A stretch of 64,000 nucleotides of DNA from Lachnospiraceae bacterium (GTDB lineage Bacteria > Bacillota > Clostridia > Lachnospirales > Lachnospiraceae): positions 1-64,000 of the forward strand of contig JAIKZO010000058.1 of assembly GCA_024682115.1 (NCBI GenBank). The letters are read 5' to 3'. The translations under genes were made by a program, and so were the position numbers. This document shows, piece by piece, positions 1 through 64,000 of this stretch (its first letter is position 1; every line of letters starts with the position of its first letter). The notes beneath the pieces were generated by a model that was not told the DNA's origin, made no database searches, and worked only from the letters and a program-made list of their open reading frames with translations.

Positions 1-125
1 AAAATTCCACCGGAAATATGATGAAATGATGAAATGGAATGCCATGTATCTGCGCTGCAAACAGAAATAGGCAGTCATACAGAATACGGCTATTGGGAAA
101 AATTTATAATAATATTAAAAAATAC

Positions 126-156
126 TTGACCTTCCACCTGGTGGAAGGTCTATTTT
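126..156 (+). promoter_or_regulatory. MerR-type promoter: TTGACC -35, 19-bp spacer containing a perfect 11-bp inverted repeat, TATTTT -10
   Basis: GACCTTCCACC-T-GGTGGAAGGTC at 128-150 is a perfect inverted repeat between TTGACC (126-131) and TATTTT (151-156); the 19-bp spacer is typical of MerR promoters; a MerR gene lies directly downstream. Confidence 0.75.
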
Positions 157-197
157 TCAGGTATCGAGAGGCCATTCGATAGAAATTCGAGGTAGAA

Positions 198-842
198 ATG
201 AAGATCAATCAGGTTGAAGAACTGGTAGGGATCACCAAAAAAAACATACGGTTTTATGAGGAGCAGGGATTGTTAAATCCCGGCAGGAATCCGGAGAACG
301 GATACAGGGATTATTCATTATCGGATGTTGACTGTCTTCTTAAGATAAAGCTCTTAAGAAAGATCGATGTTCCGATCGAAGAGATCAAAAAACTGGAGAC
401 AGGTTCCGTTTCTTTTGAAGAATGCATGGAGATCCAGTCAAAGAAACTGGAAGACCAACGTGATAACATCGGATTGATGATAGACCTTTGTAAAAAGCTG
501 AGCAATGAAGTTGCCGGTTACGATCAGATCGATGCATCGGCTTACCTCGACGAACTAAAGCAACTTGAAAAAGGAGGCGCAGTATTTATGGATCTGTCCA
601 AAAGCGATGTGAGCAGGAAGACCATGACAGGTGCCGTTCTTGCCGCAACATGTTTTATAGCTGTTATGCTGCTGCTCATCGTTATAGTGATCATGGGAGC
701 GGTCAATGATCCGATACCTTTACCGGTGTTGATCTTATTTCTAGTAACTCCGTCGATAATGATAATAGCAACAGTAACAGCATTGTTTCAAAGGATCAAA
801 GAGATCAGAAAAGGAGAGGCATATGAAGCTCGTAAGTATTGA
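198..842 (+). CDS. MerR family transcriptional regulator with C-terminal transmembrane helices
   Basis: N-terminal MKINQVEELVGITKKNIRFYEEQGLLNPGRNPENGYRDYS is a MerR winged-helix motif; hydrophobic segments at the C-terminus. Confidence 0.9.
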   Translation: MKINQVEELVGITKKNIRFYEEQGLLNPGRNPENGYRDYSLSDVDCLLKIKLLRKIDVPIEEIKKLETGSVSFEECMEIQSKKLEDQRDNIGLMIDLCKKLSNEVAGYDQIDASAYLDELKQLEKGGAVFMDLSKSDVSRKTMTGAVLAATCFIAVMLLLIVIVIMGAVNDPIPLPVLILFLVTPSIMIIATVTALFQRIKEIRKGEAYEARKY

Positions 843-1134
843 AACAATTCCCGGACAGGATTTTGAAGTTCTCGGATTGGTAAAAGGAACAATTGTTAAT
901 TCGAAGAATGTTGGAAGAGACCTTATGGCCGGACTTAAGACCATCGTCGGAGGTGAGATCGTAGGATATACCGAGATGTTAAATGAGGCAAGACAAATTG
1001 CTACCAAGAGGATGGTTGATGAGGCTGAAGCATTGGGTGCAGATGCAATAGTTGGCGTAAGGTACGGTTCTTCGGCAGTAATGCAGTCCGCTGCCGAGAT
1101 AGTCGCATACGGAACAGCGGTAAAGTTTAAGTAG
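823..1134 (+). CDS. YbjQ/UPF0145 family protein
   Basis: Typical YbjQ sequence (VNSKNVGRDLMAGLKTIVGGEIVGYTEMLNEAR...A..LGADAIVGVRY). Confidence 0.85.
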   Translation: MKLVSIETIPGQDFEVLGLVKGTIVNSKNVGRDLMAGLKTIVGGEIVGYTEMLNEARQIATKRMVDEAEALGADAIVGVRYGSSAVMQSAAEIVAYGTAVKFK

Positions 1135-1143
1135 GAGGATATC

Positions 1144-1956
1144 ATGGATCTTTCACAATGCAGAGTTCCCGACGCTACAATGTTTTTACTGTTTGTAAGA
1201 GCGATAGTTTGTTTAGGGTTGCCGATAGTGCTCATGCTCATATGGAGGAAGAAGACCGGGGCTAAATTAAGATCATGTCTGCTTGGAATGGCAACATTTG
1301 TGATATTTGCTCTTATCCTTGAGACGATACTTCATAATGTCGTATTGTTGGTGCTGGGTGAGGAGAAATTCACATCGACTGCATTTTATGCGATCTACGG
1401 CGGACTTGCCGCAGGTGTATTTGAGGAATACGGTCGATATATCGTGATGCGCAACTTTATGAAGACGGATCTTGAAAAAAAGGAATCCGTCATGTTCGGT
1501 ATAGGACACGGGGGTATTGAGAGCATCATTTTGATAGGAACTTCAACGATTTCGAGCCTTGCTATGGCATTTACCTTAAATGCCGGGATGGGGAATATGC
1601 TGATCGAAGGCATGAGCCCTGATCTTCAGCAACAATTATATGAACAGATATCGCCTTTATGGTTGTCTGCACCGCCTGCGGTACTTGCCGGAATTGTTGA
1701 GAGAGCCTTCGCGATCACGTACCATATCTGTGCTTCTTATATCGTATACAGATCCGTTAAGGATAAAAAGATATCACTCTGCCTTCTGGCTGTTTTACTG
1801 CATGCCCTGATGGACGGGCTCGCTGTTACATTGTCAAGATTAACCGGTTCGGCTTTGATCACGGAAGCTTTTATCGGAATATACACTGTAATACTGGCTG
1901 TATTCACTGTAAAAGCATACAAAAATGAAAAAGAAGACACAGTTATCCCGGAGTAA
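1144..1956 (+). CDS. YhfC-like glutamic-type intramembrane protease family protein
   Basis: Polytopic membrane protein with FEEYGRY and GIGHGGIE motifs; short gap after the YbjQ gene. Confidence 0.75.
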   Translation: MDLSQCRVPDATMFLLFVRAIVCLGLPIVLMLIWRKKTGAKLRSCLLGMATFVIFALILETILHNVVLLVLGEEKFTSTAFYAIYGGLAAGVFEEYGRYIVMRNFMKTDLEKKESVMFGIGHGGIESIILIGTSTISSLAMAFTLNAGMGNMLIEGMSPDLQQQLYEQISPLWLSAPPAVLAGIVERAFAITYHICASYIVYRSVKDKKISLCLLAVLLHALMDGLAVTLSRLTGSALITEAFIGIYTVILAVFTVKAYKNEKEDTVIPE

Positions 1957-1961
1957 AGCAA

Positions 1962-2001
1962 TACCTCCGTGGCTTGACCTGACGGCCTTACCACGGAGGT
2001 A
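1962..2001. repeat. Perfect 11-bp inverted repeat (TACCTCCGTGG / CCACGGAGGTA), 18-nt loop
   Basis: Direct reading; between convergent genes, no T-tract. Confidence 0.7.
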
Positions 2002-2037
2002 CCCCGATTGTGAAGACAGTATGGAGATTGGTATTTT

Positions 2038-2223
2038 TTATACCACCTTTTTTAAATCCTTTGCATCCAGACGAAGAACGTAGGTTGTATGGTTGCTGAA
2101 AACACTGTCACGATCTTCGCGGATCCTGTAATCCACATGTGCTTTTTCGAGTTTTTCGATGAAATCATCTTTTTGAGACTCCGAATATAGATAAATTGTT
2201 TCTTTTTTTCCAAATATCGACAT
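2038..2223 (-). CDS. Small hypothetical protein (61 aa)
   Basis: Strong SD (AAGGAGGAGAATATATG on the minus strand); charged, protein-like composition. Confidence 0.6.
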   Translation of the reverse strand: MSIFGKKETIYLYSESQKDDFIEKLEKAHVDYRIREDRDSVFSNHTTYVLRLDAKDLKKVV

Positions 2224-2369
2224 ATATTCTCCTCCTTTTTTGTCGTAAACCGACTTGGTTTGTTTTCATCTGTAGTATAAAATGGCATGGAGGATAAAAA
2301 CTTCTCGTTTTTTTAACAGGGTAATATCATTTTTTGTTGCAAAAAATCCATCATGGTAAAGGTATCATT

Positions 2370-2822
2370 ATGTCAGGATATATTTCAGAAATGAGAAAGA
2401 TCGTCGGACACAGGACCGTTATCCAGTGCGCGGCAAGCATAATATGTATAGATGATAAGGGACGGATCCTTCTTGGAAAACGGACCGATAATCACCTGTG
2501 GGGATATTCGGGCGGATCCGTGGAGATCGATGAGCCCGTGGAGGAATGTGCCAAAAGAGAATTTTTGGAGGAAACAGGGCTTATTGCGGACGAGATAGAG
2601 TTTTTCTTTGTAAATTCTGGTCCCGATACTCACTATGTTTATCCTAACGGAGATGAGGTGTCAAACATAGAGATCATATATATTTGCAGAAAGTACCATG
2701 GCGAACTTAGGGCTCAGGAGTCCGAAATAGAGGAACTTAAGTTCTTCAGAACGGAAGATATCGATATCGGGATGATCTCTCCGCCGATAAGACCTGTTTT
2801 TGAGAAACTGCTATCAAAATAG
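2370..2822 (+). CDS. NUDIX hydrolase
   Basis: Nudix box GGSVEIDEPVEECAKREFLEETGL; ORF track starts at 2334, ATG at 2370 looks more likely. Confidence 0.9.
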   Translation: MSGYISEMRKIVGHRTVIQCAASIICIDDKGRILLGKRTDNHLWGYSGGSVEIDEPVEECAKREFLEETGLIADEIEFFFVNSGPDTHYVYPNGDEVSNIEIIYICRKYHGELRAQESEIEELKFFRTEDIDIGMISPPIRPVFEKLLSK

Positions 2823-2892
2823 CGACCTTTCTTTCCCTTTTTTGTTAAAAATATGGCATTTTATGATATAATAAAGTGTTATTGAAAGTGGA

Positions 2893-5052
2893 TTGAGAAA
2901 GGGATGTCTCGTGAATATCTTTCGTAAGGGAGCAAACAGCAGAGTTTTTCTCATTGTAATGGCGATCTGTATCGCTATCACAGTCAACGTTTTGCTGTCG
3001 TTTGCGGTATTCAAGCTTGGTTTTCCGTTATATCTGGATACGATCGGAACTATCATCATGGCAACCATGGGTGGTTTTTTCCCCGGCGTTGTCACAGCGG
3101 TCGTAACAAATCTGATCTGCAGTTTCTTCAACAGAGAGGCTTTGTATTTTGCGGTCATTAATGCTTTGGCCGCTCTTTTTGTTTCTTCTTTTTCAAGAAA
3201 AAGATCTCTTAATAGAGCCAAAGACATCGGTATATTCATTGTTATTATAAGCATACTGTGCGGAAGCCTGAGTTCGATAATTCAATGGGAGCATTTCGGC
3301 GGCCCGCAGGATGCCATTATAAGATCCATGGTCGATTCTACGGTTGAGGCTACGGGCTATAACGGTTTTGTGGTATTGCTCATTATTAATCTTATACTCA
3401 ACTTTCTTGATAAGGGACTCGTTACGATGGTTTCCTGCTATGTGATGAGTCTTATCCCGGAAGAAATGGCAGATAAGATCGAAGGTGGAGCCTGGATGCA
3501 ACGCCCACTTTCGAAGGATGAAAAAAGATCTATCAAGGAATGGGGCAAGGATGTCAGACAATCGTTAAGATTTCGCATGACGGTAACTCTTTCTCTTGTT
3601 TCACTTGTCCTTGTGCTTTTAGTCGGCGGCGCCGGTCTGAGACTATATATCGAAAACGTTAAAGCTGAAAGGACTAAAGAAGCCGGTGATGTTGCACATA
3701 TGGTAGCTGCCGTTCTCGATGCCGAAATGATCAATGATTATATCCTCGGAGGAGATGCTGTCGAAGGATATGAAGATACGGTTCAGGTCATAGAGGGTAT
3801 ACGGAATAACATGACAAATGTTAAATACCTCTATGTTGCAAGAGCAGAAAAAGACGGATTCCGCTATGTTTTTGATGCCAGAGGCGATGAGGGCAGCCCC
3901 GAGCCATATAAGGCCGGCGAAATGGTTCCTTATGAGCATGAATTTCTCCCTTATGTCGAAGATCTTATAGCAGGAAAAGAAATAGATCCCGTTGAGTCAA
4001 ATGATTCGTGGGGATGGCTTATATCGGCTGCTCACCCGGTAAAGAATTCGGAAGGCAATACGGTCTGCTATGTGATTGCGGATGTTTCCATCGAATTGAT
4101 CGCCGACTTCATGAGGGAGTACATATTCAAGATCGGCCTCATCATTGCGGCTATCTTTATTGTCATAGTCGGATACGGTCTGTGGACTACAGGAATTTAT
4201 ACTTCATATCCTATAACAAGCATGGCTTATTGTGTCGACCATTTTTCTCAGGCCGGAGAAGATCAGGATAAACTTGATGATAATGTAAGATCGATACGTT
4301 CTTTGGATATTCACACAGGCGATGAGACGGAAAAACTATATAATGCGCTTTGCAGACTGACCTTGAATCAGGCGGAACAGATGAGAAACGTAAGAAGGCT
4401 GTCCGATTCGACGGCTCAAATGCAGGACGGACTTATCATCACCATGGCGGATATGGTCGAGAGTCGCGATTCCGATACCGGTGCACATGTCCAGAAGACC
4501 GCCGCATACGTTAAGATCATAGTAGAAGGCCTTAAGAAAAAAGGATATTATTCCGAAAAGATCACGCCCAAATTCATTTCCGACGTAATTCGAAGCGCAC
4601 CGCTGCATGATGTCGGAAAGATCAATATATCAGATAAGATACTGAATAAAGTCGGAAAGCTTACGGATGAAGAATATGAGATCATGAAGACTCACACTAC
4701 GGCGGGAAAGAAGATCATGGAAAATGCCATAAGTACCGTTAAGGGTGAAAACTATCTTAAGGAAGCCAGAAACATGGCCGCCTATCATCACGAAAGATGG
4801 GACGGCAAAGGTTATCCGGAAGGACTTCACGGAGAGGTCATTCCGTTGTCTGCACGTATCATGGCAGTGGCGGATGTTTTTGATGCACTTTCTTCACCAC
4901 GTGTTTACAAACCTGCTTTTTCCATAGAAAAATCCATAGAGATAATCAAAGAAGGTTCCGGAACACAGTTTGATCCAAAATGTGTTGAGGTATTTATGGA
5001 AGCCTTAACGGAAGTAAAACTGATAGTTAAGAAATACAATCAGGAATCTTAA
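2893..5052 (+). CDS. HD-GYP domain protein with ECF-S-like membrane N-terminus and extracytoplasmic sensor region
   Basis: HDVGK...THTTAGKKIM...HHERWDGKGYPEGLHGEVIP...VADVFDAL intact HD-GYP signature; N-terminal FPLYLDTIGTIIMATMGGFFPGVVTAVVTNLI. Track start is TTG; GTG at 2911 is an alternative. Confidence 0.85.
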   Translation: MRKGCLVNIFRKGANSRVFLIVMAICIAITVNVLLSFAVFKLGFPLYLDTIGTIIMATMGGFFPGVVTAVVTNLICSFFNREALYFAVINALAALFVSSFSRKRSLNRAKDIGIFIVIISILCGSLSSIIQWEHFGGPQDAIIRSMVDSTVEATGYNGFVVLLIINLILNFLDKGLVTMVSCYVMSLIPEEMADKIEGGAWMQRPLSKDEKRSIKEWGKDVRQSLRFRMTVTLSLVSLVLVLLVGGAGLRLYIENVKAERTKEAGDVAHMVAAVLDAEMINDYILGGDAVEGYEDTVQVIEGIRNNMTNVKYLYVARAEKDGFRYVFDARGDEGSPEPYKAGEMVPYEHEFLPYVEDLIAGKEIDPVESNDSWGWLISAAHPVKNSEGNTVCYVIADVSIELIADFMREYIFKIGLIIAAIFIVIVGYGLWTTGIYTSYPITSMAYCVDHFSQAGEDQDKLDDNVRSIRSLDIHTGDETEKLYNALCRLTLNQAEQMRNVRRLSDSTAQMQDGLIITMADMVESRDSDTGAHVQKTAAYVKIIVEGLKKKGYYSEKITPKFISDVIRSAPLHDVGKINISDKILNKVGKLTDEEYEIMKTHTTAGKKIMENAISTVKGENYLKEARNMAAYHHERWDGKGYPEGLHGEVIPLSARIMAVADVFDALSSPRVYKPAFSIEKSIEIIKEGSGTQFDPKCVEVFMEALTEVKLIVKKYNQES

Positions 5053-5070
5053 CGGAGGAATATCCTCAGG

Positions 5071-8000
5071 ATGTATAAAGGAAAACATAAAAGTTCGATC
5101 GTGATCATAATATGCATATTGCTGATCTTGGCCGGGAGTATTCCGATGGAAGTCTTTGCCGAAGAGGATTCTTCGACGACATCGTCAACCTCCGGTGTCA
5201 TCGGAAATGTCATCGGCGGAGGTTATGCCGCTACCGGACAGATAGAGGGCGTGGGATACACGACCAAGCTTTTTGATGCCACAAACGGGTTGAATTCTTC
5301 GGATGCCAATTGTGTATACGGGTCCAGGGACGGATATGTATGGATTGGAAACAACGGCGGAATAATCCGTCATGACGGAACCTCTTTCGAGAGACTTGAT
5401 ACTTCCTACGGATTGACAAGCGGAAGAGTGATCTATGAAGACAGTTCATCAAGACTCTGGATAGGAACCAATGATAACGGTGTAGTTGTCATGGACGGTA
5501 ATGAACATAAGCATATAACATATGAGGACGGTCTTCCTTCATCTTCAATAAGGACATTTGCCGAAGGGATAAACGGCTATGTTTATATTGGAACAGCCAA
5601 TGGTCTTGTATATGCCGATAATGACATGAATATTGCCCGGGTAAATGATGTCAGACTTGAAAACGAGACAGTTTCAAGGCTTGTTGCCGATATGAACGGA
5701 CTGGTATACGGATGCACCAAAAACGGATGTATATTTACCGTTAATTCAGGTTCCGTTTCGTATTTTTTAAGATCGGGAGAGGGTAAATTCCCCAAGATAT
5801 CCATGATGCTTGCCGACCCCAGATCTCCCGGAAAGGTTTATATGGGAGCCGAACAGGACACCGTATATTACGGCAGGCTGTCGGGGGATTCCGAAGGTTA
5901 TAAAAAAATATATATTCCCGGTCTCGGAAATGTGAACTGGATGTCATATGAATGCGGCAGAGTCTGGATCGCATCCGACAATCTGGTCGGTTACCTGGAT
6001 GATGATAACTGCTTCCATGAGATAGACATTTCTCCAGTTGACAACCCGGTAGATATGATCACATCGGATTATCAGGGGAATATATGGATCGCTTCTGCAA
6101 GACAGGGCGTGATGAAGATCGTCACCAATAATTTTGTGAACATCCCTTCCGGTGCCGGAATCGCTGACGGTGCTGTCAATTCCACATGTCTTTATAAAGA
6201 GCAGCTTTATATCGGCACTGACAAGGGACTCAGTATCCTTGAAGAAAGCAGCCACAGATCGATAACAAATGATCTGACGAATTTTCTGGCAGAAATAAAG
6301 ATACGCTGTATCGCCAGGGACAGCGAGAATAATCTTTGGATAGGAACATATTCCAAGGATTGCGGACTGGTCTGCTATACGGATAAAGGCGTAATAAGAA
6401 AATATACCGATAAAGATGGTATGTTAAGTAATCAGATAAACTGTATCAGGATCGCTTCGGACGGATCAGTACTCATAGGCACAAACGGTGGCCTAAATGT
6501 GATCAAAAACGGTTTGATCGTAAGAGCTGTCGGCGCATCGGATAGTATCAGCAATACCGTATTCCTTACTGTCGAAGAAGGAGGAAACGGCGTTTTGTAT
6601 GCCGGTACCGACGGAGACGGCATATATATGATAAAAGGCGATAATGTCATGAAGATAGGTCGGGATAACGGCCTTACGAGTGACGTTATCGTAAAGATAA
6701 AAAAGGACATAATCTTTGGATGCTACTGGATAATTACATCCAATTCGATCGAATATATGAGGGAGGGTGCAATCACCAATATAGAAACCTTCCCGTATAA
6801 CAATAACTTCGATATTTTCGCCGATAAACTCGGCAACAGATGGATCCTTTCATCACAGGGTGTTTACTGTGTCAGCGGTAAAGATATGCTCGACGATGAT
6901 ATCACGGCTTACAGGCTTTATTCCCTGTCTAACGGACTTGACGGCATTCCTACTGATAATTCTTCGAGTGATCTGGATGATGAAGGAAATCTTTATATTG
7001 CTCAGAGAACCGGTGTAAGTGTCGTGAATATCGACCATTATTACGATCGCGATACATACGTCAAAATGTTCATCAGATCTCTTTATTGTAATAACGAACT
7101 GATCATGCCCGATGCAAACGGTAATTATTCGTTACCGGCGGCGCAGGGAAGAATTCAGATAACGCCTTCCATTCTTGATTATACGCTCACCGATCCGTTG
7201 GTACGTGTTTATCTTGAAGGCGCAAAGGATGAAGGTGTTACCAGCGTGCAGAGCAAGCTGTCTCCGCTGGAGTATACCGATCTTGGATACGGTGATTATG
7301 TGCTCCATCTTCAGATACTTGATAAGAATTCCGGTTTCGTTATTGAGGAAAAGGCATTCGGCATTTCGAAAACGCCCAGATTTGCCGAACTTCTCATAGT
7401 AAGGATTGCCACTCTGGCTGTCCTTTCGATCGGCGTTGCGCTCCTGGTATGGCGTATCCTTAAAGGGACCGTCATCAGCAAACAGTATGCCGAGATCAGG
7501 AATGCCAAAGAAGAAGCGGAAAGAGCCAATACCGCAAAATCCAGATTCCTCGCCAATATGTCTCACGAGATAAGAACGCCCATCAATACGATAATGGGAA
7601 TGAATGAGATGACTATGAGGGAAGACCCTACCGGAGTGCCCAAGAGCTATTTCATGTCCATGATGAACTATGCGTTTGATATCAGGAATGCGTCGGAAAC
7701 ACTTCTCGGACTTATAAACGACCTGCTTGATATCTCGAAGATAGAATCCGGGAAAATGCATCTTGTAGAGCAGGGGTACGATGTCCAGGATATGTTAAGG
7801 TCGATTGCGTCGATGATCCGGGTAAGGAGCACACAAAAGGGTCTTACTTTTGATGTGGTTGTTGATGAAGTATTACCGAAACGGCTATACGGAGACGAGG
7901 GAAAGATAAAGCAGATAATACTTAATCTGCTGACAAATGCCGTGAAATACACTCAAGTCGGCGGATTCATCCTCAGTGTTTCCATGACCGCAAGGACAAA

Positions 8001-9324
8001 TGACGAATGCGATCTTCGAATATCGGTCAAAGATACAGGCATGGGTATCAGGGAAGAGGATATGGGCAAGCTCTTCAGTGCCTATGAAAGACTGGAAGAA
8101 GAAAAGAACAGCGGTATCCAGGGAACAGGTCTCGGACTGGATATTTCCAAGAAATTTGCGGAACTGATGAACGGAGATCTCACATGTGAAAGCGTTTACG
8201 GAGAAGGCTCCGAGTTTATCCTTACGTTAAAACAGAAGATCGTTGATGATACGCCCATTGGTCTGTTTATCGAGCAGGAAGCCGAAAATGTGAAAGGGCC
8301 TTATGTTCCTCAGTTCATCGCACCCGATGCGGATGTCCTTGTTGTGGATGATAATCCCATGAACCTGGGTGTCATTAAAGGCCTGCTCAAAGCGACAAGA
8401 GTTTTTGTCACCACCGCTTCCAGCGGAGAAGAGTGTCTTGAAAAGATCAAAAACAGCAAGTTCGATGTGGTTCTCCTTGATCACATGATGCCCGGCATGG
8501 ACGGGATCGAGACTGTTGCTAAGATACGTGAGACCGATAAGGATCTTCCCGTATATGCCCTTACCGCGAATTCGACATTCGGGGAAGATTTCTATGTATC
8601 GAAAGGATTTAACGGTTATCTGTCAAAGCCGATAGACAGTGAAACTCTTGAAAAGGCAATAATGCGCCATCTTCCCGAAGAGATGATGGAAAAACCCGAG
8701 GCTGCAGATGCCATAGAGATAATCACGGAACTTCCGGAAGATATGCTTTGGGTAAAAGAAGTCGAGGGTATCAATACCGAAGACGGAATAGAGAATTCAG
8801 GTGGAGCAGGAAGCTATGTCTTCTCTCTCAACCTGTTCCTTGATACCATCGATGATAATACCAGGGTTCTCAAAGAAGCATATGAGAGCGATAATTTCAG
8901 GTTCTATACGATCAAAGTCCATGCTCTTAAGACTTCCGCCAGGATCATCGGCGCAAATGATCTTTCAAAACTGGCCGCCGAACTTGAAGAAGCCGGAAAC
9001 AAGGATGATATTGCATTTATCAGAGAAAACAACAATCTGTTCCTGAATGAATATAATGAGTTCAAGGAAAAACTCAAGAGGTTAAAGAATACGGAAGAAA
9101 AGAAGGATACTGAAAAAGAAGTCATATCCGAAGAGGAACTTAAGGATGCGTATGATACGCTTCGCGATGTCGTTCCTCAGATGGATTATGATTCCGTTGA
9201 AATGATATTGGGACAGCTTGAGAATTATTCTCTGCCCGAAGAAGATGAAGAGAAGGTCGCAAAGCTTTCCGGGATGCTTAAAAACTTTGATTGGGATAAA
9301 ATGGAAGAACTGTTGAACAGTTGA
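5071..9324 (+). CDS. Hybrid histidine kinase: signal peptide, Reg_prop propeller, Y_Y_Y-like domain, TM, HisKA, HATPase, REC, Hpt, C-terminal tail
   Basis: Repeated GYVWIGNNGGI / SRLWIGTNDNGV / GNIWIASARQGV blades; NMSHEIRTPINTIMGMNEM; VVLLDHMMPGMDG; VHALKTSARIIGA. Confidence 0.92.
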   Translation: MYKGKHKSSIVIIICILLILAGSIPMEVFAEEDSSTTSSTSGVIGNVIGGGYAATGQIEGVGYTTKLFDATNGLNSSDANCVYGSRDGYVWIGNNGGIIRHDGTSFERLDTSYGLTSGRVIYEDSSSRLWIGTNDNGVVVMDGNEHKHITYEDGLPSSSIRTFAEGINGYVYIGTANGLVYADNDMNIARVNDVRLENETVSRLVADMNGLVYGCTKNGCIFTVNSGSVSYFLRSGEGKFPKISMMLADPRSPGKVYMGAEQDTVYYGRLSGDSEGYKKIYIPGLGNVNWMSYECGRVWIASDNLVGYLDDDNCFHEIDISPVDNPVDMITSDYQGNIWIASARQGVMKIVTNNFVNIPSGAGIADGAVNSTCLYKEQLYIGTDKGLSILEESSHRSITNDLTNFLAEIKIRCIARDSENNLWIGTYSKDCGLVCYTDKGVIRKYTDKDGMLSNQINCIRIASDGSVLIGTNGGLNVIKNGLIVRAVGASDSISNTVFLTVEEGGNGVLYAGTDGDGIYMIKGDNVMKIGRDNGLTSDVIVKIKKDIIFGCYWIITSNSIEYMREGAITNIETFPYNNNFDIFADKLGNRWILSSQGVYCVSGKDMLDDDITAYRLYSLSNGLDGIPTDNSSSDLDDEGNLYIAQRTGVSVVNIDHYYDRDTYVKMFIRSLYCNNELIMPDANGNYSLPAAQGRIQITPSILDYTLTDPLVRVYLEGAKDEGVTSVQSKLSPLEYTDLGYGDYVLHLQILDKNSGFVIEEKAFGISKTPRFAELLIVRIATLAVLSIGVALLVWRILKGTVISKQYAEIRNAKEEAERANTAKSRFLANMSHEIRTPINTIMGMNEMTMREDPTGVPKSYFMSMMNYAFDIRNASETLLGLINDLLDISKIESGKMHLVEQGYDVQDMLRSIASMIRVRSTQKGLTFDVVVDEVLPKRLYGDEGKIKQIILNLLTNAVKYTQVGGFILSVSMTARTNDECDLRISVKDTGMGIREEDMGKLFSAYERLEEEKNSGIQGTGLGLDISKKFAELMNGDLTCESVYGEGSEFILTLKQKIVDDTPIGLFIEQEAENVKGPYVPQFIAPDADVLVVDDNPMNLGVIKGLLKATRVFVTTASSGEECLEKIKNSKFDVVLLDHMMPGMDGIETVAKIRETDKDLPVYALTANSTFGEDFYVSKGFNGYLSKPIDSETLEKAIMRHLPEEMMEKPEAADAIEIITELPEDMLWVKEVEGINTEDGIENSGGAGSYVFSLNLFLDTIDDNTRVLKEAYESDNFRFYTIKVHALKTSARIIGANDLSKLAAELEEAGNKDDIAFIRENNNLFLNEYNEFKEKLKRLKNTEEKKDTEKEVISEEELKDAYDTLRDVVPQMDYDSVEMILGQLENYSLPEEDEEKVAKLSGMLKNFDWDKMEELLNS

Positions 9325-9343
9325 TTTTATGGAGGATTTACGG

Positions 9344-10102
9344 ATGGTAAAAGAACAGATGATCGTTATCGGTGAGAAAGAAACATTCATGGTGCGCGTG
9401 CTTACTCAAAAAGCACAGTCCGCTGATGTGGAATGCAAGTTTGTTCCCTGTACCGTCAATGATATCAATGCGAATATGGAAAACGTAACGCTGATCGCCC
9501 TGTATATGGAAGACGAGATGATACCCAATGAATCTGTACTTCATTTTATAACCGAAAAGCTTGAAGATAAGGGGATACAGATCATGATCATCGGCGATCA
9601 GAGAGATATCCCTAAAGTATGCGAACATATTCCGCCTGAACTTGTTTACAGGACATTTGCCAGACCCATAGATAACGCCGAATATGTTGAGGAGATTTCC
9701 GAATATTATAAGAAGATCGCTCTGGGAGAATTCAAGAAGAGTATCCTTGTTGTTGACGATGATCCGCAGTATCTGTCTATAGTCAGAGAGTGGCTCAAGG
9801 ATACATATAAGGTATCAATGGCTAATTCGGGACTCCAGGCGATAAAATGGCTCGGAAAGAATAGAGTCGATCTTATCTTACTTGACCACGAAATGCCAAT
9901 CACGGGCGGACCGCAGGTGCTTGAAATGTTAAGGAACGATGCGGATACCAGTTCTATCCCCGTGATCTTTCTTACCGGAAAAGGGGATAAGGAAAGCGTT
10001 ATGGCGGTTAAAGCGCTTCATCCCGAAGGGTATTTCTTAAAAACTATCAAACGCGAAGAATTACTTGAAAAGCTGAAAGAGTTTTTCCTTATTCACAGAT
10101 AA
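9344..10102 (+). CDS. Response regulator without output domain: degenerate N-terminal receiver-like region plus canonical REC
   Basis: SILVVDDDPQYLSIV...VDLILLDHEMPITGGPQVLEML...PVIFLTGKGDKESV; GGAGGA SD before ATG 9344; paralogous to 25740-26525. Confidence 0.88.
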   Translation: MVKEQMIVIGEKETFMVRVLTQKAQSADVECKFVPCTVNDINANMENVTLIALYMEDEMIPNESVLHFITEKLEDKGIQIMIIGDQRDIPKVCEHIPPELVYRTFARPIDNAEYVEEISEYYKKIALGEFKKSILVVDDDPQYLSIVREWLKDTYKVSMANSGLQAIKWLGKNRVDLILLDHEMPITGGPQVLEMLRNDADTSSIPVIFLTGKGDKESVMAVKALHPEGYFLKTIKREELLEKLKEFFLIHR

Positions 10103-10141
10103 GTCGGGACTTTAGCGTCGACGGCAAAATGAGGATTTAGG

Positions 10142-12526
10142 ATGTTTGATTTTATCAGAGATCATCAAATGAATATCATGCTGGCTCTATGTGCGGCCTG
10201 CGCGACAATGGCGATCATGCTTTTCTTCACCAGGTTCCTTCCGACTAAAAGGAAATGGATACTTATCCTGATGGAGTTGATTGCCACGTTTTTACTGTTC
10301 TTTGACCGCATGGCATATATCTATTCCGGAGATGTGAGCCGGAAAGCCTATATACTTGTCAGGGTTTCTAACTTTATGGTTTTTTTCCTGACCAGCGGTA
10401 TCGTCCTTGGCTTTAACATGTATCTTTGCGATCTCCTTTTGAGCGAAAAAGCAGTTGAAAAGCTTCCCGTGAGGCTTAAAACTGTTAGCATCATGTCTTT
10501 AATGGGCATGATGCTTGTCGTTATCTCGCAATTTACCGGCCTGATCTATTCGTTTGATGAACAGAATAAGTATTTCAGAGGACCGGGATTCCTATTATGC
10601 TACATTGTTCCCGTTATATGTCCTTTGATCCAGTTTACGGTCATCTGCCAATACAGGAAAAGTTTCAGCCGATTTATCAATATCGCTCATGCATTATATA
10701 TATTTGTTCCGATCATCGTCGGGATCATCCAGATCTTTACCTATGGTCTGTCCATAGTCAATATGTCGATGGTGCTGGTTTCGATCTCTCTTTATGTCTT
10801 TACCTATCTTGATATAAATGACGAGGTTGTCAGGATGCATAAGATCGAGATGGAAGGCCTTAAAGCGGAACGAAAGAGTATGAGGAGACTTTTTGATCAG
10901 ACAGCCACGGCTTTTGTTACGGCAGCCGAATATAAAGATCCTTTTTCAAAAGGATATTCAATGAGGGTGGCTGTTGTATCCAAAAGATTGGCAAAAGAGC
11001 TTGGCAAGAATGAAGAAGAATGTAACGAGATATATTATGCGGCCCTGCTTCACGATGTCGGTAAGGTTGCGCTTCCGGATGATGTTATCGGGAAGACCGA
11101 TTATCTTACTGCCGAAGAAGAAGAGATGATAAAACAAAGCCCTGCCATAAGTGAGGAGATATTATCCAATATAAACGAATATCCCTATCTTGGCGAGGCT
11201 GCCAGATACAGCAATGAAAGATATGACGGCACCGGATATCCTGAAGGACTTTCGGGCAAAGAAATCCCCGAGGCGGCAAGGATAATAGCCGTAGCCGAAG
11301 CATATGTTGAAATGACAAGAAAAACGAGGACAAGAGATCCGCTTCCTTCGGCATTTGTCAGAGAGGAACTTATCAAGGAATCCGAAGGAAAATATGATCC
11401 GGAGATCGCCGATATCATGGTCAAGATCATGGATTCATTAGAGAACGAGGGACTCGGACTCGATGATGTCACTGTGGAGACCCAGATCACCTGCGGAAAA
11501 TACAGGGATAATATCACGAAAGGAATAGAGATCACCAACAATGTTTCAAAGATAAGCTTTAATTATTCTCCTACAGATATTAAAGGAGACGGATTCAGTG
11601 CGCCTTCCATCATTCTGTTTGATTCATTTGACAGAAGAGTTCACAGCAACGAAAAGGCTATAAAGGCTTATAAATATCTGGAATACGGCGAACTTTGGTT
11701 TGACGGTCACAGCATTCGGACCGGTGCCAAGAATATGGAAGTCAGTGTTGACGAACATGTTGAAACTGATGAAAGACTCATCGATCGCATGAAGAACAAA
11801 AAACAGGCTTATTCCATCGTGGCTTCCAGGTATGAAGATCATATAAAACTTATATTGGAAAGCAGGGACCATACGGTTGAAGTTGTAGCCGCGCTTCCGT
11901 CGGTTTCGGTTTCGGCTTATATAGGTCTTACCGGTGAAAACTGCAATATTTCAGGTATAAGGATTGAACAGACCGGCGAAATGACACGTGAAGAGGATAT
12001 TCCGAGGATCGCGAGCTCGGATGTTTATACAGACAGACTTGAATCGGATATCCCGAATATTCAGATCGATCGTCCCCGTAATGTTTCGACGATCGGAACG
12101 CCGGTCAAAGACGGGATGATGCTCAGATTTCATTCCATGAGCCTTCCTTCTGCTACTCTTGTATGGCATTGCCCTTATGTTGTTCTGTTCAGTTCAGACG
12201 ACAATACGGTTGGCGGCAGTAACTACAGGGAATATGCGATGATAAAGATCAACGGCGAAAGCAATATAGAAAATGATTTTGCCGAAAACCGATTTATCAT
12301 GAAGAGAAAAGAATCGTTCCCGGGTTGGGAGGAATGGAAGAGGATCAACAGGGAAGGCATCGAATGCAAGGTTGTTTTCAGAAAAAAAGGAAACCGGTAT
12401 TCGATCATTACCGAGAATCTCGGCATATCTCTTGAGAACATAACAACTGTCAATGATGCTTCCGGTGAGATCTGTGCGGCATTGACCGGAGATCAGGTCG
12501 CGCTTACCGATATCAGGATATCGTAG
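10142..12526 (+). CDS. Polytopic membrane protein with degenerate HD-GYP domain and ~350-aa beta-rich C-terminal region
   Basis: LLHDVGKVALPDDVIGK...ARYSNERYDGTGYPEGLSGKEIP is HD-GYP-like but HH is replaced by SN; C-terminal region rich in predicted strands. Confidence 0.8.
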   Translation: MFDFIRDHQMNIMLALCAACATMAIMLFFTRFLPTKRKWILILMELIATFLLFFDRMAYIYSGDVSRKAYILVRVSNFMVFFLTSGIVLGFNMYLCDLLLSEKAVEKLPVRLKTVSIMSLMGMMLVVISQFTGLIYSFDEQNKYFRGPGFLLCYIVPVICPLIQFTVICQYRKSFSRFINIAHALYIFVPIIVGIIQIFTYGLSIVNMSMVLVSISLYVFTYLDINDEVVRMHKIEMEGLKAERKSMRRLFDQTATAFVTAAEYKDPFSKGYSMRVAVVSKRLAKELGKNEEECNEIYYAALLHDVGKVALPDDVIGKTDYLTAEEEEMIKQSPAISEEILSNINEYPYLGEAARYSNERYDGTGYPEGLSGKEIPEAARIIAVAEAYVEMTRKTRTRDPLPSAFVREELIKESEGKYDPEIADIMVKIMDSLENEGLGLDDVTVETQITCGKYRDNITKGIEITNNVSKISFNYSPTDIKGDGFSAPSIILFDSFDRRVHSNEKAIKAYKYLEYGELWFDGHSIRTGAKNMEVSVDEHVETDERLIDRMKNKKQAYSIVASRYEDHIKLILESRDHTVEVVAALPSVSVSAYIGLTGENCNISGIRIEQTGEMTREEDIPRIASSDVYTDRLESDIPNIQIDRPRNVSTIGTPVKDGMMLRFHSMSLPSATLVWHCPYVVLFSSDDNTVGGSNYREYAMIKINGESNIENDFAENRFIMKRKESFPGWEEWKRINREGIECKVVFRKKGNRYSIITENLGISLENITTVNDASGEICAALTGDQVALTDIRIS

Positions 12527-12544
12527 TATTAAGAATCTGTCCCT

Positions 12545-15385
12545 ATGGATGAGAACAGAAAAAACAAAATCGAAGATCTGAACGGATCTGAAAATTCCAA
12601 TATCAGACCGGCCATTTGGAAGATATTGCTGTATGTTCTTATTACAGCTTTTTTCGTATGCGTGGTTTTTATCTATTACAGGATGATCTATTTCGAGACC
12701 AGGGATAATATCATCAACGAAGGTAAGATAAACGCTATAGAATCATCAGATCTTATTGATAAACGTCTTCTGTCCAGTATGGATACCCTTATTCTTGCCG
12801 GACACACACTTGATATTTTGCTCGCAGAAGACAGATCCCAGGAAGAGATACTTGATTATCTGACCGAAGAAACCAGAGCTGTAGGGGAATCGCTCATAGT
12901 CAATACAACGGGGATCTACGGATATTTCAGGGGAGAATATATGGACGGATCCGGTTGGGATCCCGGCGAAGGCTATAATCCTACCGTAAGACCCTGGTAT
13001 ACGGAAGCCATGGCCGGACATGGCGAGATCGTTATAGTAGATCCATATGTGGATCTTGATACCGGAACCGTAATGATAGCCATAGTAAAGACGCTTTGCG
13101 ATAACGAAAGCGTTGTCGGAATAGATGTTTCGATGGATACACTTCAGGAAGTAGTGGAAGAACGTGTGGCCAGAAACGATGCTTTTGCGGAGTTCATTGT
13201 TAACAGCCATGGGACGATCATTTCTCATTCCGACATGCATCTTATCGGAACCACGATCAATGACGGAACAGATCCGCTTTCCGTATCTATCTGGAATAAG
13301 ATCAACACGGTCGAAGACGGATATTTCTATCTTGAATATGCAAATCGCGATTACATGATCTATGTTATGCCGTTAAGTACCGGCTGGACATGTGTATCCG
13401 TTATCGATGCAACGGATGATTTTGCCGCTCTTCGTATCCCGCTTGTGATAACCATTTTTATCTCAGTTATAATCATCGCTGTTTTCTTTATTCTGCTCGG
13501 GGCTTCGGAAAAGAAGAGCAGAAAGATCAGAGAATCTGCCGTAAGGACTGAACGCGCCATGGCCGCAAACGAGGCCAAGACTTCATTCCTTTCAAATATG
13601 TCTCATGAAATACGAACACCTATAAATGCGATCCTCGGGATGAACGAGATTATACTCAGAGAGTCTGATGATGATTCCATACTCGGCTATTCCGAGAATA
13701 TCAAGAGTGCGGGATCTTCATTACTTGGTATTATCAATGATGTCCTTGATTTTTCCAAGATAGAAGCCGGAAAGATAGAGATATTACCTGTGGATTATGA
13801 TCTGTCATCCGTAATAAACGATCTCGTGAACATGATCCAGGTTCGTGCGGAAAGCAAACATCTCGATCTTGAACTTTATTTTGACAAAGATATCCCCAGA
13901 TCTTTAAACGGAGATGAGGTCCGCATAAAACAGGTCATCACCAACATATTAACAAATGCCGTGAAATATACGGAAAAAGGAACCGTAAGGTTTTCAATGG
14001 GATATGAACACATTGAAAATGATGATGAGAACATTTTGCTTAAAGTATCCGTGAAAGACACGGGTATCGGTATAAAGCAGGAAGATATCCATAAACTGTT
14101 TTCTAAATTCGAGCGCATAGAAGAAAAACGTAACCGTAACATAGAGGGTACGGGACTCGGGATGAACATTACTCAGAGCCTGTTGTCATTGATGGGATCA
14201 TCTTTGGAAGTGACCAGTGCGTACGGGAAAGGTTCTGTTTTCGGTTTTTCACTTAAGCAGAAAGTCAATTCATGGGAACCGCTCGGAGATTATGAAGCAT
14301 CTTACCGGCAGCACATCGAAAAACAGGGCACATATAAACAGAAATTCACTGCCGAAAAGGCTCAGATACTTGTGGTTGATGATAATCCGATGAACCTTGT
14401 CGTATTCACCAGCCTCTTAAAGAGAACAAAGATAAAGATCGATACAGCTGATAACGGAGATAACGGTATCGTTCTTACACGGAACAAAAAATATGATCTG
14501 ATCTTCCTTGATCATATGATGCCTGAAAAAGACGGTATCGAAACGCTTCGTGAAATACGAAAAGAAAACGATAATCCTAACATTTCGACTCCTTATGTCT
14601 GCCTAACCGCAAATGCGATCTCCGGTGCAAGAGAACAGTATATCGAAGCAGGCTTTGATGATTATCTGACAAAGCCCGTAGATTCTGACAAACTTGAGCA
14701 AATGCTCCTTCAGTATATTCCGGAAGATAAGATCGAAAAGATCAAAGAGGCGACCGGAGAAGAAAAGAAAAAATTTACCGAAGAAGATATCCCCGAAGAA
14801 CTCATAGCGATCGACGGAGATCTTATAGATGTAAAAGCGGGTCTTAACAATAACGGAAGCCCGGAACTGTATAACAATGTCTTAAAAATGTTCTTTAATT
14901 CGATAAACCATACTCATAAGATGTTATCGGATCTTTTCGGATCGGATTCCTATGAGGAATATACGATAAAAGTACATGCACTTAAGAGTTCCGCAAGGAT
15001 CGTAGGTGCCGCCGCTTTCGGAGAAGAAGCCCAAAAACTTGAGGATGCCGGAAAAGCAGGTGATTTCGGATATATCCGTGAGCATAACCGTGAATTCCTT
15101 GATCATTATCTTGAGTTCGGGGAACTTCTTGCAGGATTGTTCGACTGCGGTAAAGAGCAGGCTGAAAGACCTGTTGCGGATCCCGAACTATTGAGTAATG
15201 TTTATGAAGAAATAAGATCCGCGGCGGATGATATGGATTGTGACCGCCTTGAAAACATATTTAAGGAAATGGATGAATACAGCATCCCGAAAGAAGAAGA
15301 GGAACTTTATACCGGGTTGAAGGAAGCGACCTGGAATTATGATTATGATGGGATACTTTCCCTTCTGAATAACAATGATAAATGA
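12545..15385 (+). CDS. Hybrid histidine kinase: Cache-type extracytoplasmic sensor, HisKA, HATPase, REC, Hpt, C-terminal tail
   Basis: TM-flanked region with VRPWYTEAMAGHGEIVIVDPYVDLDTGTVMIAIVKTL (dCache-like); NMSHEIRTPINAILGMNEI; DLIFLDHMMPEKDG; VHALKSSARIVGA. Confidence 0.92.
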   Translation: MDENRKNKIEDLNGSENSNIRPAIWKILLYVLITAFFVCVVFIYYRMIYFETRDNIINEGKINAIESSDLIDKRLLSSMDTLILAGHTLDILLAEDRSQEEILDYLTEETRAVGESLIVNTTGIYGYFRGEYMDGSGWDPGEGYNPTVRPWYTEAMAGHGEIVIVDPYVDLDTGTVMIAIVKTLCDNESVVGIDVSMDTLQEVVEERVARNDAFAEFIVNSHGTIISHSDMHLIGTTINDGTDPLSVSIWNKINTVEDGYFYLEYANRDYMIYVMPLSTGWTCVSVIDATDDFAALRIPLVITIFISVIIIAVFFILLGASEKKSRKIRESAVRTERAMAANEAKTSFLSNMSHEIRTPINAILGMNEIILRESDDDSILGYSENIKSAGSSLLGIINDVLDFSKIEAGKIEILPVDYDLSSVINDLVNMIQVRAESKHLDLELYFDKDIPRSLNGDEVRIKQVITNILTNAVKYTEKGTVRFSMGYEHIENDDENILLKVSVKDTGIGIKQEDIHKLFSKFERIEEKRNRNIEGTGLGMNITQSLLSLMGSSLEVTSAYGKGSVFGFSLKQKVNSWEPLGDYEASYRQHIEKQGTYKQKFTAEKAQILVVDDNPMNLVVFTSLLKRTKIKIDTADNGDNGIVLTRNKKYDLIFLDHMMPEKDGIETLREIRKENDNPNISTPYVCLTANAISGAREQYIEAGFDDYLTKPVDSDKLEQMLLQYIPEDKIEKIKEATGEEKKKFTEEDIPEELIAIDGDLIDVKAGLNNNGSPELYNNVLKMFFNSINHTHKMLSDLFGSDSYEEYTIKVHALKSSARIVGAAAFGEEAQKLEDAGKAGDFGYIREHNREFLDHYLEFGELLAGLFDCGKEQAERPVADPELLSNVYEEIRSAADDMDCDRLENIFKEMDEYSIPKEEEELYTGLKEATWNYDYDGILSLLNNNDK

Positions 15386-15426
15386 TCGGGAATATAGCCT
15401 GATATCTGATCACCGGAGAAGCAGAA

Positions 15427-18400
15427 ATGGAAAAAAGCATTGTTTATACCAATGACAATTGTATCGGATGTAATAAGTGCATCAAAGTCTGCAGTGCGAT
15501 AGGCGCCTGTATCTCAAAGGAAGAAAACGGAAAGGCCAGGATCGATGTTGACGGAAACAAATGCGTAGGCTGCGGAAGCTGTATCGATGTCTGTGTTCAC
15601 GGCGCAAGGGAATACCTTGATGACACCGAAAGATTTTTTGATGATCTTAAAAAAGGTGAAAACATTTCCCTGCTGCTGGCGCCTGCATTTAAGGCTAATT
15701 ATCCCGATGACTATGAAAGTGTTCTCGGAGGATTGAAACAGCTTGGTATTAACAGGATCATCAGTGTTTCGTTCGGTGCGGACATTACTACATGGGGATA
15801 TCTTAACTATATAGAAAAGTACGATTTTCTTGGAGGAATATCGCAACCCTGTCCGGCACTTGTTTCTTACATAGAAAGATATCTTCCCGAGCTTATCCCG
15901 AAGCTTTTTCCCGTACAGAGCCCTTTGATGTGCGCTGCGGTATATGCGAGAAAAGAAATGGGGATAACGGATAAATTCGCATTTATCAGCCCCTGTATCG
16001 CAAAAAAACTTGAGATCGAAGATCCGCATAACTCCGGTCTGGTTCAATACAATGTAACTTTTGAACATCTTATGAAGTATGTGAAGGAACATGATATAAA
16101 AGGACCGTCCGTAAACAGCGAGATAGAATACGGTCTCGGGTCTTTTTATCCGACTCCGGGCGGCTTGGCCGAGAACGTTAAATGGTTCCTTGGAGACCAT
16201 GTTTATATTCGCCAGATAGAAGGCGAACGACATCTTTATGAATGGCTGCACCAGAACAAAGACAGGATCAAAGAAGACAAGACGCCGTTCCTTTTTATCG
16301 ATGCTCTTAACTGCGAAAAGGGATGTATATGCGGAACCGCTGTAAATCCCGAAAAATCTAAGACCGATGATGCTCTTTATGCCCTGCTCAATATCAGGGA
16401 AAAGTCAAAAAAAGAGACAAGCGGAGATGCCTGGTCAAGGCCCGATCCTCCCGAAGAGCGATTGAAGAACTATAATCTCCAGTTCAGGGATCTTGATCTT
16501 AACGATTATTTAAGGGGTTATACTGACAGATCCTCCGAATGCAGATATGACTTTCCGCAGGGTAAAGATCTGGAAGAAATATATGTCAGCATGAACAAGC
16601 TTGATGAAGCATCAAGAAAGATAGACTGTACATGCTGCGGTTATGAGAGCTGTTACCAGATGGCAACGGCTATTTACAACGGCTTCAACCATAAGGAAAA
16701 CTGTATCCATTACGAAAAAGCGATGGTACAGGAACTCGAAGTTGAAAAGGCCATAGCCGAGGAGGCAACAAAGGCTAAAAGCTCATTCCTTGCCAACATG
16801 TCTCATGAGATCAGAACACCCATAAATGCTGTTCTCGGAATGAATGAAATGGTACTTCGCGAATGCGAGGATCCCAATATAGTCGCATATTCGGAGAGCA
16901 TAAGAAGTGCCGGGAATACGCTTCTTGGTCTTGTTAACAATATTCTCGATTTCTCTAAGATCGAAGCAGGCAAGATGGAGATCACTCCGGTGGATTATGA
17001 TCTTTCATCCGTTGTCAATGACCTTGTAAACATGATACAGAACAGAGCCGATGAAAAGGGACTCCTGATCGCCTTGGATATCGATCCGAAGATACCGAAA
17101 GTACTTCACGGCGATGAGATAAGGATAAAGCAGATCATTACAAATATTCTTACAAATGCCGTTAAATATACCGAAAAGGGCACGATAACCTTCAGACTCG
17201 GATACGAAGCCATCCCTTCGGATAATGACCATATCGTACTTAAGGTAATGGTTGAGGATACCGGTATCGGGATCAAAGAGGAAGATATCTCAAGACTCTT
17301 TGAACAGTTTGACAGGATAGAGGAAAAACGTAACCGAAACATCGAAGGAACCGGCCTTGGGATGAATATTACCCTGAAGCTTTTGGAGCTTATGGGTTCG
17401 ACCCTGAATGTCAAGAGTGTTTACGGAGAAGGTTCGAAGTTCTACTTTGACCTTGAACAGGAAGTCATCAAATGGGAAGAACTCGGGGATTATGAGTCTT
17501 CATACAGACATCTGGTCGGTGAAAGGAAGGAATATAAAGAAAAGTTTACAGCCCCCGAAGCGCAGGTTCTTGTTATCGATGATAATCCGATGAACCTGAT
17601 GGTATTCAAGAGCCTGTTAAAACAAACACGGGTATGTGTTGATACCGCAAACGACGGTTTTGAAGGTCTTACGCTTGCGTATGACAAGAAGTATGACATC
17701 ATCTTCTTTGACCATATGATGCCGGAAAAAGACGGTATTGAGACGCTTCATGAAATGAGAGCACAGGAAAAAAATCCCAATCTTGAAACACCTGCGGTAT
17801 GCCTTACTGCAAATGCGATCTCCGGAGCCAGAGAGTTTTATATAGAAGCCGGATTTGATGATTATCTTACGAAACCCATAGATTCGGAAAAACTCGAAGA
17901 TATGCTCCTTCATTATCTGCCTGAAGACAAGATCGTTATGGTAAGTGCTGATCAGATTTCATCCGATGATAATGAAGAAGCATTAAGTGACGAACTTAAA
18001 GAACTCGACAAATACGAAGGAATAGATGTTAAGACAGGTATCCTTAACAGCGGAAGTGTCGATGCTTATATGCCGCTCCTTAAGATCTTTTATGAATCGA
18101 TGGATGAAAAAGGTAATGAGATAGAAAACTATTATAAAGAAAAAGATATAAAGAATTATACGATAAAGGTTCATGCACTTAAGAGCTCAGCGAGACTCAT
18201 AGGTGCCGTTGAATTCGGAGAGATAGCACAGGAACTCGAAAACGCCGGAAAGAGTGAAGATATCGGCTTTATTGACGAAAACCATGCTACCTTTATGGAG
18301 GAATTCCATAAGTTCAAAGAGCCGCTTTCGAAACTGTTTGATAAGGGTGGCAATAACGAAGACAAACCTCTTGCCGATCCGATCCTTATGGCTGAGGTGT

Positions 18401-18576
18401 TTGAAGAAATAAGGTCTGCGGCAGAAGACATGGATTGCGACAGGCTTGAGAGCGTATTTGAAGAAATGGCCGATTTTCGTATTCCGGACAGTGATGTCGA
18501 TCTTTACGAGAAGCTTAAGAGCGCGGCAGGAATGTTTGATTATGATTCGATTACGGAACTGCTGAAAGACAAATAG
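15427..18576 (+). CDS. [FeFe]-hydrogenase-like sensor fused to hybrid histidine kinase (2x[4Fe-4S], H-cluster-like domain, Fe-S domain, HisKA, HATPase, REC, Hpt, tail)
   Basis: CIGCNKCIKVCSAIGAC and CVGCGSCIDVC ferredoxin motifs; ISQPCPA, SPCIAKK and LNCEKGCICG match L1/L2/L3 H-cluster regions; CTCCGYESCYQMATAIYNGFNHKENC; NMSHEIRTPINAVLGMNEM; DIIFFDHMMPEKDG. Confidence 0.92.
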   Translation: MEKSIVYTNDNCIGCNKCIKVCSAIGACISKEENGKARIDVDGNKCVGCGSCIDVCVHGAREYLDDTERFFDDLKKGENISLLLAPAFKANYPDDYESVLGGLKQLGINRIISVSFGADITTWGYLNYIEKYDFLGGISQPCPALVSYIERYLPELIPKLFPVQSPLMCAAVYARKEMGITDKFAFISPCIAKKLEIEDPHNSGLVQYNVTFEHLMKYVKEHDIKGPSVNSEIEYGLGSFYPTPGGLAENVKWFLGDHVYIRQIEGERHLYEWLHQNKDRIKEDKTPFLFIDALNCEKGCICGTAVNPEKSKTDDALYALLNIREKSKKETSGDAWSRPDPPEERLKNYNLQFRDLDLNDYLRGYTDRSSECRYDFPQGKDLEEIYVSMNKLDEASRKIDCTCCGYESCYQMATAIYNGFNHKENCIHYEKAMVQELEVEKAIAEEATKAKSSFLANMSHEIRTPINAVLGMNEMVLRECEDPNIVAYSESIRSAGNTLLGLVNNILDFSKIEAGKMEITPVDYDLSSVVNDLVNMIQNRADEKGLLIALDIDPKIPKVLHGDEIRIKQIITNILTNAVKYTEKGTITFRLGYEAIPSDNDHIVLKVMVEDTGIGIKEEDISRLFEQFDRIEEKRNRNIEGTGLGMNITLKLLELMGSTLNVKSVYGEGSKFYFDLEQEVIKWEELGDYESSYRHLVGERKEYKEKFTAPEAQVLVIDDNPMNLMVFKSLLKQTRVCVDTANDGFEGLTLAYDKKYDIIFFDHMMPEKDGIETLHEMRAQEKNPNLETPAVCLTANAISGAREFYIEAGFDDYLTKPIDSEKLEDMLLHYLPEDKIVMVSADQISSDDNEEALSDELKELDKYEGIDVKTGILNSGSVDAYMPLLKIFYESMDEKGNEIENYYKEKDIKNYTIKVHALKSSARLIGAVEFGEIAQELENAGKSEDIGFIDENHATFMEEFHKFKEPLSKLFDKGGNNEDKPLADPILMAEVFEEIRSAAEDMDCDRLESVFEEMADFRIPDSDVDLYEKLKSAAGMFDYDSITELLKDK

Positions 18577-18597
18577 TTTAACGGGAAGGAACTATCA

Positions 18598-20649
18598 ATG
18601 AGGAGAAATAAGATCCATCGTTTTATCATTGCGATGATAACGATAGCAGCAATAGGACTCATAATTGACAGTGCGTCGGAAAACTGGGAGTTTTGGGTTA
18701 CTCCGCTTATGATCATCGGTACTATAGGTATGTGGGTCATCCATTTCGGTCAGTTTCTGAACGAACAAAGCAGAGAAATGATATACCTGTTCTTCGGGAT
18801 GTTTCTTGCGTTCTTTCATGGTGTACACGAAACGAGTTTTTTTGATGTGTGCTCAGTCATGGCTTTAATGCTGGTTCTGTATTCGCTATACGACAGATTA
18901 TATGCTTTGAATCTTATACTGATCGAGTTTTTCTTTGTAATGATCATGGCGTTCTTTTTCGTTATCAGACCCGAGAACTTTTTGCTTGACATGATAAATG
19001 TATCGAGACTCGTGCTTCAGGTTGTGATCGTTCTTTCCATCTATATGATCTGCAGAATGAGTGTTATCACACGTCTTGAACAGATCGATCTTCTTAAGCA
19101 GCAAAACGCTGATATGGAAGCCACCCAAAACGATATGGAGGACTTCCTTTCCAATATCTCTCATGAACTCAGGACACCCGTAAATGTTGTAAACGGCATG
19201 TCTGAACTCATGATAAAAAGAAACGCCGGATCCGAGGCATATTCCATAAAGAATGCCGGGATAAGGATCGCATATCAGATAGAAGACGTTCAGGATTATA
19301 CGGAATGTAAAAGAAATAAGGTGATGCTCGAAGAGGAAGATTATATGAGTACATCCCTTATTAATGATGTTGTCACCGGATATAAGCTTATTGAATATAA
19401 CAAAGCTCTGGAACTTATTGTTGATATCGATCCCGAAGTCCCTACCATGATGCGCGGTGATGTTAAAAAGATCCATAAGATCTTCAGGCATCTTCTCGAA
19501 AACGCGGTCAAATTTACCAAACGCGGAGGAATCCTGGTAAGAATGTATTCGGAAGAGACCGATTACGGGATCAATCTTTGTATTGAAATGACCGATACCG
19601 GAATAGGAATGGATCAAAGAGCCATAGAGGCTATCTCCGAAGGAATGTATCAGGTCAACAAAAAACGAAATCGCAGCACCGGAGGTATCGGACTCGGACT
19701 TTTCATCGTATACGGATTTGCCCATCGGATGGGAGGTTTCGTTAAGATAGAAAGCAAGAAAGGGAACGGTACAAGAGTGCGTGTTACGATCCCTCAGAAA
19801 GTCATAAAACCCGAACCCTGTCTGGTGTTATCCAATGACTATGAAGGGGATATTCTTTTCCATGTCAGATCGGATAAATACAAGGTTCCGAAAGTGCGCG
19901 AATTTTATCGCACCATGGCAGGTAATCTGGCAACAAAGCTTCATGTCCGGCTTTACTCGGCCGAGACGATTAAAGAGATCGAAAGACTCGAAGAAAAACT
20001 GAACGTTAAGTATATCTTTATGGGTCAGGAAGAATATGAAGATAATCCCGAGTATTTCGATGAATTGAGTAAAGGGGATATCGTTGTATCCGTATCCGCA
20101 TCATCCGGGTTTAAGACCAATCCTGGAAGCAGGGTCATGATCATGCCGAAACCTCTTTATGCATATCCGGTCTTCAAGATCCTGAATGAAGGGCTTAACG
20201 CTGATAATTTTGACATTTCCGGTGAAGCTGTAAGACCGGTATTTAAAGATGTCAAAGCGCTTGTTGTCGATGATGAACCTATGAATCTCGTAGTGGCGAC
20301 AGGTTTGTTCAAAGATTATGAAATGATCATTGATACGGCCGGAAGCGGAAAAGAATCAATCAAAAAATTTAAAAATGATAATTATGATGTTGTTTTCATG
20401 GATCATATGATGCCGGAAATGGACGGAGTGGAAGCCATGAAGCATATAAAAGAGGAAGCCGGGGAGCATAACAGGAGTGTTATTGTCATTGCACTTACTG
20501 CCAATGCCGTATCAGGGGCTAAAGAGATGTTCATTAAAGAAGGTTTTGACGGATTCATCGCAAAACCTATAAATACGGCCGACTTCGAAAGAGTAATGAT
20601 GAAACTTCTTCCGGAACTTTCTTCCGTAAAGGGAGGTGAAACGGCATGA
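18598..20649 (+). CDS. Membrane hybrid histidine kinase with degenerate receiver-like segment and C-terminal REC, no Hpt
   Basis: NISHELRTPVNVVNGMSEL; STGGIGLGLFIV; ALVVDDEPMNLVVATG...DVVFMDHMMPEMDG. Confidence 0.9.
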   Translation: MRRNKIHRFIIAMITIAAIGLIIDSASENWEFWVTPLMIIGTIGMWVIHFGQFLNEQSREMIYLFFGMFLAFFHGVHETSFFDVCSVMALMLVLYSLYDRLYALNLILIEFFFVMIMAFFFVIRPENFLLDMINVSRLVLQVVIVLSIYMICRMSVITRLEQIDLLKQQNADMEATQNDMEDFLSNISHELRTPVNVVNGMSELMIKRNAGSEAYSIKNAGIRIAYQIEDVQDYTECKRNKVMLEEEDYMSTSLINDVVTGYKLIEYNKALELIVDIDPEVPTMMRGDVKKIHKIFRHLLENAVKFTKRGGILVRMYSEETDYGINLCIEMTDTGIGMDQRAIEAISEGMYQVNKKRNRSTGGIGLGLFIVYGFAHRMGGFVKIESKKGNGTRVRVTIPQKVIKPEPCLVLSNDYEGDILFHVRSDKYKVPKVREFYRTMAGNLATKLHVRLYSAETIKEIERLEEKLNVKYIFMGQEEYEDNPEYFDELSKGDIVVSVSASSGFKTNPGSRVMIMPKPLYAYPVFKILNEGLNADNFDISGEAVRPVFKDVKALVVDDEPMNLVVATGLFKDYEMIIDTAGSGKESIKKFKNDNYDVVFMDHMMPEMDGVEAMKHIKEEAGEHNRSVIVIALTANAVSGAKEMFIKEGFDGFIAKPINTADFERVMMKLLPELSSVKGGETA

Positions 20650-23600
20650 TAAGAAAAGTGATAAAAGATATCTATGCTGCTATAAAAGATCCCGGACGGG
20701 AGATAAAGGAACGTGTTTTTCTGCACATTTCTTTTATAGCCGTTATTTCTGCGATAATAGCACTTATCGGAGATATCGTTTTCGGAGAAAACATATTTGA
20801 GATAATCACCCTGGCCGGCGTGATAGTTTTTATTCCGGTTATTACCGTAATATGTATGTATAAGAATAAAATGTCTCTGGCGGTCAATATCCTTTCGCTC
20901 GGTTTTGTCGCGATAGTTCTTCCCGCGCTTTTTTTCTTCGGAGGCGGTGTTGAAGGCGGCGGTATTATTTGGGTTATATTTATATTCGTATACGTAGGGT
21001 TGTTACTGTCTGGAAAACTCAAAGCTGTTGTTCTTTTCCTACTGTTGGCTTTATCCGCTGCTTTTTATCTGATCGGATATTATCATCCGGAGCTTGTTCA
21101 TACTCATTCCAGGGAAGTTTTTTATATTGATTCATTCATATCCCTCATTCTGGTGGCGGTTGTCTGCCTTACGATGGCATGGTTCCAGAATCAGCTTTTT
21201 ATAGAAGAAAATCTTCGTGCAAAGAAAGAAGCTGAAAGAGCAGAGGATCTTACCCGGGCTCAGAACAGATTTTTCTCCAGCATGAGCCATGAGATTAGAA
21301 CTCCGATCAACTCGATCCTTGGATTGAACGAGCTCATATTGCGCGACCAGACGGCATCCGAAGAGATCGTTAAAGATGCTTCCGGTATCCAGGGGGCAGG
21401 TAAAATGCTCCTTGCACTCATTAATGATATTCTTGATTTTTCAAAGATGGAAGCAGGAAGCATGGATATCGTACCTGTTGATTATAATGTCGGGAACATG
21501 CTTTCAGAGATCGTTAACATGATCTGGTTAAGGGCGCATGATAAGGGGCTGGGATTTAATGTCAGTATCGATCCCGAAGTTCCGTCTGTCCTGTATGGTG
21601 ATGAAGTCAGGATAAAGCAGGTTATAATAAACCTTCTTAACAATGCGGTCAAATATACACAGGAAGGTTCTGTTTCTCTTCACATCGAAAGTGATGACAA
21701 TGACGGAGACTCGGTCATTTTACGTATTTCGATCTCCGATACGGGGATGGGTATCAAAAAAGAAGCTATTCCGTTCCTTTTTGATGCGTTTAAGAGAGTC
21801 GATGAAGAAAAGAACATGTATATAGAAGGAACCGGACTGGGGCTCAGTATCGTTAAGCAGATAGTTGAATTGATGAACGGTACGGTTTCAGTTAACAGTG
21901 TATACGGCGAAGGATCGATGTTTACCGTTGAACTGAAACAGCAGATCACGAATAATACCGGCATCGGCGAACTCAATATCCATAATCAGCAAAGCATAAA
22001 AAGAAACGTGTATACGAGCAGCTTTACGGCACCTGAAGCAAGTATACTCATTGTTGATGATAACGAGATGAACCTCGAGGTGGAATGCAAACTCCTTTCA
22101 GAGACCGAAATGTTCATTGATAAAGCTTTAAGCGGTAAAGAAGCGCTGGAAAAGACATTAAAAAGACATTACGATACCATTCTTATGGATCATCTTATGC
22201 CCGAGATGGACGGTATAGAATGCCTTAATCTTATCAGAGATCAGGAAGGCGGATTAAACAGGACTTCACCCGTGGTTGTGCTGACGGCTAATGCAGGCAG
22301 TGATAACAGAGAGCTTTATAACCGCGCTGGATTTGACGGATATCTTGTTAAGCCTGTTTCGGGAGAAGCTCTTGAAGCCACACTGATAAAGCATATAGCT
22401 AACGAAAAAATGATCATCAAAGATGCCAAGATGTCCGGAGACCGTGAAGATATCAATACGTTAGTCGGATATTCGGGAAAGGTTCCGGTCATCATAACTT
22501 CTTCTAGCATGTGTGACCTGCCTGATTCCATGATCAAACGTATCAATCTTCCCGTTATTCCGTTCCTTATCCGTACGGAAGAAGGAATATTCAAAGACGG
22601 GGAACAGATGGGCGCGGATGAACTTATAAGGTATATGAATCAGGGAAAGAAGACGATCTCTTCTCCGCCGGATGAATCAGATTACACCGAGTTTTTCGCG
22701 GATGTGCTCAGGAAAGCTCATCACGTCATTCATATCGCGCTTACAACGAGTTTAAGTGAAGACCTTAAGAGAGCGACAGAGGCAGCCAAATCTTTTGAAA
22801 ATGTTACTGTCATAAATTCCGGATGCATTTCTTCGGCTACAGGTATCATGGTCCTTATAGCTCATAAACTTGCCCAGCAGAATATGCCTGTTGAAGAGAT
22901 CACAAAGGAACTAGAGCATGTAAGAGAAAGACTTCAATGCAGCTTTGTCATTGACACAACGGAATACATGGCAAGGAGGGGTCTTATAAGTCAGGGTATT
23001 CACCGGCTTGCAAGAAATCTTAATCTTCATCCATGCCTTAAATTCAAAAACGACAGATTGGGTATAGGAGGAATCTGGACCGGAAAGACCAGGCGTGCTT
23101 ATAAGAAATATATCAATAAGGCTTTCCCTGTCGATATCATTCCGGATCCGGACATTGTATTTATCACATATGCTGATGTGCCTATAGATACACTCCTGTG
23201 GGTAAAGGAAGAGATCAGTAAGATCGCATATTTTGAGCACGTTATTTTCAAACAGGCTTCAGCCGCGATCACCTCAAACTGCGGCCCCGGAACTCTGGGT
23301 ATTTTGTATTTTGTAAAATCAAATAAATCATATAATCTTGGGTCTTATGTAGATGATCATTCTCAGGATATGCTATTAAGCAATAACGACGATCACGGAT
23401 ATGATGAAGATGATGAAACTGAAAGTGCTCCGATCACTTTCTATGATGTTACTTCGCCCGTAGAAACAGTCAATGCCAATGGAACGGAAGATGGTCTTTG
23501 GTACAGAGGAATAGAAGGCATAGACCCAGATGAAGCAATAAAGAACAGCGGATCCGAAGATGCGTTTAAGACCGTTCTTAAGATATTCTATGATTCGATT

Positions 23601-24095
23601 CCGGTAAAGTCCTCCGAACTTGAGAAGTTCTTTTCATCGGAGGATTGGAGTAACTATACTATCAAGATCCATGCGCTTAAGAGCTCGGCCAGGCTGATCG
23701 GTGCTTCAGAACTTGCGGATAAAGCCCAGCTGCTCGAAGATGCCGGGAAAGCATCGGATAAGGATTATATAGGCGAAAATCACGATCCTTTTATGAAAGA
23801 CTATCTGAAGTTTAAAGATATTCTCAGAGAGATATTTGAAGATGACGGAGGAAAAACCGATGATATTCGAGGGGATAATACAAAACCGGTAGCTGACGAC
23901 TCTCTTATGAAGGGAGTGTATGAAGGGCTTAAGGAAGCGGCCGAAGCGATGGATTGTGATGCGATAGATGAGATATTCGGTGAACTGAAGGATTATTCCA
24001 TTCCTGATAAAGAGAAGGCAAAATATGATTTGATCATTGAAAAAGCCGGTAACTTTGATTATGAAGGGATACTTGAAGTTTTGGCTCGGGATTAG
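20646..24095 (+). CDS. Membrane hybrid histidine kinase: HisKA, HATPase, REC, DegV domain, Hpt, C-terminal tail
   Basis: SMSHEIRTPINSILGLNEL; DTILMDHLMPEMDG; VIITSSSMCDLPDSMIKRINLPVIPFLIRTEEGIFKDGEQM...KTISSPP...IALTTSLSEDLKRATEAA...TTEYMARRGLISQG...NCGPGTLGILYF (DegV); IHALKSSARLIGA (Hpt); ATGA overlap with the preceding gene. Confidence 0.92.
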   Translation: MIRKVIKDIYAAIKDPGREIKERVFLHISFIAVISAIIALIGDIVFGENIFEIITLAGVIVFIPVITVICMYKNKMSLAVNILSLGFVAIVLPALFFFGGGVEGGGIIWVIFIFVYVGLLLSGKLKAVVLFLLLALSAAFYLIGYYHPELVHTHSREVFYIDSFISLILVAVVCLTMAWFQNQLFIEENLRAKKEAERAEDLTRAQNRFFSSMSHEIRTPINSILGLNELILRDQTASEEIVKDASGIQGAGKMLLALINDILDFSKMEAGSMDIVPVDYNVGNMLSEIVNMIWLRAHDKGLGFNVSIDPEVPSVLYGDEVRIKQVIINLLNNAVKYTQEGSVSLHIESDDNDGDSVILRISISDTGMGIKKEAIPFLFDAFKRVDEEKNMYIEGTGLGLSIVKQIVELMNGTVSVNSVYGEGSMFTVELKQQITNNTGIGELNIHNQQSIKRNVYTSSFTAPEASILIVDDNEMNLEVECKLLSETEMFIDKALSGKEALEKTLKRHYDTILMDHLMPEMDGIECLNLIRDQEGGLNRTSPVVVLTANAGSDNRELYNRAGFDGYLVKPVSGEALEATLIKHIANEKMIIKDAKMSGDREDINTLVGYSGKVPVIITSSSMCDLPDSMIKRINLPVIPFLIRTEEGIFKDGEQMGADELIRYMNQGKKTISSPPDESDYTEFFADVLRKAHHVIHIALTTSLSEDLKRATEAAKSFENVTVINSGCISSATGIMVLIAHKLAQQNMPVEEITKELEHVRERLQCSFVIDTTEYMARRGLISQGIHRLARNLNLHPCLKFKNDRLGIGGIWTGKTRRAYKKYINKAFPVDIIPDPDIVFITYADVPIDTLLWVKEEISKIAYFEHVIFKQASAAITSNCGPGTLGILYFVKSNKSYNLGSYVDDHSQDMLLSNNDDHGYDEDDETESAPITFYDVTSPVETVNANGTEDGLWYRGIEGIDPDEAIKNSGSEDAFKTVLKIFYDSIPVKSSELEKFFSSEDWSNYTIKIHALKSSARLIGASELADKAQLLEDAGKASDKDYIGENHDPFMKDYLKFKDILREIFEDDGGKTDDIRGDNTKPVADDSLMKGVYEGLKEAAEAMDCDAIDEIFGELKDYSIPDKEKAKYDLIIEKAGNFDYEGILEVLARD

Positions 24096-24122
24096 CCGTA
24101 TCGGTATGAAAGGGTAAAGTTC

Positions 24123-25646
24123 TTGGAAACGATTGTTAGGATAAATGATGCGGTAAACGGATTTGCATGGGGTACTTTCGGTCTTGTTCTCCTTTTGGGA
24201 ACAGGGCTAATATGTACAGCGATAACCGGATTTTTTCAGATAACGCATATAAGACACTGGATCAGACGAACTTTCGGAACGATAAGGAACGAGGGGAGGA
24301 TCATTAACGATGCCGGTGCGTTATCTCAATACAGAGCCTTTTGTACTGCTCTGGGCGCGACGATAGGAACCGGTAATATTGCAGGAGTTTCCACCGCGAT
24401 CTGTGTAGGCGGACCGGGGGCTGTTTTCTGGATGTGGATAGCCGCTTTCTTCGGTATGATGGTCAAATATTCGGAAAACGTTCTGGGTATCTATTACAGG
24501 AGAAGAAATACCGAAGGCGCATGGTCCGGAGGCCCAATGTATTATCTGGAAGACGGACTCGGCTCCTTAAAACACTGCAGGAAGATCGGTAAAGTTCTCG
24601 GTGTTCTGTTCTGTATTTTTACCGTCCTTGCTTCTTTTGGGATAGGAAATATGGGACAGATAAACAAGATCACGATCAACATCCAATCCACCTTTTTTTC
24701 GGATGTTGACAAAGGAATGATGCTAGGTTTCTCCCGGGTAAACATATCGATCGGTCTGTTTCTGATGATCGCCGCAGCTGTCATCATACTCGGAGGATTC
24801 AGAAGGCTTGCGGCCGTATCCGAAAAGATCATTCCGTTTATGTGCGTGATCTATATCCTGGGATGCCTTGTGATCATAGTTTTGCATATAAAGATGCTGC
24901 CTTCCGTTTTCGCTTCCATATTCAGGTTCGCGCTCGGCCCCGATGCGGTTAAAGGCGGTGTGGCAGGTACCGCGATACAACTTGCATTTAATACGATCAA
25001 GAACGGATGCAAAAGAGGTGTTTTTTCAAATGAAGCAGGGCTCGGTTCTTCCGTAATGGTTCACAGTAACAGTTGCGCCAGAGAACCGGTAAAACAGGGA
25101 ATGTGGGGAATGGCGGAGGTATTCCTTGACACCATCTTTATCTGCACGATGACTGCTGTCGTTGTTTTAAGTTCCGGAGCTATCGACCTTGGTACAGGTA
25201 TTGTCGCGGAAGGAACAAATGATGCGACCTTGGTTGCCAAGGCCTTTGGAAATTCGCTCGGCAGACCCGGTGAATGGTTTGTGGTATTGGCGATCACACT
25301 GTTTGCTTTCACGACGGTTTTGGGATGGTCGTATTACGGTGCAAAGGTTACTGAGTATCTCTTTGGAGTCAGGATCGCAAAGCTCTATAGATTTGTATTT
25401 ATCATACTGGTCGTTTTTGGCGCGGTCATGGAATCAAATCTCGCCTGGGACATCTCGGATACTTTTAACGGTCTTATGATGATTCCTAACCTTATCGGCG
25501 TGATAACATTGACACCGCTTATCATAAAACTGACAAAGAACTATACAGACAGAAGAATAAGAAAAATGGATATTCCGGCTATGCTTTCATACGATCCTGA
25601 TATCGAACGGGATGCGCTGAAAGCTGTTCAGAAGGGCGCAGATTAA
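24123..25646 (+). CDS. Sodium:alanine symporter (AGCS) family protein, TTG start
   Basis: GLICTAITGFFQITHIRHWIRRTFG...GTGNIAGVSTAICVGGPGAVFWMWIAAFFGMMVKYSE...FSNEAGLGSSVMVHSNS. Confidence 0.95.
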   Translation: METIVRINDAVNGFAWGTFGLVLLLGTGLICTAITGFFQITHIRHWIRRTFGTIRNEGRIINDAGALSQYRAFCTALGATIGTGNIAGVSTAICVGGPGAVFWMWIAAFFGMMVKYSENVLGIYYRRRNTEGAWSGGPMYYLEDGLGSLKHCRKIGKVLGVLFCIFTVLASFGIGNMGQINKITINIQSTFFSDVDKGMMLGFSRVNISIGLFLMIAAAVIILGGFRRLAAVSEKIIPFMCVIYILGCLVIIVLHIKMLPSVFASIFRFALGPDAVKGGVAGTAIQLAFNTIKNGCKRGVFSNEAGLGSSVMVHSNSCAREPVKQGMWGMAEVFLDTIFICTMTAVVVLSSGAIDLGTGIVAEGTNDATLVAKAFGNSLGRPGEWFVVLAITLFAFTTVLGWSYYGAKVTEYLFGVRIAKLYRFVFIILVVFGAVMESNLAWDISDTFNGLMMIPNLIGVITLTPLIIKLTKNYTDRRIRKMDIPAMLSYDPDIERDALKAVQKGAD

Positions 25647-25739
25647 AAGATCGGATGATCGGATCCGGAATTTATTCGTTTTCACGTACCGGGGTTTGTG
25701 TTAAAATAAAAAAGTCTATACGAATTTGGTAAAAGAGGT

Positions 25740-26525
25740 TTGACAATGGGTACGATATCTAAAAACGTAGTTATAGTTTTATATCAATACAGCGTGGTGG
25801 TCAAAGGCATTGAAAACAAGCTTAAGGACCTTGGTTACCATGTTGATATTGTTACCGAGAAATATGATATTATCAGAGATTTTACATCGACTACGCCTTT
25901 GTTCATTGTTTATCTTCCCGGAGATATCAGAGGAGACATACATAAGGTCAAGGTTTTATCCAATGTGTGCGGAATGGTTGTTGAAGGCGGCCGAAATCTG
26001 ATAATCATAGGCGATTATCAGCAAAAAGACGATATAAACGAAGCCGTTCCTCAAAGTCGTGAATCAAGATGGGTAGACAGACCTGTTGACCTTGAAAAAT
26101 TAGGAAATCTTGTTGATGAATTTTATGTTACCGAAGAAGAGGTTTCGAATTCGAAAAAGAGGATACTTATCGTTGATGACGATCCTTCTTATGCCAAAAT
26201 GGTCAGGGAATGGATCAAGGAAGTATACAGGGTAGATATTGTGACTGCAGGTATGCAGGCGATAAGTTTTCTCTTGAAGGTGAAGGAATCGGAGAAGGTA
26301 AATCTGATCCTGCTGGATTATGAGATGCCTGTTGTAGACGGACCCCAGGTACTTCAGATGTTAAGGCAGGATCCTGCGACCGCTAATATTCCGGTTATAT
26401 TCCTTACGGGTAATGGAACCAAGGAAGCCGTTGCAAGGGTAATGGAACTTAAACCCGACGGATATATACTTAAGTCCACGACAAGAGAGAACCTTATGGG
26501 TTATCTGTACAGTAAGCTTAAGTGA
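25740..26525 (+). CDS. Response regulator without output domain, degenerate receiver-like N-terminus plus REC
   Basis: RILIVDDDPSYAKMVREWIKEVY...VNLILLDYEMPVVDGPQVLQML; paralog of 9344-10102. Confidence 0.88.
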   Translation: MTMGTISKNVVIVLYQYSVVVKGIENKLKDLGYHVDIVTEKYDIIRDFTSTTPLFIVYLPGDIRGDIHKVKVLSNVCGMVVEGGRNLIIIGDYQQKDDINEAVPQSRESRWVDRPVDLEKLGNLVDEFYVTEEEVSNSKKRILIVDDDPSYAKMVREWIKEVYRVDIVTAGMQAISFLLKVKESEKVNLILLDYEMPVVDGPQVLQMLRQDPATANIPVIFLTGNGTKEAVARVMELKPDGYILKSTTRENLMGYLYSKLK

Positions 26526-26535
26526 CAGTTTAGCT

Positions 26536-26592
<57 letters not shown>

Positions 26593-26608
<16 letters not shown>

Positions 26609-26682
26609 TTTATTCTAAAAATTTTTTTCACTTGAACCCATGACTTGCTGCACCTGTTTGCGGAGTCCGGCTAGCTCCATTT
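26593..26682. repeat. 19-bp direct repeat AGTCCGGCTAGCTCCATTT (26593-26611 and 26664-26682) duplicating the tRNA-Ala 3' end
   Basis: Exact identity by reading. Confidence 0.9.
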
Positions 26683-27650
26683 TCGTATATTTTTTCGATG
26701 AAGGATCGTATTTCTTCCCAGGCTTCTTTTGCTTCAGGGAAGGCTTCCAGACCTAATTGAAATACATGAAACATTCCGGGGTAAGTGTGAGAGATCACGT
26801 TTACCCCTTCTTTTTCAGCTTTTTCGGCAGCTAAGACCGTGTCATCAAGCAGCATCTCCAATTCGCCTACCTGCATGAGCATGGGAGGAAAATCCCTGAA
26901 CGAACCGAAGATGGGGGAGATATAAGGATTTTGCGGATCGTTATCTCCGTAGTATCCCTTTTTATATACCAGAGTGTGCTTTGTTCCACCGAAAACAGGG
27001 TCGGAGTCAAAGTTTTCGCTGTAGGAATCGCCACTTTTTGTAAGATCGGTCCATGCGGACATTGTGATGATGCCGGCAGGGAGAGGAAGATCGTGATCCC
27101 TTAAGTACATTACAAGGCAAAGGGAGAGTCCGCCACCTGCCGAATCTCCGGAAATGATGATGTTTTTGGATAGATATCCCTGTGAAAGAAGCCAGTTGTA
27201 TGTTGCTACGGCATCTTCCAAAGCGGCCGGATAGGGGTCGCCGGGGGCTACGCGGTAATCAGGACTTACTACATCGAAGCCGTTCGTAATGATGTTGTAA
27301 TATGTTGCTACGGCACGATATGTATTATGGAGCTTGCCGTAATAACCGCCGCCGTGTAGCTGAAGAATCACTTTTCTTACGGCTTTTCTGGTCTCGTCAT
27401 CATTTCTGCGTAGAAGTTCAAACCTGAATTTTCCCAAATCGACCACGTCATTTTTCAGAGTGTCCGGGAAGCGCCATTTATGTTCATGCTCGCTTATCAG
27501 GTTTTGAAGTATGCCGTTCACTCTGAGTGTCCCGATAACGGGCATGTGATTGGCAACTTTAACTATCCTTCGGGCGGTCTTTCCCCTAAGGCTTATATCT
27601 TCTTTTGTTGAAACCGGATCATGACCGGTGTTATTTGTGTTATCAGTCAT
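26628..27650 (-). CDS. Alpha/beta hydrolase (esterase/lipase type)
   Basis: LQLHGGGYYGKLHNTY...IISGDSAGGGLSLCLVMYLRDHDLPLPAGIITMSAWTDLT...HTYPGMFHVFQ (HGGG oxyanion, GDSAGG nucleophile elbow). Confidence 0.92.
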   Translation of the reverse strand: MTDNTNNTGHDPVSTKEDISLRGKTARRIVKVANHMPVIGTLRVNGILQNLISEHEHKWRFPDTLKNDVVDLGKFRFELLRRNDDETRKAVRKVILQLHGGGYYGKLHNTYRAVATYYNIITNGFDVVSPDYRVAPGDPYPAALEDAVATYNWLLSQGYLSKNIIISGDSAGGGLSLCLVMYLRDHDLPLPAGIITMSAWTDLTKSGDSYSENFDSDPVFGGTKHTLVYKKGYYGDNDPQNPYISPIFGSFRDFPPMLMQVGELEMLLDDTVLAAEKAEKEGVNVISHTYPGMFHVFQLGLEAFPEAKEAWEEIRSFIEKIYENGASRTPQTGAASHGFK

Positions 27651-28345
27651 TAAATGTGAATCCTTCGTTTTAACTCATGTTCGGCTGTTTTTCCACCGAA
27701 CAGAATGGCTCCGAAACTGGACAGACACGAAACGCCGGAACAGATCAGCGGCATAAGGAACATTTCGATCTTACCCGCGAAATACAGTCCCAGGATCGTC
27801 AGAGAACATATTGCCATCAAAAGCAGGAGCAGAAGATAACTCTGCCAGCGGCTTTTGTTAAGTATCATAAGGAAAAAGACTATTCCGTCACCAAGAAGTA
27901 TGATACCGGGTATGGCCCATTGGAGGGACCATCCATGCATGCCGTTAGCATAGTCGATACCGAGCAAAAAGAGCATTGTGATCATAAGCTGGAAACCGAC
28001 CTTTGCGGCGAACCCGGAGTCGTAGGTAACCCAATATGCCAGGAACAGATATATATAGATAAGAGACAGTCCGGTGATGAGCGACCAGGGATATGACACA
28101 TGAGTCATATAATTGATCGTTACCATGATGATCTCCGCAACAACAAAAATAAAGAGTACGAGCTTAAGGACAAAACGAAGGATACGCTGCCTCTTTCTCG
28201 TGTTCGGATAAAACGATCTTTCTCCGAAAAGCGTGCTGAGTCTGGTCTCTTCTTCTTTAGATACCTCGGCTGTCACACAGCTGCATAGAGGACATACTTC
28301 TTCGTTGTGATACAGTGTTATATTGCATTGTGGACATCTGTTCAT
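27650..28345 (-). CDS. Zinc-ribbon multi-TM protein (DUF6320-like)
   Basis: MNRCPQCNITLYHNEEVCPLCSC zinc ribbon followed by six or so hydrophobic segments; overlaps neighbours. Confidence 0.75.
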   Translation of the reverse strand: MNRCPQCNITLYHNEEVCPLCSCVTAEVSKEEETRLSTLFGERSFYPNTRKRQRILRFVLKLVLFIFVVAEIIMVTINYMTHVSYPWSLITGLSLIYIYLFLAYWVTYDSGFAAKVGFQLMITMLFLLGIDYANGMHGWSLQWAIPGIILLGDGIVFFLMILNKSRWQSYLLLLLLMAICSLTILGLYFAGKIEMFLMPLICSGVSCLSSFGAILFGGKTAEHELKRRIHI

Positions 28346-29691
28346 TCTTCATCCTCCATGAACTCATTGGTCTCAAGCATTACATCAACGCCTTCGGAAG
28401 CTATGATCCTGAAGAATCTTTTCTGTATCGAAACATCGGACAGTTTGGTGGTAAAGTTGACAGTCAGGATCCCGTTGCAACAAACTATCGCACCTTTCAG
28501 ATTCTGCCCCCTTGAAAGAGCGAGCATATCATATATGCGGTCCACATATTCAGCATAAGGTTCCCTGAATTTAACATCTCCGATATTGGTCATCGTGGCG
28601 GTTGTTTTATCGGCCGTCGCGTAATATACACTCCTTATCGCGATGTTCTTTATGAATAAGGGGATCGGTCGTAAGAATACGTTTCTTTCGTTTGAAACAT
28701 TATATGAAAGAATGGTATCGAGGTTTTCCTTGTTTGTCTGATCCTTAAGACTCTTAGCTACTATAGCGAGCACATCGTCAAGACTGTATTCTTTATCCTC
28801 GGGCCTGAAGGATGCCATGATCATCGCAAAGAAATTCTTTACGGTGGAAGAGTCATAGAAGGACCTTAAGTCAACCGGAACGCAACAGTTTATGGGGCGG
28901 TCGGAAGAGGAACTTTTAAGGTATTCGACATAGATCGAGTATACGAATATACCGACCAGAAACTGATTGATCGTAACGCCGTGTTTTTTTGCCGCAGCCT
29001 TGATCTCATCGAGCCTTAAGCACCCGTGCATTACACCGATCTCACCTTTGGGAAGTTTTTCGCCTTTTATTATTACAGCTTTACCGCCGCAATATGCTTC
29101 ATCATGGCTTTTGGCCGTTTTGAAGCTTTTGAGATAACTGTCTTCCATATCAAGAGTAACACCGGGAGAAAGCCTGTCTTTTTCGCCGGAAAACACGTCG
29201 CGATGAGCAAGTCTTAAATACTGATAAACGAGTTCTTTTAAGAAGAGAAGACCGCCGTATCCGTCTGTAAGTGCATGGAATACTTCGAGATTTATACGTT
29301 TCTTGAAGTATGTAACCCGGAACATATAATGATTGTTCCGGCTTTTGTTTATATATGTACCTGGGAAAGAGTTTTCTTCGGTGACTTTGGGAGATCTGCG
29401 ATCATTTTCCTCAAAATAATACCAGAATATACCAGTTTTCAGGCGCATGCGGAAAGGCAAAAACTGAGGAAGCAGGATATCCTGAGCCTGTTGAAGGAGA
29501 TCCCCGTCGATCTCTTCTTTGAGCAGAACGCTTATCCTGTATGTGCTACTCATTTCGGAACTTGCGATCACTGGAAAAAGCAAAGCCGTATTATCCAGCT
29601 TTGCCCATGCGGGATTTTTTTTGATTGTTCCTCGTTTTTCCTTTTTTGCGTTCATCAGATTTATTTTGACAGAAAACATGTTTTTTTTCAA
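28342..29691 (-). CDS. Condensation-superfamily / alcohol acetyltransferase-like acyltransferase
   Basis: HALTDGYGG (HxxxDG) catalytic-type motif; start uncertain, several in-frame ATGs. Confidence 0.7.
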   Translation of the reverse strand: MKKNMFSVKINLMNAKKEKRGTIKKNPAWAKLDNTALLFPVIASSEMSSTYRISVLLKEEIDGDLLQQAQDILLPQFLPFRMRLKTGIFWYYFEENDRRSPKVTEENSFPGTYINKSRNNHYMFRVTYFKKRINLEVFHALTDGYGGLLFLKELVYQYLRLAHRDVFSGEKDRLSPGVTLDMEDSYLKSFKTAKSHDEAYCGGKAVIIKGEKLPKGEIGVMHGCLRLDEIKAAAKKHGVTINQFLVGIFVYSIYVEYLKSSSSDRPINCCVPVDLRSFYDSSTVKNFFAMIMASFRPEDKEYSLDDVLAIVAKSLKDQTNKENLDTILSYNVSNERNVFLRPIPLFIKNIAIRSVYYATADKTTATMTNIGDVKFREPYAEYVDRIYDMLALSRGQNLKGAIVCCNGILTVNFTTKLSDVSIQKRFFRIIASEGVDVMLETNEFMEDEE

Positions 29692-29816
29692 TCTTATGAA
29701 GCATTATTTCGTTTACTGTTTGATGATCGATGAAGTATAATCTTTTATATGACCGACCTATTACACATAACGGTCAAGAAAAGAGAAGAAAAAAGATATT
29801 TCGGAGGGGAACAGAA

Positions 29817-31616
29817 ATGATCAAAAACGGAAAAAGCAGGCTGGTCAACAGCATTTTCCTTAACAGACTGAAGGTAGACAGAGAATATCTCCTTTCGCTT
29901 GACAGCAGGGCTTTATTACAAAACTATACTCTTGAAGCAGGAGTGATCCTTGAGAATAATCAGATAACTCCCGATCCTTCGGCAACTTATCTGCACTGGG
30001 GTTGGGAATCGCCTATGTGCCAGCTTAGAGGACATTTTCTCGGACATTGGATGAGCGCATCTTCAAAGATCATTTATCAGGAAGGATCACGTGAACTTGA
30101 GGCCAAACTTTTCGATATCGTTGATAAGCTCGCCGAATATCAGAGCCTGAGTGATGACGGATGGGTAGCTCCTATTCCTCAGAAATATATGTATATTCTC
30201 AGGCATACCGACAGATATATCTGGTCGCCTCAATATACAATGCATAAATTCCTAATGGGCCTGATCGATACCTATGAGTTTGCGGGCTCGGAAAAAGCAC
30301 TCGACATTTTTTCAAAACTTGCGGACTGGTATGTGGCATGGACGAAAGATAATGAACAAAAGTGCCCTGAAGCGACCTACCTTGGCGAAACCGGAGGGAT
30401 GCTTGAGATCTGGGCGAGAGCATATTTGCTTACTTCTGATGATAAGTATAAAGAACTGATGCATGCTTATGATCATCCCGTTCTGTTCAAGGCACTGGAA
30501 AACGGTGAAGATCCTCTTACCGATAATCATTCAAATTCCAGCATTCCCTGGTCCCACGGACTTTGTGCCATGTACCTGGCTACAGGTGAGGAGAGATTCC
30601 TTGAGCTTGCAAAGAAGTTTTGGAAATGTGCCGTTTTCGATCGGGAATCCTATGCTACAAACGGCCAGAATGCCGGAGAGTTCTGGATCCCCAAAGGAAA
30701 ACTCGGGGAGTACATGTCGGATCGTAATCAGGAATTCTGCACAGTCTATAACATGGTACGACTAGCTGATTATCTATACAGATTCACGGGAGAGAGCGAA
30801 TACCTTGATTATATCGAGCGTTGCATTTATAACGGATTCCTGGCTCAGCAGAACCCGATGACGGGAATGCCTACTTATTTCCTCCCCATGAAGAGCAGGT
30901 CAAGAAAAACATGGGGAAGCAGGACACATGATTTCTGGTGCTGCCACGGAACGATGATACAGTCTTCGACGATATATTCAGCACTTACATTCTATACTGA
31001 TGAAGAAAAAAAGAAGGTCATTATCGGACAGTTCATTCCCGGAAGGCTGGAAACAGTGATCGACGGAATAAAATGCTGTATTGAACTGCAATCCGATGAC
31101 AAAGGATCTCCTGTTGACACGCTTTTTGAGGAGACGGCCGACAGCAAATCTTCAAGATGGAATTTCGTTCTCAAAACGGAATGCGAGAGCGAAAAAGAAT
31201 TCACGATAGCAATAAGGATACCTGATTGGGCATCGGATAAAATAGAGATAACTTCAGATGATGCAGATCTGAATTCAGATAATATCAAAAACGGTTTTTT
31301 GCGTATTAAGAAAACCTGGGGAAGATCCACGGTGAGATTCGGGTTTAATGCTCCCTTATATCTTATGCCTCTTCCCGACAGAAAGGATCTGGCTGCTGTC
31401 ATGGAGGGTCCCATAGTTATTGCTTCTGTGGGAGACAGTGCCGCTCTTAAGGAGACTCCGGACAAATGTCTGGTTCCCAAGACGGAGAGAGTTTATCAGA
31501 CCGTTCCCTGGATGCAGAGCCATTACTTCCTGCCCACCAAAGGCTCAGACCGTGAATTCATGCCGCTGTATGAGATAGTGGACGAAGAATACAGTATATA
31601 TCAGAAGATCAGATGA
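29817..31616 (+). CDS. GH127-like (DUF1680) putative beta-L-arabinofuranosidase
   Basis: GHFLGHWMSASS, YMLRHTDRYIWSPQYTMHK-like region, FWCCHGTMIQSS; GGAGGGGAACAGAA SD before ATG 29817. Confidence 0.85.
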   Translation: MIKNGKSRLVNSIFLNRLKVDREYLLSLDSRALLQNYTLEAGVILENNQITPDPSATYLHWGWESPMCQLRGHFLGHWMSASSKIIYQEGSRELEAKLFDIVDKLAEYQSLSDDGWVAPIPQKYMYILRHTDRYIWSPQYTMHKFLMGLIDTYEFAGSEKALDIFSKLADWYVAWTKDNEQKCPEATYLGETGGMLEIWARAYLLTSDDKYKELMHAYDHPVLFKALENGEDPLTDNHSNSSIPWSHGLCAMYLATGEERFLELAKKFWKCAVFDRESYATNGQNAGEFWIPKGKLGEYMSDRNQEFCTVYNMVRLADYLYRFTGESEYLDYIERCIYNGFLAQQNPMTGMPTYFLPMKSRSRKTWGSRTHDFWCCHGTMIQSSTIYSALTFYTDEEKKKVIIGQFIPGRLETVIDGIKCCIELQSDDKGSPVDTLFEETADSKSSRWNFVLKTECESEKEFTIAIRIPDWASDKIEITSDDADLNSDNIKNGFLRIKKTWGRSTVRFGFNAPLYLMPLPDRKDLAAVMEGPIVIASVGDSAALKETPDKCLVPKTERVYQTVPWMQSHYFLPTKGSDREFMPLYEIVDEEYSIYQKIR

Positions 31617-31642
31617 TCTGCTTATATGATCTTTTCAAACAA

Positions 31643-31674
31643 AAAAGGATGGCCCTAAAGGACCATCCTTTTAA
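31643..31674. terminator. Bidirectional intrinsic terminator between convergent GH127 and gpmA genes
   Basis: AAAAGGATGG-CCCTAAAGGA-CCATCCTTTT hairpin with flanking A/T runs. Confidence 0.85.
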
Positions 31675-31689
31675 TATAGTCGTACTTGA

Positions 31690-32436
31690 TCAGGCTTTCT
31701 TACCCTGGTTTGCAACAGCATCCATCTTGGCTTTTAAAGCTTCCTGGTCGCCGAGGTAATAATGCTTGATAACCTTGAAGTTGTCGTCGAACTCGTAAAC
31801 GAGCGGAACAGCTGTGGGGATATTTACTCCGATGATCTCTTCGGGAGACATATCGTCAAAATACTTAACGAGAGCACGAAGCGAATTTCCGTGAGCAGCT
31901 ATCACTACACGCTTACCTGCTTCCATATCCTTTTTGATAACGTCATTGAAATAAGGAACAACTCTCTCTATTGTGGTTTCAAGAGATTCGTTGGGAGGCA
32001 GAAGAGCCTTGTCCACATCTCTGAACATTTCCATCTTTGTTGCAGAGCGCTCATCGCTTTCTTCAAGTGCGGGGGGCTTAACATCGAAAGAACGTCTCCA
32101 GATCTTAACCTGCTCCTCGCCGTATTTCTCGGCTGTCTCTGACTTGTTGAGTCCCTGAAGGGCACCATAATGACGTTCGTTAAGCTTCCAAGACTTGATG
32201 ACGGGAAGCCATGCTCTGTCCATCTCGTCAAGGCAGATGTTTAATGTATGGATGGCACGCTTTAAGTATGAGGTGTAGCATACATCGAAATCATAGCCTT
32301 CCTCTTTAAGGATCTTTCCTGCATTCTTAGCTTCTTCACGACCTTTGTCCGAAAGGTCAACATCTGTCCAACCGGTGAAGAGATTAAGCTTGTTCCATTC
32401 ACTTTCACCGTGTCTGATAAGTACAAGTTTCATCAT
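31690..32436 (-). CDS. gpmA: 2,3-bisphosphoglycerate-dependent phosphoglycerate mutase
   Basis: [31 protein letters not shown]...[29 protein letters not shown]...[12 protein letters not shown]. Confidence 0.97.
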
Positions 32437-32637
32437 AGGTTTATTCTCCGTTTCTTTATTAATCTTATGTCTGATAGTGCTGACGATAACTATGCTAACA
32501 CATTATCGTACAATTTTAAAGAACAAAGTATATGTTCGTCTTATCCTTGAAGAATGGTCATAAAGATAATAAAATGAAATAGTCCGAAAAGTTGATTTTA
32601 TCGATAAAACAGGTCACAGATACGGCGGAGAAAGAAA

Positions 32638-33330
32638 ATGATAAATGACGAAATAAAAAAAGAGTTGAAAGCGCTTCAGGATACCAAATACAGGGATTTT
32701 CAGGCAAAGCTTATCCCTACTGTAGATCCGGCCTCGGTCATCGGAGTCAGAACTCCCGAATTAAGGAACATGGCAAAAAGATATGCAAAAGAAAAGGATA
32801 TAGATCTTTTCCTGTCTTCGCTTCCACATGACACATTTGATGAAAACCAGCTTCATGCATTTATCCTGTCTTTGATGAAGGATAACGAAGAATGTCTTAA
32901 AAGAGTCGATGCTTTTTTGCCGTATGTTGATAACTGGGCAACCTGCGATCAGATGTCGCCCAAGATCTTCGGAAAACACAAAAAGGAATTATTGGCAGCG
33001 ATCTCAAAGTGGATCAGGTCAAAAAGCACATATACCGTAAGGTTTGCCGTCGGGATGCTGATGGAACATTTCCTGGATGATGATTTTGATATGAAGTATC
33101 CTGAAATGGTGCTGAAGATTAGATCCGAAGAATATTACATAAACATGATGAGAGCGTGGTATTTCGCGACGGCACTGGCAAAACAGTATGATGCGGTAAT
33201 ACCGATAATAGAAGATAAAAAACTTGATGCGTGGACTCATAATATGACAATACGAAAATCCGTCGAGTCAAACCGTATCAGTGCGGAGACCAAACAGTAT
33301 CTGAGAAGCCTTAAGGTTTCTGCGGACTGA
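32638..33330 (+). CDS. DNA alkylation repair protein (AlkD-like HEAT repeat)
   Basis: YRDFQAKLIPTVDPASVIGVRTPELRNMAKRYAK...DNWATCDQMSPKIF...RFAVGMLMEHFLDDDF. Confidence 0.88.
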   Translation: MINDEIKKELKALQDTKYRDFQAKLIPTVDPASVIGVRTPELRNMAKRYAKEKDIDLFLSSLPHDTFDENQLHAFILSLMKDNEECLKRVDAFLPYVDNWATCDQMSPKIFGKHKKELLAAISKWIRSKSTYTVRFAVGMLMEHFLDDDFDMKYPEMVLKIRSEEYYINMMRAWYFATALAKQYDAVIPIIEDKKLDAWTHNMTIRKSVESNRISAETKQYLRSLKVSAD

Positions 33331-33372
33331 TCATTAAGATCGTGAAAATGATTTATAACGGAGAGGATAAAA

Positions 33373-33954
33373 ATGGCTGAAAGATCTGATCTGATAGTCG
33401 GAGGATATTTTTTCGGTTCCTTTGATGATGCAAAGCTTGCACAAAAAGAGCTCAAGAATGCTAAATATCTCGATGAAAGAACAAGCGCTATGCGGCCTTC
33501 GCAGATGAAGTCGGTTTATGACAAGATGATAGATGAAAAAGTATTTGCCACACCGGTAGGTTGGGAATACCTTAAGTATCTGCGGACCAAGGTGATAGAA
33601 GCCGGAGTTGACGAAAACGACCTTCGGCCGATACCGCTTTATATCAATTTCGGCGCTCAAAAAGAAGACCTTCTTGATAAGAACAGGGATCATATAGCCA
33701 GAGAGCACATACGTCCTTCGAGAAGAAAGAAAGCATCGATAAAGGATTTCTTAAGGATCTCGATAATAGCAAATGTATTTCTTGTAGTTCTGGTTGTTTT
33801 GATGTTCCTGATAACGATAAAATCGGATAATCCCAACATCCTGAATTACAAAGAGGCTATAATCAATGAATACGCTTCCTGGGAGGAGGAACTTAATGCC
33901 AGGGAAGCCGATCTGAAGGAAAGGGAGAAAGCACTTGAAGATATTGGTGGTTGA
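33373..33954 (+). CDS. Hypothetical single-TM protein with C-terminal coiled coil
   Basis: One hydrophobic helix (ISIIANVFLVVLVVLMFLITI); stop overlaps start of the downstream response regulator. Confidence 0.65.
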   Translation: MAERSDLIVGGYFFGSFDDAKLAQKELKNAKYLDERTSAMRPSQMKSVYDKMIDEKVFATPVGWEYLKYLRTKVIEAGVDENDLRPIPLYINFGAQKEDLLDKNRDHIAREHIRPSRRKKASIKDFLRISIIANVFLVVLVVLMFLITIKSDNPNILNYKEAIINEYASWEEELNAREADLKEREKALEDIGG

Positions 33955-34600
33955 CGATGAATCAAGAATGAGAAAACTGGTCAGGGATTTTCTTGTGAAT
34001 GACGGTCATTCGGTTCTGGAAGCACAGGACGGCGAGGAAGCACTCAAAGTATTCTATGAGAATCCCGATCTTGCTCTTATCATACTCGATGTGATGATGC
34101 CTAAGAAGGACGGTTATGAGGTTTTGAAGGAGATAAGGGAAACCTCGAAGATACCGGTCATCATGCTCACGGCAAAGTCCGATGAAAAAGATGAATTGCT
34201 GAGTTTTTCTCTTGGTGTTGACGAATTTGTTTCCAAACCGTTTAGCCCGAAGGTCCTTGTTGCAAGGGTCAATGCGATATTAAGAAGGACGAACGGAGAA
34301 GAATCCGACAAACGTCTCGAGGCCGGCGGAATAGTGGTCGATCAGCTTTCCCATCGCGTTCTTGTCGGAGAAAAAGAGATCGAACTCAGTTTCAAGGAGT
34401 TTGAACTTCTGGTCTTCTTTATGGAAAACACCGGTGTGGCTCTTTCACGTGAAAAGATACTGAACTCGGTCTGGAACTATGATTACTTCGGTGATGCCAG
34501 AACTATTGACACCCATGTCAAAAAACTCCGTGCAAAACTCGGCTCCGCCGGTGATAACATCAAGACCATCTGGGGGATAGGATACAAGTTCGAGGTATGA
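33935..34600 (+). CDS. OmpR/PhoB family response regulator, TTG start
   Basis: KILVVDDESRMRKLVRDFLV...LIILDVMMPKKDGYEVL...winged-helix ELSFKEFELLVFFMENTGVALSREKILNSVWNYDYFGDARTIDTHVKKLRAKLG. Confidence 0.95.
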   Translation: MKILVVDDESRMRKLVRDFLVNDGHSVLEAQDGEEALKVFYENPDLALIILDVMMPKKDGYEVLKEIRETSKIPVIMLTAKSDEKDELLSFSLGVDEFVSKPFSPKVLVARVNAILRRTNGEESDKRLEAGGIVVDQLSHRVLVGEKEIELSFKEFELLVFFMENTGVALSREKILNSVWNYDYFGDARTIDTHVKKLRAKLGSAGDNIKTIWGIGYKFEV

Positions 34601-34605
34601 CATAA

Positions 34606-35478
34606 ATGAAAGAAATGATCAGTAAACATACAACACTATCATGTTGGATCATATTTGCTGTTTTGATTCTTGTACATGGATTTGAAGCGATCGTGCTTCG
34701 AATGGATGAAACGGTTCTTGGGGAAAACTGTATAAACAAGCTTTTTGGTATTCTTGTTATCTTTATTGTTCTTCGTCTTCTCGATTGGAGATGGGAGGAT
34801 ATAGGCTTTTCGAGGACCGGGTTCGTGAAAGGTGTTTTGATCGGATTTATCCTCGCGTTCTGTTCGTTTTTGATATCATACATTGTGGAGATCATCTTAT
34901 TAAGGAATCAGGGTTTGAATACGCATTTCGGTTTTTTTACCACCGGTTTTTCTCTTACCGGTGAGGCAGCCATACATACCGGTATCGGCTATATTCTTAT
35001 GTGCGTTTTCTTTAATATTGTAAATGTGATCATGGAGGAAGGAACGTTCCGAGGGTTGTTCCATAAGATCATTGAGACGGACCATTCGTTTAGATTTGCA
35101 GTATTATTTCAGGCAATCCTCTTTGGAATATGGCATATAGTAACCCCACTTCATAATCTGATCGACGGTAATATTAATGTTGCAACTTTTTTTGTTCTTG
35201 GTGTAGGATATACCATTCTTGCAGGCTTGATGGGGGTTAAATGGGCGCTGCTGTACCGGATGACCGGAAATCTCTATGCAGGTATGGCCGATCATTTTTT
35301 CAACAACTGTATTGCCACTAATCTGCTTCATGTTATAACCGATACGGGAACGGATGAGATGATGATCTTTCGTGTGATCATAGCTCAGCTTTTATCATTT
35401 GCCTTAGTGATGACGATTTGGTTAAAAAGAAGTGGTTCCGCTGGTAATTTGAAATATAAGATGACAACAAAAAGATAG
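34606..35478 (+). CDS. CPBP family intramembrane metalloprotease
   Basis: EEGTFRGLFHKII...FQAILFGIWHIV; multi-TM. Confidence 0.85.
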   Translation: MKEMISKHTTLSCWIIFAVLILVHGFEAIVLRMDETVLGENCINKLFGILVIFIVLRLLDWRWEDIGFSRTGFVKGVLIGFILAFCSFLISYIVEIILLRNQGLNTHFGFFTTGFSLTGEAAIHTGIGYILMCVFFNIVNVIMEEGTFRGLFHKIIETDHSFRFAVLFQAILFGIWHIVTPLHNLIDGNINVATFFVLGVGYTILAGLMGVKWALLYRMTGNLYAGMADHFFNNCIATNLLHVITDTGTDEMMIFRVIIAQLLSFALVMTIWLKRSGSAGNLKYKMTTKR

Positions 35479-35546
35479 GAGGAAAGATTAATTCTTATCG
35501 TGTGATATAAAGCTTATTTATTTTCTTCAAAGGTGAAATAAAACAC

Positions 35547-37259
35547 ATGAATTACTCAAAAAAAGATAAACGAAGAATTGTATTGGATGTATTGGTGACC
35601 ATCATAATAGCGATAATTCTGGCTTGCTGTGTCGGTACCCTGATATGCTTTGGAAGTGTATATGCAGGACTTTCGCGGGATTGGTTCTTTTTTGAAAAGA
35701 ACACGCATCTTACTTTTCTTGCCATCAGTTATCAGGTGATCTTTTTAACCACATCACTTTTGAGTTTGCTTTCCGATAAAGAAGAAACAGTGTATTGGGA
35801 AAGATTTACCGAGTATGTTCTGGTCTATCCCAGACATATGAATTTTATAGGACTATCAAGCGTAGGTTTTGTTACGCTTTTGATGCAGACGCTTTCATGC
35901 TTTTTCTCTGATCATTTATGGTGGAGTGGTTTCTTTTATGCAAATTTCCTTATTGGGATTATCGTGATCATCATTTTGTATTACAAGATGAGTTCCGTAT
36001 ATTTTAACCGCCCGCATTATGTGCGGATTCTCAGGAAAACAAAAATAACGCAGGAAGAACTGAACCGCCTGAAAGAGCATTCGCTCATTGCAGCAGACAG
36101 ATCAAACGGTCGTGTGGTTAATGAGAACATGTCTTATCTTTTAGATAAATCATTAGAGGAAGACGGAGATATATCATCTTCTGCGACCGATGCTCTTATA
36201 GCTGTTTTTGATCATCTGTATGAAAACAAACAGGGAGCGTTGATAGAAAACTTCTTTGGCGAAAATCTCTCCTTGATCCCCGGATCATCCCTTTTATACA
36301 AGGAGATCGTCTTTTGGATCATGGAAGATGTTTCGAGAGTGGAATTATGGCATGCATTTATCAAAGCCAAAGGTAATGTTACCGAATATAAGAACATGCT
36401 TGATTGTGTGAAGAGTTATATCAGGGATGTGTGGTCTTCTTTGCCGATCCGATTTAAAGAAGGCAGTGAACACTTTATGAGACAGGCAGAGTTTTATGAG
36501 GATTCGCGTGACGCAACGATCGAAGTCAGGCATATTTTCTCAGAATATGAACGTAAGATAACCAAGATGGTCTCTTTTGTGTTCAATAATAATCTGAGAG
36601 ACGAACAGGAAGATCTGACGGAAATCCTCCTGACCATGCCGGATCCGATATCGTTCAGACCGTTGATCAATCCTTTGGACATAAACAATGATGATATAAT
36701 ACAGAGGATCATCAAGGACATAAAAAATGATGATTCCGAACTTGCAGATTTTATTTATACTTTTGATGTGGTCGCTAATACAATGGCTCATGATGTTTGC
36801 CTTGATGAGAGGAAAAAAGACGATATCATTTTATGCTTGATAAGGACCATGGAGGAAAAAGAACATCCGGATATCAGATTGGAAAATGCCTTTAATAGTT
36901 TCCTGATCGAGAGCGTTCAGTTTGATAAATACTATAGAAAAAAATACATAAAAAACCTTGCCCAAAAGGCAAGTGATGAATGTGATCTAAATGCCATGGA
37001 TACCCTACAGGCTTTCATAAGTTATGATCATTGGTTGGATGAATCGATCAGGTCTTTGGAAGAAGAAAGGGACGATGATATAGACGATGTTTCCAACATT
37101 GAGAATGGTGAGGAAGAGAGTAAAGATGATCAGGATGATACAGGATCGCCTTTGGAATTTTGGACAGAAATAAGAGGTGAGATATCTTCCGGAAATGATT
37201 GCAGAAAAGATCTGCTGGAATCACTTGATGAATATATAGATTTTCTGAAGAACATGTGA
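35547..37259 (+). CDS. Hypothetical membrane protein with large cytoplasmic domain
   Basis: Four hydrophobic N-terminal segments, then ~400 aa soluble region; no family recognised. Confidence 0.7.
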   Translation: MNYSKKDKRRIVLDVLVTIIIAIILACCVGTLICFGSVYAGLSRDWFFFEKNTHLTFLAISYQVIFLTTSLLSLLSDKEETVYWERFTEYVLVYPRHMNFIGLSSVGFVTLLMQTLSCFFSDHLWWSGFFYANFLIGIIVIIILYYKMSSVYFNRPHYVRILRKTKITQEELNRLKEHSLIAADRSNGRVVNENMSYLLDKSLEEDGDISSSATDALIAVFDHLYENKQGALIENFFGENLSLIPGSSLLYKEIVFWIMEDVSRVELWHAFIKAKGNVTEYKNMLDCVKSYIRDVWSSLPIRFKEGSEHFMRQAEFYEDSRDATIEVRHIFSEYERKITKMVSFVFNNNLRDEQEDLTEILLTMPDPISFRPLINPLDINNDDIIQRIIKDIKNDDSELADFIYTFDVVANTMAHDVCLDERKKDDIILCLIRTMEEKEHPDIRLENAFNSFLIESVQFDKYYRKKYIKNLAQKASDECDLNAMDTLQAFISYDHWLDESIRSLEEERDDDIDDVSNIENGEEESKDDQDDTGSPLEFWTEIRGEISSGNDCRKDLLESLDEYIDFLKNM

Positions 37260-37268
37260 GGATAGAAA

Positions 37269-38447
37269 ATGAAAAGAAGGATCATTAGTGTTATTTCTGT
37301 CATAAGCATATGTTTGTGTATGTTATCGGGGGCATCATCGCCTCGTGAGATTGATGCTCAATATGGAGCCTATACCAAGCAGGATGTTGTGCAAAGCGGT
37401 GACATTTATTTATATCATTTTGGCAACAGTGCTAAATGCGGATTGGCACCGGACGGAACCAGTATAGATTTTGAGGGCTTCGCAGGATTTAAAGCTACGA
37501 CCAATGGCAGTAAAGTTACTTATACCATGTACACACATACCTCTTCTTATAACGCAGGTGCTATGCGAATAGCATCGTACCATGATTGCGAGAATTATAT
37601 CGATCTGGGTGTTGCGGTACCTGACAAGAGTCAAAACTTTGATATGGCTGATGCCTGTAAATCCATAAAGGATGTGTCAAACGCCTATGTTCTCAGCATA
37701 TACCTGGAAGGCGAAGACAAACCGCATGTTGACATGAACCTGTATTATGACGGCAAGAACGTTAAGACCTGTCGAAAGGGTATGATCGATACTGAAAGAA
37801 GGATTGCCGAATGGAATGATCTTGTGGGGAACTTAAAGCCTAAGACATGCCTTAATATGTATGTTGGAACCAAGGAATATCCGATAACTTATCCTACCAG
37901 CGGAACGGACGGACATTGCAATCATGTACAGGAATGGTGTGACTTGAGCGATGAGATTGTTCTTCATGATGATTGGACCGATGAGGTGAAGGTTTTTGCA
38001 TTCACTCTCTGGCTTACCCGAAACACAGCCTATGATAACTATAGGGTTGATAAGAACGATAATAAATCAAGGGCAACTCTTGAAAATGACTGGGATAATG
38101 ACGACCTTTGGATGTACTATAATCATGTAGGTCAATGCTGGGACTATGGCAATGCCATGGCGATAATGTGCAGACATCACGGTATTCCATGTACTACGGT
38201 TGAAAACAACCATCATGAAGTGACCTGTGTCTGGCTGAATAACGAATGGGTTGCAATAGATGTAAGCGTACTGGTCAAATATCACTGTTATGATAAAGAC
38301 ACCGATCCGAAAAACTGGACCGTTTGGCGTGATTCGAGCTTTTCAGACGCATACGGTTATTATGACGATACCATGGTAACCTATAATCAGGGATTGACAA
38401 CCCCTCATACTGCGCTGCAGGGCATGGACGGGAAAAATCCGATGTGA
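37269..38447 (+). CDS. Secreted transglutaminase-like domain protein
   Basis: Signal peptide MKRRIISVISVISICLCMLSGASS; GQCWDYGNAMAIMCRHHGIPCTTV...HHEVTCVWLNNEWVAID (Cys/His/Asp triad). Confidence 0.8.
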   Translation: MKRRIISVISVISICLCMLSGASSPREIDAQYGAYTKQDVVQSGDIYLYHFGNSAKCGLAPDGTSIDFEGFAGFKATTNGSKVTYTMYTHTSSYNAGAMRIASYHDCENYIDLGVAVPDKSQNFDMADACKSIKDVSNAYVLSIYLEGEDKPHVDMNLYYDGKNVKTCRKGMIDTERRIAEWNDLVGNLKPKTCLNMYVGTKEYPITYPTSGTDGHCNHVQEWCDLSDEIVLHDDWTDEVKVFAFTLWLTRNTAYDNYRVDKNDNKSRATLENDWDNDDLWMYYNHVGQCWDYGNAMAIMCRHHGIPCTTVENNHHEVTCVWLNNEWVAIDVSVLVKYHCYDKDTDPKNWTVWRDSSFSDAYGYYDDTMVTYNQGLTTPHTALQGMDGKNPM

Positions 38448-38454
38448 AAGTTTT

Positions 38455-39312
38455 TTATTTTTTCTCGTAAAGATTACGGAATTCGGTGGGTGTGCAACCC
38501 TTGATTATCTTGAACATGCGCATGAAGGCAGAAAGAGAATTAAAGCCTGATCTTGATGCGACTTCCATGACGTTCATGCCGGGATCCATAAGAAGCTTTT
38601 CGGCATAATCAATCCTTCGGCTGTTCAGATATTTATAGAAAGGAACATTGGCAAATTCCTTGAATAGACGACTGAAATGGAATTTTGAAAAGCCTGCGAT
38701 CTCTGCTACGGAATCAAGAGAAAGATCCTCCGTACAGTGTGCGTTGATGTATTCGCAAACCTTCATGAATTTATCGATGTATTCAACCTGTTTCGTGGGT
38801 TTTATGTCGGCAAAACGATCGGGCTGGTGAGCATAACTTCTTCCGGCCATTACAAGGATCTGTAACAATTTGGAACATATAGAAGCATTCTTCAGGGGCG
38901 AATTCGAAAAGTATTCGTCCCTTATTTCTGTCATAAGTCTGGAAACATCTCCGTGAATATCCGGAAATTCTTCAGGTGTGATCAAAAGCGCATTCTGAAA
39001 GGAAAAAAATGATTCAAAATCGCTGAACGTGCTTAGAAGAGTCATTCCGCACTGGAAAATGATCCTGCGCCCGCTGTCGGCATTCATCCTGTGCAGAACT
39101 CCCGGTCCGATGATAAGGACGTCGTTTACACGAAGATCATATCTTTTTTCGGCACAATAGATAGTGTATTTACCTTCTGTCGGCATAAGGATCTCGATCG
39201 GAGTATGCCAATGGATCGGATATTCTTCATAATCAACATTGTCATAGCAGAGCAAGAATGTATTGCCTTCGAAATATACGGTTTCTTTTGTTCCTTCAAG
39301 ATTTTTGATCAT
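38455..39312 (-). CDS. AraC family transcriptional regulator with cupin-like N-terminus
   Basis: C-terminal DLSLDSVAEIAGFSKFHFSRLFKEFANVPFYKYLNSRRIDYAEKLLMDPGMNVMEVASRSGFNSLSAFMRMFKIIKGCTPTEFR. Confidence 0.93.
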   Translation of the reverse strand: MIKNLEGTKETVYFEGNTFLLCYDNVDYEEYPIHWHTPIEILMPTEGKYTIYCAEKRYDLRVNDVLIIGPGVLHRMNADSGRRIIFQCGMTLLSTFSDFESFFSFQNALLITPEEFPDIHGDVSRLMTEIRDEYFSNSPLKNASICSKLLQILVMAGRSYAHQPDRFADIKPTKQVEYIDKFMKVCEYINAHCTEDLSLDSVAEIAGFSKFHFSRLFKEFANVPFYKYLNSRRIDYAEKLLMDPGMNVMEVASRSGFNSLSAFMRMFKIIKGCTPTEFRNLYEKK

Positions 39313-39578
39313 ATTTTTTAAACTTTTTTATTATATTTGCGATAAAAACACTATCAAAATTTGCTTTGTATACACTAATATATATCCTTAAAATAAAAAA
39401 GTAAAGAGTGTACGATCTCATAACGACTGGAGAAATGCCGAAAATATCAACATTTTTGAACACAAACTCGGTAAAATCGGCTTCAGCAATTATTTGTAGT
39501 TAATTAGCAATAATTTTATAGAAGCACATCGCAGTCACATCGTATTATTTAAACATAAGATTTTAAGAAGTTGAGTAT

Positions 39579-40556
39579 ATGAGAAGAGCAAACGAAAGAA
39601 AACCGCTTGTAAAGCATATTTATACTGCCGATCCGTCTGCACATGTTTTTAACGGAAAGATTTATATCTATCCCTCTCATGATGTGGAAAGAGACGTTCC
39701 GGACGATGACAACGGCGATCAGTATATGATGGAAGACTATCATGTGCTGTCGATGGATAAACTTGATTCGGAATGCGTTGATAACGGACTGGCGCTCCAT
39801 CAGGATGATGTACCCTGGGTAAAGAACCAGATGTGGGCTCCTGATGCTATATGTGTTAACGGCAAGTATTATCTGATTTTTCCTGCCAAGGATAAGGACG
39901 GGATATTCAGGATAGGAGTTGCTTCTTCCGATTCACCTACAGGCCCTTTTGAACCTCAGCCGGAACCGATCAAGGGAAGCTACAGTATAGATCCCGCGGT
40001 GCTTCTGGATGACGATGGCAGAATATATTGCTATTACGGAGGACTTTGGGGCGGACAGCTTGAAATGTGGCAGTCGGGATCATTTAATCCGGACGAAAAA
40101 CGTCCTTCAGGCGATGACAAGGCATTGGGTCCCATGTTCGCAGAATTCGCTCCTTCGATGGACAGATTCATTTCGGAACCCAAACATCTCGTGATACTTG
40201 ATGAAAACGGTGAACCTTTAAAGGCTTCCGATGAAGACAGAAGATATTTTGAAGGACCGTGGATGCATAAATATAACGGAAAGTATTATCTTTCCTATTC
40301 GACCGGAACCACACATTATATCTGTTATGCCGAGGGAACTTCACCTGACGGACCCTTCACTTACAAGGGCAGGATAATGGAACCCGTACTCGGATGGACC
40401 ACACATCATTCGGTAGTACAGATAGACGGCGAATGGTATCTTTTCTATCATGACTGTGAGCTTTCCGGTGGCGTAACGCATGAAAGATGCGTAAAATATA
40501 CCAAACTTGATATTGACGAAAACGGCAATATCAAGACTATTCATCCCTACGAGTAA
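39579..40556 (+). CDS. Glycoside hydrolase family 43 protein
   Basis: YTADPSAHVFNGKIYIYPSHD...MWAPDAICVNGKYYLIFPAKDKDG...SIDPAVLLDDDGRIYCYYGG...FEGPWMHKYNGKYYLSYSTG. Confidence 0.92.
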   Translation: MRRANERKPLVKHIYTADPSAHVFNGKIYIYPSHDVERDVPDDDNGDQYMMEDYHVLSMDKLDSECVDNGLALHQDDVPWVKNQMWAPDAICVNGKYYLIFPAKDKDGIFRIGVASSDSPTGPFEPQPEPIKGSYSIDPAVLLDDDGRIYCYYGGLWGGQLEMWQSGSFNPDEKRPSGDDKALGPMFAEFAPSMDRFISEPKHLVILDENGEPLKASDEDRRYFEGPWMHKYNGKYYLSYSTGTTHYICYAEGTSPDGPFTYKGRIMEPVLGWTTHHSVVQIDGEWYLFYHDCELSGGVTHERCVKYTKLDIDENGNIKTIHPYE

Positions 40557-40673
40557 TTTCTTTTTCAATACATCCTCTTTTATAGTTTTTGCGAAATCAG
40601 TCTCCGTGCTGCGGAGGCTGATTTTGTGTGCGTATAATGAGCAGATATCTCTGCTCCTGTGGCCCTGCTCATA

Positions 40674-40702
40674 TTGCTCCTATATTATTATGGTGATAAA
40701 AT
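40674..40702 (+). promoter_or_regulatory. Putative promoter TTGCTC-N17-TAAAAT, -10 ends 6 nt before the ATG of the kinase gene
   Basis: Direct reading; no SD between -10 and ATG 40709. Confidence 0.5.
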
Positions 40703-40708
40703 CGACCT

Positions 40709-42043
40709 ATGAAACACAGACTTTCTTATTCAAAAAAGTATCTGCTCATATCCGGAATCCTCATGGCGCTAATAGTTTTTCTGGCGCTTCTTTTTGGCAG
40801 GACGATTACCAGACAGTTTTTTATAAACAGAAAACTCAGTTCTATGATAGAAGCTTATTCCAAACTTAACGAGGCTTCGGCTGCAGGTAAACTTAATTCC
40901 GATTCATTTGAACTCACTTTTAAAAAGATAATAGAAAACGATAATATTTCCATAGTCATGGTCGATTCGGATTCTGAAACGATAAAGGCCAGCGGGCCCG
41001 ATTATGAGTTTATGTCCAAACAGCTTATGATCTATCTGTTCGACCAGAAGAATAACGAAGCCGCTGTTCTTAAATCCGCAGAAAAATATGAAGCGTATCT
41101 TGCGAAAGACTCGAGAAATGACATTGAATATATCGATATGTGGGGTGTGCTCGACGACGGAAATCTTTTTCTTTTAAGAAGCCCTCTTGGAAGCATAGAG
41201 CAGACTGCAAGGCTTGCGAATAATCTCATTGCATTTATCCTTGTCTCGATAGGATTTGTTCTTTTGGTCATATTCCTTATCATCAGCAGGAGAGTTACGG
41301 TTTCCGAGCTCAGGGAAGATAATATCCGTTTACAAAAAGACATAGAGGAAAAGGAACGGAACGAAAAAATGAGAAACGAGTTTCTTTCCAATGTTTCTCA
41401 TGAACTCAAAACTCCGATCGCGCTCATTCAGGGATACGCGGAAGGGCTTAAAGAGAGCGTTAACAAAGACGAAGAGTCCAAAGACTTTTACTGTGATGTG
41501 ATCATGGATGAAGCTTCAAAGATGAATATCATGGTCAAAAAGATGCTCGACCTTAATCAGCTTGAGTTTGGTGACATGGACTTTTCCGAAGACGAATTTG
41601 ATATTGTTTCGTTGATAAAAAACTATCTTTCATCATCAGAGATCCGTTGCAGGCAAAAGGGGGTTGAACTGATCTTTGACCAGTCCGAGCCGATGCTGGT
41701 AAAGGCTGATGAATATTATGCCGAAGAAGTATTGGACAATTATTTCAGTAATGCGCTGAATCATGTTTCCGGAAACATGAGGATAGAGATCAAAGCGGAA
41801 GAACTGGATGCCGAAAAGATCAGAGTGTCGGTGTTTAATACAGGAGATCCTATACCCGAAGAATCTTTGGAGCGCATCTGGGAAAAGTTTTATAAGGTCG
41901 ACAAAGCCAGGACCAGGGAATATGGCGGAAGCGGAGTCGGATTGAGCATAGTAAAAGCGATCGTTGAAAAAATGGATCAGATCTACGGCGTTGAAAACAG
42001 GCCCGACGGAGTAAGCTTTTATTTCACGTTAAAAAAGGCATAG
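40709..42043 (+). CDS. Sensor histidine kinase (VanS/OmpR-partner type)
   Basis: Two TMs; FLSNVSHELKTPIALIQGYAEGL; DNYFSNALNHVSG; YGGSGVGLSIVKAIVE. Confidence 0.93.
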   Translation: MKHRLSYSKKYLLISGILMALIVFLALLFGRTITRQFFINRKLSSMIEAYSKLNEASAAGKLNSDSFELTFKKIIENDNISIVMVDSDSETIKASGPDYEFMSKQLMIYLFDQKNNEAAVLKSAEKYEAYLAKDSRNDIEYIDMWGVLDDGNLFLLRSPLGSIEQTARLANNLIAFILVSIGFVLLVIFLIISRRVTVSELREDNIRLQKDIEEKERNEKMRNEFLSNVSHELKTPIALIQGYAEGLKESVNKDEESKDFYCDVIMDEASKMNIMVKKMLDLNQLEFGDMDFSEDEFDIVSLIKNYLSSSEIRCRQKGVELIFDQSEPMLVKADEYYAEEVLDNYFSNALNHVSGNMRIEIKAEELDAEKIRVSVFNTGDPIPEESLERIWEKFYKVDKARTREYGGSGVGLSIVKAIVEKMDQIYGVENRPDGVSFYFTLKKA

Positions 42044-42057
42044 TGTCTATAGACAGA

Positions 42058-42086
42058 TTTACGCAAATGAGGATTTGTGCTAGACT
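42058..42086 (+). promoter_or_regulatory. Putative promoter TTTACG-N17-TAGACT, -10 ends 6 nt before the ATG of the lipoprotein gene
   Basis: Direct reading; no SD before ATG 42093; adjacent 12-bp palindrome TGTCTATAGACA at 42044-42055. Confidence 0.5.
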
Positions 42087-42092
42087 AACCTT

Positions 42093-42872
42093 ATGAAAAA
42101 GAGATCATTGGCGACAATTTTATGTTTTGCTTTAGTTTCCCTGACCGGATGTGCCGCGTTAAAATCGGAGATCCCGGATCTTACCGAACAGGAACAGGGG
42201 ATGGTCGTTGAATATGCGACGGAAGTTCTGCTCCATTACGACAGGATGAACGGTGATAAGATAAAGCCGGTAAAGTATTCTATCGTAGAAGACGGTACTA
42301 CCGTTTCCGAAGAAGAATACGGAAATATGCTTCAGGAAGAAACGGAAGCTTCTTCAGGGTTGCAGCTTCCCGAAAACAACTATACATCCGCGGATCAGGT
42401 ACAGGATGTAACGGTCGTTGATAATACTTCGGAAGATCAAACCGTTGTGTCAGCTTTTTCTTCTTTGGTTGAGTGCTTCGGACTCAGCGGTATTTCGATC
42501 GAGCCGGTGGGCTATGAGATCACGGATTTCTATCCGCAATCACCTACCGAATATTTTGTTATGAATGCTACGGACGGCAACAGGCTCATCATCCTCAGAT
42601 TTAAACTTTCAAACACCTCCGGAAGTGACATGAAGGTGGAAATTCCTTACGGGGACGTAAAATATAAGATCATGCTTAACGGCAATACCAAGAATGCGCT
42701 TACGACGCTTCTTGTCAACGACCTCGGAACTTATTCCAGAGATCTTCTTGCCGATGAAAACGAAGAAGTCGTTTTGGTCGGTGAATTTCCTTCTTCCGAA
42801 GCGGATAATATTTCTTCCCTTTCTGTTGAGGTTAAGAGAGAAGCGGGAAGTTATTCCGTTATCTTCAAATAG
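42093..42872 (+). CDS. Lipoprotein of unknown function
   Basis: MKKRSLATILCFALVSLTGCAALKS lipobox (LTGC). Confidence 0.8.
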   Translation: MKKRSLATILCFALVSLTGCAALKSEIPDLTEQEQGMVVEYATEVLLHYDRMNGDKIKPVKYSIVEDGTTVSEEEYGNMLQEETEASSGLQLPENNYTSADQVQDVTVVDNTSEDQTVVSAFSSLVECFGLSGISIEPVGYEITDFYPQSPTEYFVMNATDGNRLIILRFKLSNTSGSDMKVEIPYGDVKYKIMLNGNTKNALTTLLVNDLGTYSRDLLADENEEVVLVGEFPSSEADNISSLSVEVKREAGSYSVIFK

Positions 42873-42890
42873 TGTTTTGGAGGATAAACT

Positions 42891-43937
42891 TTGAAAAGAT
42901 CCAAGAAAAAAACCGGTTTGATCATTTTGATCGTCCTGCTTTTTTTACTTTTAGCGGGGGCCGGTGTTTTTTGTTTTTATTATTTCAACAGGCCGATCCT
43001 TAAGATCAACAAAGCGATCGAAGAAGATAATATCGAAGAGGTAGCTGATCTATACGGTTCTCTTTCAAAGGAAAGCGAAATGCTCGATGTCCAGGATCTG
43101 ATGCTTGATAGGTGTAAGGATCTTGAGGAGGGTTTCGTTAACGAGAAATATGAATACGATTTTGTTCAGGAACAGTTTGATATTCTGGGCGAAGAGATCC
43201 TCGAAGACAACAGCAGATTCAATAAGATCGTAAAAAACATAAATATTCTGAATAATTCCCGTAACGCATATGATGCGGGGATCGAGGCTTTTGAGAAAGA
43301 GGATTATGAAACGGCAATTGAGGAGTTCTCGAAAGTAATAAAGGATGATGGGAACTTTGAAAACGCCCAATCAAAGATAGAAGAATGCAAGGCCCTTATG
43401 AAACCTGACGTGACAGGTGTTTACAGGGCCAAGATAGATGTTGCGGATATCATAATGTCATACATGGGCGTCGCTGGCGGATCTTCGCCTTTGCCGCTGA
43501 CGATCGATTTTGTCATAGAGATCACGGATGATGTAAACGGATCAGCATATGTTGATCTTAAAGATCCCGATGCCATGATCGAAACCGTTATCAAGATCGT
43601 AACTGCTTTGACCAAAAAGAAGATCGCCGATGAATACGGTGTGTCTGAGGCTAATTTAGATTCTTATCTCAAGATACTTATGGGAAAGAGCGTTGAAGAG
43701 ATGATAAGGGATGAAGTAAATATCGATGAACTCAAAAAAATGATTCCCCTTGAAAAAACGCCATTTACTTATACCGTTGAAGAAGATGTTGTTCATGCCG
43801 ATTATGAAGGAAGTACCGGCGGATTTAATCTCTACATACATGATGAGGGATTGTATCTTGAAGAGGATTCCAAAAACGAAATGGGCGAATTCAGTTCTAT
43901 GGGCCTGGAATTTCCGTTGATTTTTTACAAAGAATGA
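42891..43937 (+). CDS. Membrane-anchored hypothetical protein with TPR-like segment, TTG start
   Basis: N-terminal TM; NAYDAGIEAFEKEDYETAIEEFSKVIKDDGNFENAQSKIEECK; GGAGGATAAAC SD. Confidence 0.7.
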   Translation: MKRSKKKTGLIILIVLLFLLLAGAGVFCFYYFNRPILKINKAIEEDNIEEVADLYGSLSKESEMLDVQDLMLDRCKDLEEGFVNEKYEYDFVQEQFDILGEEILEDNSRFNKIVKNINILNNSRNAYDAGIEAFEKEDYETAIEEFSKVIKDDGNFENAQSKIEECKALMKPDVTGVYRAKIDVADIIMSYMGVAGGSSPLPLTIDFVIEITDDVNGSAYVDLKDPDAMIETVIKIVTALTKKKIADEYGVSEANLDSYLKILMGKSVEEMIRDEVNIDELKKMIPLEKTPFTYTVEEDVVHADYEGSTGGFNLYIHDEGLYLEEDSKNEMGEFSSMGLEFPLIFYKE

Positions 43938-43984
43938 CATTTTAAAAATTGTATATACAATTAGTTAAATTATCTATTTTATTG

Positions 43985-44013
43985 TTGTTTGAGTTGTATT
44001 GATATGATATAAT
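43985..44013 (+). promoter_or_regulatory. Sigma-A-like promoter TTGTTT-N17-TATAAT upstream of cheV
   Basis: Direct reading. Confidence 0.65.
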
Positions 44014-44087
44014 GACTTGTGTGTGGTTTATTAATTACCATAGCGAATAAATAATTCTCATTTATTGAGAAAGAACGAGGTGTGTGG

Positions 44088-44987
44088 ATGGATACAAAGA
44101 TATTACTTGAAAATGGTACCAACGAGTTAGAGGTACTTCAGTTTGAATTGGATGGTAATGCATATGGAATCAACGTAGCCAAGATAAAGGAGATCATACC
44201 TTATCAGCCTGTTACGCCTGTTCCCAATTCACATCCCAGCATAGAAGGGATATTCATGCCGAGAGATGTCATGATCACAGCTATCGACTTGAAGAACTGT
44301 CTTCAGCGTGGCGAAAGCACACCCGGCGGATTGTTTATCATTACCAACTTCAATAAACTTGATATTGCGTTCCATGTAGATACAGTTAAAGGGATCCACA
44401 GGGTTTCATGGCAGGATATCATAAAACCCGGTGCTACGGTTTCATCAGCCGATGAAAGTATCTCAACCGGTATTGTTAAACTTGACGGAAACCTTGTTAT
44501 CATTCTAGACTTCGAGAAGATAGTTACGGATATCAATCCCGAGACCGGACTTAAGGTTTCGGAGATCCTTGAACTCGGAGAAAGAAGCCGTACGGATGTA
44601 CCTATCCTTATCGCTGAGGATTCGGTCCTGCTTAACAAGCTCATTGTTGACTCACTCAAGAAAGCCGGATACACGAATCTTATCCATACTCAGAATGGTC
44701 AGGAAGCGTATGATATCATTACTGAGTGTAAAGAGAAGGGTACACTTGACGAGCATGTTCAGTGTATCATCACTGATATCGAGATGCCTCTCATGGACGG
44801 CCATCGTCTTACCAAACTTGTTAAGAGCGATCCGGCAACCGAAAAGATCCCGATCATCATTTTCTCATCTTTGGTAAATGGTGAAATGAGAAAGAAAGGT
44901 GAGGCGCTTGGAGCAAATGCTCAGCTGTCTAAACCTGAGATCGGAAATCTCGTACGTACAGTAGATGAACTAGTTAAGTTCATTTAA
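44088..44987 (+). CDS. cheV: Chemotaxis protein CheV (CheW domain plus REC)
   Basis: LEVLQFELDGNAYGINVAKIKEIIPYQPVTPVPNSHPSIEGIFMPRD...; C-terminal PILIAEDSVLLNKLIVDSLKKAGY...CIITDIEMPLMDGHRLTKLVK. Confidence 0.93.
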   Translation: MDTKILLENGTNELEVLQFELDGNAYGINVAKIKEIIPYQPVTPVPNSHPSIEGIFMPRDVMITAIDLKNCLQRGESTPGGLFIITNFNKLDIAFHVDTVKGIHRVSWQDIIKPGATVSSADESISTGIVKLDGNLVIILDFEKIVTDINPETGLKVSEILELGERSRTDVPILIAEDSVLLNKLIVDSLKKAGYTNLIHTQNGQEAYDIITECKEKGTLDEHVQCIITDIEMPLMDGHRLTKLVKSDPATEKIPIIIFSSLVNGEMRKKGEALGANAQLSKPEIGNLVRTVDELVKFI

Positions 44988-45020
44988 ACGCATGATCGAT
45001 CAACAGATTTAATGAATTAT

Positions 45021-45050
45021 TATACCCCGTAGATCTCTGCGGGGTATTTT
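45021..45050 (+). terminator. Intrinsic terminator after cheV
   Basis: ATACCCCG-TAGATCTCTG-CGGGGTAT followed by TTTT. Confidence 0.8.
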
Positions 45051-45075
45051 TCGAGATTAGCCTCTAGGAGATTTT

Positions 45076-48000
45076 ATGGCTTCGGAAGAAAACTACCTTG
45101 ATGATTTACTTAAAAATGTAATAGGTGATGAGCCAAAGAAAGAAAGGACCATGCAGGATGTCATGCGTGAGATGGGAATGGAGCTGGCCGAACCGGCACC
45201 AACGCCTGAAACACCTGCGGAGCCTGCTTCAACGCCTGAAACACCTGCGGAGCCTGCTCCAACGCCTGAAACACCTGCGAAGCCTGCTCCAACGCCGGAT
45301 ATTCCTGTTGAGCCCTCTGCTGACTTTTCTTCGGAACCTGAGATATCGTTGGATGCTGATTATTTGGATCCATTGGAATCCGAGCCCGTAAGTGATAATC
45401 TGACTTTCCCTGATCAGGATGTCCTGGCGGATATGCTTGATATTCTTGATAATCCAATGACTTTTGCAGAGGAAGTCAAACCTGCCGAGGCGCCTTTGGA
45501 AGATGATATCGGAAATATGCTTGAAAGTGTACCCGGGATCATAGAGGAACCGATCGCTGAATCTGTTCCCGAAGAACCGGATCCGTTACAAAGCGATCTT
45601 GAGTCTATGCTTGACGGCATAGAGGAAAACTATAATCTTGAGGCTTCTTCTGCAGTAGAACAGACCCTTGAAGGATCTGTTGCAGAAGAAATACCAGTTG
45701 CGGCAGAAATACCATCTCCCGAAGAAACCTTTGCGGCGGAAATGCCTGTCGAAGAAATGCCTTCGCAGGATGACCTTGCTGCAATGCTTGAAGGCCTTGA
45801 AGAACCTTCTGCTGAGGAACCCGCTGCAGAAGAAATACCTCTTGGGGAAGTGCCTACACAGGATGACCTTTCGGCGATGCTTGAAGGTCTTGAAGAGCCT
45901 TCTGTTGAGGAACCCGTTGCAGAAGAAATACCTGTCGAGGAACCTGCTCAGGAACCTGAAATCTCTTCCGAGGATATAGAAGCGATGTTAGCAGCTGCCG
46001 AAGAAATATCTTCTGCAGACGAAATGCCTGCTGAGGAGACTTTTTCACAGGATGATCTTGCTGCGATGCTTGAAGGTCTTGAAGAACCTTCTGTTGAGGA
46101 ACCCGCTATTGAAGAACCTGCCGCAGAAGAATTACCTGTCGAGGAACCTGCAGAAGAAGCACCTGCCGAGGAAGCAGCCTCACAGGATGACCTCGCTGCA
46201 ATGCTTGAAGGAATGGGTGGTTCAGATCCAAATGCGAAGATGTCACCTGATGATATAGCTGCTATGTTCGCAGCCGCTGAGGGAGCTTCCGCACCTGCTG
46301 AAGAGCCCGCAGTAGAAGAACCTGCCGCAGAAGAAATACCTGTCGAGGAACCTGTGGAAGAAGCACCTGCCGAGGAAGCAGCCTCACAGGATGATCTTGC
46401 TGCAATGCTTGAAGGAATAGATGAATCATCTCCGGATGGGACACCCGGTGAAGAAGGTGCATCTTCTGATGATGATCTGTTAAAGATGCTTGCAGAAGCT
46501 ACAACGGCCGAAGATTTTGAAATGCCTGCGGACAGATTGCCCAATGACGAATCTTCCGATAACATCGATCTGTCTCAAGATGACATTGAAACTCTTATTT
46601 CCGGAGAAGATATTACTTCGGATTCCGAAACTCAGGATGATCTGGAGGCTATGCTTGCAGAAGCCGGCGAAGATGTCGATACTTCATCTGATTCTCAGGA
46701 TGATCTTGAAGCCATGCTTGCTGAAGCAGGTGTGGATTCCGATAGCTCATCAGACTCCAATTTGGAAGAAGACGCCAGTCAGGACGATCTGGAAGCTATG
46801 CTTGCCGCTGCTGACCTCGAAGGCTCGGAAGGCGCAGATGCTTCGGAAGGTGGAGAATTAAGTCAGGATGATCTTGAGGCCATGCTTGGCGGTATTGACA
46901 TGGGATCAGAGGGTGAAACTTCGCCTGAAGAAATGTCCGATGTTGAAAAACTTGCTGCAACAGAAGGAAGTGACGAGGACCTTCTTTCGCTGCTTGAAGG
47001 AATTGATGAAACGGCATCGGAAGAAGCTTCGGAAGGTTTGCCTGTTGAACTGAGCGGAGTCATCGAAGAAGGCGAAGAAACGGAAGATAAAGGCAAAAAG
47101 AAAAAGAAATTCTCGCTTGCCGCATTACTTCCTTTTGGAAAAAAGAAAAAGAAGAAGGATGAATCGGAAGAAGAAACCGAAGAGCCCGGTGAGCAACCGA
47201 TAGAAGCATCTCCCGATAAGATAGATGATATTCTGACAGGGATCGAGGAAGCCGGTGAAGAAGGCGCGGAAGATACGCTTTCGGATGAAGAGGCGCTTAA
47301 GGAACTTGAACTTGCTTCGATTCCGGAAAAGAAAAAGAAGAACGGCTTATTTGCCAAGATCATGTCATTCCTCTTTGATGAAGTTGAAGAAGAGGAGGAG
47401 ATTGTAGCCGAGGTTTCCAACGAAGATATTCTTGCCGAGATAGATGCCGAAAATGCCGAAGCCGAACAGGGAAAAGGCAAAAAGGGAAAGAAAGCCAAGA
47501 AGGATAAAAAGAAGAAGGGCAAAAAGGGAGGAGACGAAGAGGCTAAAGAAGGTTCGGAGGAATCTGAAAGCGGCGAAGGCGAGGAGGACTCCAAGAAAAA
47601 GAAAAAGCCCAAGAAAGAAAAAGCTCCAAAAGAACCCAAACCGAAAGAGCCCAGAAAGGTCGTTCTTTCAAAGAAGGCATTTATCGCTCTGGTTGCATGT
47701 TGCGCTTCGATAATTGCGGCCATAGTTATCATCAGTAACATACTTCCTGATCATTCCGATAAGTTACTGGCCAGAAGAGCATATTTTAACGGTGATTATC
47801 GTACCGTTTATGATAACCTTTACGGAAAACGTCTTAATGATTCGGATTATCTTATGTATAAGAAAGCCGAAACGATATTGCTGATGCAAAGAAGGCTTGA
47901 TTCGTATCGTAACAGACTTCTTTTGAATGAACCTGCTCAGGCACTCGATTCATTGCTCGAGGGTGTACACCTATATGATATTCTTACCGAAGAAGACAGA

Positions 48001-48390
48001 TATGGCGTAAATAAAGAATTACAGCCTATCTATGAGAATATTCTGCAGATTCTGAGTACTGAATACGGAATTAGCAGGGATGAAGCGTTAATGCTTTATT
48101 CAATGGAAGATTCAGAAGCATATACCGAAGAACTGATAAAGATCGTTTCCGGTGGACAATACACAATTCAGGGTAAAAACGTTTCTTCGGGTGAAAACCC
48201 GGAAGCACCTGAAAATGCCGAGGGATTAGGAGAACCCGGTCCTGCACCTGAAGGCACGGATCCTTCCGTAGCTGCTCCGCCTGATGCAGCCCCGCCTGAG
48301 GATGCTCCGCCTGCCCCGGAAAATGAACAGGAAGCATTTAACGAACTTCATCCGCTGGATGATCTTTTGGAAGCAGAAGAGGATTTATAA
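45076..48390 (+). CDS. Giant acidic repeat protein with about 15 [ST]xDD[LI]xAML motifs, lysine-rich segments, one TM and extracytoplasmic C-terminus
   Basis: Repeats read directly (SQDDLAAMLEGLEE, SQDDLEAMLAEAG, SSEDIEAMLAAAEE etc.); TM KKAFIALVACCASIIAAIVIISNIL; AGGAGATTTT SD before ATG. Confidence 0.85.
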   Translation: MASEENYLDDLLKNVIGDEPKKERTMQDVMREMGMELAEPAPTPETPAEPASTPETPAEPAPTPETPAKPAPTPDIPVEPSADFSSEPEISLDADYLDPLESEPVSDNLTFPDQDVLADMLDILDNPMTFAEEVKPAEAPLEDDIGNMLESVPGIIEEPIAESVPEEPDPLQSDLESMLDGIEENYNLEASSAVEQTLEGSVAEEIPVAAEIPSPEETFAAEMPVEEMPSQDDLAAMLEGLEEPSAEEPAAEEIPLGEVPTQDDLSAMLEGLEEPSVEEPVAEEIPVEEPAQEPEISSEDIEAMLAAAEEISSADEMPAEETFSQDDLAAMLEGLEEPSVEEPAIEEPAAEELPVEEPAEEAPAEEAASQDDLAAMLEGMGGSDPNAKMSPDDIAAMFAAAEGASAPAEEPAVEEPAAEEIPVEEPVEEAPAEEAASQDDLAAMLEGIDESSPDGTPGEEGASSDDDLLKMLAEATTAEDFEMPADRLPNDESSDNIDLSQDDIETLISGEDITSDSETQDDLEAMLAEAGEDVDTSSDSQDDLEAMLAEAGVDSDSSSDSNLEEDASQDDLEAMLAAADLEGSEGADASEGGELSQDDLEAMLGGIDMGSEGETSPEEMSDVEKLAATEGSDEDLLSLLEGIDETASEEASEGLPVELSGVIEEGEETEDKGKKKKKFSLAALLPFGKKKKKKDESEEETEEPGEQPIEASPDKIDDILTGIEEAGEEGAEDTLSDEEALKELELASIPEKKKKNGLFAKIMSFLFDEVEEEEEIVAEVSNEDILAEIDAENAEAEQGKGKKGKKAKKDKKKKGKKGGDEEAKEGSEESESGEGEEDSKKKKKPKKEKAPKEPKPKEPRKVVLSKKAFIALVACCASIIAAIVIISNILPDHSDKLLARRAYFNGDYRTVYDNLYGKRLNDSDYLMYKKAETILLMQRRLDSYRNRLLLNEPAQALDSLLEGVHLYDILTEEDRYGVNKELQPIYENILQILSTEYGISRDEALMLYSMEDSEAYTEELIKIVSGGQYTIQGKNVSSGENPEAPENAEGLGEPGPAPEGTDPSVAAPPDAAPPEDAPPAPENEQEAFNELHPLDDLLEAEEDL
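45202..45291 (+). repeat. Three tandem copies of a 30-bp unit encoding TPETPAEPA[SP]
   Basis: ACGCCTGAAACACCTGCGGAGCCTGCTYCA repeated three times with 1-nt differences. Confidence 0.9.
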
Positions 48391-48996
48391 ATGATCGCCG
48401 TAATAGATTACGATGCCGGAAATATCAAAAGCGTCGAAAAAGCCATTGTGCATCTTGGGAAAGAAGCACAGATAACCAGAGACCACGAGATCCTTCTTTC
48501 TGCTGAAAAAGTAATCCTCCCCGGTGTCGGAGCTTTTGGCGATGCGATGGCAAAACTGAATGAATACGGGCTTACCCCTGTGATAAAGTCGATCGTTAAA
48601 AAAGGGACACCCTTTTTGGGGATATGTCTGGGACTTCAACTGTTGTTTGATTCGTCCGAAGAGTCGCCGGGTGTTGATGGATTGGGTGTACTTCCCGGTA
48701 AGATACTGAGATTTCCGTCAACTGAGGGATATAAAGTCCCCCAGATCGGCTGGAACAGTCTCAGCTTTCCGAAAGAGAAAAGATTGTTTAAGGGCATCCC
48801 TGAAGATTCATATGTATATTTTGTTCATTCATATTATCTCAAAGCTGATGAACGAAATGACGTAGCAGCTCAAAGTGATTATATCCTTACGTTTGATGCG
48901 GCGGTAGAAAGGGATAATGTATTTGCCTGCCAGTTCCATCCCGAAAAAAGTTCAGATGTGGGTCTTAAGATCCTTAAAAACTTTATTGATCTGTAA
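48391..48996 (+). CDS. hisH: Imidazole glycerol phosphate synthase, glutamine amidotransferase subunit
   Basis: [19 protein letters not shown]...[11 protein letters not shown]...[17 protein letters not shown]...[12 protein letters not shown]. Confidence 0.97.
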
Positions 48997-48998
48997 AT

Positions 48999-49760
48999 AT
49001 GCTTACAAAAAGAATCATTCCCTGTCTAGATGTCGATAAAGGCAGAGTTGTTAAGGGAACAAAATTTCTCAATTTAATAGATGCCGGAGATCCTGTTGAA
49101 GTGGCAAAAATGTATGACAAAGCCGGTGCAGATGAACTTGTTTTTCTTGATATCACTGCGTCATCGGATTCCAGAGAGATCAAGGCGGAACTTGTCAGAG
49201 CCATCGCGGAATGTGTTTTTATTCCGTTCACTGTCGGAGGCGGGATAAGGTCTGTAGATGATTTCAGGATGATACTCCGTGAGGGTGCGGATAAAGTTGC
49301 TGTTAATTCCGCAGCTATCATGAATCCCAATATTATTTCGGAAGCTGCCGAAAAATTCGGGTCGCAATGTGTGGTTGTTGCCATAGATGCAAAAAGTACC
49401 GGCGGATCCTGGAATATATACAAAAACGGCGGACGTGTCGACATGGGGATAGATGCCGTGGAATGGGCTGTCAAAGCCGAAAAACTCGGTGCAGGTGAGA
49501 TACTTCTTACTTCCATGGATGCGGACGGGACCAAGAACGGATATGATCTTGAACTTACAAAAGCCGTATCTTCAAGTGTGTCTATTCCTGTAATAGCTTC
49601 CGGAGGGGCAGGAACGCCGGAACATTTTTACGATGCTTTTGATAAAGGCGGAGCCGACGCCGCACTGGCTGCTTCTCTTTTCCACTTTAAAGAACTTTCT
49701 ATCATGGATCTTAAGGAATATCTTAATGATAAAGGAATTCCCGTAAGGAGATTTGCCTGA
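48999..49760 (+). CDS. hisF: Imidazole glycerol phosphate synthase, cyclase subunit
   Basis: [23 protein letters not shown]...[14 protein letters not shown]...[15 protein letters not shown]...ASGGAG. Confidence 0.98.
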
Positions 49761-50434
49761 TGTCTATGATAGCTAATGACTGGTTAGACGAACTTAAGGA
49801 CGAATTCGGCAAACCGTATTATAAAGAACTGTATAAATTCGTTAAAACCGAGTATAATACAAAAGTGGTCTTTCCGCCGGCAGATGATATTTTCAACGCG
49901 TTTCATCTGACAATGCTCAAAGACGTTAAGGTTCTTATCCTCGGACAGGATCCGTATCATGATGTTGATCAGGCACATGGACTTTGCTTTTCCGTTCTGC
50001 CGGGGAATAAGATACCGCCTTCACTTGTGAATATTTATAAAGAACTGCATGACGATCTGGGCTGCAAGATCCCCAATAACGGATATCTGGTAAAATGGGC
50101 CAAACAGGGCGTTTTGTTATTGAACACGGTTCTCACCGTAAGAGCGCATGAAGCGTTTTCTCACAGGGGAATGGGATGGGAAACCTTTACTGATTCTGTG
50201 ATACAGGCTCTTAACAGGCAGCAAAGGCCCATAGTTTACATGCTTTGGGGCTCTCCCGCACAGGCAAAAGCAAAGATGCTTGATAATCCAAAGCATTTGA
50301 TATTAAAAGCAGCTCATCCGAGTCCACTTTCGGCTTACCGGGGCTTTTTCGGATGCAGGCATTTTTCGAAGTGCAATGAGTTTTTGAAAAATAACGGTCT
50401 TGATCCAATAGACTGGCAGATAGAGGATGTTTAA
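49760..50434 (+). CDS. ung: Uracil-DNA glycosylase (family 1)
   Basis: VLILGQDPYHDVDQAHGLCFSV...LLLNTVLTVR...HPSPLSAYRGFFGCRHFSKCN. Confidence 0.98.
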   Translation: MSMIANDWLDELKDEFGKPYYKELYKFVKTEYNTKVVFPPADDIFNAFHLTMLKDVKVLILGQDPYHDVDQAHGLCFSVLPGNKIPPSLVNIYKELHDDLGCKIPNNGYLVKWAKQGVLLLNTVLTVRAHEAFSHRGMGWETFTDSVIQALNRQQRPIVYMLWGSPAQAKAKMLDNPKHLILKAAHPSPLSAYRGFFGCRHFSKCNEFLKNNGLDPIDWQIEDV

Positions 50435-51676
50435 ATGAATTCTTATATTGAAAAAGTTGATTATTTTAAAGGCAATGATATCGAAAAGATCGTTTCCGAA
50501 TTCGGGACACCTTTGTATGTTTACAATGAGGACATCTTACGCAAGAGGATGTACGAAGTATCAAGTATCATCACAAAGTACCCTTATAAAGCCAATTATT
50601 CGATGAAGGCCAACTCCAATCTTGAGATCTTAAAGATCGCCAAAGAAGAAAACGTGAATTGCGATGCTATGTCAGAAGGCGAGATAAGACTTTTGTTAAA
50701 GGCTGGTTTCGATCCTTCACAGATATTCTTTGTTCCCAATAACATCGATGCAAATGAAATGAAATTTGCAATAGATAACGGGATAATGACGAGCCTTGAC
50801 TCCATAGACCAGATAAGACTTTACGGTTCTCTTGCTCCGGGCAGTAAATGCGCCATCAGGATCAATCCCGGTGTCGGAGCGGGCCATCACGAAAAAGTTG
50901 TTACTGCAGGAAAAAATACGAAATTTGCGATAGCCGAGGAAGATATTGATGAAGCTATAAGGGTTGCTTCCGAATACAACCTTAAGATCTGCGGTATCAA
51001 CCAGCATGTTGGATCGCTTTATATGACTCCGGATCCTTTTATTAATGCTATAGATCAGTTCCTCAGGATCGCAAGAAAGTTTCCGGGACTTGACTTTATC
51101 GATTTTGGCGGAGGCTTCGGCATTCCATATCATAAGCTTGAAGACGAGGAACCTTTCGATATTTTCAAGCTCAGTATCGAATGGACAAAACGTCTCGACG
51201 AATTCGTGAAAGTATACGGAAGTACGCCTTTGTTCAAATCCGAACCCGGCCGTTACTGTGTTGCTGAAGGCGGTGTGATAATCGGAAGAGTAAATGCGGT
51301 CAAGTTTAACGGCGATCATAAATACGTCGGCACCGATGTCGGAATGAACGTTCTTGCCAGACCTGTTCTTTATGATTCTTGGCACGATATTGAGATTATT
51401 TCAAACGGAAAAGTTGTTAAGGGCATGAAAGAAGAAGCCACCATAACCGGCAACATATGTGAATCCGGAGATGTATTGTGCAAAGACAGACCGATGCCAA
51501 TGATCAATACCAATGATCTTATCTGCGTTTTGGATGCGGGCGCATACGGTTATTCAATGTGTAGTTCGTATAATACGAGACTTAAGCCTGCCGAAGTAAT
51601 GATCTGTTCCGACGGATCATACAAACTAATCAGAAGACGCGAAACTTACGAGGATATCTTTAATACGTTTGTTTAA
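50435..51676 (+). CDS. lysA: Diaminopimelate decarboxylase
   Basis: FGTPLYVYNEDILRKR...ANYSMKANSN...GGGFGIPY...EPGRYCVAEGG...CESGDVL. Confidence 0.95.
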   Translation: MNSYIEKVDYFKGNDIEKIVSEFGTPLYVYNEDILRKRMYEVSSIITKYPYKANYSMKANSNLEILKIAKEENVNCDAMSEGEIRLLLKAGFDPSQIFFVPNNIDANEMKFAIDNGIMTSLDSIDQIRLYGSLAPGSKCAIRINPGVGAGHHEKVVTAGKNTKFAIAEEDIDEAIRVASEYNLKICGINQHVGSLYMTPDPFINAIDQFLRIARKFPGLDFIDFGGGFGIPYHKLEDEEPFDIFKLSIEWTKRLDEFVKVYGSTPLFKSEPGRYCVAEGGVIIGRVNAVKFNGDHKYVGTDVGMNVLARPVLYDSWHDIEIISNGKVVKGMKEEATITGNICESGDVLCKDRPMPMINTNDLICVLDAGAYGYSMCSSYNTRLKPAEVMICSDGSYKLIRRRETYEDIFNTFV

Positions 51677-51678
51677 TT

Positions 51679-53025
51679 ATGGATAACAAAAAGAATAACC
51701 AGATATACAGTCAGATCGGAAATCAAATAAAGGATTCGCTTACGGAAGGATTAAAGACCGGGGACTTTTCCAGCCTTAATGTGGCGATCACGGATTCTGT
51801 CAACAGTGTCATAAAAGAGGCGACAGGGCGTGTGGGCGATGTGTTCGCCGATCCGTACAAAGGACAGGATGTTTATAAGGTTCAGAACGGGAGAAAACCT
51901 TACTCCAGCTTTGATGAGGCTGAAGAATATGCGAAGATGCTTCAGGAAAGAAGAAGACTTCATAATGAAGCCGTTCACAAAGAACAGATGCAGAGACTTC
52001 AGCACAAGAAGGAACTGAAGGAATTAAAAAGGAAACAGAAATACGAAATAGTATTGGATAAACAGAATATTCCCGTAAAGTTCAATCCTGTGGGCAAAGC
52101 ATCGGGAACTGCGTGTATCGTTGGCGGTATATTCGGTTCGGTTATATTCGGCATCAATTCGATCATGTCGTTGTTTGCGATGCTTTTCAGTACGGGAACC
52201 ATTATGTCGCTTGCCGGTCCGGTTGTTCTTCTGGCAGGAAGTCTCGGACTTCTTAAATACGGCCTTGCTAAAAAGGGCATGCTGGACAGGGCTAAAAAAT
52301 ATGCGATGATAGCCGGCAGCAATATGTATGCTCAGATATCAATGCTGGCGTCTTCACTGGGACTTAATCCCAATAAAGTCAAAAAAGACGTAAAGAAAAT
52401 GCTGAGAAAAGGTTATTATCCGGAAGGTTATCTGGATGCCCAGGAAACAACTCTTATGCTCAGCAATGATGTGTTCAAGCAATATGAACTCTCGATGAAG
52501 TCTGCCGATGAGATGAGAAAGGAACAGGCAAAGAACGCGGCGATCAACGACGAAATGCTCAACGAGGCAATGAGCAAGCTCGATCCTTCTTTGCGCGAAG
52601 AATTTGCTCAGATGGTAGGATACGGAAGAGAGTGTATCACCAGACTTCATAAGCTCAACGATGATATTCCCGGGGAAAACATCTCCATGAAACTTGATTC
52701 CCTGGAGAATATATTAAAAGAGTTATTCTTTAATCTTCAGGAACATCCCGAGCAGATGAACCGTATGCATAAGACCATGGACTATTATCTGCCTACGATG
52801 ATCAAACTTGTTGAGGCATATGCCGAATATGACAAGGTGACCAATCCTGGAAATGATATCATTTCCGCCAAAGCAGAGATAGAAAAGACGCTTGATACCA
52901 TAAACGAGGCATTCGTACAACTGCAGAACAATCTATTCAGGGATTCTGTATGGGATGTCACAACGGACGCACAGGTGTTACAGACCGTCCTTAAACAGGA
53001 AGGCCTGGCAAAAGATAAAGTTTAA
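51679..53025 (+). CDS. XpaC-like (5-bromo-4-chloroindolyl phosphate hydrolysis family) protein
   Basis: Two TM segments and C-terminal helical region typical of XpaC; adjacent to TelA-like gene as in many Firmicutes. Confidence 0.75.
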   Translation: MDNKKNNQIYSQIGNQIKDSLTEGLKTGDFSSLNVAITDSVNSVIKEATGRVGDVFADPYKGQDVYKVQNGRKPYSSFDEAEEYAKMLQERRRLHNEAVHKEQMQRLQHKKELKELKRKQKYEIVLDKQNIPVKFNPVGKASGTACIVGGIFGSVIFGINSIMSLFAMLFSTGTIMSLAGPVVLLAGSLGLLKYGLAKKGMLDRAKKYAMIAGSNMYAQISMLASSLGLNPNKVKKDVKKMLRKGYYPEGYLDAQETTLMLSNDVFKQYELSMKSADEMRKEQAKNAAINDEMLNEAMSKLDPSLREEFAQMVGYGRECITRLHKLNDDIPGENISMKLDSLENILKELFFNLQEHPEQMNRMHKTMDYYLPTMIKLVEAYAEYDKVTNPGNDIISAKAEIEKTLDTINEAFVQLQNNLFRDSVWDVTTDAQVLQTVLKQEGLAKDKV

Positions 53026-53039
53026 AAAGGAGAATTGTT

Positions 53040-54182
53040 ATGAGTGATGTAATCGATATGGAACAGACCAAAACCATCGATCTTACCGGGAAAGAGGAAA
53101 AACTTGATACGATGCTTGCTGAAGCTCCGGCTTTGGAACTTTCCGTACAGGATCAGGAAACCATCAAAAGTTATGTGGCGGGAATAGATATCAACGACAC
53201 ACAGATGGTGCTCCAGTATGGTGCGGGTGCTCAGAAGAAGATCGCGGATTTTTCCGAGAGTGCATTGAGCACCGTAAAGACAAAGGATCTTGGCGAAGTC
53301 GGCACGATGCTTTCAAGTGTTGTGACCGAGCTTAAGAGTTTTGATGTGAGCGAGACCAAGGGAGGATTCCTTGGACTGTTCAAAAAGGGCGCCAATCAGG
53401 TTACAGCTTTAAAGGCAAAATATGATAAGGCTGAAACCAATATAGATAAGATCTGCGGCGTGATGGAAGGACATCAGGTTACATTGCTTAAAGACATTGC
53501 GATGCTCGATAAGATGTATGATACAAATCTTGAGTATTACAAGGATCTTACTTTATATATCATGGCCGGAAAGGAAAAACTCGAGGAAGCAAAAACGGTT
53601 GTACTTCCCAAGCTTCTTGCCGAAGCTGAGGCTTCGGGACTTCCCGAGGATTCGCAGAAGGCTAAGGACTACGCAGAAAAAGTAGAGCGTTTTGAAAAGA
53701 AGATATATGATCTTGAACTTACAAGAAACATATCTCTGCAGATGGCTCCCCAGATCAGACTGATCCAGAATAACGACACAACAATGTCTGAAAAGATCCA
53801 GTCTACTCTTGTTAATACGATACCGTTGTGGAAATCACAGATGGTCATTGCCATTGGTATTAATCACGCCGGTGAAGCCGCAAAGGCTCAGAAGGAAGTT
53901 ACCGACATGACCAATGAGCTTCTTAAGAAGAATGCGGAAGCCTTAAAGATCGCAACTGTTGAATCAGCCAAAGAATCCGAGAGAGGTATCGTTGATATCG
54001 AAACGCTTACTCAGACGAACAAGATGCTGATCGATACGCTTGATGAAGTCGTTAAGATCCAGCAGGACGGAAGGACAAAACGTCGTGAGGCTGAAGTTGA
54101 ACTTTCACGTATAGAAGATGAGATGAAACATAAGCTTCTTGAAGTAAGCAAGCAATCGGCTCAGAACATGGCTGAAAATTAA
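53040..54182 (+). CDS. TelA-like toxic anion resistance family protein
   Basis: SLQMAPQIRLIQNNDTTMSEKIQSTLVNTIPLWKSQMVIAIGINHAGEAAKAQKEVTDMTNELLKKNAE. Confidence 0.93.
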   Translation: MSDVIDMEQTKTIDLTGKEEKLDTMLAEAPALELSVQDQETIKSYVAGIDINDTQMVLQYGAGAQKKIADFSESALSTVKTKDLGEVGTMLSSVVTELKSFDVSETKGGFLGLFKKGANQVTALKAKYDKAETNIDKICGVMEGHQVTLLKDIAMLDKMYDTNLEYYKDLTLYIMAGKEKLEEAKTVVLPKLLAEAEASGLPEDSQKAKDYAEKVERFEKKIYDLELTRNISLQMAPQIRLIQNNDTTMSEKIQSTLVNTIPLWKSQMVIAIGINHAGEAAKAQKEVTDMTNELLKKNAEALKIATVESAKESERGIVDIETLTQTNKMLIDTLDEVVKIQQDGRTKRREAEVELSRIEDEMKHKLLEVSKQSAQNMAEN

Positions 54183-54201
54183 TAAGAATTTCATATATAA
54201 C

Positions 54202-54229
54202 AAAAGCCCCGATCATTCGGGGCTTTTTG
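54202..54229. terminator. Intrinsic terminator (AAAAGCCCCGATCATTCGGGGCTTTTTG)
   Basis: 8-bp+ GC-rich stem with T-tract, lies between convergent telA-like CDS and tRNA-Leu. Confidence 0.85.
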
Positions 54230-54232
54230 TTA

Positions 54233-54316
54233 TGCCGGCGGCGGGACTTGAACCCGCACGATGTTGCCATCAACAGATTTTGAGTCTGCCTCGTCTGCCA
54301 ATTCCGACACGCCGGC
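54233..54316 (-). tRNA. tRNA-Leu(CAA)
   Basis: Minus strand GCCGGCG...CAGACTCAAAATCTG...long variable arm...GGGTTCAAGTCCCGCCGCCGGCA; anticodon loop CTCAAAA. Confidence 0.93.
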
Positions 54317-54457
54317 AAATGCTGATATCTGATCAACGAAAATGATTTTATCATAACAGGAAATCACGGTCAAGCAGACTGCCTGTGCCGCTGTCGGATA
54401 ATTGGTCATCCCGTACAAAATATTGGTAAAAAGCCCGTCGCTTCTACAACATATTGA

Positions 54458-54486
54458 TTGATAATACGGATATATGTTGGTATAAT
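54458..54486 (+). promoter_or_regulatory. Near-consensus sigma-A promoter TTGATA-N17-TATAAT
   Basis: Direct reading; upstream of the zinc-finger/polA operon. Confidence 0.75.
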
Positions 54487-54519
54487 ATATGATGTATGCA
54501 TAGATGACGGAGATGATCG

Positions 54520-54843
54520 ATGGAATGCAAAAAGGCCATCCGGCTTATCAACAGATTTTTGGATGATGATCTAGATACCGAAGAACTTCAGGATTTTATC
54601 GAACATGTTGAATCCTGTGAAGAATGTAATGAAGAACTGACCATTGCTTTCCTTGTAAGAGAAGGTGTGGCAAGGCTTGAAAACGGTAATGTCTTTGACC
54701 TTAAGAAAGAACTGGATCTCACCATGAACAAAGCCAATCATTCCCTTAAGTTAAGGGAAGGAATGCAGTGGCTTTATTATGTCATCATCGGTCTTATCGT
54801 AGTCGGAATTGCGTTTGTGATTCTTATTTTGATCTTTTTGTAA
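54520..54843 (+). CDS. Anti-sigma-factor-like zf-HC2 membrane protein
   Basis: MECKKAIRLINRFLDDDLDTEELQDFIEHVESCEECNEEL (HC2-type CxxC) plus C-terminal TM. Confidence 0.75.
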   Translation: MECKKAIRLINRFLDDDLDTEELQDFIEHVESCEECNEELTIAFLVREGVARLENGNVFDLKKELDLTMNKANHSLKLREGMQWLYYVIIGLIVVGIAFVILILIFL

Positions 54844-54849
54844 ACAAAC

Positions 54850-57489
54850 ATGAGTAAACTTGTACTTATTGACGGACACAGCATCCTCAACAGAGCTTTT
54901 TTCGGTGTTCCCGAACTTACAAATTCACAAGGACTTCACACTAATGCGATATATGGCTTCCTGAACATATTGTTCAAGATCGTCGAGGAGGAAACTCCCG
55001 ATTTTCTCACTGTGGCGTTTGATGTTTCAAAGCCGACTTTCCGACATGAAATGTTCGCTGAATATAAGGGGACCAGAAAGAAAATGGATGATGCCCTGGC
55101 CGAACAGGTTCCTGTTATGAAGGAAGTGCTCAAAGCCATGGGAATAAAGATTGTCGAATCTCCGGGATTTGAAGCAGACGACATTCTTGGAACGCTTGCG
55201 TATAAAGGCCAGAGCGAAGGAATGGATGTTTCGCTCGTTTCGGGAGACAGAGACCTTTTGCAGATCGCTACCGATAAGGTCAAGATAAGGATACCAAAGA
55301 CCAAAGGCGGTAATACCACGGTTGAAGATTATTATGCCAATGACGTGAAGACCGCTTACGGTGTCACTCCGTCTGAATTCATAGAACTTAAAGCTCTCAT
55401 GGGAGACAGCTCCGACAATATCCCCGGGGTTCCCAAAGTCGGTCAGAAAACGGCTACAGAGCTTATAGTGAAATATCACAGTCTTGACAATGTTTATCGG
55501 AATGTTGAAGAGATCACTAAGAATGCCATAAGAGAATCTTTGATAGAAAATCGTGAACTTGCATATCTTTCACTTAAACTGGCGACCATAAAGACGGACG
55601 TGGATCTCGATTACAGGTTTGAAGATGCAAAAGTAAACGATTTTTATACCGACGAAGCATATGTCCTTTTCAAAAAACTTGAATTCAAGAATTATCTCGG
55701 ACGTTTTGAGACCAAGGTGGATTATAAGAGCATCACGGATAAATTCGAATTGATTGATGATCTTAACAGAGCTTCGGATATCGTTTCCGCAGCTGCTTCA
55801 AAGTCTTTAAAAGTAGGACTGAGCCTCATTTATGATGACAAAGCATCCGATGAATTGCTTGGTTTTGCTCTTTCTTATGATGACCGTTCGTATTTCATAA
55901 AAAAATGGATGCTCCTTAACGAGGATAACCTGATCGATCTTGTCGGCAGGATATGTTCTTCGTGTTTTGTGATATCGGACAATGTCAAAAAACTGTTCGA
56001 TCTTTCCGGCAAAGAAGATACCAAAGATCTTTTCGACTCGATCATCGCCGCTTATCTTTTGAATCCTTTAAAAAATGACTATACGCTGACGGATATAGGG
56101 CAGGAATATCTCGGGATTCTTTCTCCTGAAGTTTCGCAGGTGAAAAAGAAGATGTCCCTGGCAGATGCACTTGATAAGAATACCGAAGCTTTTTCCGAGT
56201 ATGCCTGCTTTGGATCATACATCTGTCTTCATTCGTATGAGCCGATAAAAAAAGCTCTTGAAGATCAGGAAATGTGGGATCTGTACAGTAACATTGAACT
56301 TCCTTTGAGTTATGTTCTTTACAGGATGGAAAAAGAAGGAATAAGAGCTCTTCCCGATAAGCTTGCGGAATACTCTGCCATGCTCGGAGAAAACATAGAA
56401 CGTCTCCAGGCGGATATTTATTCCGAGGCAGGATGCGAGTTTAATATCAATTCACCCAAACAGCTTGGTGAGATACTTTTCGAGAGACTGAATCTGCCGG
56501 GAGGTAAAAAGACCAAGACCGGTTATTCGACCGCAGCCGATGTTCTCGATAAACTGTCCGAAGATCATCCGATCGTTAAGAAAATACTCGAATACAGGGC
56601 ATATGCGAAGCTTAAGAGCACATATGCCGACGGCCTGCAGAATTATATCGCATCCGACGGAAGGATTCATTCCACATTTAATCAGACAATAACCGCTACG
56701 GGCAGACTTTCATCTGCGGATCCGAATCTTCAGAACATTCCTATAAGGATGGAACTTGGCAGGCAGCTACGCAAGGTTTTCGTTCCCGATGACGGCTGTG
56801 TATTCATGGATGCGGACTATTCACAGATAGAATTACGTGTCCTGGCTTCGCTGTCGGGCGACGAGGAACTCATAAAGGCTTACAGAGAGCATGCGGATAT
56901 ACATCGATCTACCGCATCCAAAGTGTTTAAGGTTCCATACGATGAAGTTACGGATCTTATGAGAAGAAACGCTAAAGCCGTCAATTTCGGTATCGTATAC
57001 GGTATTTCCGCATTCGGACTTGGAGAGGATCTTGGTATTTCTCAAAAGGAAGCTAAACAGTATATAGCCGATTACTTTGAGATGTATCCTGCAGTAAAGA
57101 AATATATTGACGGTCTTGTCACTACGGCAAAAGAAAAAGGATATGCCGTTACATATTACGGCAGAAGACGTCCCATGCCCGAACTTAACAGCCCGAATTT
57201 TATGCAAAGATCGTTCGGCGAAAGAGTTGCAATGAATTCGCCGATACAGGGGACGGCCGCGGATATCATAAAGATAGCCATGATAAATGTCTTCAATGCA
57301 CTTAATAAGGAGGGCATGAAGACTAGGCTCATATTGCAGGTGCATGATGAACTCCTTTTGGAAGTGCCTGAAGAAGAAAAGGAAAAAGCAGAAAAGATAT
57401 TGAGGGAGCAGATGATATCGGCAACCGATCTTGCTGTCAGTATGGAAGTTGACCTTCATACGGGAAATGACTGGTTTGAGGCTAAATGA
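54850..57489 (+). CDS. polA: DNA polymerase I
   Basis: LIDGHSILNRAFFGVP...; polymerase motifs DADYSQIELRVLASLSGD, RRNAKAVNFGIVYGISAFGL, LQVHDELLLEVP. Confidence 0.98.
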   Translation: MSKLVLIDGHSILNRAFFGVPELTNSQGLHTNAIYGFLNILFKIVEEETPDFLTVAFDVSKPTFRHEMFAEYKGTRKKMDDALAEQVPVMKEVLKAMGIKIVESPGFEADDILGTLAYKGQSEGMDVSLVSGDRDLLQIATDKVKIRIPKTKGGNTTVEDYYANDVKTAYGVTPSEFIELKALMGDSSDNIPGVPKVGQKTATELIVKYHSLDNVYRNVEEITKNAIRESLIENRELAYLSLKLATIKTDVDLDYRFEDAKVNDFYTDEAYVLFKKLEFKNYLGRFETKVDYKSITDKFELIDDLNRASDIVSAAASKSLKVGLSLIYDDKASDELLGFALSYDDRSYFIKKWMLLNEDNLIDLVGRICSSCFVISDNVKKLFDLSGKEDTKDLFDSIIAAYLLNPLKNDYTLTDIGQEYLGILSPEVSQVKKKMSLADALDKNTEAFSEYACFGSYICLHSYEPIKKALEDQEMWDLYSNIELPLSYVLYRMEKEGIRALPDKLAEYSAMLGENIERLQADIYSEAGCEFNINSPKQLGEILFERLNLPGGKKTKTGYSTAADVLDKLSEDHPIVKKILEYRAYAKLKSTYADGLQNYIASDGRIHSTFNQTITATGRLSSADPNLQNIPIRMELGRQLRKVFVPDDGCVFMDADYSQIELRVLASLSGDEELIKAYREHADIHRSTASKVFKVPYDEVTDLMRRNAKAVNFGIVYGISAFGLGEDLGISQKEAKQYIADYFEMYPAVKKYIDGLVTTAKEKGYAVTYYGRRRPMPELNSPNFMQRSFGERVAMNSPIQGTAADIIKIAMINVFNALNKEGMKTRLILQVHDELLLEVPEEEKEKAEKILREQMISATDLAVSMEVDLHTGNDWFEAK

Positions 57490-58082
57490 TCATGAAAGTT
57501 ATTGGGATAACCGGAGGAGTCGGTAGCGGGAAAAGCTCTATCGTTAAAGAAATGGCAAAAAGGTTCCGGTGCAGGATATTGATGGCCGATGATGCCGCTC
57601 ATGCTGTATATCTGCCGGGGAACAAGTGCTATGACGAACTAGTCGCACTGCTTTCGGAAGAAATACTCGACGAGGACGGATCGATAGATAAAAAGAAGAT
57701 GTCATCACTGATATTTGATAACGAGGAACTCTTATCGGCCGTTAATTCGATCGTACATCCCGCTGTGAAGATTTACATCCTCGACCGGATCGATGAAGCC
57801 CGAAAAGCGGATGATTGCGATTTTTTCCTTCTTGAGGCAGCACTGCTTATAGAATGCGGATATAATGATATAGTTGATGAAATGTGGTTTGTTTATGCTT
57901 CCGATGAAGTGCGCAGAGAAAGACTCCGTTCCTCAAGAGGATATTCGGATGAAAAGATAGATTCTATCATGAGATCACAGTTAAGTGATGAGGAATTCAT
58001 TAAGGGCTCGGATTTTATGATAGATAACAGTTTTTCAATAGAAAACAGTATTATGCAGATCGAAAAAAGGATAGGAAAATGA
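57486..58082 (+). CDS. coaE: Dephospho-CoA kinase
   Basis: VIGITGGVGSGKSSIVKEMA; VDEMWFVYASDEVRRERL. Confidence 0.95.
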   Translation: MIMKVIGITGGVGSGKSSIVKEMAKRFRCRILMADDAAHAVYLPGNKCYDELVALLSEEILDEDGSIDKKKMSSLIFDNEELLSAVNSIVHPAVKIYILDRIDEARKADDCDFFLLEAALLIECGYNDIVDEMWFVYASDEVRRERLRSSRGYSDEKIDSIMRSQLSDEEFIKGSDFMIDNSFSIENSIMQIEKRIGK

Positions 58083-60217
58083 AAGAAAAACTCGTTTTTG
58101 GACTTGATATAGGAACAAGAAGCGTAGTCGGGACCGTTGGATACCGTAAACAGGATAAATTTGTCGTGGTCACTCAGAGGATTAAAGAGCATGAGACCAG
58201 AGCGATGCTTGACGGACAGATCCATGATATACAGAAAGTCGGAGACACCATACGCGAAGTAAAAGTCAGACTCGAAGAAGCTATCGGCGAAAAACTTGAA
58301 GGTGTATGTATAGCGGCCGCCGGACGCGTTCTCTTTACGGTTAATACTCATGCCGAAAACGAGATAGACAACAGGGAAGTGACCGATGAAGATATATACT
58401 CCCTGATCTCAAAGGGTGTTGAAAATGCATATAATGATTTTCTTGCTTCTCAGGATGCGGATTCCCAGGTAAAGTTCTACTGTGTCGGCCATTCGGTGGT
58501 CAGATTTTATCTCAACGGAAACCAGATATCAAATCTGGAAGGTCATAAAGCAAGAAATATAGCGGTAGACCTGATCGCGACTTTCCTTCCCGATGAGGTT
58601 GTGGACGGACTTTACAAAGCGGTTGAGATAGCTGGATTAAAAGTCGATAATCTTACTTTGGAGCCTATAGCTGCGATAGGGCTTGCCATTCCGGAACGTT
58701 TCAGAATGCTGAATATCGCACTTATCGATGTCGGCGCCGGAACATCCGATATCTCGATCACAAATGATGGATGTATCCTTGCTTACGGGATGATCCCCAT
58801 GGCCGGAGACGCACTTACGGAATGTATTGCAAAAGCCTGTCTGGTAGATTTTTCCGAAGCTGAAAAGATAAAAAAAGAAGCCGATTACAAGGAAGAGATC
58901 GAATATACGGATATCATGCTCCTGCCTCAAAAGATCAAACAGTCTGAAGTACTTAAGATAATGGATGATACGCTCGAGGAAATGTCAGGGCTGGTTGCCG
59001 ATAAGATAAAGGAACTTAACGGAGGACGTTCGGTAAGTGCCGTATTTATCGTCGGCGGAGGCGGAAAGAACATAAACTATGCTCATAAGGTTGCCGACAA
59101 GCTCGGGATCGCAAGAGAAAGAGTTGCGCTCAGAGGTGAAGAAGTCATGCAGTCGGTCGTTTTCGAAGAAGACATCAAAAAAGACAGCCTTCTTGTAACT
59201 CCCGTCGGTATCTGTCTGAATTATTATGAGCAGAGTAATAATTTCATCTTTGTATCTTTCAACGGATCAAGGATCAAAATGTACGACAACAATAACCTTT
59301 CGGTCGGAGATGTTGCCATGCAGGCACAGTTCCCCAATGACGGCCTTTTCCCCAAAAGAGGAGAGGCTCTTGAATTTACGCTTAACGGAAAAGCAAGGAT
59401 GCAAAGGGGACTTCCCGGCGAGGCGGCTCTTATCACGATCAATGACGAACCCGCATTTATTACCAGTAAGATAAGAGCTAACGATATCATTCATGTGAAA
59501 GAATCAACTGCGGGACCTGCAGCCTCAATGAACCTTGAGGATCTTGAGGAACTTTCCGAATCAATAGAATTCGTAGTTAATGATCAAAAGATAACTGTTC
59601 CCAAATTCGCTTCGGTCAACGGAGAACTTCAGTCAAAGTTTTATGAGATCCAAAGCGGTGATGAGATAGAGATCGTAAATTTCTATACGGTCAAACAGAT
59701 CGCTGATTTCATGGATGTGATCATAGAAAAGAATATGAACATCTATGTCAACAATCAACTGGCTGACATGGAGACGAAGGTTTATGAGAATTTCACGGTC
59801 AACTGGACAACGGAGACGATAAAGTCCGAACGTGAGATGATCGAAGAATCCATGAATGATGAAGAGATCTATGATAATGAGGAAAACCCCGATCCGGAAG
59901 AGACTGACACAGAGGGAACGGAAACTTCTGTGGAAGGAACTTCCGATGGAGACAGTTTTGCCTCTCTTCCCGAAGATGACGGAGAATATAAAGGGCCTAC
60001 GCCCGTCAGCGTTCTTACGGTAACTGTGAACGGTGCGCCTGTCATTCTCAGAGGAAAACAGAATTATGTATTTGTTGATGTTTTTGATGCGATCAACTTT
60101 AACCTCGCCGAGTCAAAAGGAAGAAGGATAGTTACAAACCTTAACGGTAAACAGGCACAATATATGGAAGCACTTAAAGACGGAGATACTGTAGATATTT
60201 ATTGGGAGGAAGCATGA
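58079..60217 (+). CDS. FtsA/actin-fold family protein with long C-terminal extension
   Basis: LVFGLDIGTRSVVGTVGY...LEPIAAIGLAIPERFRMLNIALIDVGAGTSDISI...VFIVGGGGKNINYAHKVADKLGI; 712 aa. Confidence 0.88.
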   Translation: MKEKLVFGLDIGTRSVVGTVGYRKQDKFVVVTQRIKEHETRAMLDGQIHDIQKVGDTIREVKVRLEEAIGEKLEGVCIAAAGRVLFTVNTHAENEIDNREVTDEDIYSLISKGVENAYNDFLASQDADSQVKFYCVGHSVVRFYLNGNQISNLEGHKARNIAVDLIATFLPDEVVDGLYKAVEIAGLKVDNLTLEPIAAIGLAIPERFRMLNIALIDVGAGTSDISITNDGCILAYGMIPMAGDALTECIAKACLVDFSEAEKIKKEADYKEEIEYTDIMLLPQKIKQSEVLKIMDDTLEEMSGLVADKIKELNGGRSVSAVFIVGGGGKNINYAHKVADKLGIARERVALRGEEVMQSVVFEEDIKKDSLLVTPVGICLNYYEQSNNFIFVSFNGSRIKMYDNNNLSVGDVAMQAQFPNDGLFPKRGEALEFTLNGKARMQRGLPGEAALITINDEPAFITSKIRANDIIHVKESTAGPAASMNLEDLEELSESIEFVVNDQKITVPKFASVNGELQSKFYEIQSGDEIEIVNFYTVKQIADFMDVIIEKNMNIYVNNQLADMETKVYENFTVNWTTETIKSEREMIEESMNDEEIYDNEENPDPEETDTEGTETSVEGTSDGDSFASLPEDDGEYKGPTPVSVLTVTVNGAPVILRGKQNYVFVDVFDAINFNLAESKGRRIVTNLNGKQAQYMEALKDGDTVDIYWEEA

Positions 60218-61029
60218 GGATCACCAGCCTGGCATCAGGTTCGAGCGGAAACTGCGTATATGTAGGGACCGATACAACGCATCTTTTGGTCGATGTGGGA
60301 ATAAGCGGTAAAAGAGTCCTTTCCGGGATCGAACAGCTGGATCTGTCAATAAGAGATATTGACGGAATACTTATCACCCATGAACATACAGATCATATAT
60401 ATGGGCTTGGAGTGATATCAAGGAAATTCGGCATTCCAATATATACAACCGCAAAGACAAAAGAAGCGATCCTGAACTGTCACTCGCTGGGACCGATCGA
60501 TGAATGCCTTTTTAATGAAGTAAAGGCGGACACAAAGCTTTCGATAAAGGATATCATCGTCAATCCTATGAAGATATCACACGATGCCGTCGATCCTGTT
60601 GCATACAGATTTCAACACGGCAACAGACGAGTTTCCGTCGTGACCGATCTGGGGAAATATACCGATTACACTGTGGAATCCCTTAAAAACATGGATGTAC
60701 TTTTCCTTGAAGCGAACCACGATGTGAACATGCTTCAGGTCGGGCCTTATCCGTATTATCTCAAACAAAGGATCCTGGGTGACAGAGGACATCTTTCAAA
60801 CGAAAATGCCGGTTCACTTCTTTTCAGGATACTGAACGATAATCTCAAGGCGGTTTTTCTCGGACATCTCAGCAAGGAAAACAATATGCCCGAGCTTGCA
60901 TATGAATCGGTCAGATGCGAAGTCAACATCAAACAGCAAAACAGCGATTATAAAGGGATCGGAATGTCGGACATACCGATGTATGTTGCGAAGAGAGATA
61001 CGATGTCCCATATAGTCGAGATAGCATAG
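60214..61029 (+). CDS. MBL-fold metallohydrolase (YycJ/WalJ-like)
   Basis: MRITSLASGSSGNCVYVGTD; ILITHEHTDHIYGLGV; GGGAGGAAGC SD before ATG 60214. Confidence 0.92.
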   Translation: MRITSLASGSSGNCVYVGTDTTHLLVDVGISGKRVLSGIEQLDLSIRDIDGILITHEHTDHIYGLGVISRKFGIPIYTTAKTKEAILNCHSLGPIDECLFNEVKADTKLSIKDIIVNPMKISHDAVDPVAYRFQHGNRRVSVVTDLGKYTDYTVESLKNMDVLFLEANHDVNMLQVGPYPYYLKQRILGDRGHLSNENAGSLLFRILNDNLKAVFLGHLSKENNMPELAYESVRCEVNIKQQNSDYKGIGMSDIPMYVAKRDTMSHIVEIA

Positions 61030-61047
61030 AAAGAAGAGGATAAAAAT

Positions 61048-61320
61048 ATGAGCAAAACGATCATCACTGTTGTCGGAAAAGACACTGTAGGAATCATCGC
61101 AAAGGTCTGCACCTATCTTGCCGACAATTCCATCAATATCGAGGATATCTCCCAGACTATAGTTCAGGGCTTTTTTAATATGATGATGGTAGTTGATATG
61201 GAAAAATGCGAAAAACATTTTGTCGATGTTGCAGATGAACTTGAGAAGCTGGGTAATGACATCGGTGTCATCATTAAGTGCCAGAAGGAAGAGATCTTCG
61301 AAAAAATGCACAGATTTTAA
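61048..61320 (+). CDS. ACT domain protein (UPF0237)
   Basis: MSKTIITVVGKDTVGIIAKVCTYLADNSINIEDISQTIVQGFFNMMMVVDM. Confidence 0.95.
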   Translation: MSKTIITVVGKDTVGIIAKVCTYLADNSINIEDISQTIVQGFFNMMMVVDMEKCEKHFVDVADELEKLGNDIGVIIKCQKEEIFEKMHRF

Positions 61321-61326
61321 TACGAG

Positions 61327-62697
61327 GTGGGTATGATCAATTTAAGAGAAGTTTCGGAAACCAACGAGATGATTTCAAAAGAGAATCTGGACGTACGTAC
61401 GATCACTCTCGGTATTTCCCTGCTTGACTGTATAGATTCGGATCTTGAAAAACTGAAGAAAAACATTTATAACAAGATATTTGATGCCGCTAAGGATCTT
61501 GTTGCTACTGGCGATAAGATCTCCAGATATTACGGCATACCGATAGTAAATAAACGTATATCGGTTACTCCCATAAGTCTTATCGGAGGAAGCGCATGTA
61601 AGACGGAAGAAGATTTTGCTTCGATCGCCGTTACTCTTGACGAGGTGGCGGCCAAGGTCGGAGTTAATTTCATCGGAGGTTATTCCGCGCTTGTTGCAAA
61701 AGGCATGACAGCGGCCGATGAACTGCTGATAAGATCGATACCGCTTGCTCTTTCAAAGACCGAAAGGATCATGAGTTCCGTAAATGTCGGATCTACAAAG
61801 ACGGGAATAGATATGGATGCGGTAAGGCTCATGGGTGATGTTATAAAAAAGACAGCTGAGCTTACACGCGAAAACGATTCCATAGGATGTACAAAACTTG
61901 TCGTTCTCTGTAACGCCCCTGATGATAATCCGTTCATGGCCGGAGCTTTTCACGGCGTGACGGAAGGAGATAAAGTCATCAATGTCGGAGTTTCGGGCCC
62001 CGGTGTTGTTAAGACTGCGCTTGAAAAGGTCAAAGGCGAAAGCTTTGAAGTCCTTTGTGAAACTATAAAGACTACAGCCTGCAAAGTCACCCGCGTTGGA
62101 CAGCTTGTAGCTATGGAAGCATCAAAAAGACTCGGAGTACCTTTCGGTATAGTCGATCTGTCGCTTGCCCCCACTCCTGCGATAGGAGATTCGGTTGCGG
62201 ATATCCTTTGCGAGATGGGACTTGAAAGTGCCGGCGCACCCGGTACAACGGCTGCACTTGCGATCCTTAACGATCAGGTCAAAAAGGGCGGTGTCATGGC
62301 GGCTTCTTATGTCGGAGGACTTTCGGGAGCTTTCATTCCCGTTTCGGAAGATCAGGGTATGATAGATGCGGCGACCAGAGGATCGCTTACGATCGAAAAA
62401 CTTGAAGCGATGACCTGTGTATGCTCCGTCGGACTCGATATGATAGCTATCCCCGGAGATACAAAGAGCACGACCATTTCCGGCATGATCGCGGATGAGA
62501 TGGCAATAGGTATGATAAATCAGAAGACCACTGCAGTGAGGATAATTCCCGTGGCAGGTAAGAAACCCGGAGACCACGCCAACTTCGGAGGCCTTCTCGG
62601 CCATGCGCCCATTATGGAAGTCAATCAGTATTCCTGTGATGATTTTGTCAACCGCAAAGGCAGGATACCCGCACCTATCCACAGCTTCAAAAACTGA
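61327..62697 (+). CDS. UPF0210 / PFL family protein
   Basis: [31 protein letters not shown]...; ACT-UPF0210 gene pairing is common in Firmicutes. Confidence 0.93.
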
Positions 62698-62738
62698 TGA
62701 TCTTTTTGATGATATAAACTGACATTAAGGAGTGTCAT

Positions 62739-64000
62739 ATGAAAAAGAAACCGGGCGGAATCACTTTATCATTTCTGACAATCACGATCATTCCCATGCT
62801 TATCCTGGGTCTTATCATCACAGCTTCGGGATCTTCCATTGTCTTGAACTCACTTAACAGAAGTATCGAACAGCAGCTGGAGAACATGTCAAATACGGTT
62901 CTTGTCGGATATGACATGCTTTATCCCGGCGATTACAGATACGACACTGTTGAAGACGAGATATATCTGTATAAAGGCGAAAAGATGATCAACGGTGATT
63001 TTGAATACATTGATCAGATCAAAGCTGAAACCGGTATCGATATAACACTTTGTTATATGCAGTTTGCGGTCATCACCACCCTGAAGGATGTCTATGGTAA
63101 CAGGATAGTTGGAGCCGGAGATTCGGATGTTATATATAACGAAGTCGTTGTCGGAGATACCAGCCGGTTTTATTCAAATGTGGAATTCGGCAAAGAAGAT
63201 TACTACGCATTTTATACTCCCATACATGACGGCAACGGCAAGGTTTTGGGCATGCTCTGTATACTTGAAGATTCGGAATATGCGAAACCTCTTGTCTGGA
63301 TGGCACTTTTGCCGATCCTTCTGATCGCTTTTTTTGCAATGCTTGCCGCATGTTTCTTTTCTTATAAGTATTCTTCGAAACTCATCGATGCCATCCATAA
63401 GATCCAGAGATATATGGCAGGACTTGCCAAAGGTGATTTCACATCTTCAATGGATAACGATGTGATATCCAGAAGCGACGAACTCGGAAAAATGGGGAAC
63501 AGTGCGGTCAAGACCGCAGCCGCATTACGCAAACTCGTTGAAGAAGACCAGCTTACTTCTCTGAACAACAGACGTTCAGCCTATAAGCATCTGCATAATA
63601 CGATGCTTTCATACCTTAATAAGGGTGTCAGATTCTGTGTGGCTATCGGTGATATAGATTTCTTTAAGAAAGTTAACGATACTTACGGACATGACGGCGG
63701 TGATGCCGTACTTATCGCAGTTTCTTCGACGATCAAGAGATATATGATGGGCAAGGGTTATGCCATAAGATGGGGCGGTGAAGAATTCCTTCTTATCTTT
63801 GAGGATGCCGTTCTTGAAAAAGCCGAAAGCCGTTTAAAGGAACTTCTTGATGAAGTAAGAGGCCTTCAGATAGTTCATGGCGAGAATACCATAAAGGTCA
63901 CCATGACATATGGAATAATTGAATGCGATAAGGTTGACCTTGAAAATGAGTCTTTGAATGTTGCGGCAAAAAACGGAGAAGAATATGAGGATCTTCTTAA
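62739..64000 (+). CDS. Membrane diguanylate cyclase (Cache-like sensor, HAMP-like linker, GGDEF), truncated at window end
   Basis: Own translation: MKKKPGGITLSFLTITIIPMLILGLIIT...; DQLTSLNNRRSAYK...GDIDFFKKVNDTYGHDGGDAVL...RWGGEEFLLIFE; no in-frame stop before 64000; absent from the ORF track. Confidence 0.9.
   Translation, partial: MKKKPGGITLSFLTITIIPMLILGLIITASGSSIVLNSLNRSIEQQLENMSNTVLVGYDMLYPGDYRYDTVEDEIYLYKGEKMINGDFEYIDQIKAETGIDITLCYMQFAVITTLKDVYGNRIVGAGDSDVIYNEVVVGDTSRFYSNVEFGKEDYYAFYTPIHDGNGKVLGMLCILEDSEYAKPLVWMALLPILLIAFFAMLAACFFSYKYSSKLIDAIHKIQRYMAGLAKGDFTSSMDNDVISRSDELGKMGNSAVKTAAALRKLVEEDQLTSLNNRRSAYKHLHNTMLSYLNKGVRFCVAIGDIDFFKKVNDTYGHDGGDAVLIAVSSTIKRYMMGKGYAIRWGGEEFLLIFEDAVLEKAESRLKELLDEVRGLQIVHGENTIKVTMTYGIIECDKVDLENESLNVAAKNGEEYEDLL

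Follow-up and report, generated by a model that had tools for sequence, protein, structure and literature searches.

A hybrid histidine kinase with a DegV/FakB-type domain in Lachnospiraceae, part of a paired one-Hpt phosphorelay

FakB-type fatty-acid carriers are known as substrates of FakA. In the window (the whole stretch of Lachnospiraceae DNA analysed here, 64,000 nucleotides), a domain of this type appeared in the middle of a hybrid histidine kinase, between the receiver (REC) and the Hpt. This raises the question of what a lipid carrier is doing in a phosphorelay, and whether it acts there as a carrier, as a gate between the two flanking relay domains, as a scaffold or as a receptor.

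Fold and layout of the DegV hybrid kinase

The coordinates of the kinase, its key residues, its partner and the genes downstream are collected in Table 1. The original prediction had located a complete DegV-like domain between REC and Hpt, at nucleotides 22484 to 23330. The Pfam match to DegV lies within this interval, and the profile match, the DegV/EDD fold and the PDB matches agreed on the identity of the domain. Pfam DegV (PF02645) matched with an E value of 2.7e-37 and 129 bits against a cutoff of 27, and NCBIfam TIGR00762 (DegV) with 141 bits against a cutoff of 99.7. The nearest solved structures by sequence were DegV/FakB proteins (2dt8, E = 1.9e-24). An AlphaFold2 model of the domain, made from an alignment of 41 related domains, had a pLDDT of 94.7. 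When this model was compared with the PDB by Foldseek, the top 45 matches were all DegV/FakB proteins, led by 2dt8 (E = 1.4e-25, TM 0.82/0.88) and 1pzx, after which the matches dropped to dihydroxyacetone kinases. The whole fold is common to the DegV domain and the solved members, among them S. aureus FakB1 and FakB2 and Thermus 2dt8, with TM-scores by query length of 0.71 to 0.85. FakB proteins are free, whereas the DegV domain here is part of a kinase.

A chance similarity or a degenerate DegV domain was ruled out by the Pfam match, the high pLDDT and the conserved key residues, and the domain order recurs in the best 80 loci from GTDB.

In the full-length AlphaFold model (pTM 0.38), membrane helices were predicted at residues 20-45, 50-72, 76-98, 105-120, 123-146 and 156-233, the last of which continues into the HisKA helix. 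No Pfam family matched the N-terminal membrane region. Two linkers of this model are of low confidence, residues 594-611 between REC and DegV and residues 909-949 between DegV and Hpt (pLDDT below 50), and the latter linker is predicted to be disordered. The phosphorelay residues of the window kinase are complete, comprising the HisKA His, the HATPase boxes, the REC Asp and the Hpt His.

Table 1. Features of the DegV kinase locus, with positions in the window
Feature	Position	Strand	Evidence and remarks
DegV hybrid histidine kinase	20646..24095	+	1149 aa; membrane helices-HisKA-HATPase-REC-DegV-Hpt-C-terminal helical tail
N-terminal membrane region, residues 1-190	20646..21215	+	About 6 hydrophobic helices in the full-length AlphaFold model
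HisKA, residues 205-271, phospho-accepting His215	21258..21458	+	Pfam; His215 invariant in 58 relatives
HATPase_c, residues 318-433	21597..21944	+	Pfam; N and G boxes invariant
REC, residues 467-579	22044..22382	+	Pfam; Asp471, Asp472, Asp515, Thr547 and Lys569 invariant
DegV/FakB-type domain, residues 617-889	22494..23312	+	Pfam PF02645, AlphaFold2, Foldseek
Ser672, equivalent of FakB2 T61 / FakB1 T62	22659..22661	+	Ser in 57/58 close relatives, Thr in 1/58; Ser or Thr in 129/137 kinase-linked DegVs
Ser704, equivalent of FakB2 S93 / FakB1 S95	22755..22757	+	Ser in 58/58 close relatives and 117/137 kinase-linked DegVs
Thr812, at the position of FakB2 R202 / FakB1 R205 (FakA/membrane-binding Arg)	23079..23081	+	Arg lost
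Asn878, at the position of FakB2 H266 / FakB1 H270	23277..23279	+	Asn in 58/58 close relatives and 132/137 kinase-linked DegVs
Hpt, residues 977-1037, His1009, after a long variable linker	23574..23756	+	Pfam; His1009 invariant
C-terminal helical tail	23877..24092	+	Resembles tails of other window hybrid kinases; conserved in relatives; helical in the model
Partner hybrid kinase	18598..20649	+	Pfam; 683 aa; membrane region-HisKA-HATPase-extra stretch-REC, without Hpt
AGCS sodium:alanine/glycine symporter	24123..25646	+	Pfam, E = 6.2e-128; conserved downstream neighbour in 45/58 loci of the window clade
Response regulator with C-terminal REC, without known output domain	25740..26525	+	Pfam; in 38/58 loci of the window clade

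Distribution, pairing and history of the family

A search of 200 genomes of the same family gave about 40 proteins that align with the window protein from the kinase through DegV. In 392 genomes of the same order, DegV domains in long open frames scored about 300 bits or more and stand-alone DegV proteins 255 bits at most, except for a DegV-only ORF (locus L141) at 287 bits; outside the family, the fused form was found in only two genomes of one other family. A class-wide sample added one genus from a further family, and a phylum-wide sample gave no additional fused DegV kinases. The GTDB genomes were scanned with a pattern built from a 14-row alignment, the 41-row alignment being too diverse, and at least 486 relatives were found. 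The best 80 of these are from Lachnospiraceae, Butyrivibrio or close kin, with many from rumen samples, and include Butyrivibrio sp. VCD2006, XPD2002 and NC2007. The DegV-Hpt order was present in nearly all of these 80 loci, and the exceptions were mostly cut by contig ends. The architecture is widespread and not unique. The expectation that no signalling system of this kind had been described held, in that no description of a DegV-kinase fusion was found in the open-access literature; the architecture may already stand, uncommented, in domain databases. The DegV-kinase family is genuine, conserved and part of a paired phosphorelay, and it is apparently undescribed.

A unique fusion or an assembly error was ruled out by the recurrence in genomes of the family and in GTDB. 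Two DegV kinases from another family (L139 and L140, in genomes G434 and G482) are very close to those of Lachnospiraceae, which may reflect a recent transfer or mis-binned contigs.

The partner gene in the window shares 4 bases with the DegV kinase gene. In 116 of the 118 loci with a whole DegV-kinase ORF, the gene directly before it, on the same strand and mostly overlapping it, encodes a second hybrid kinase or a fragment of one; of the two exceptions, one lies on a contig that begins too close and the other is split by an ORF break. The distribution of the Hpt over the pair follows one rule. A DegV kinase with an Hpt (about 1150 aa) is accompanied by a partner without one (about 690 aa), and a DegV kinase that ends after DegV (about 890 aa) by a partner that carries the Hpt (about 820 to 980 aa). 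The Hpt was on the DegV kinase in 81 loci, on the partner in 36 (33 plus 3 from another family) and on both in none, counts that include a few loci entered twice under two names, such as L011 and L069. Neither kinase has an Hpt in two loci, L081, where the frame stops just past DegV near a contig end, and L116, which is rearranged. The Hpts of the partners at L028 and L032 are highly divergent and lie on a very long branch of the Hpt tree. These counts indicate maintenance of the rule and not its independent repetition, because there is one switch on the tree. The original prediction had described a relay within a single protein and missed the kinase directly upstream; DegV is better read as a module of a two-kinase, one-Hpt phosphorelay than as an insert gating transfer from REC to Hpt. 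The one-Hpt rule is a clear instance, open to experiment, of a relay module that switches from one kinase of a pair to the other.

The partner kinase contains an extra stretch between HATPase and REC (residues about 410-540) that has no Pfam match and recurs in other partners; it is perhaps a degenerate receiver. At L116 (4180-7503, plus strand), the C-terminus of the DegV kinase lacks an Hpt and has in its place a stretch similar to the first half of the response regulator encoded next to it, and the upstream kinase is truncated as well, pointing to a rearrangement or an assembly error.

In the DegV-domain tree, with stand-alone DegV proteins as the outgroup, all kinase-linked DegV domains fell into one group (support 100). 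The HK-REC-DegV fusion arose once, mainly in Lachnospiraceae. The form without Hpt is the older and wider one in the outgroup-rooted tree, and the Hpt was gained later in one clade. In a tree built from the HK-REC-DegV core, the DegV kinases with an Hpt formed a single clade (support 99) with L116 as a loss inside it; in the shorter DegV-only tree, L014 was placed just outside this clade, among poorly supported forks. In the Hpt tree, which is based on few columns, the Hpt of the DegV kinases grouped with the Hpts of other hybrid kinases (100/98), apart from that of the partner. The trees thus indicate that the fusion of DegV came first; later, the DegV kinase gained an Hpt from a different kinase lineage and the partner lost its own. 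Three HK-REC-Hpt kinases of the window (5071, 12545 and 15427) are of the same HK-REC-Hpt plan and have Hpts that group with that of the DegV kinase; they differ in their inputs, which are propeller repeats, dCache and a [FeFe]-hydrogenase domain, and have no DegV.

Two simpler histories were rejected. A mere move of the Hpt from the partner was ruled out by the Hpt tree, which places its origin in another hybrid-kinase lineage, and the insertion of DegV into an HK-REC-Hpt protein was ruled out by the outgroup tree.

Ligand site and proposed role of the DegV domain

In S. aureus FakB1, the fatty-acid carboxylate is surrounded by a network of Thr62, Ser95, Ser171 and His270; FakA catalysis depends on Arg173, and binding to FakA and to the membrane on Arg205 (PMC8892158; PMC9136124). 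The two arginines have been described as completely conserved in FakBs (PMC8892158). The FakB1 residues were putatively equated with FakB2 T61, S93, H266, R170 and R202 by motif and numbering, and 137 kinase-linked DegV domains, 5 of them duplicate entries, were compared at these positions.

Two hydroxyl positions of the carboxylate network are common to the FakB family and the DegV kinase. At the first of them, the landmark KTISSPP of the original prediction keeps the hydroxyl, but the Thr of FakB is changed to Ser. This landmark and NCGPGT both need careful reading; at the latter, the carboxylate His of FakB is replaced by Asn. This His was replaced in 136 of the 137 kinase-linked domains and kept in all 14 stand-alone DegV proteins. 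A further switch from Lys to His separates kinase-linked from stand-alone DegVs, and the new residue is strictly conserved. Among the 58 close relatives, the head-group positions belong to the best conserved ones in the domain (Ser672, 98%; Ser704, 100%; Asn878, 100%). The positions of the FakA contacts drift, the commonest residue being Leu (62%) at R170/173 and Met (28%) at R202/205. Across the kinase-linked domains, the docking Arg (R202/205) is mostly replaced by Met, Leu, Ile, Phe or Val; Arg was found in 1 of 137, with 1 more ambiguous, as opposed to 13 of 14 stand-alone proteins. The catalytic Arg (R170/173) is Leu780 in the window kinase; it was retained in 26 of 137 kinase-linked domains and lost in 111, and the stand-alone relatives keep both the catalytic and the docking Arg.

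From these substitutions, we read the candidate ligand site as kept but retuned, and the FakA and membrane docking surface as lost. The conserved head-group site makes an acyl ligand plausible, as the original prediction proposed, although its view of DegV as an insert that gates REC-to-Hpt transfer was not supported. The ligand is possibly one without a free carboxylate, because the carboxylate His of FakB is Asn in nearly the whole family. The same genome encodes FakA and ordinary stand-alone DegV proteins, so the kinase DegV domain is not needed for the FakA pathway. Judged by sequence conservation, the domain is probably a FakB carrier turned sensor. A FakB-type domain fixed in a histidine kinase, with conserved head-group residues and lost FakA-contact residues, suggests a lipid receptor made from a lipid carrier.

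In the reading that we prefer, with a probability of about 0.5 for the whole model, a FakB-type acyl-binding module is the cytosolic receptor of a paired one-Hpt relay. The module would have been converted from a carrier to a cytosolic receptor. Its fusion to a membrane hybrid histidine kinase, behind REC, occurred a single time, and the counterpart of this kinase is the product of the adjoining upstream gene. The two would share a single Hpt, located on the partner ancestrally and on the DegV kinase in the window clade. The fold, the single origin, the pairing, the one-Hpt rule, the residue pattern and the c-di-GMP neighbours are results of the analysis; we infer the ligand, the allostery and the phosphate route of the model as follows. 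A fatty acid or related acyl lipid from the membrane may bind DegV, and its binding may alter the conformation or the dimer packing of the REC-DegV half. This would shift the kinase/phosphatase balance of the pair, and phosphate would reach a response regulator by way of the shared Hpt. In the partner-Hpt form, the acceptor would usually be a REC-HD-GYP or REC-GGDEF protein and the likely output the level of c-di-GMP; in the window clade, the acceptor is perhaps the REC protein encoded at 25740-26525. The DegV-kinase system is probably an undescribed, putative lipid-responsive switch.

The original prediction deduced a gate from the position of DegV between REC and Hpt, with a bound acyl chain directly controlling the transfer, and the domain order fits such a gate in the window protein and in about 80 close relatives. 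Most of the diversity of the family, however, has no Hpt after DegV and carries it on the partner. Where an Hpt does follow DegV, it was added last, on a linker predicted to be disordered. Among relatives, the spacer between REC and DegV is constant (26 to 34 aa) and that between DegV and Hpt varies (35 to 109 aa), which argues against a REC-Hpt gate and in favour of DegV belonging, as a module, to the kinase-REC half. A gate is therefore quite unlikely. Even less credible, and very improbable in our judgement, is a DegV that is still a fatty-acid carrier for FakA and merely tethered to the kinase for its membrane location. The presence of FakA and stand-alone DegV proteins in the genome would suit such a carrier, but only one or two members retain the FakA/membrane Arg and only a minority the catalytic one, while both are kept by the stand-alone relatives.

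The residue pattern also bears on two readings in which DegV does belong to the pair. The domain may be its sensor for a hydrophobic ligand other than a free fatty acid, such as a neutral or amide acyl lipid; this would account for the family-wide changes of His to Asn, Thr to Ser and Lys to His relative to the stand-alone DegVs, with the new residues strictly conserved. The gene neighbours (DUF6976 and the AGCS symporter) suggest no candidate ligand, however, and we consider this reading rather unlikely. Still less likely is a DegV without ligand that serves as a scaffold to dock the two kinases or the receiver. A new protein interface would be expected to have a hydrophobic residue in place of the Arg central to the FakB membrane/FakA docking patch, as is the case here, yet the head-group residues, which rank with the best conserved of the domain, would be of no use to a pure scaffold.

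Gene neighbours and known fatty-acid sensing systems

In the partner-Hpt form, REC was found in 22, HD in 15 and GGDEF in 10 of the 27 genes immediately upstream of the partner, and those 15 HD domains show HD-GYP-type motifs in the alignment. The preceding gene usually encodes a REC-HD-GYP or REC-GGDEF protein, which suggests c-di-GMP as the output. Among the genes downstream in this group, no common family was found. In the window clade, the REC protein two genes downstream of the DegV kinase is a candidate phosphate acceptor, and the output is less certain than in the partner-Hpt form; a link of the AGCS symporter to the kinase pair is unproven. A DUF6976 gene lies near the DegV kinase in 27 of 58 loci.

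At L141 (5765-6631, plus strand), a separate ORF of 288 aa encodes a DegV of the kinase type; it overlaps an upstream HK-REC-Hpt gene and is followed by a REC-GGDEF gene. In the DegV-domain tree, this DegV fell inside the kinase-linked clade, and the arrangement indicates that the DegV module stays with the partner after its own kinase part was lost. At L142 (6228-8018, plus strand; 596 aa), DegV is likewise fused to another module, here an N-terminal part that by eye looks DAK2-like (a part of FakA); unlike the DegV kinase, this fusion has no signalling domains.

In RpfC/RpfG, the signal is the fatty acid DSF; it activates a hybrid kinase, which in turn drives a REC-HD-GYP phosphodiesterase (PMC5391125; PMC4504480). 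The system of Xanthomonas resembles the DegV system in its multi-pass membrane hybrid kinase, REC and Hpt, REC-HD-GYP regulator and, as proposed here, a ligand of the fatty-acid type (PMC4504480; PMC5391125). An Hpt-bearing hybrid kinase beside a REC-HD-GYP regulator occurs in many partner-Hpt loci and not in the window locus. In RpfC, DSF is bound by an N-terminal segment of 22 residues and no DegV has been described, whereas the candidate ligand domain here follows REC; RpfC/RpfG also differs from the DegV system in that two kinases share one Hpt in the latter. The likeness is one of plan, and the DegV system is not claimed as a member of the DSF systems. PA1396 of Pseudomonas aeruginosa is likewise an RpfC-like sensor of a fatty-acid signal that has no Hpt of its own and relays via the Hpt of another protein (PMC4504480). 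It differs from the DegV system in relying on an orphan Hpt protein and in having a DNA-binding regulator, and no DegV has been described for it.

A wider reading is tentative, with the odds somewhat against it. In this reading, a two-kinase, one-Hpt relay acquired its receptor by a single capture of a fatty-acid carrier and controls c-di-GMP in Lachnospiraceae of rumen and gut; it would be a Gram-positive counterpart, arisen independently, to the fatty-acid sensing of RpfC/RpfG. If the model is true, Butyrivibrio and its relatives could respond to dietary or membrane fatty acids. B. fibrisolvens has been described as a main biohydrogenator of unsaturated fatty acids that is in turn inhibited by them (PMC2836310). 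As rumen Butyrivibrio are among the bearers of the DegV kinase, a fatty-acid sensor would, with that description, be of ecological and agricultural interest.

The DegV kinase adjoins a dense signalling island (2893-20649 of the window) that contains four more hybrid kinases, with propeller, dCache and hydrogenase-like inputs and the partner, together with HD-domain proteins at 2893-5052 and 10142-12526. The hybrid kinase at 15427-18576 has an N-terminal [FeFe]-hydrogenase large-subunit domain (Fe_hyd_lg_C, E = 3.5e-28) with ferredoxin and FeS domains, followed by HisKA-HATPase-REC-Hpt, and is possibly a redox or hydrogen sensor. Similar proteins were found in several related loci.
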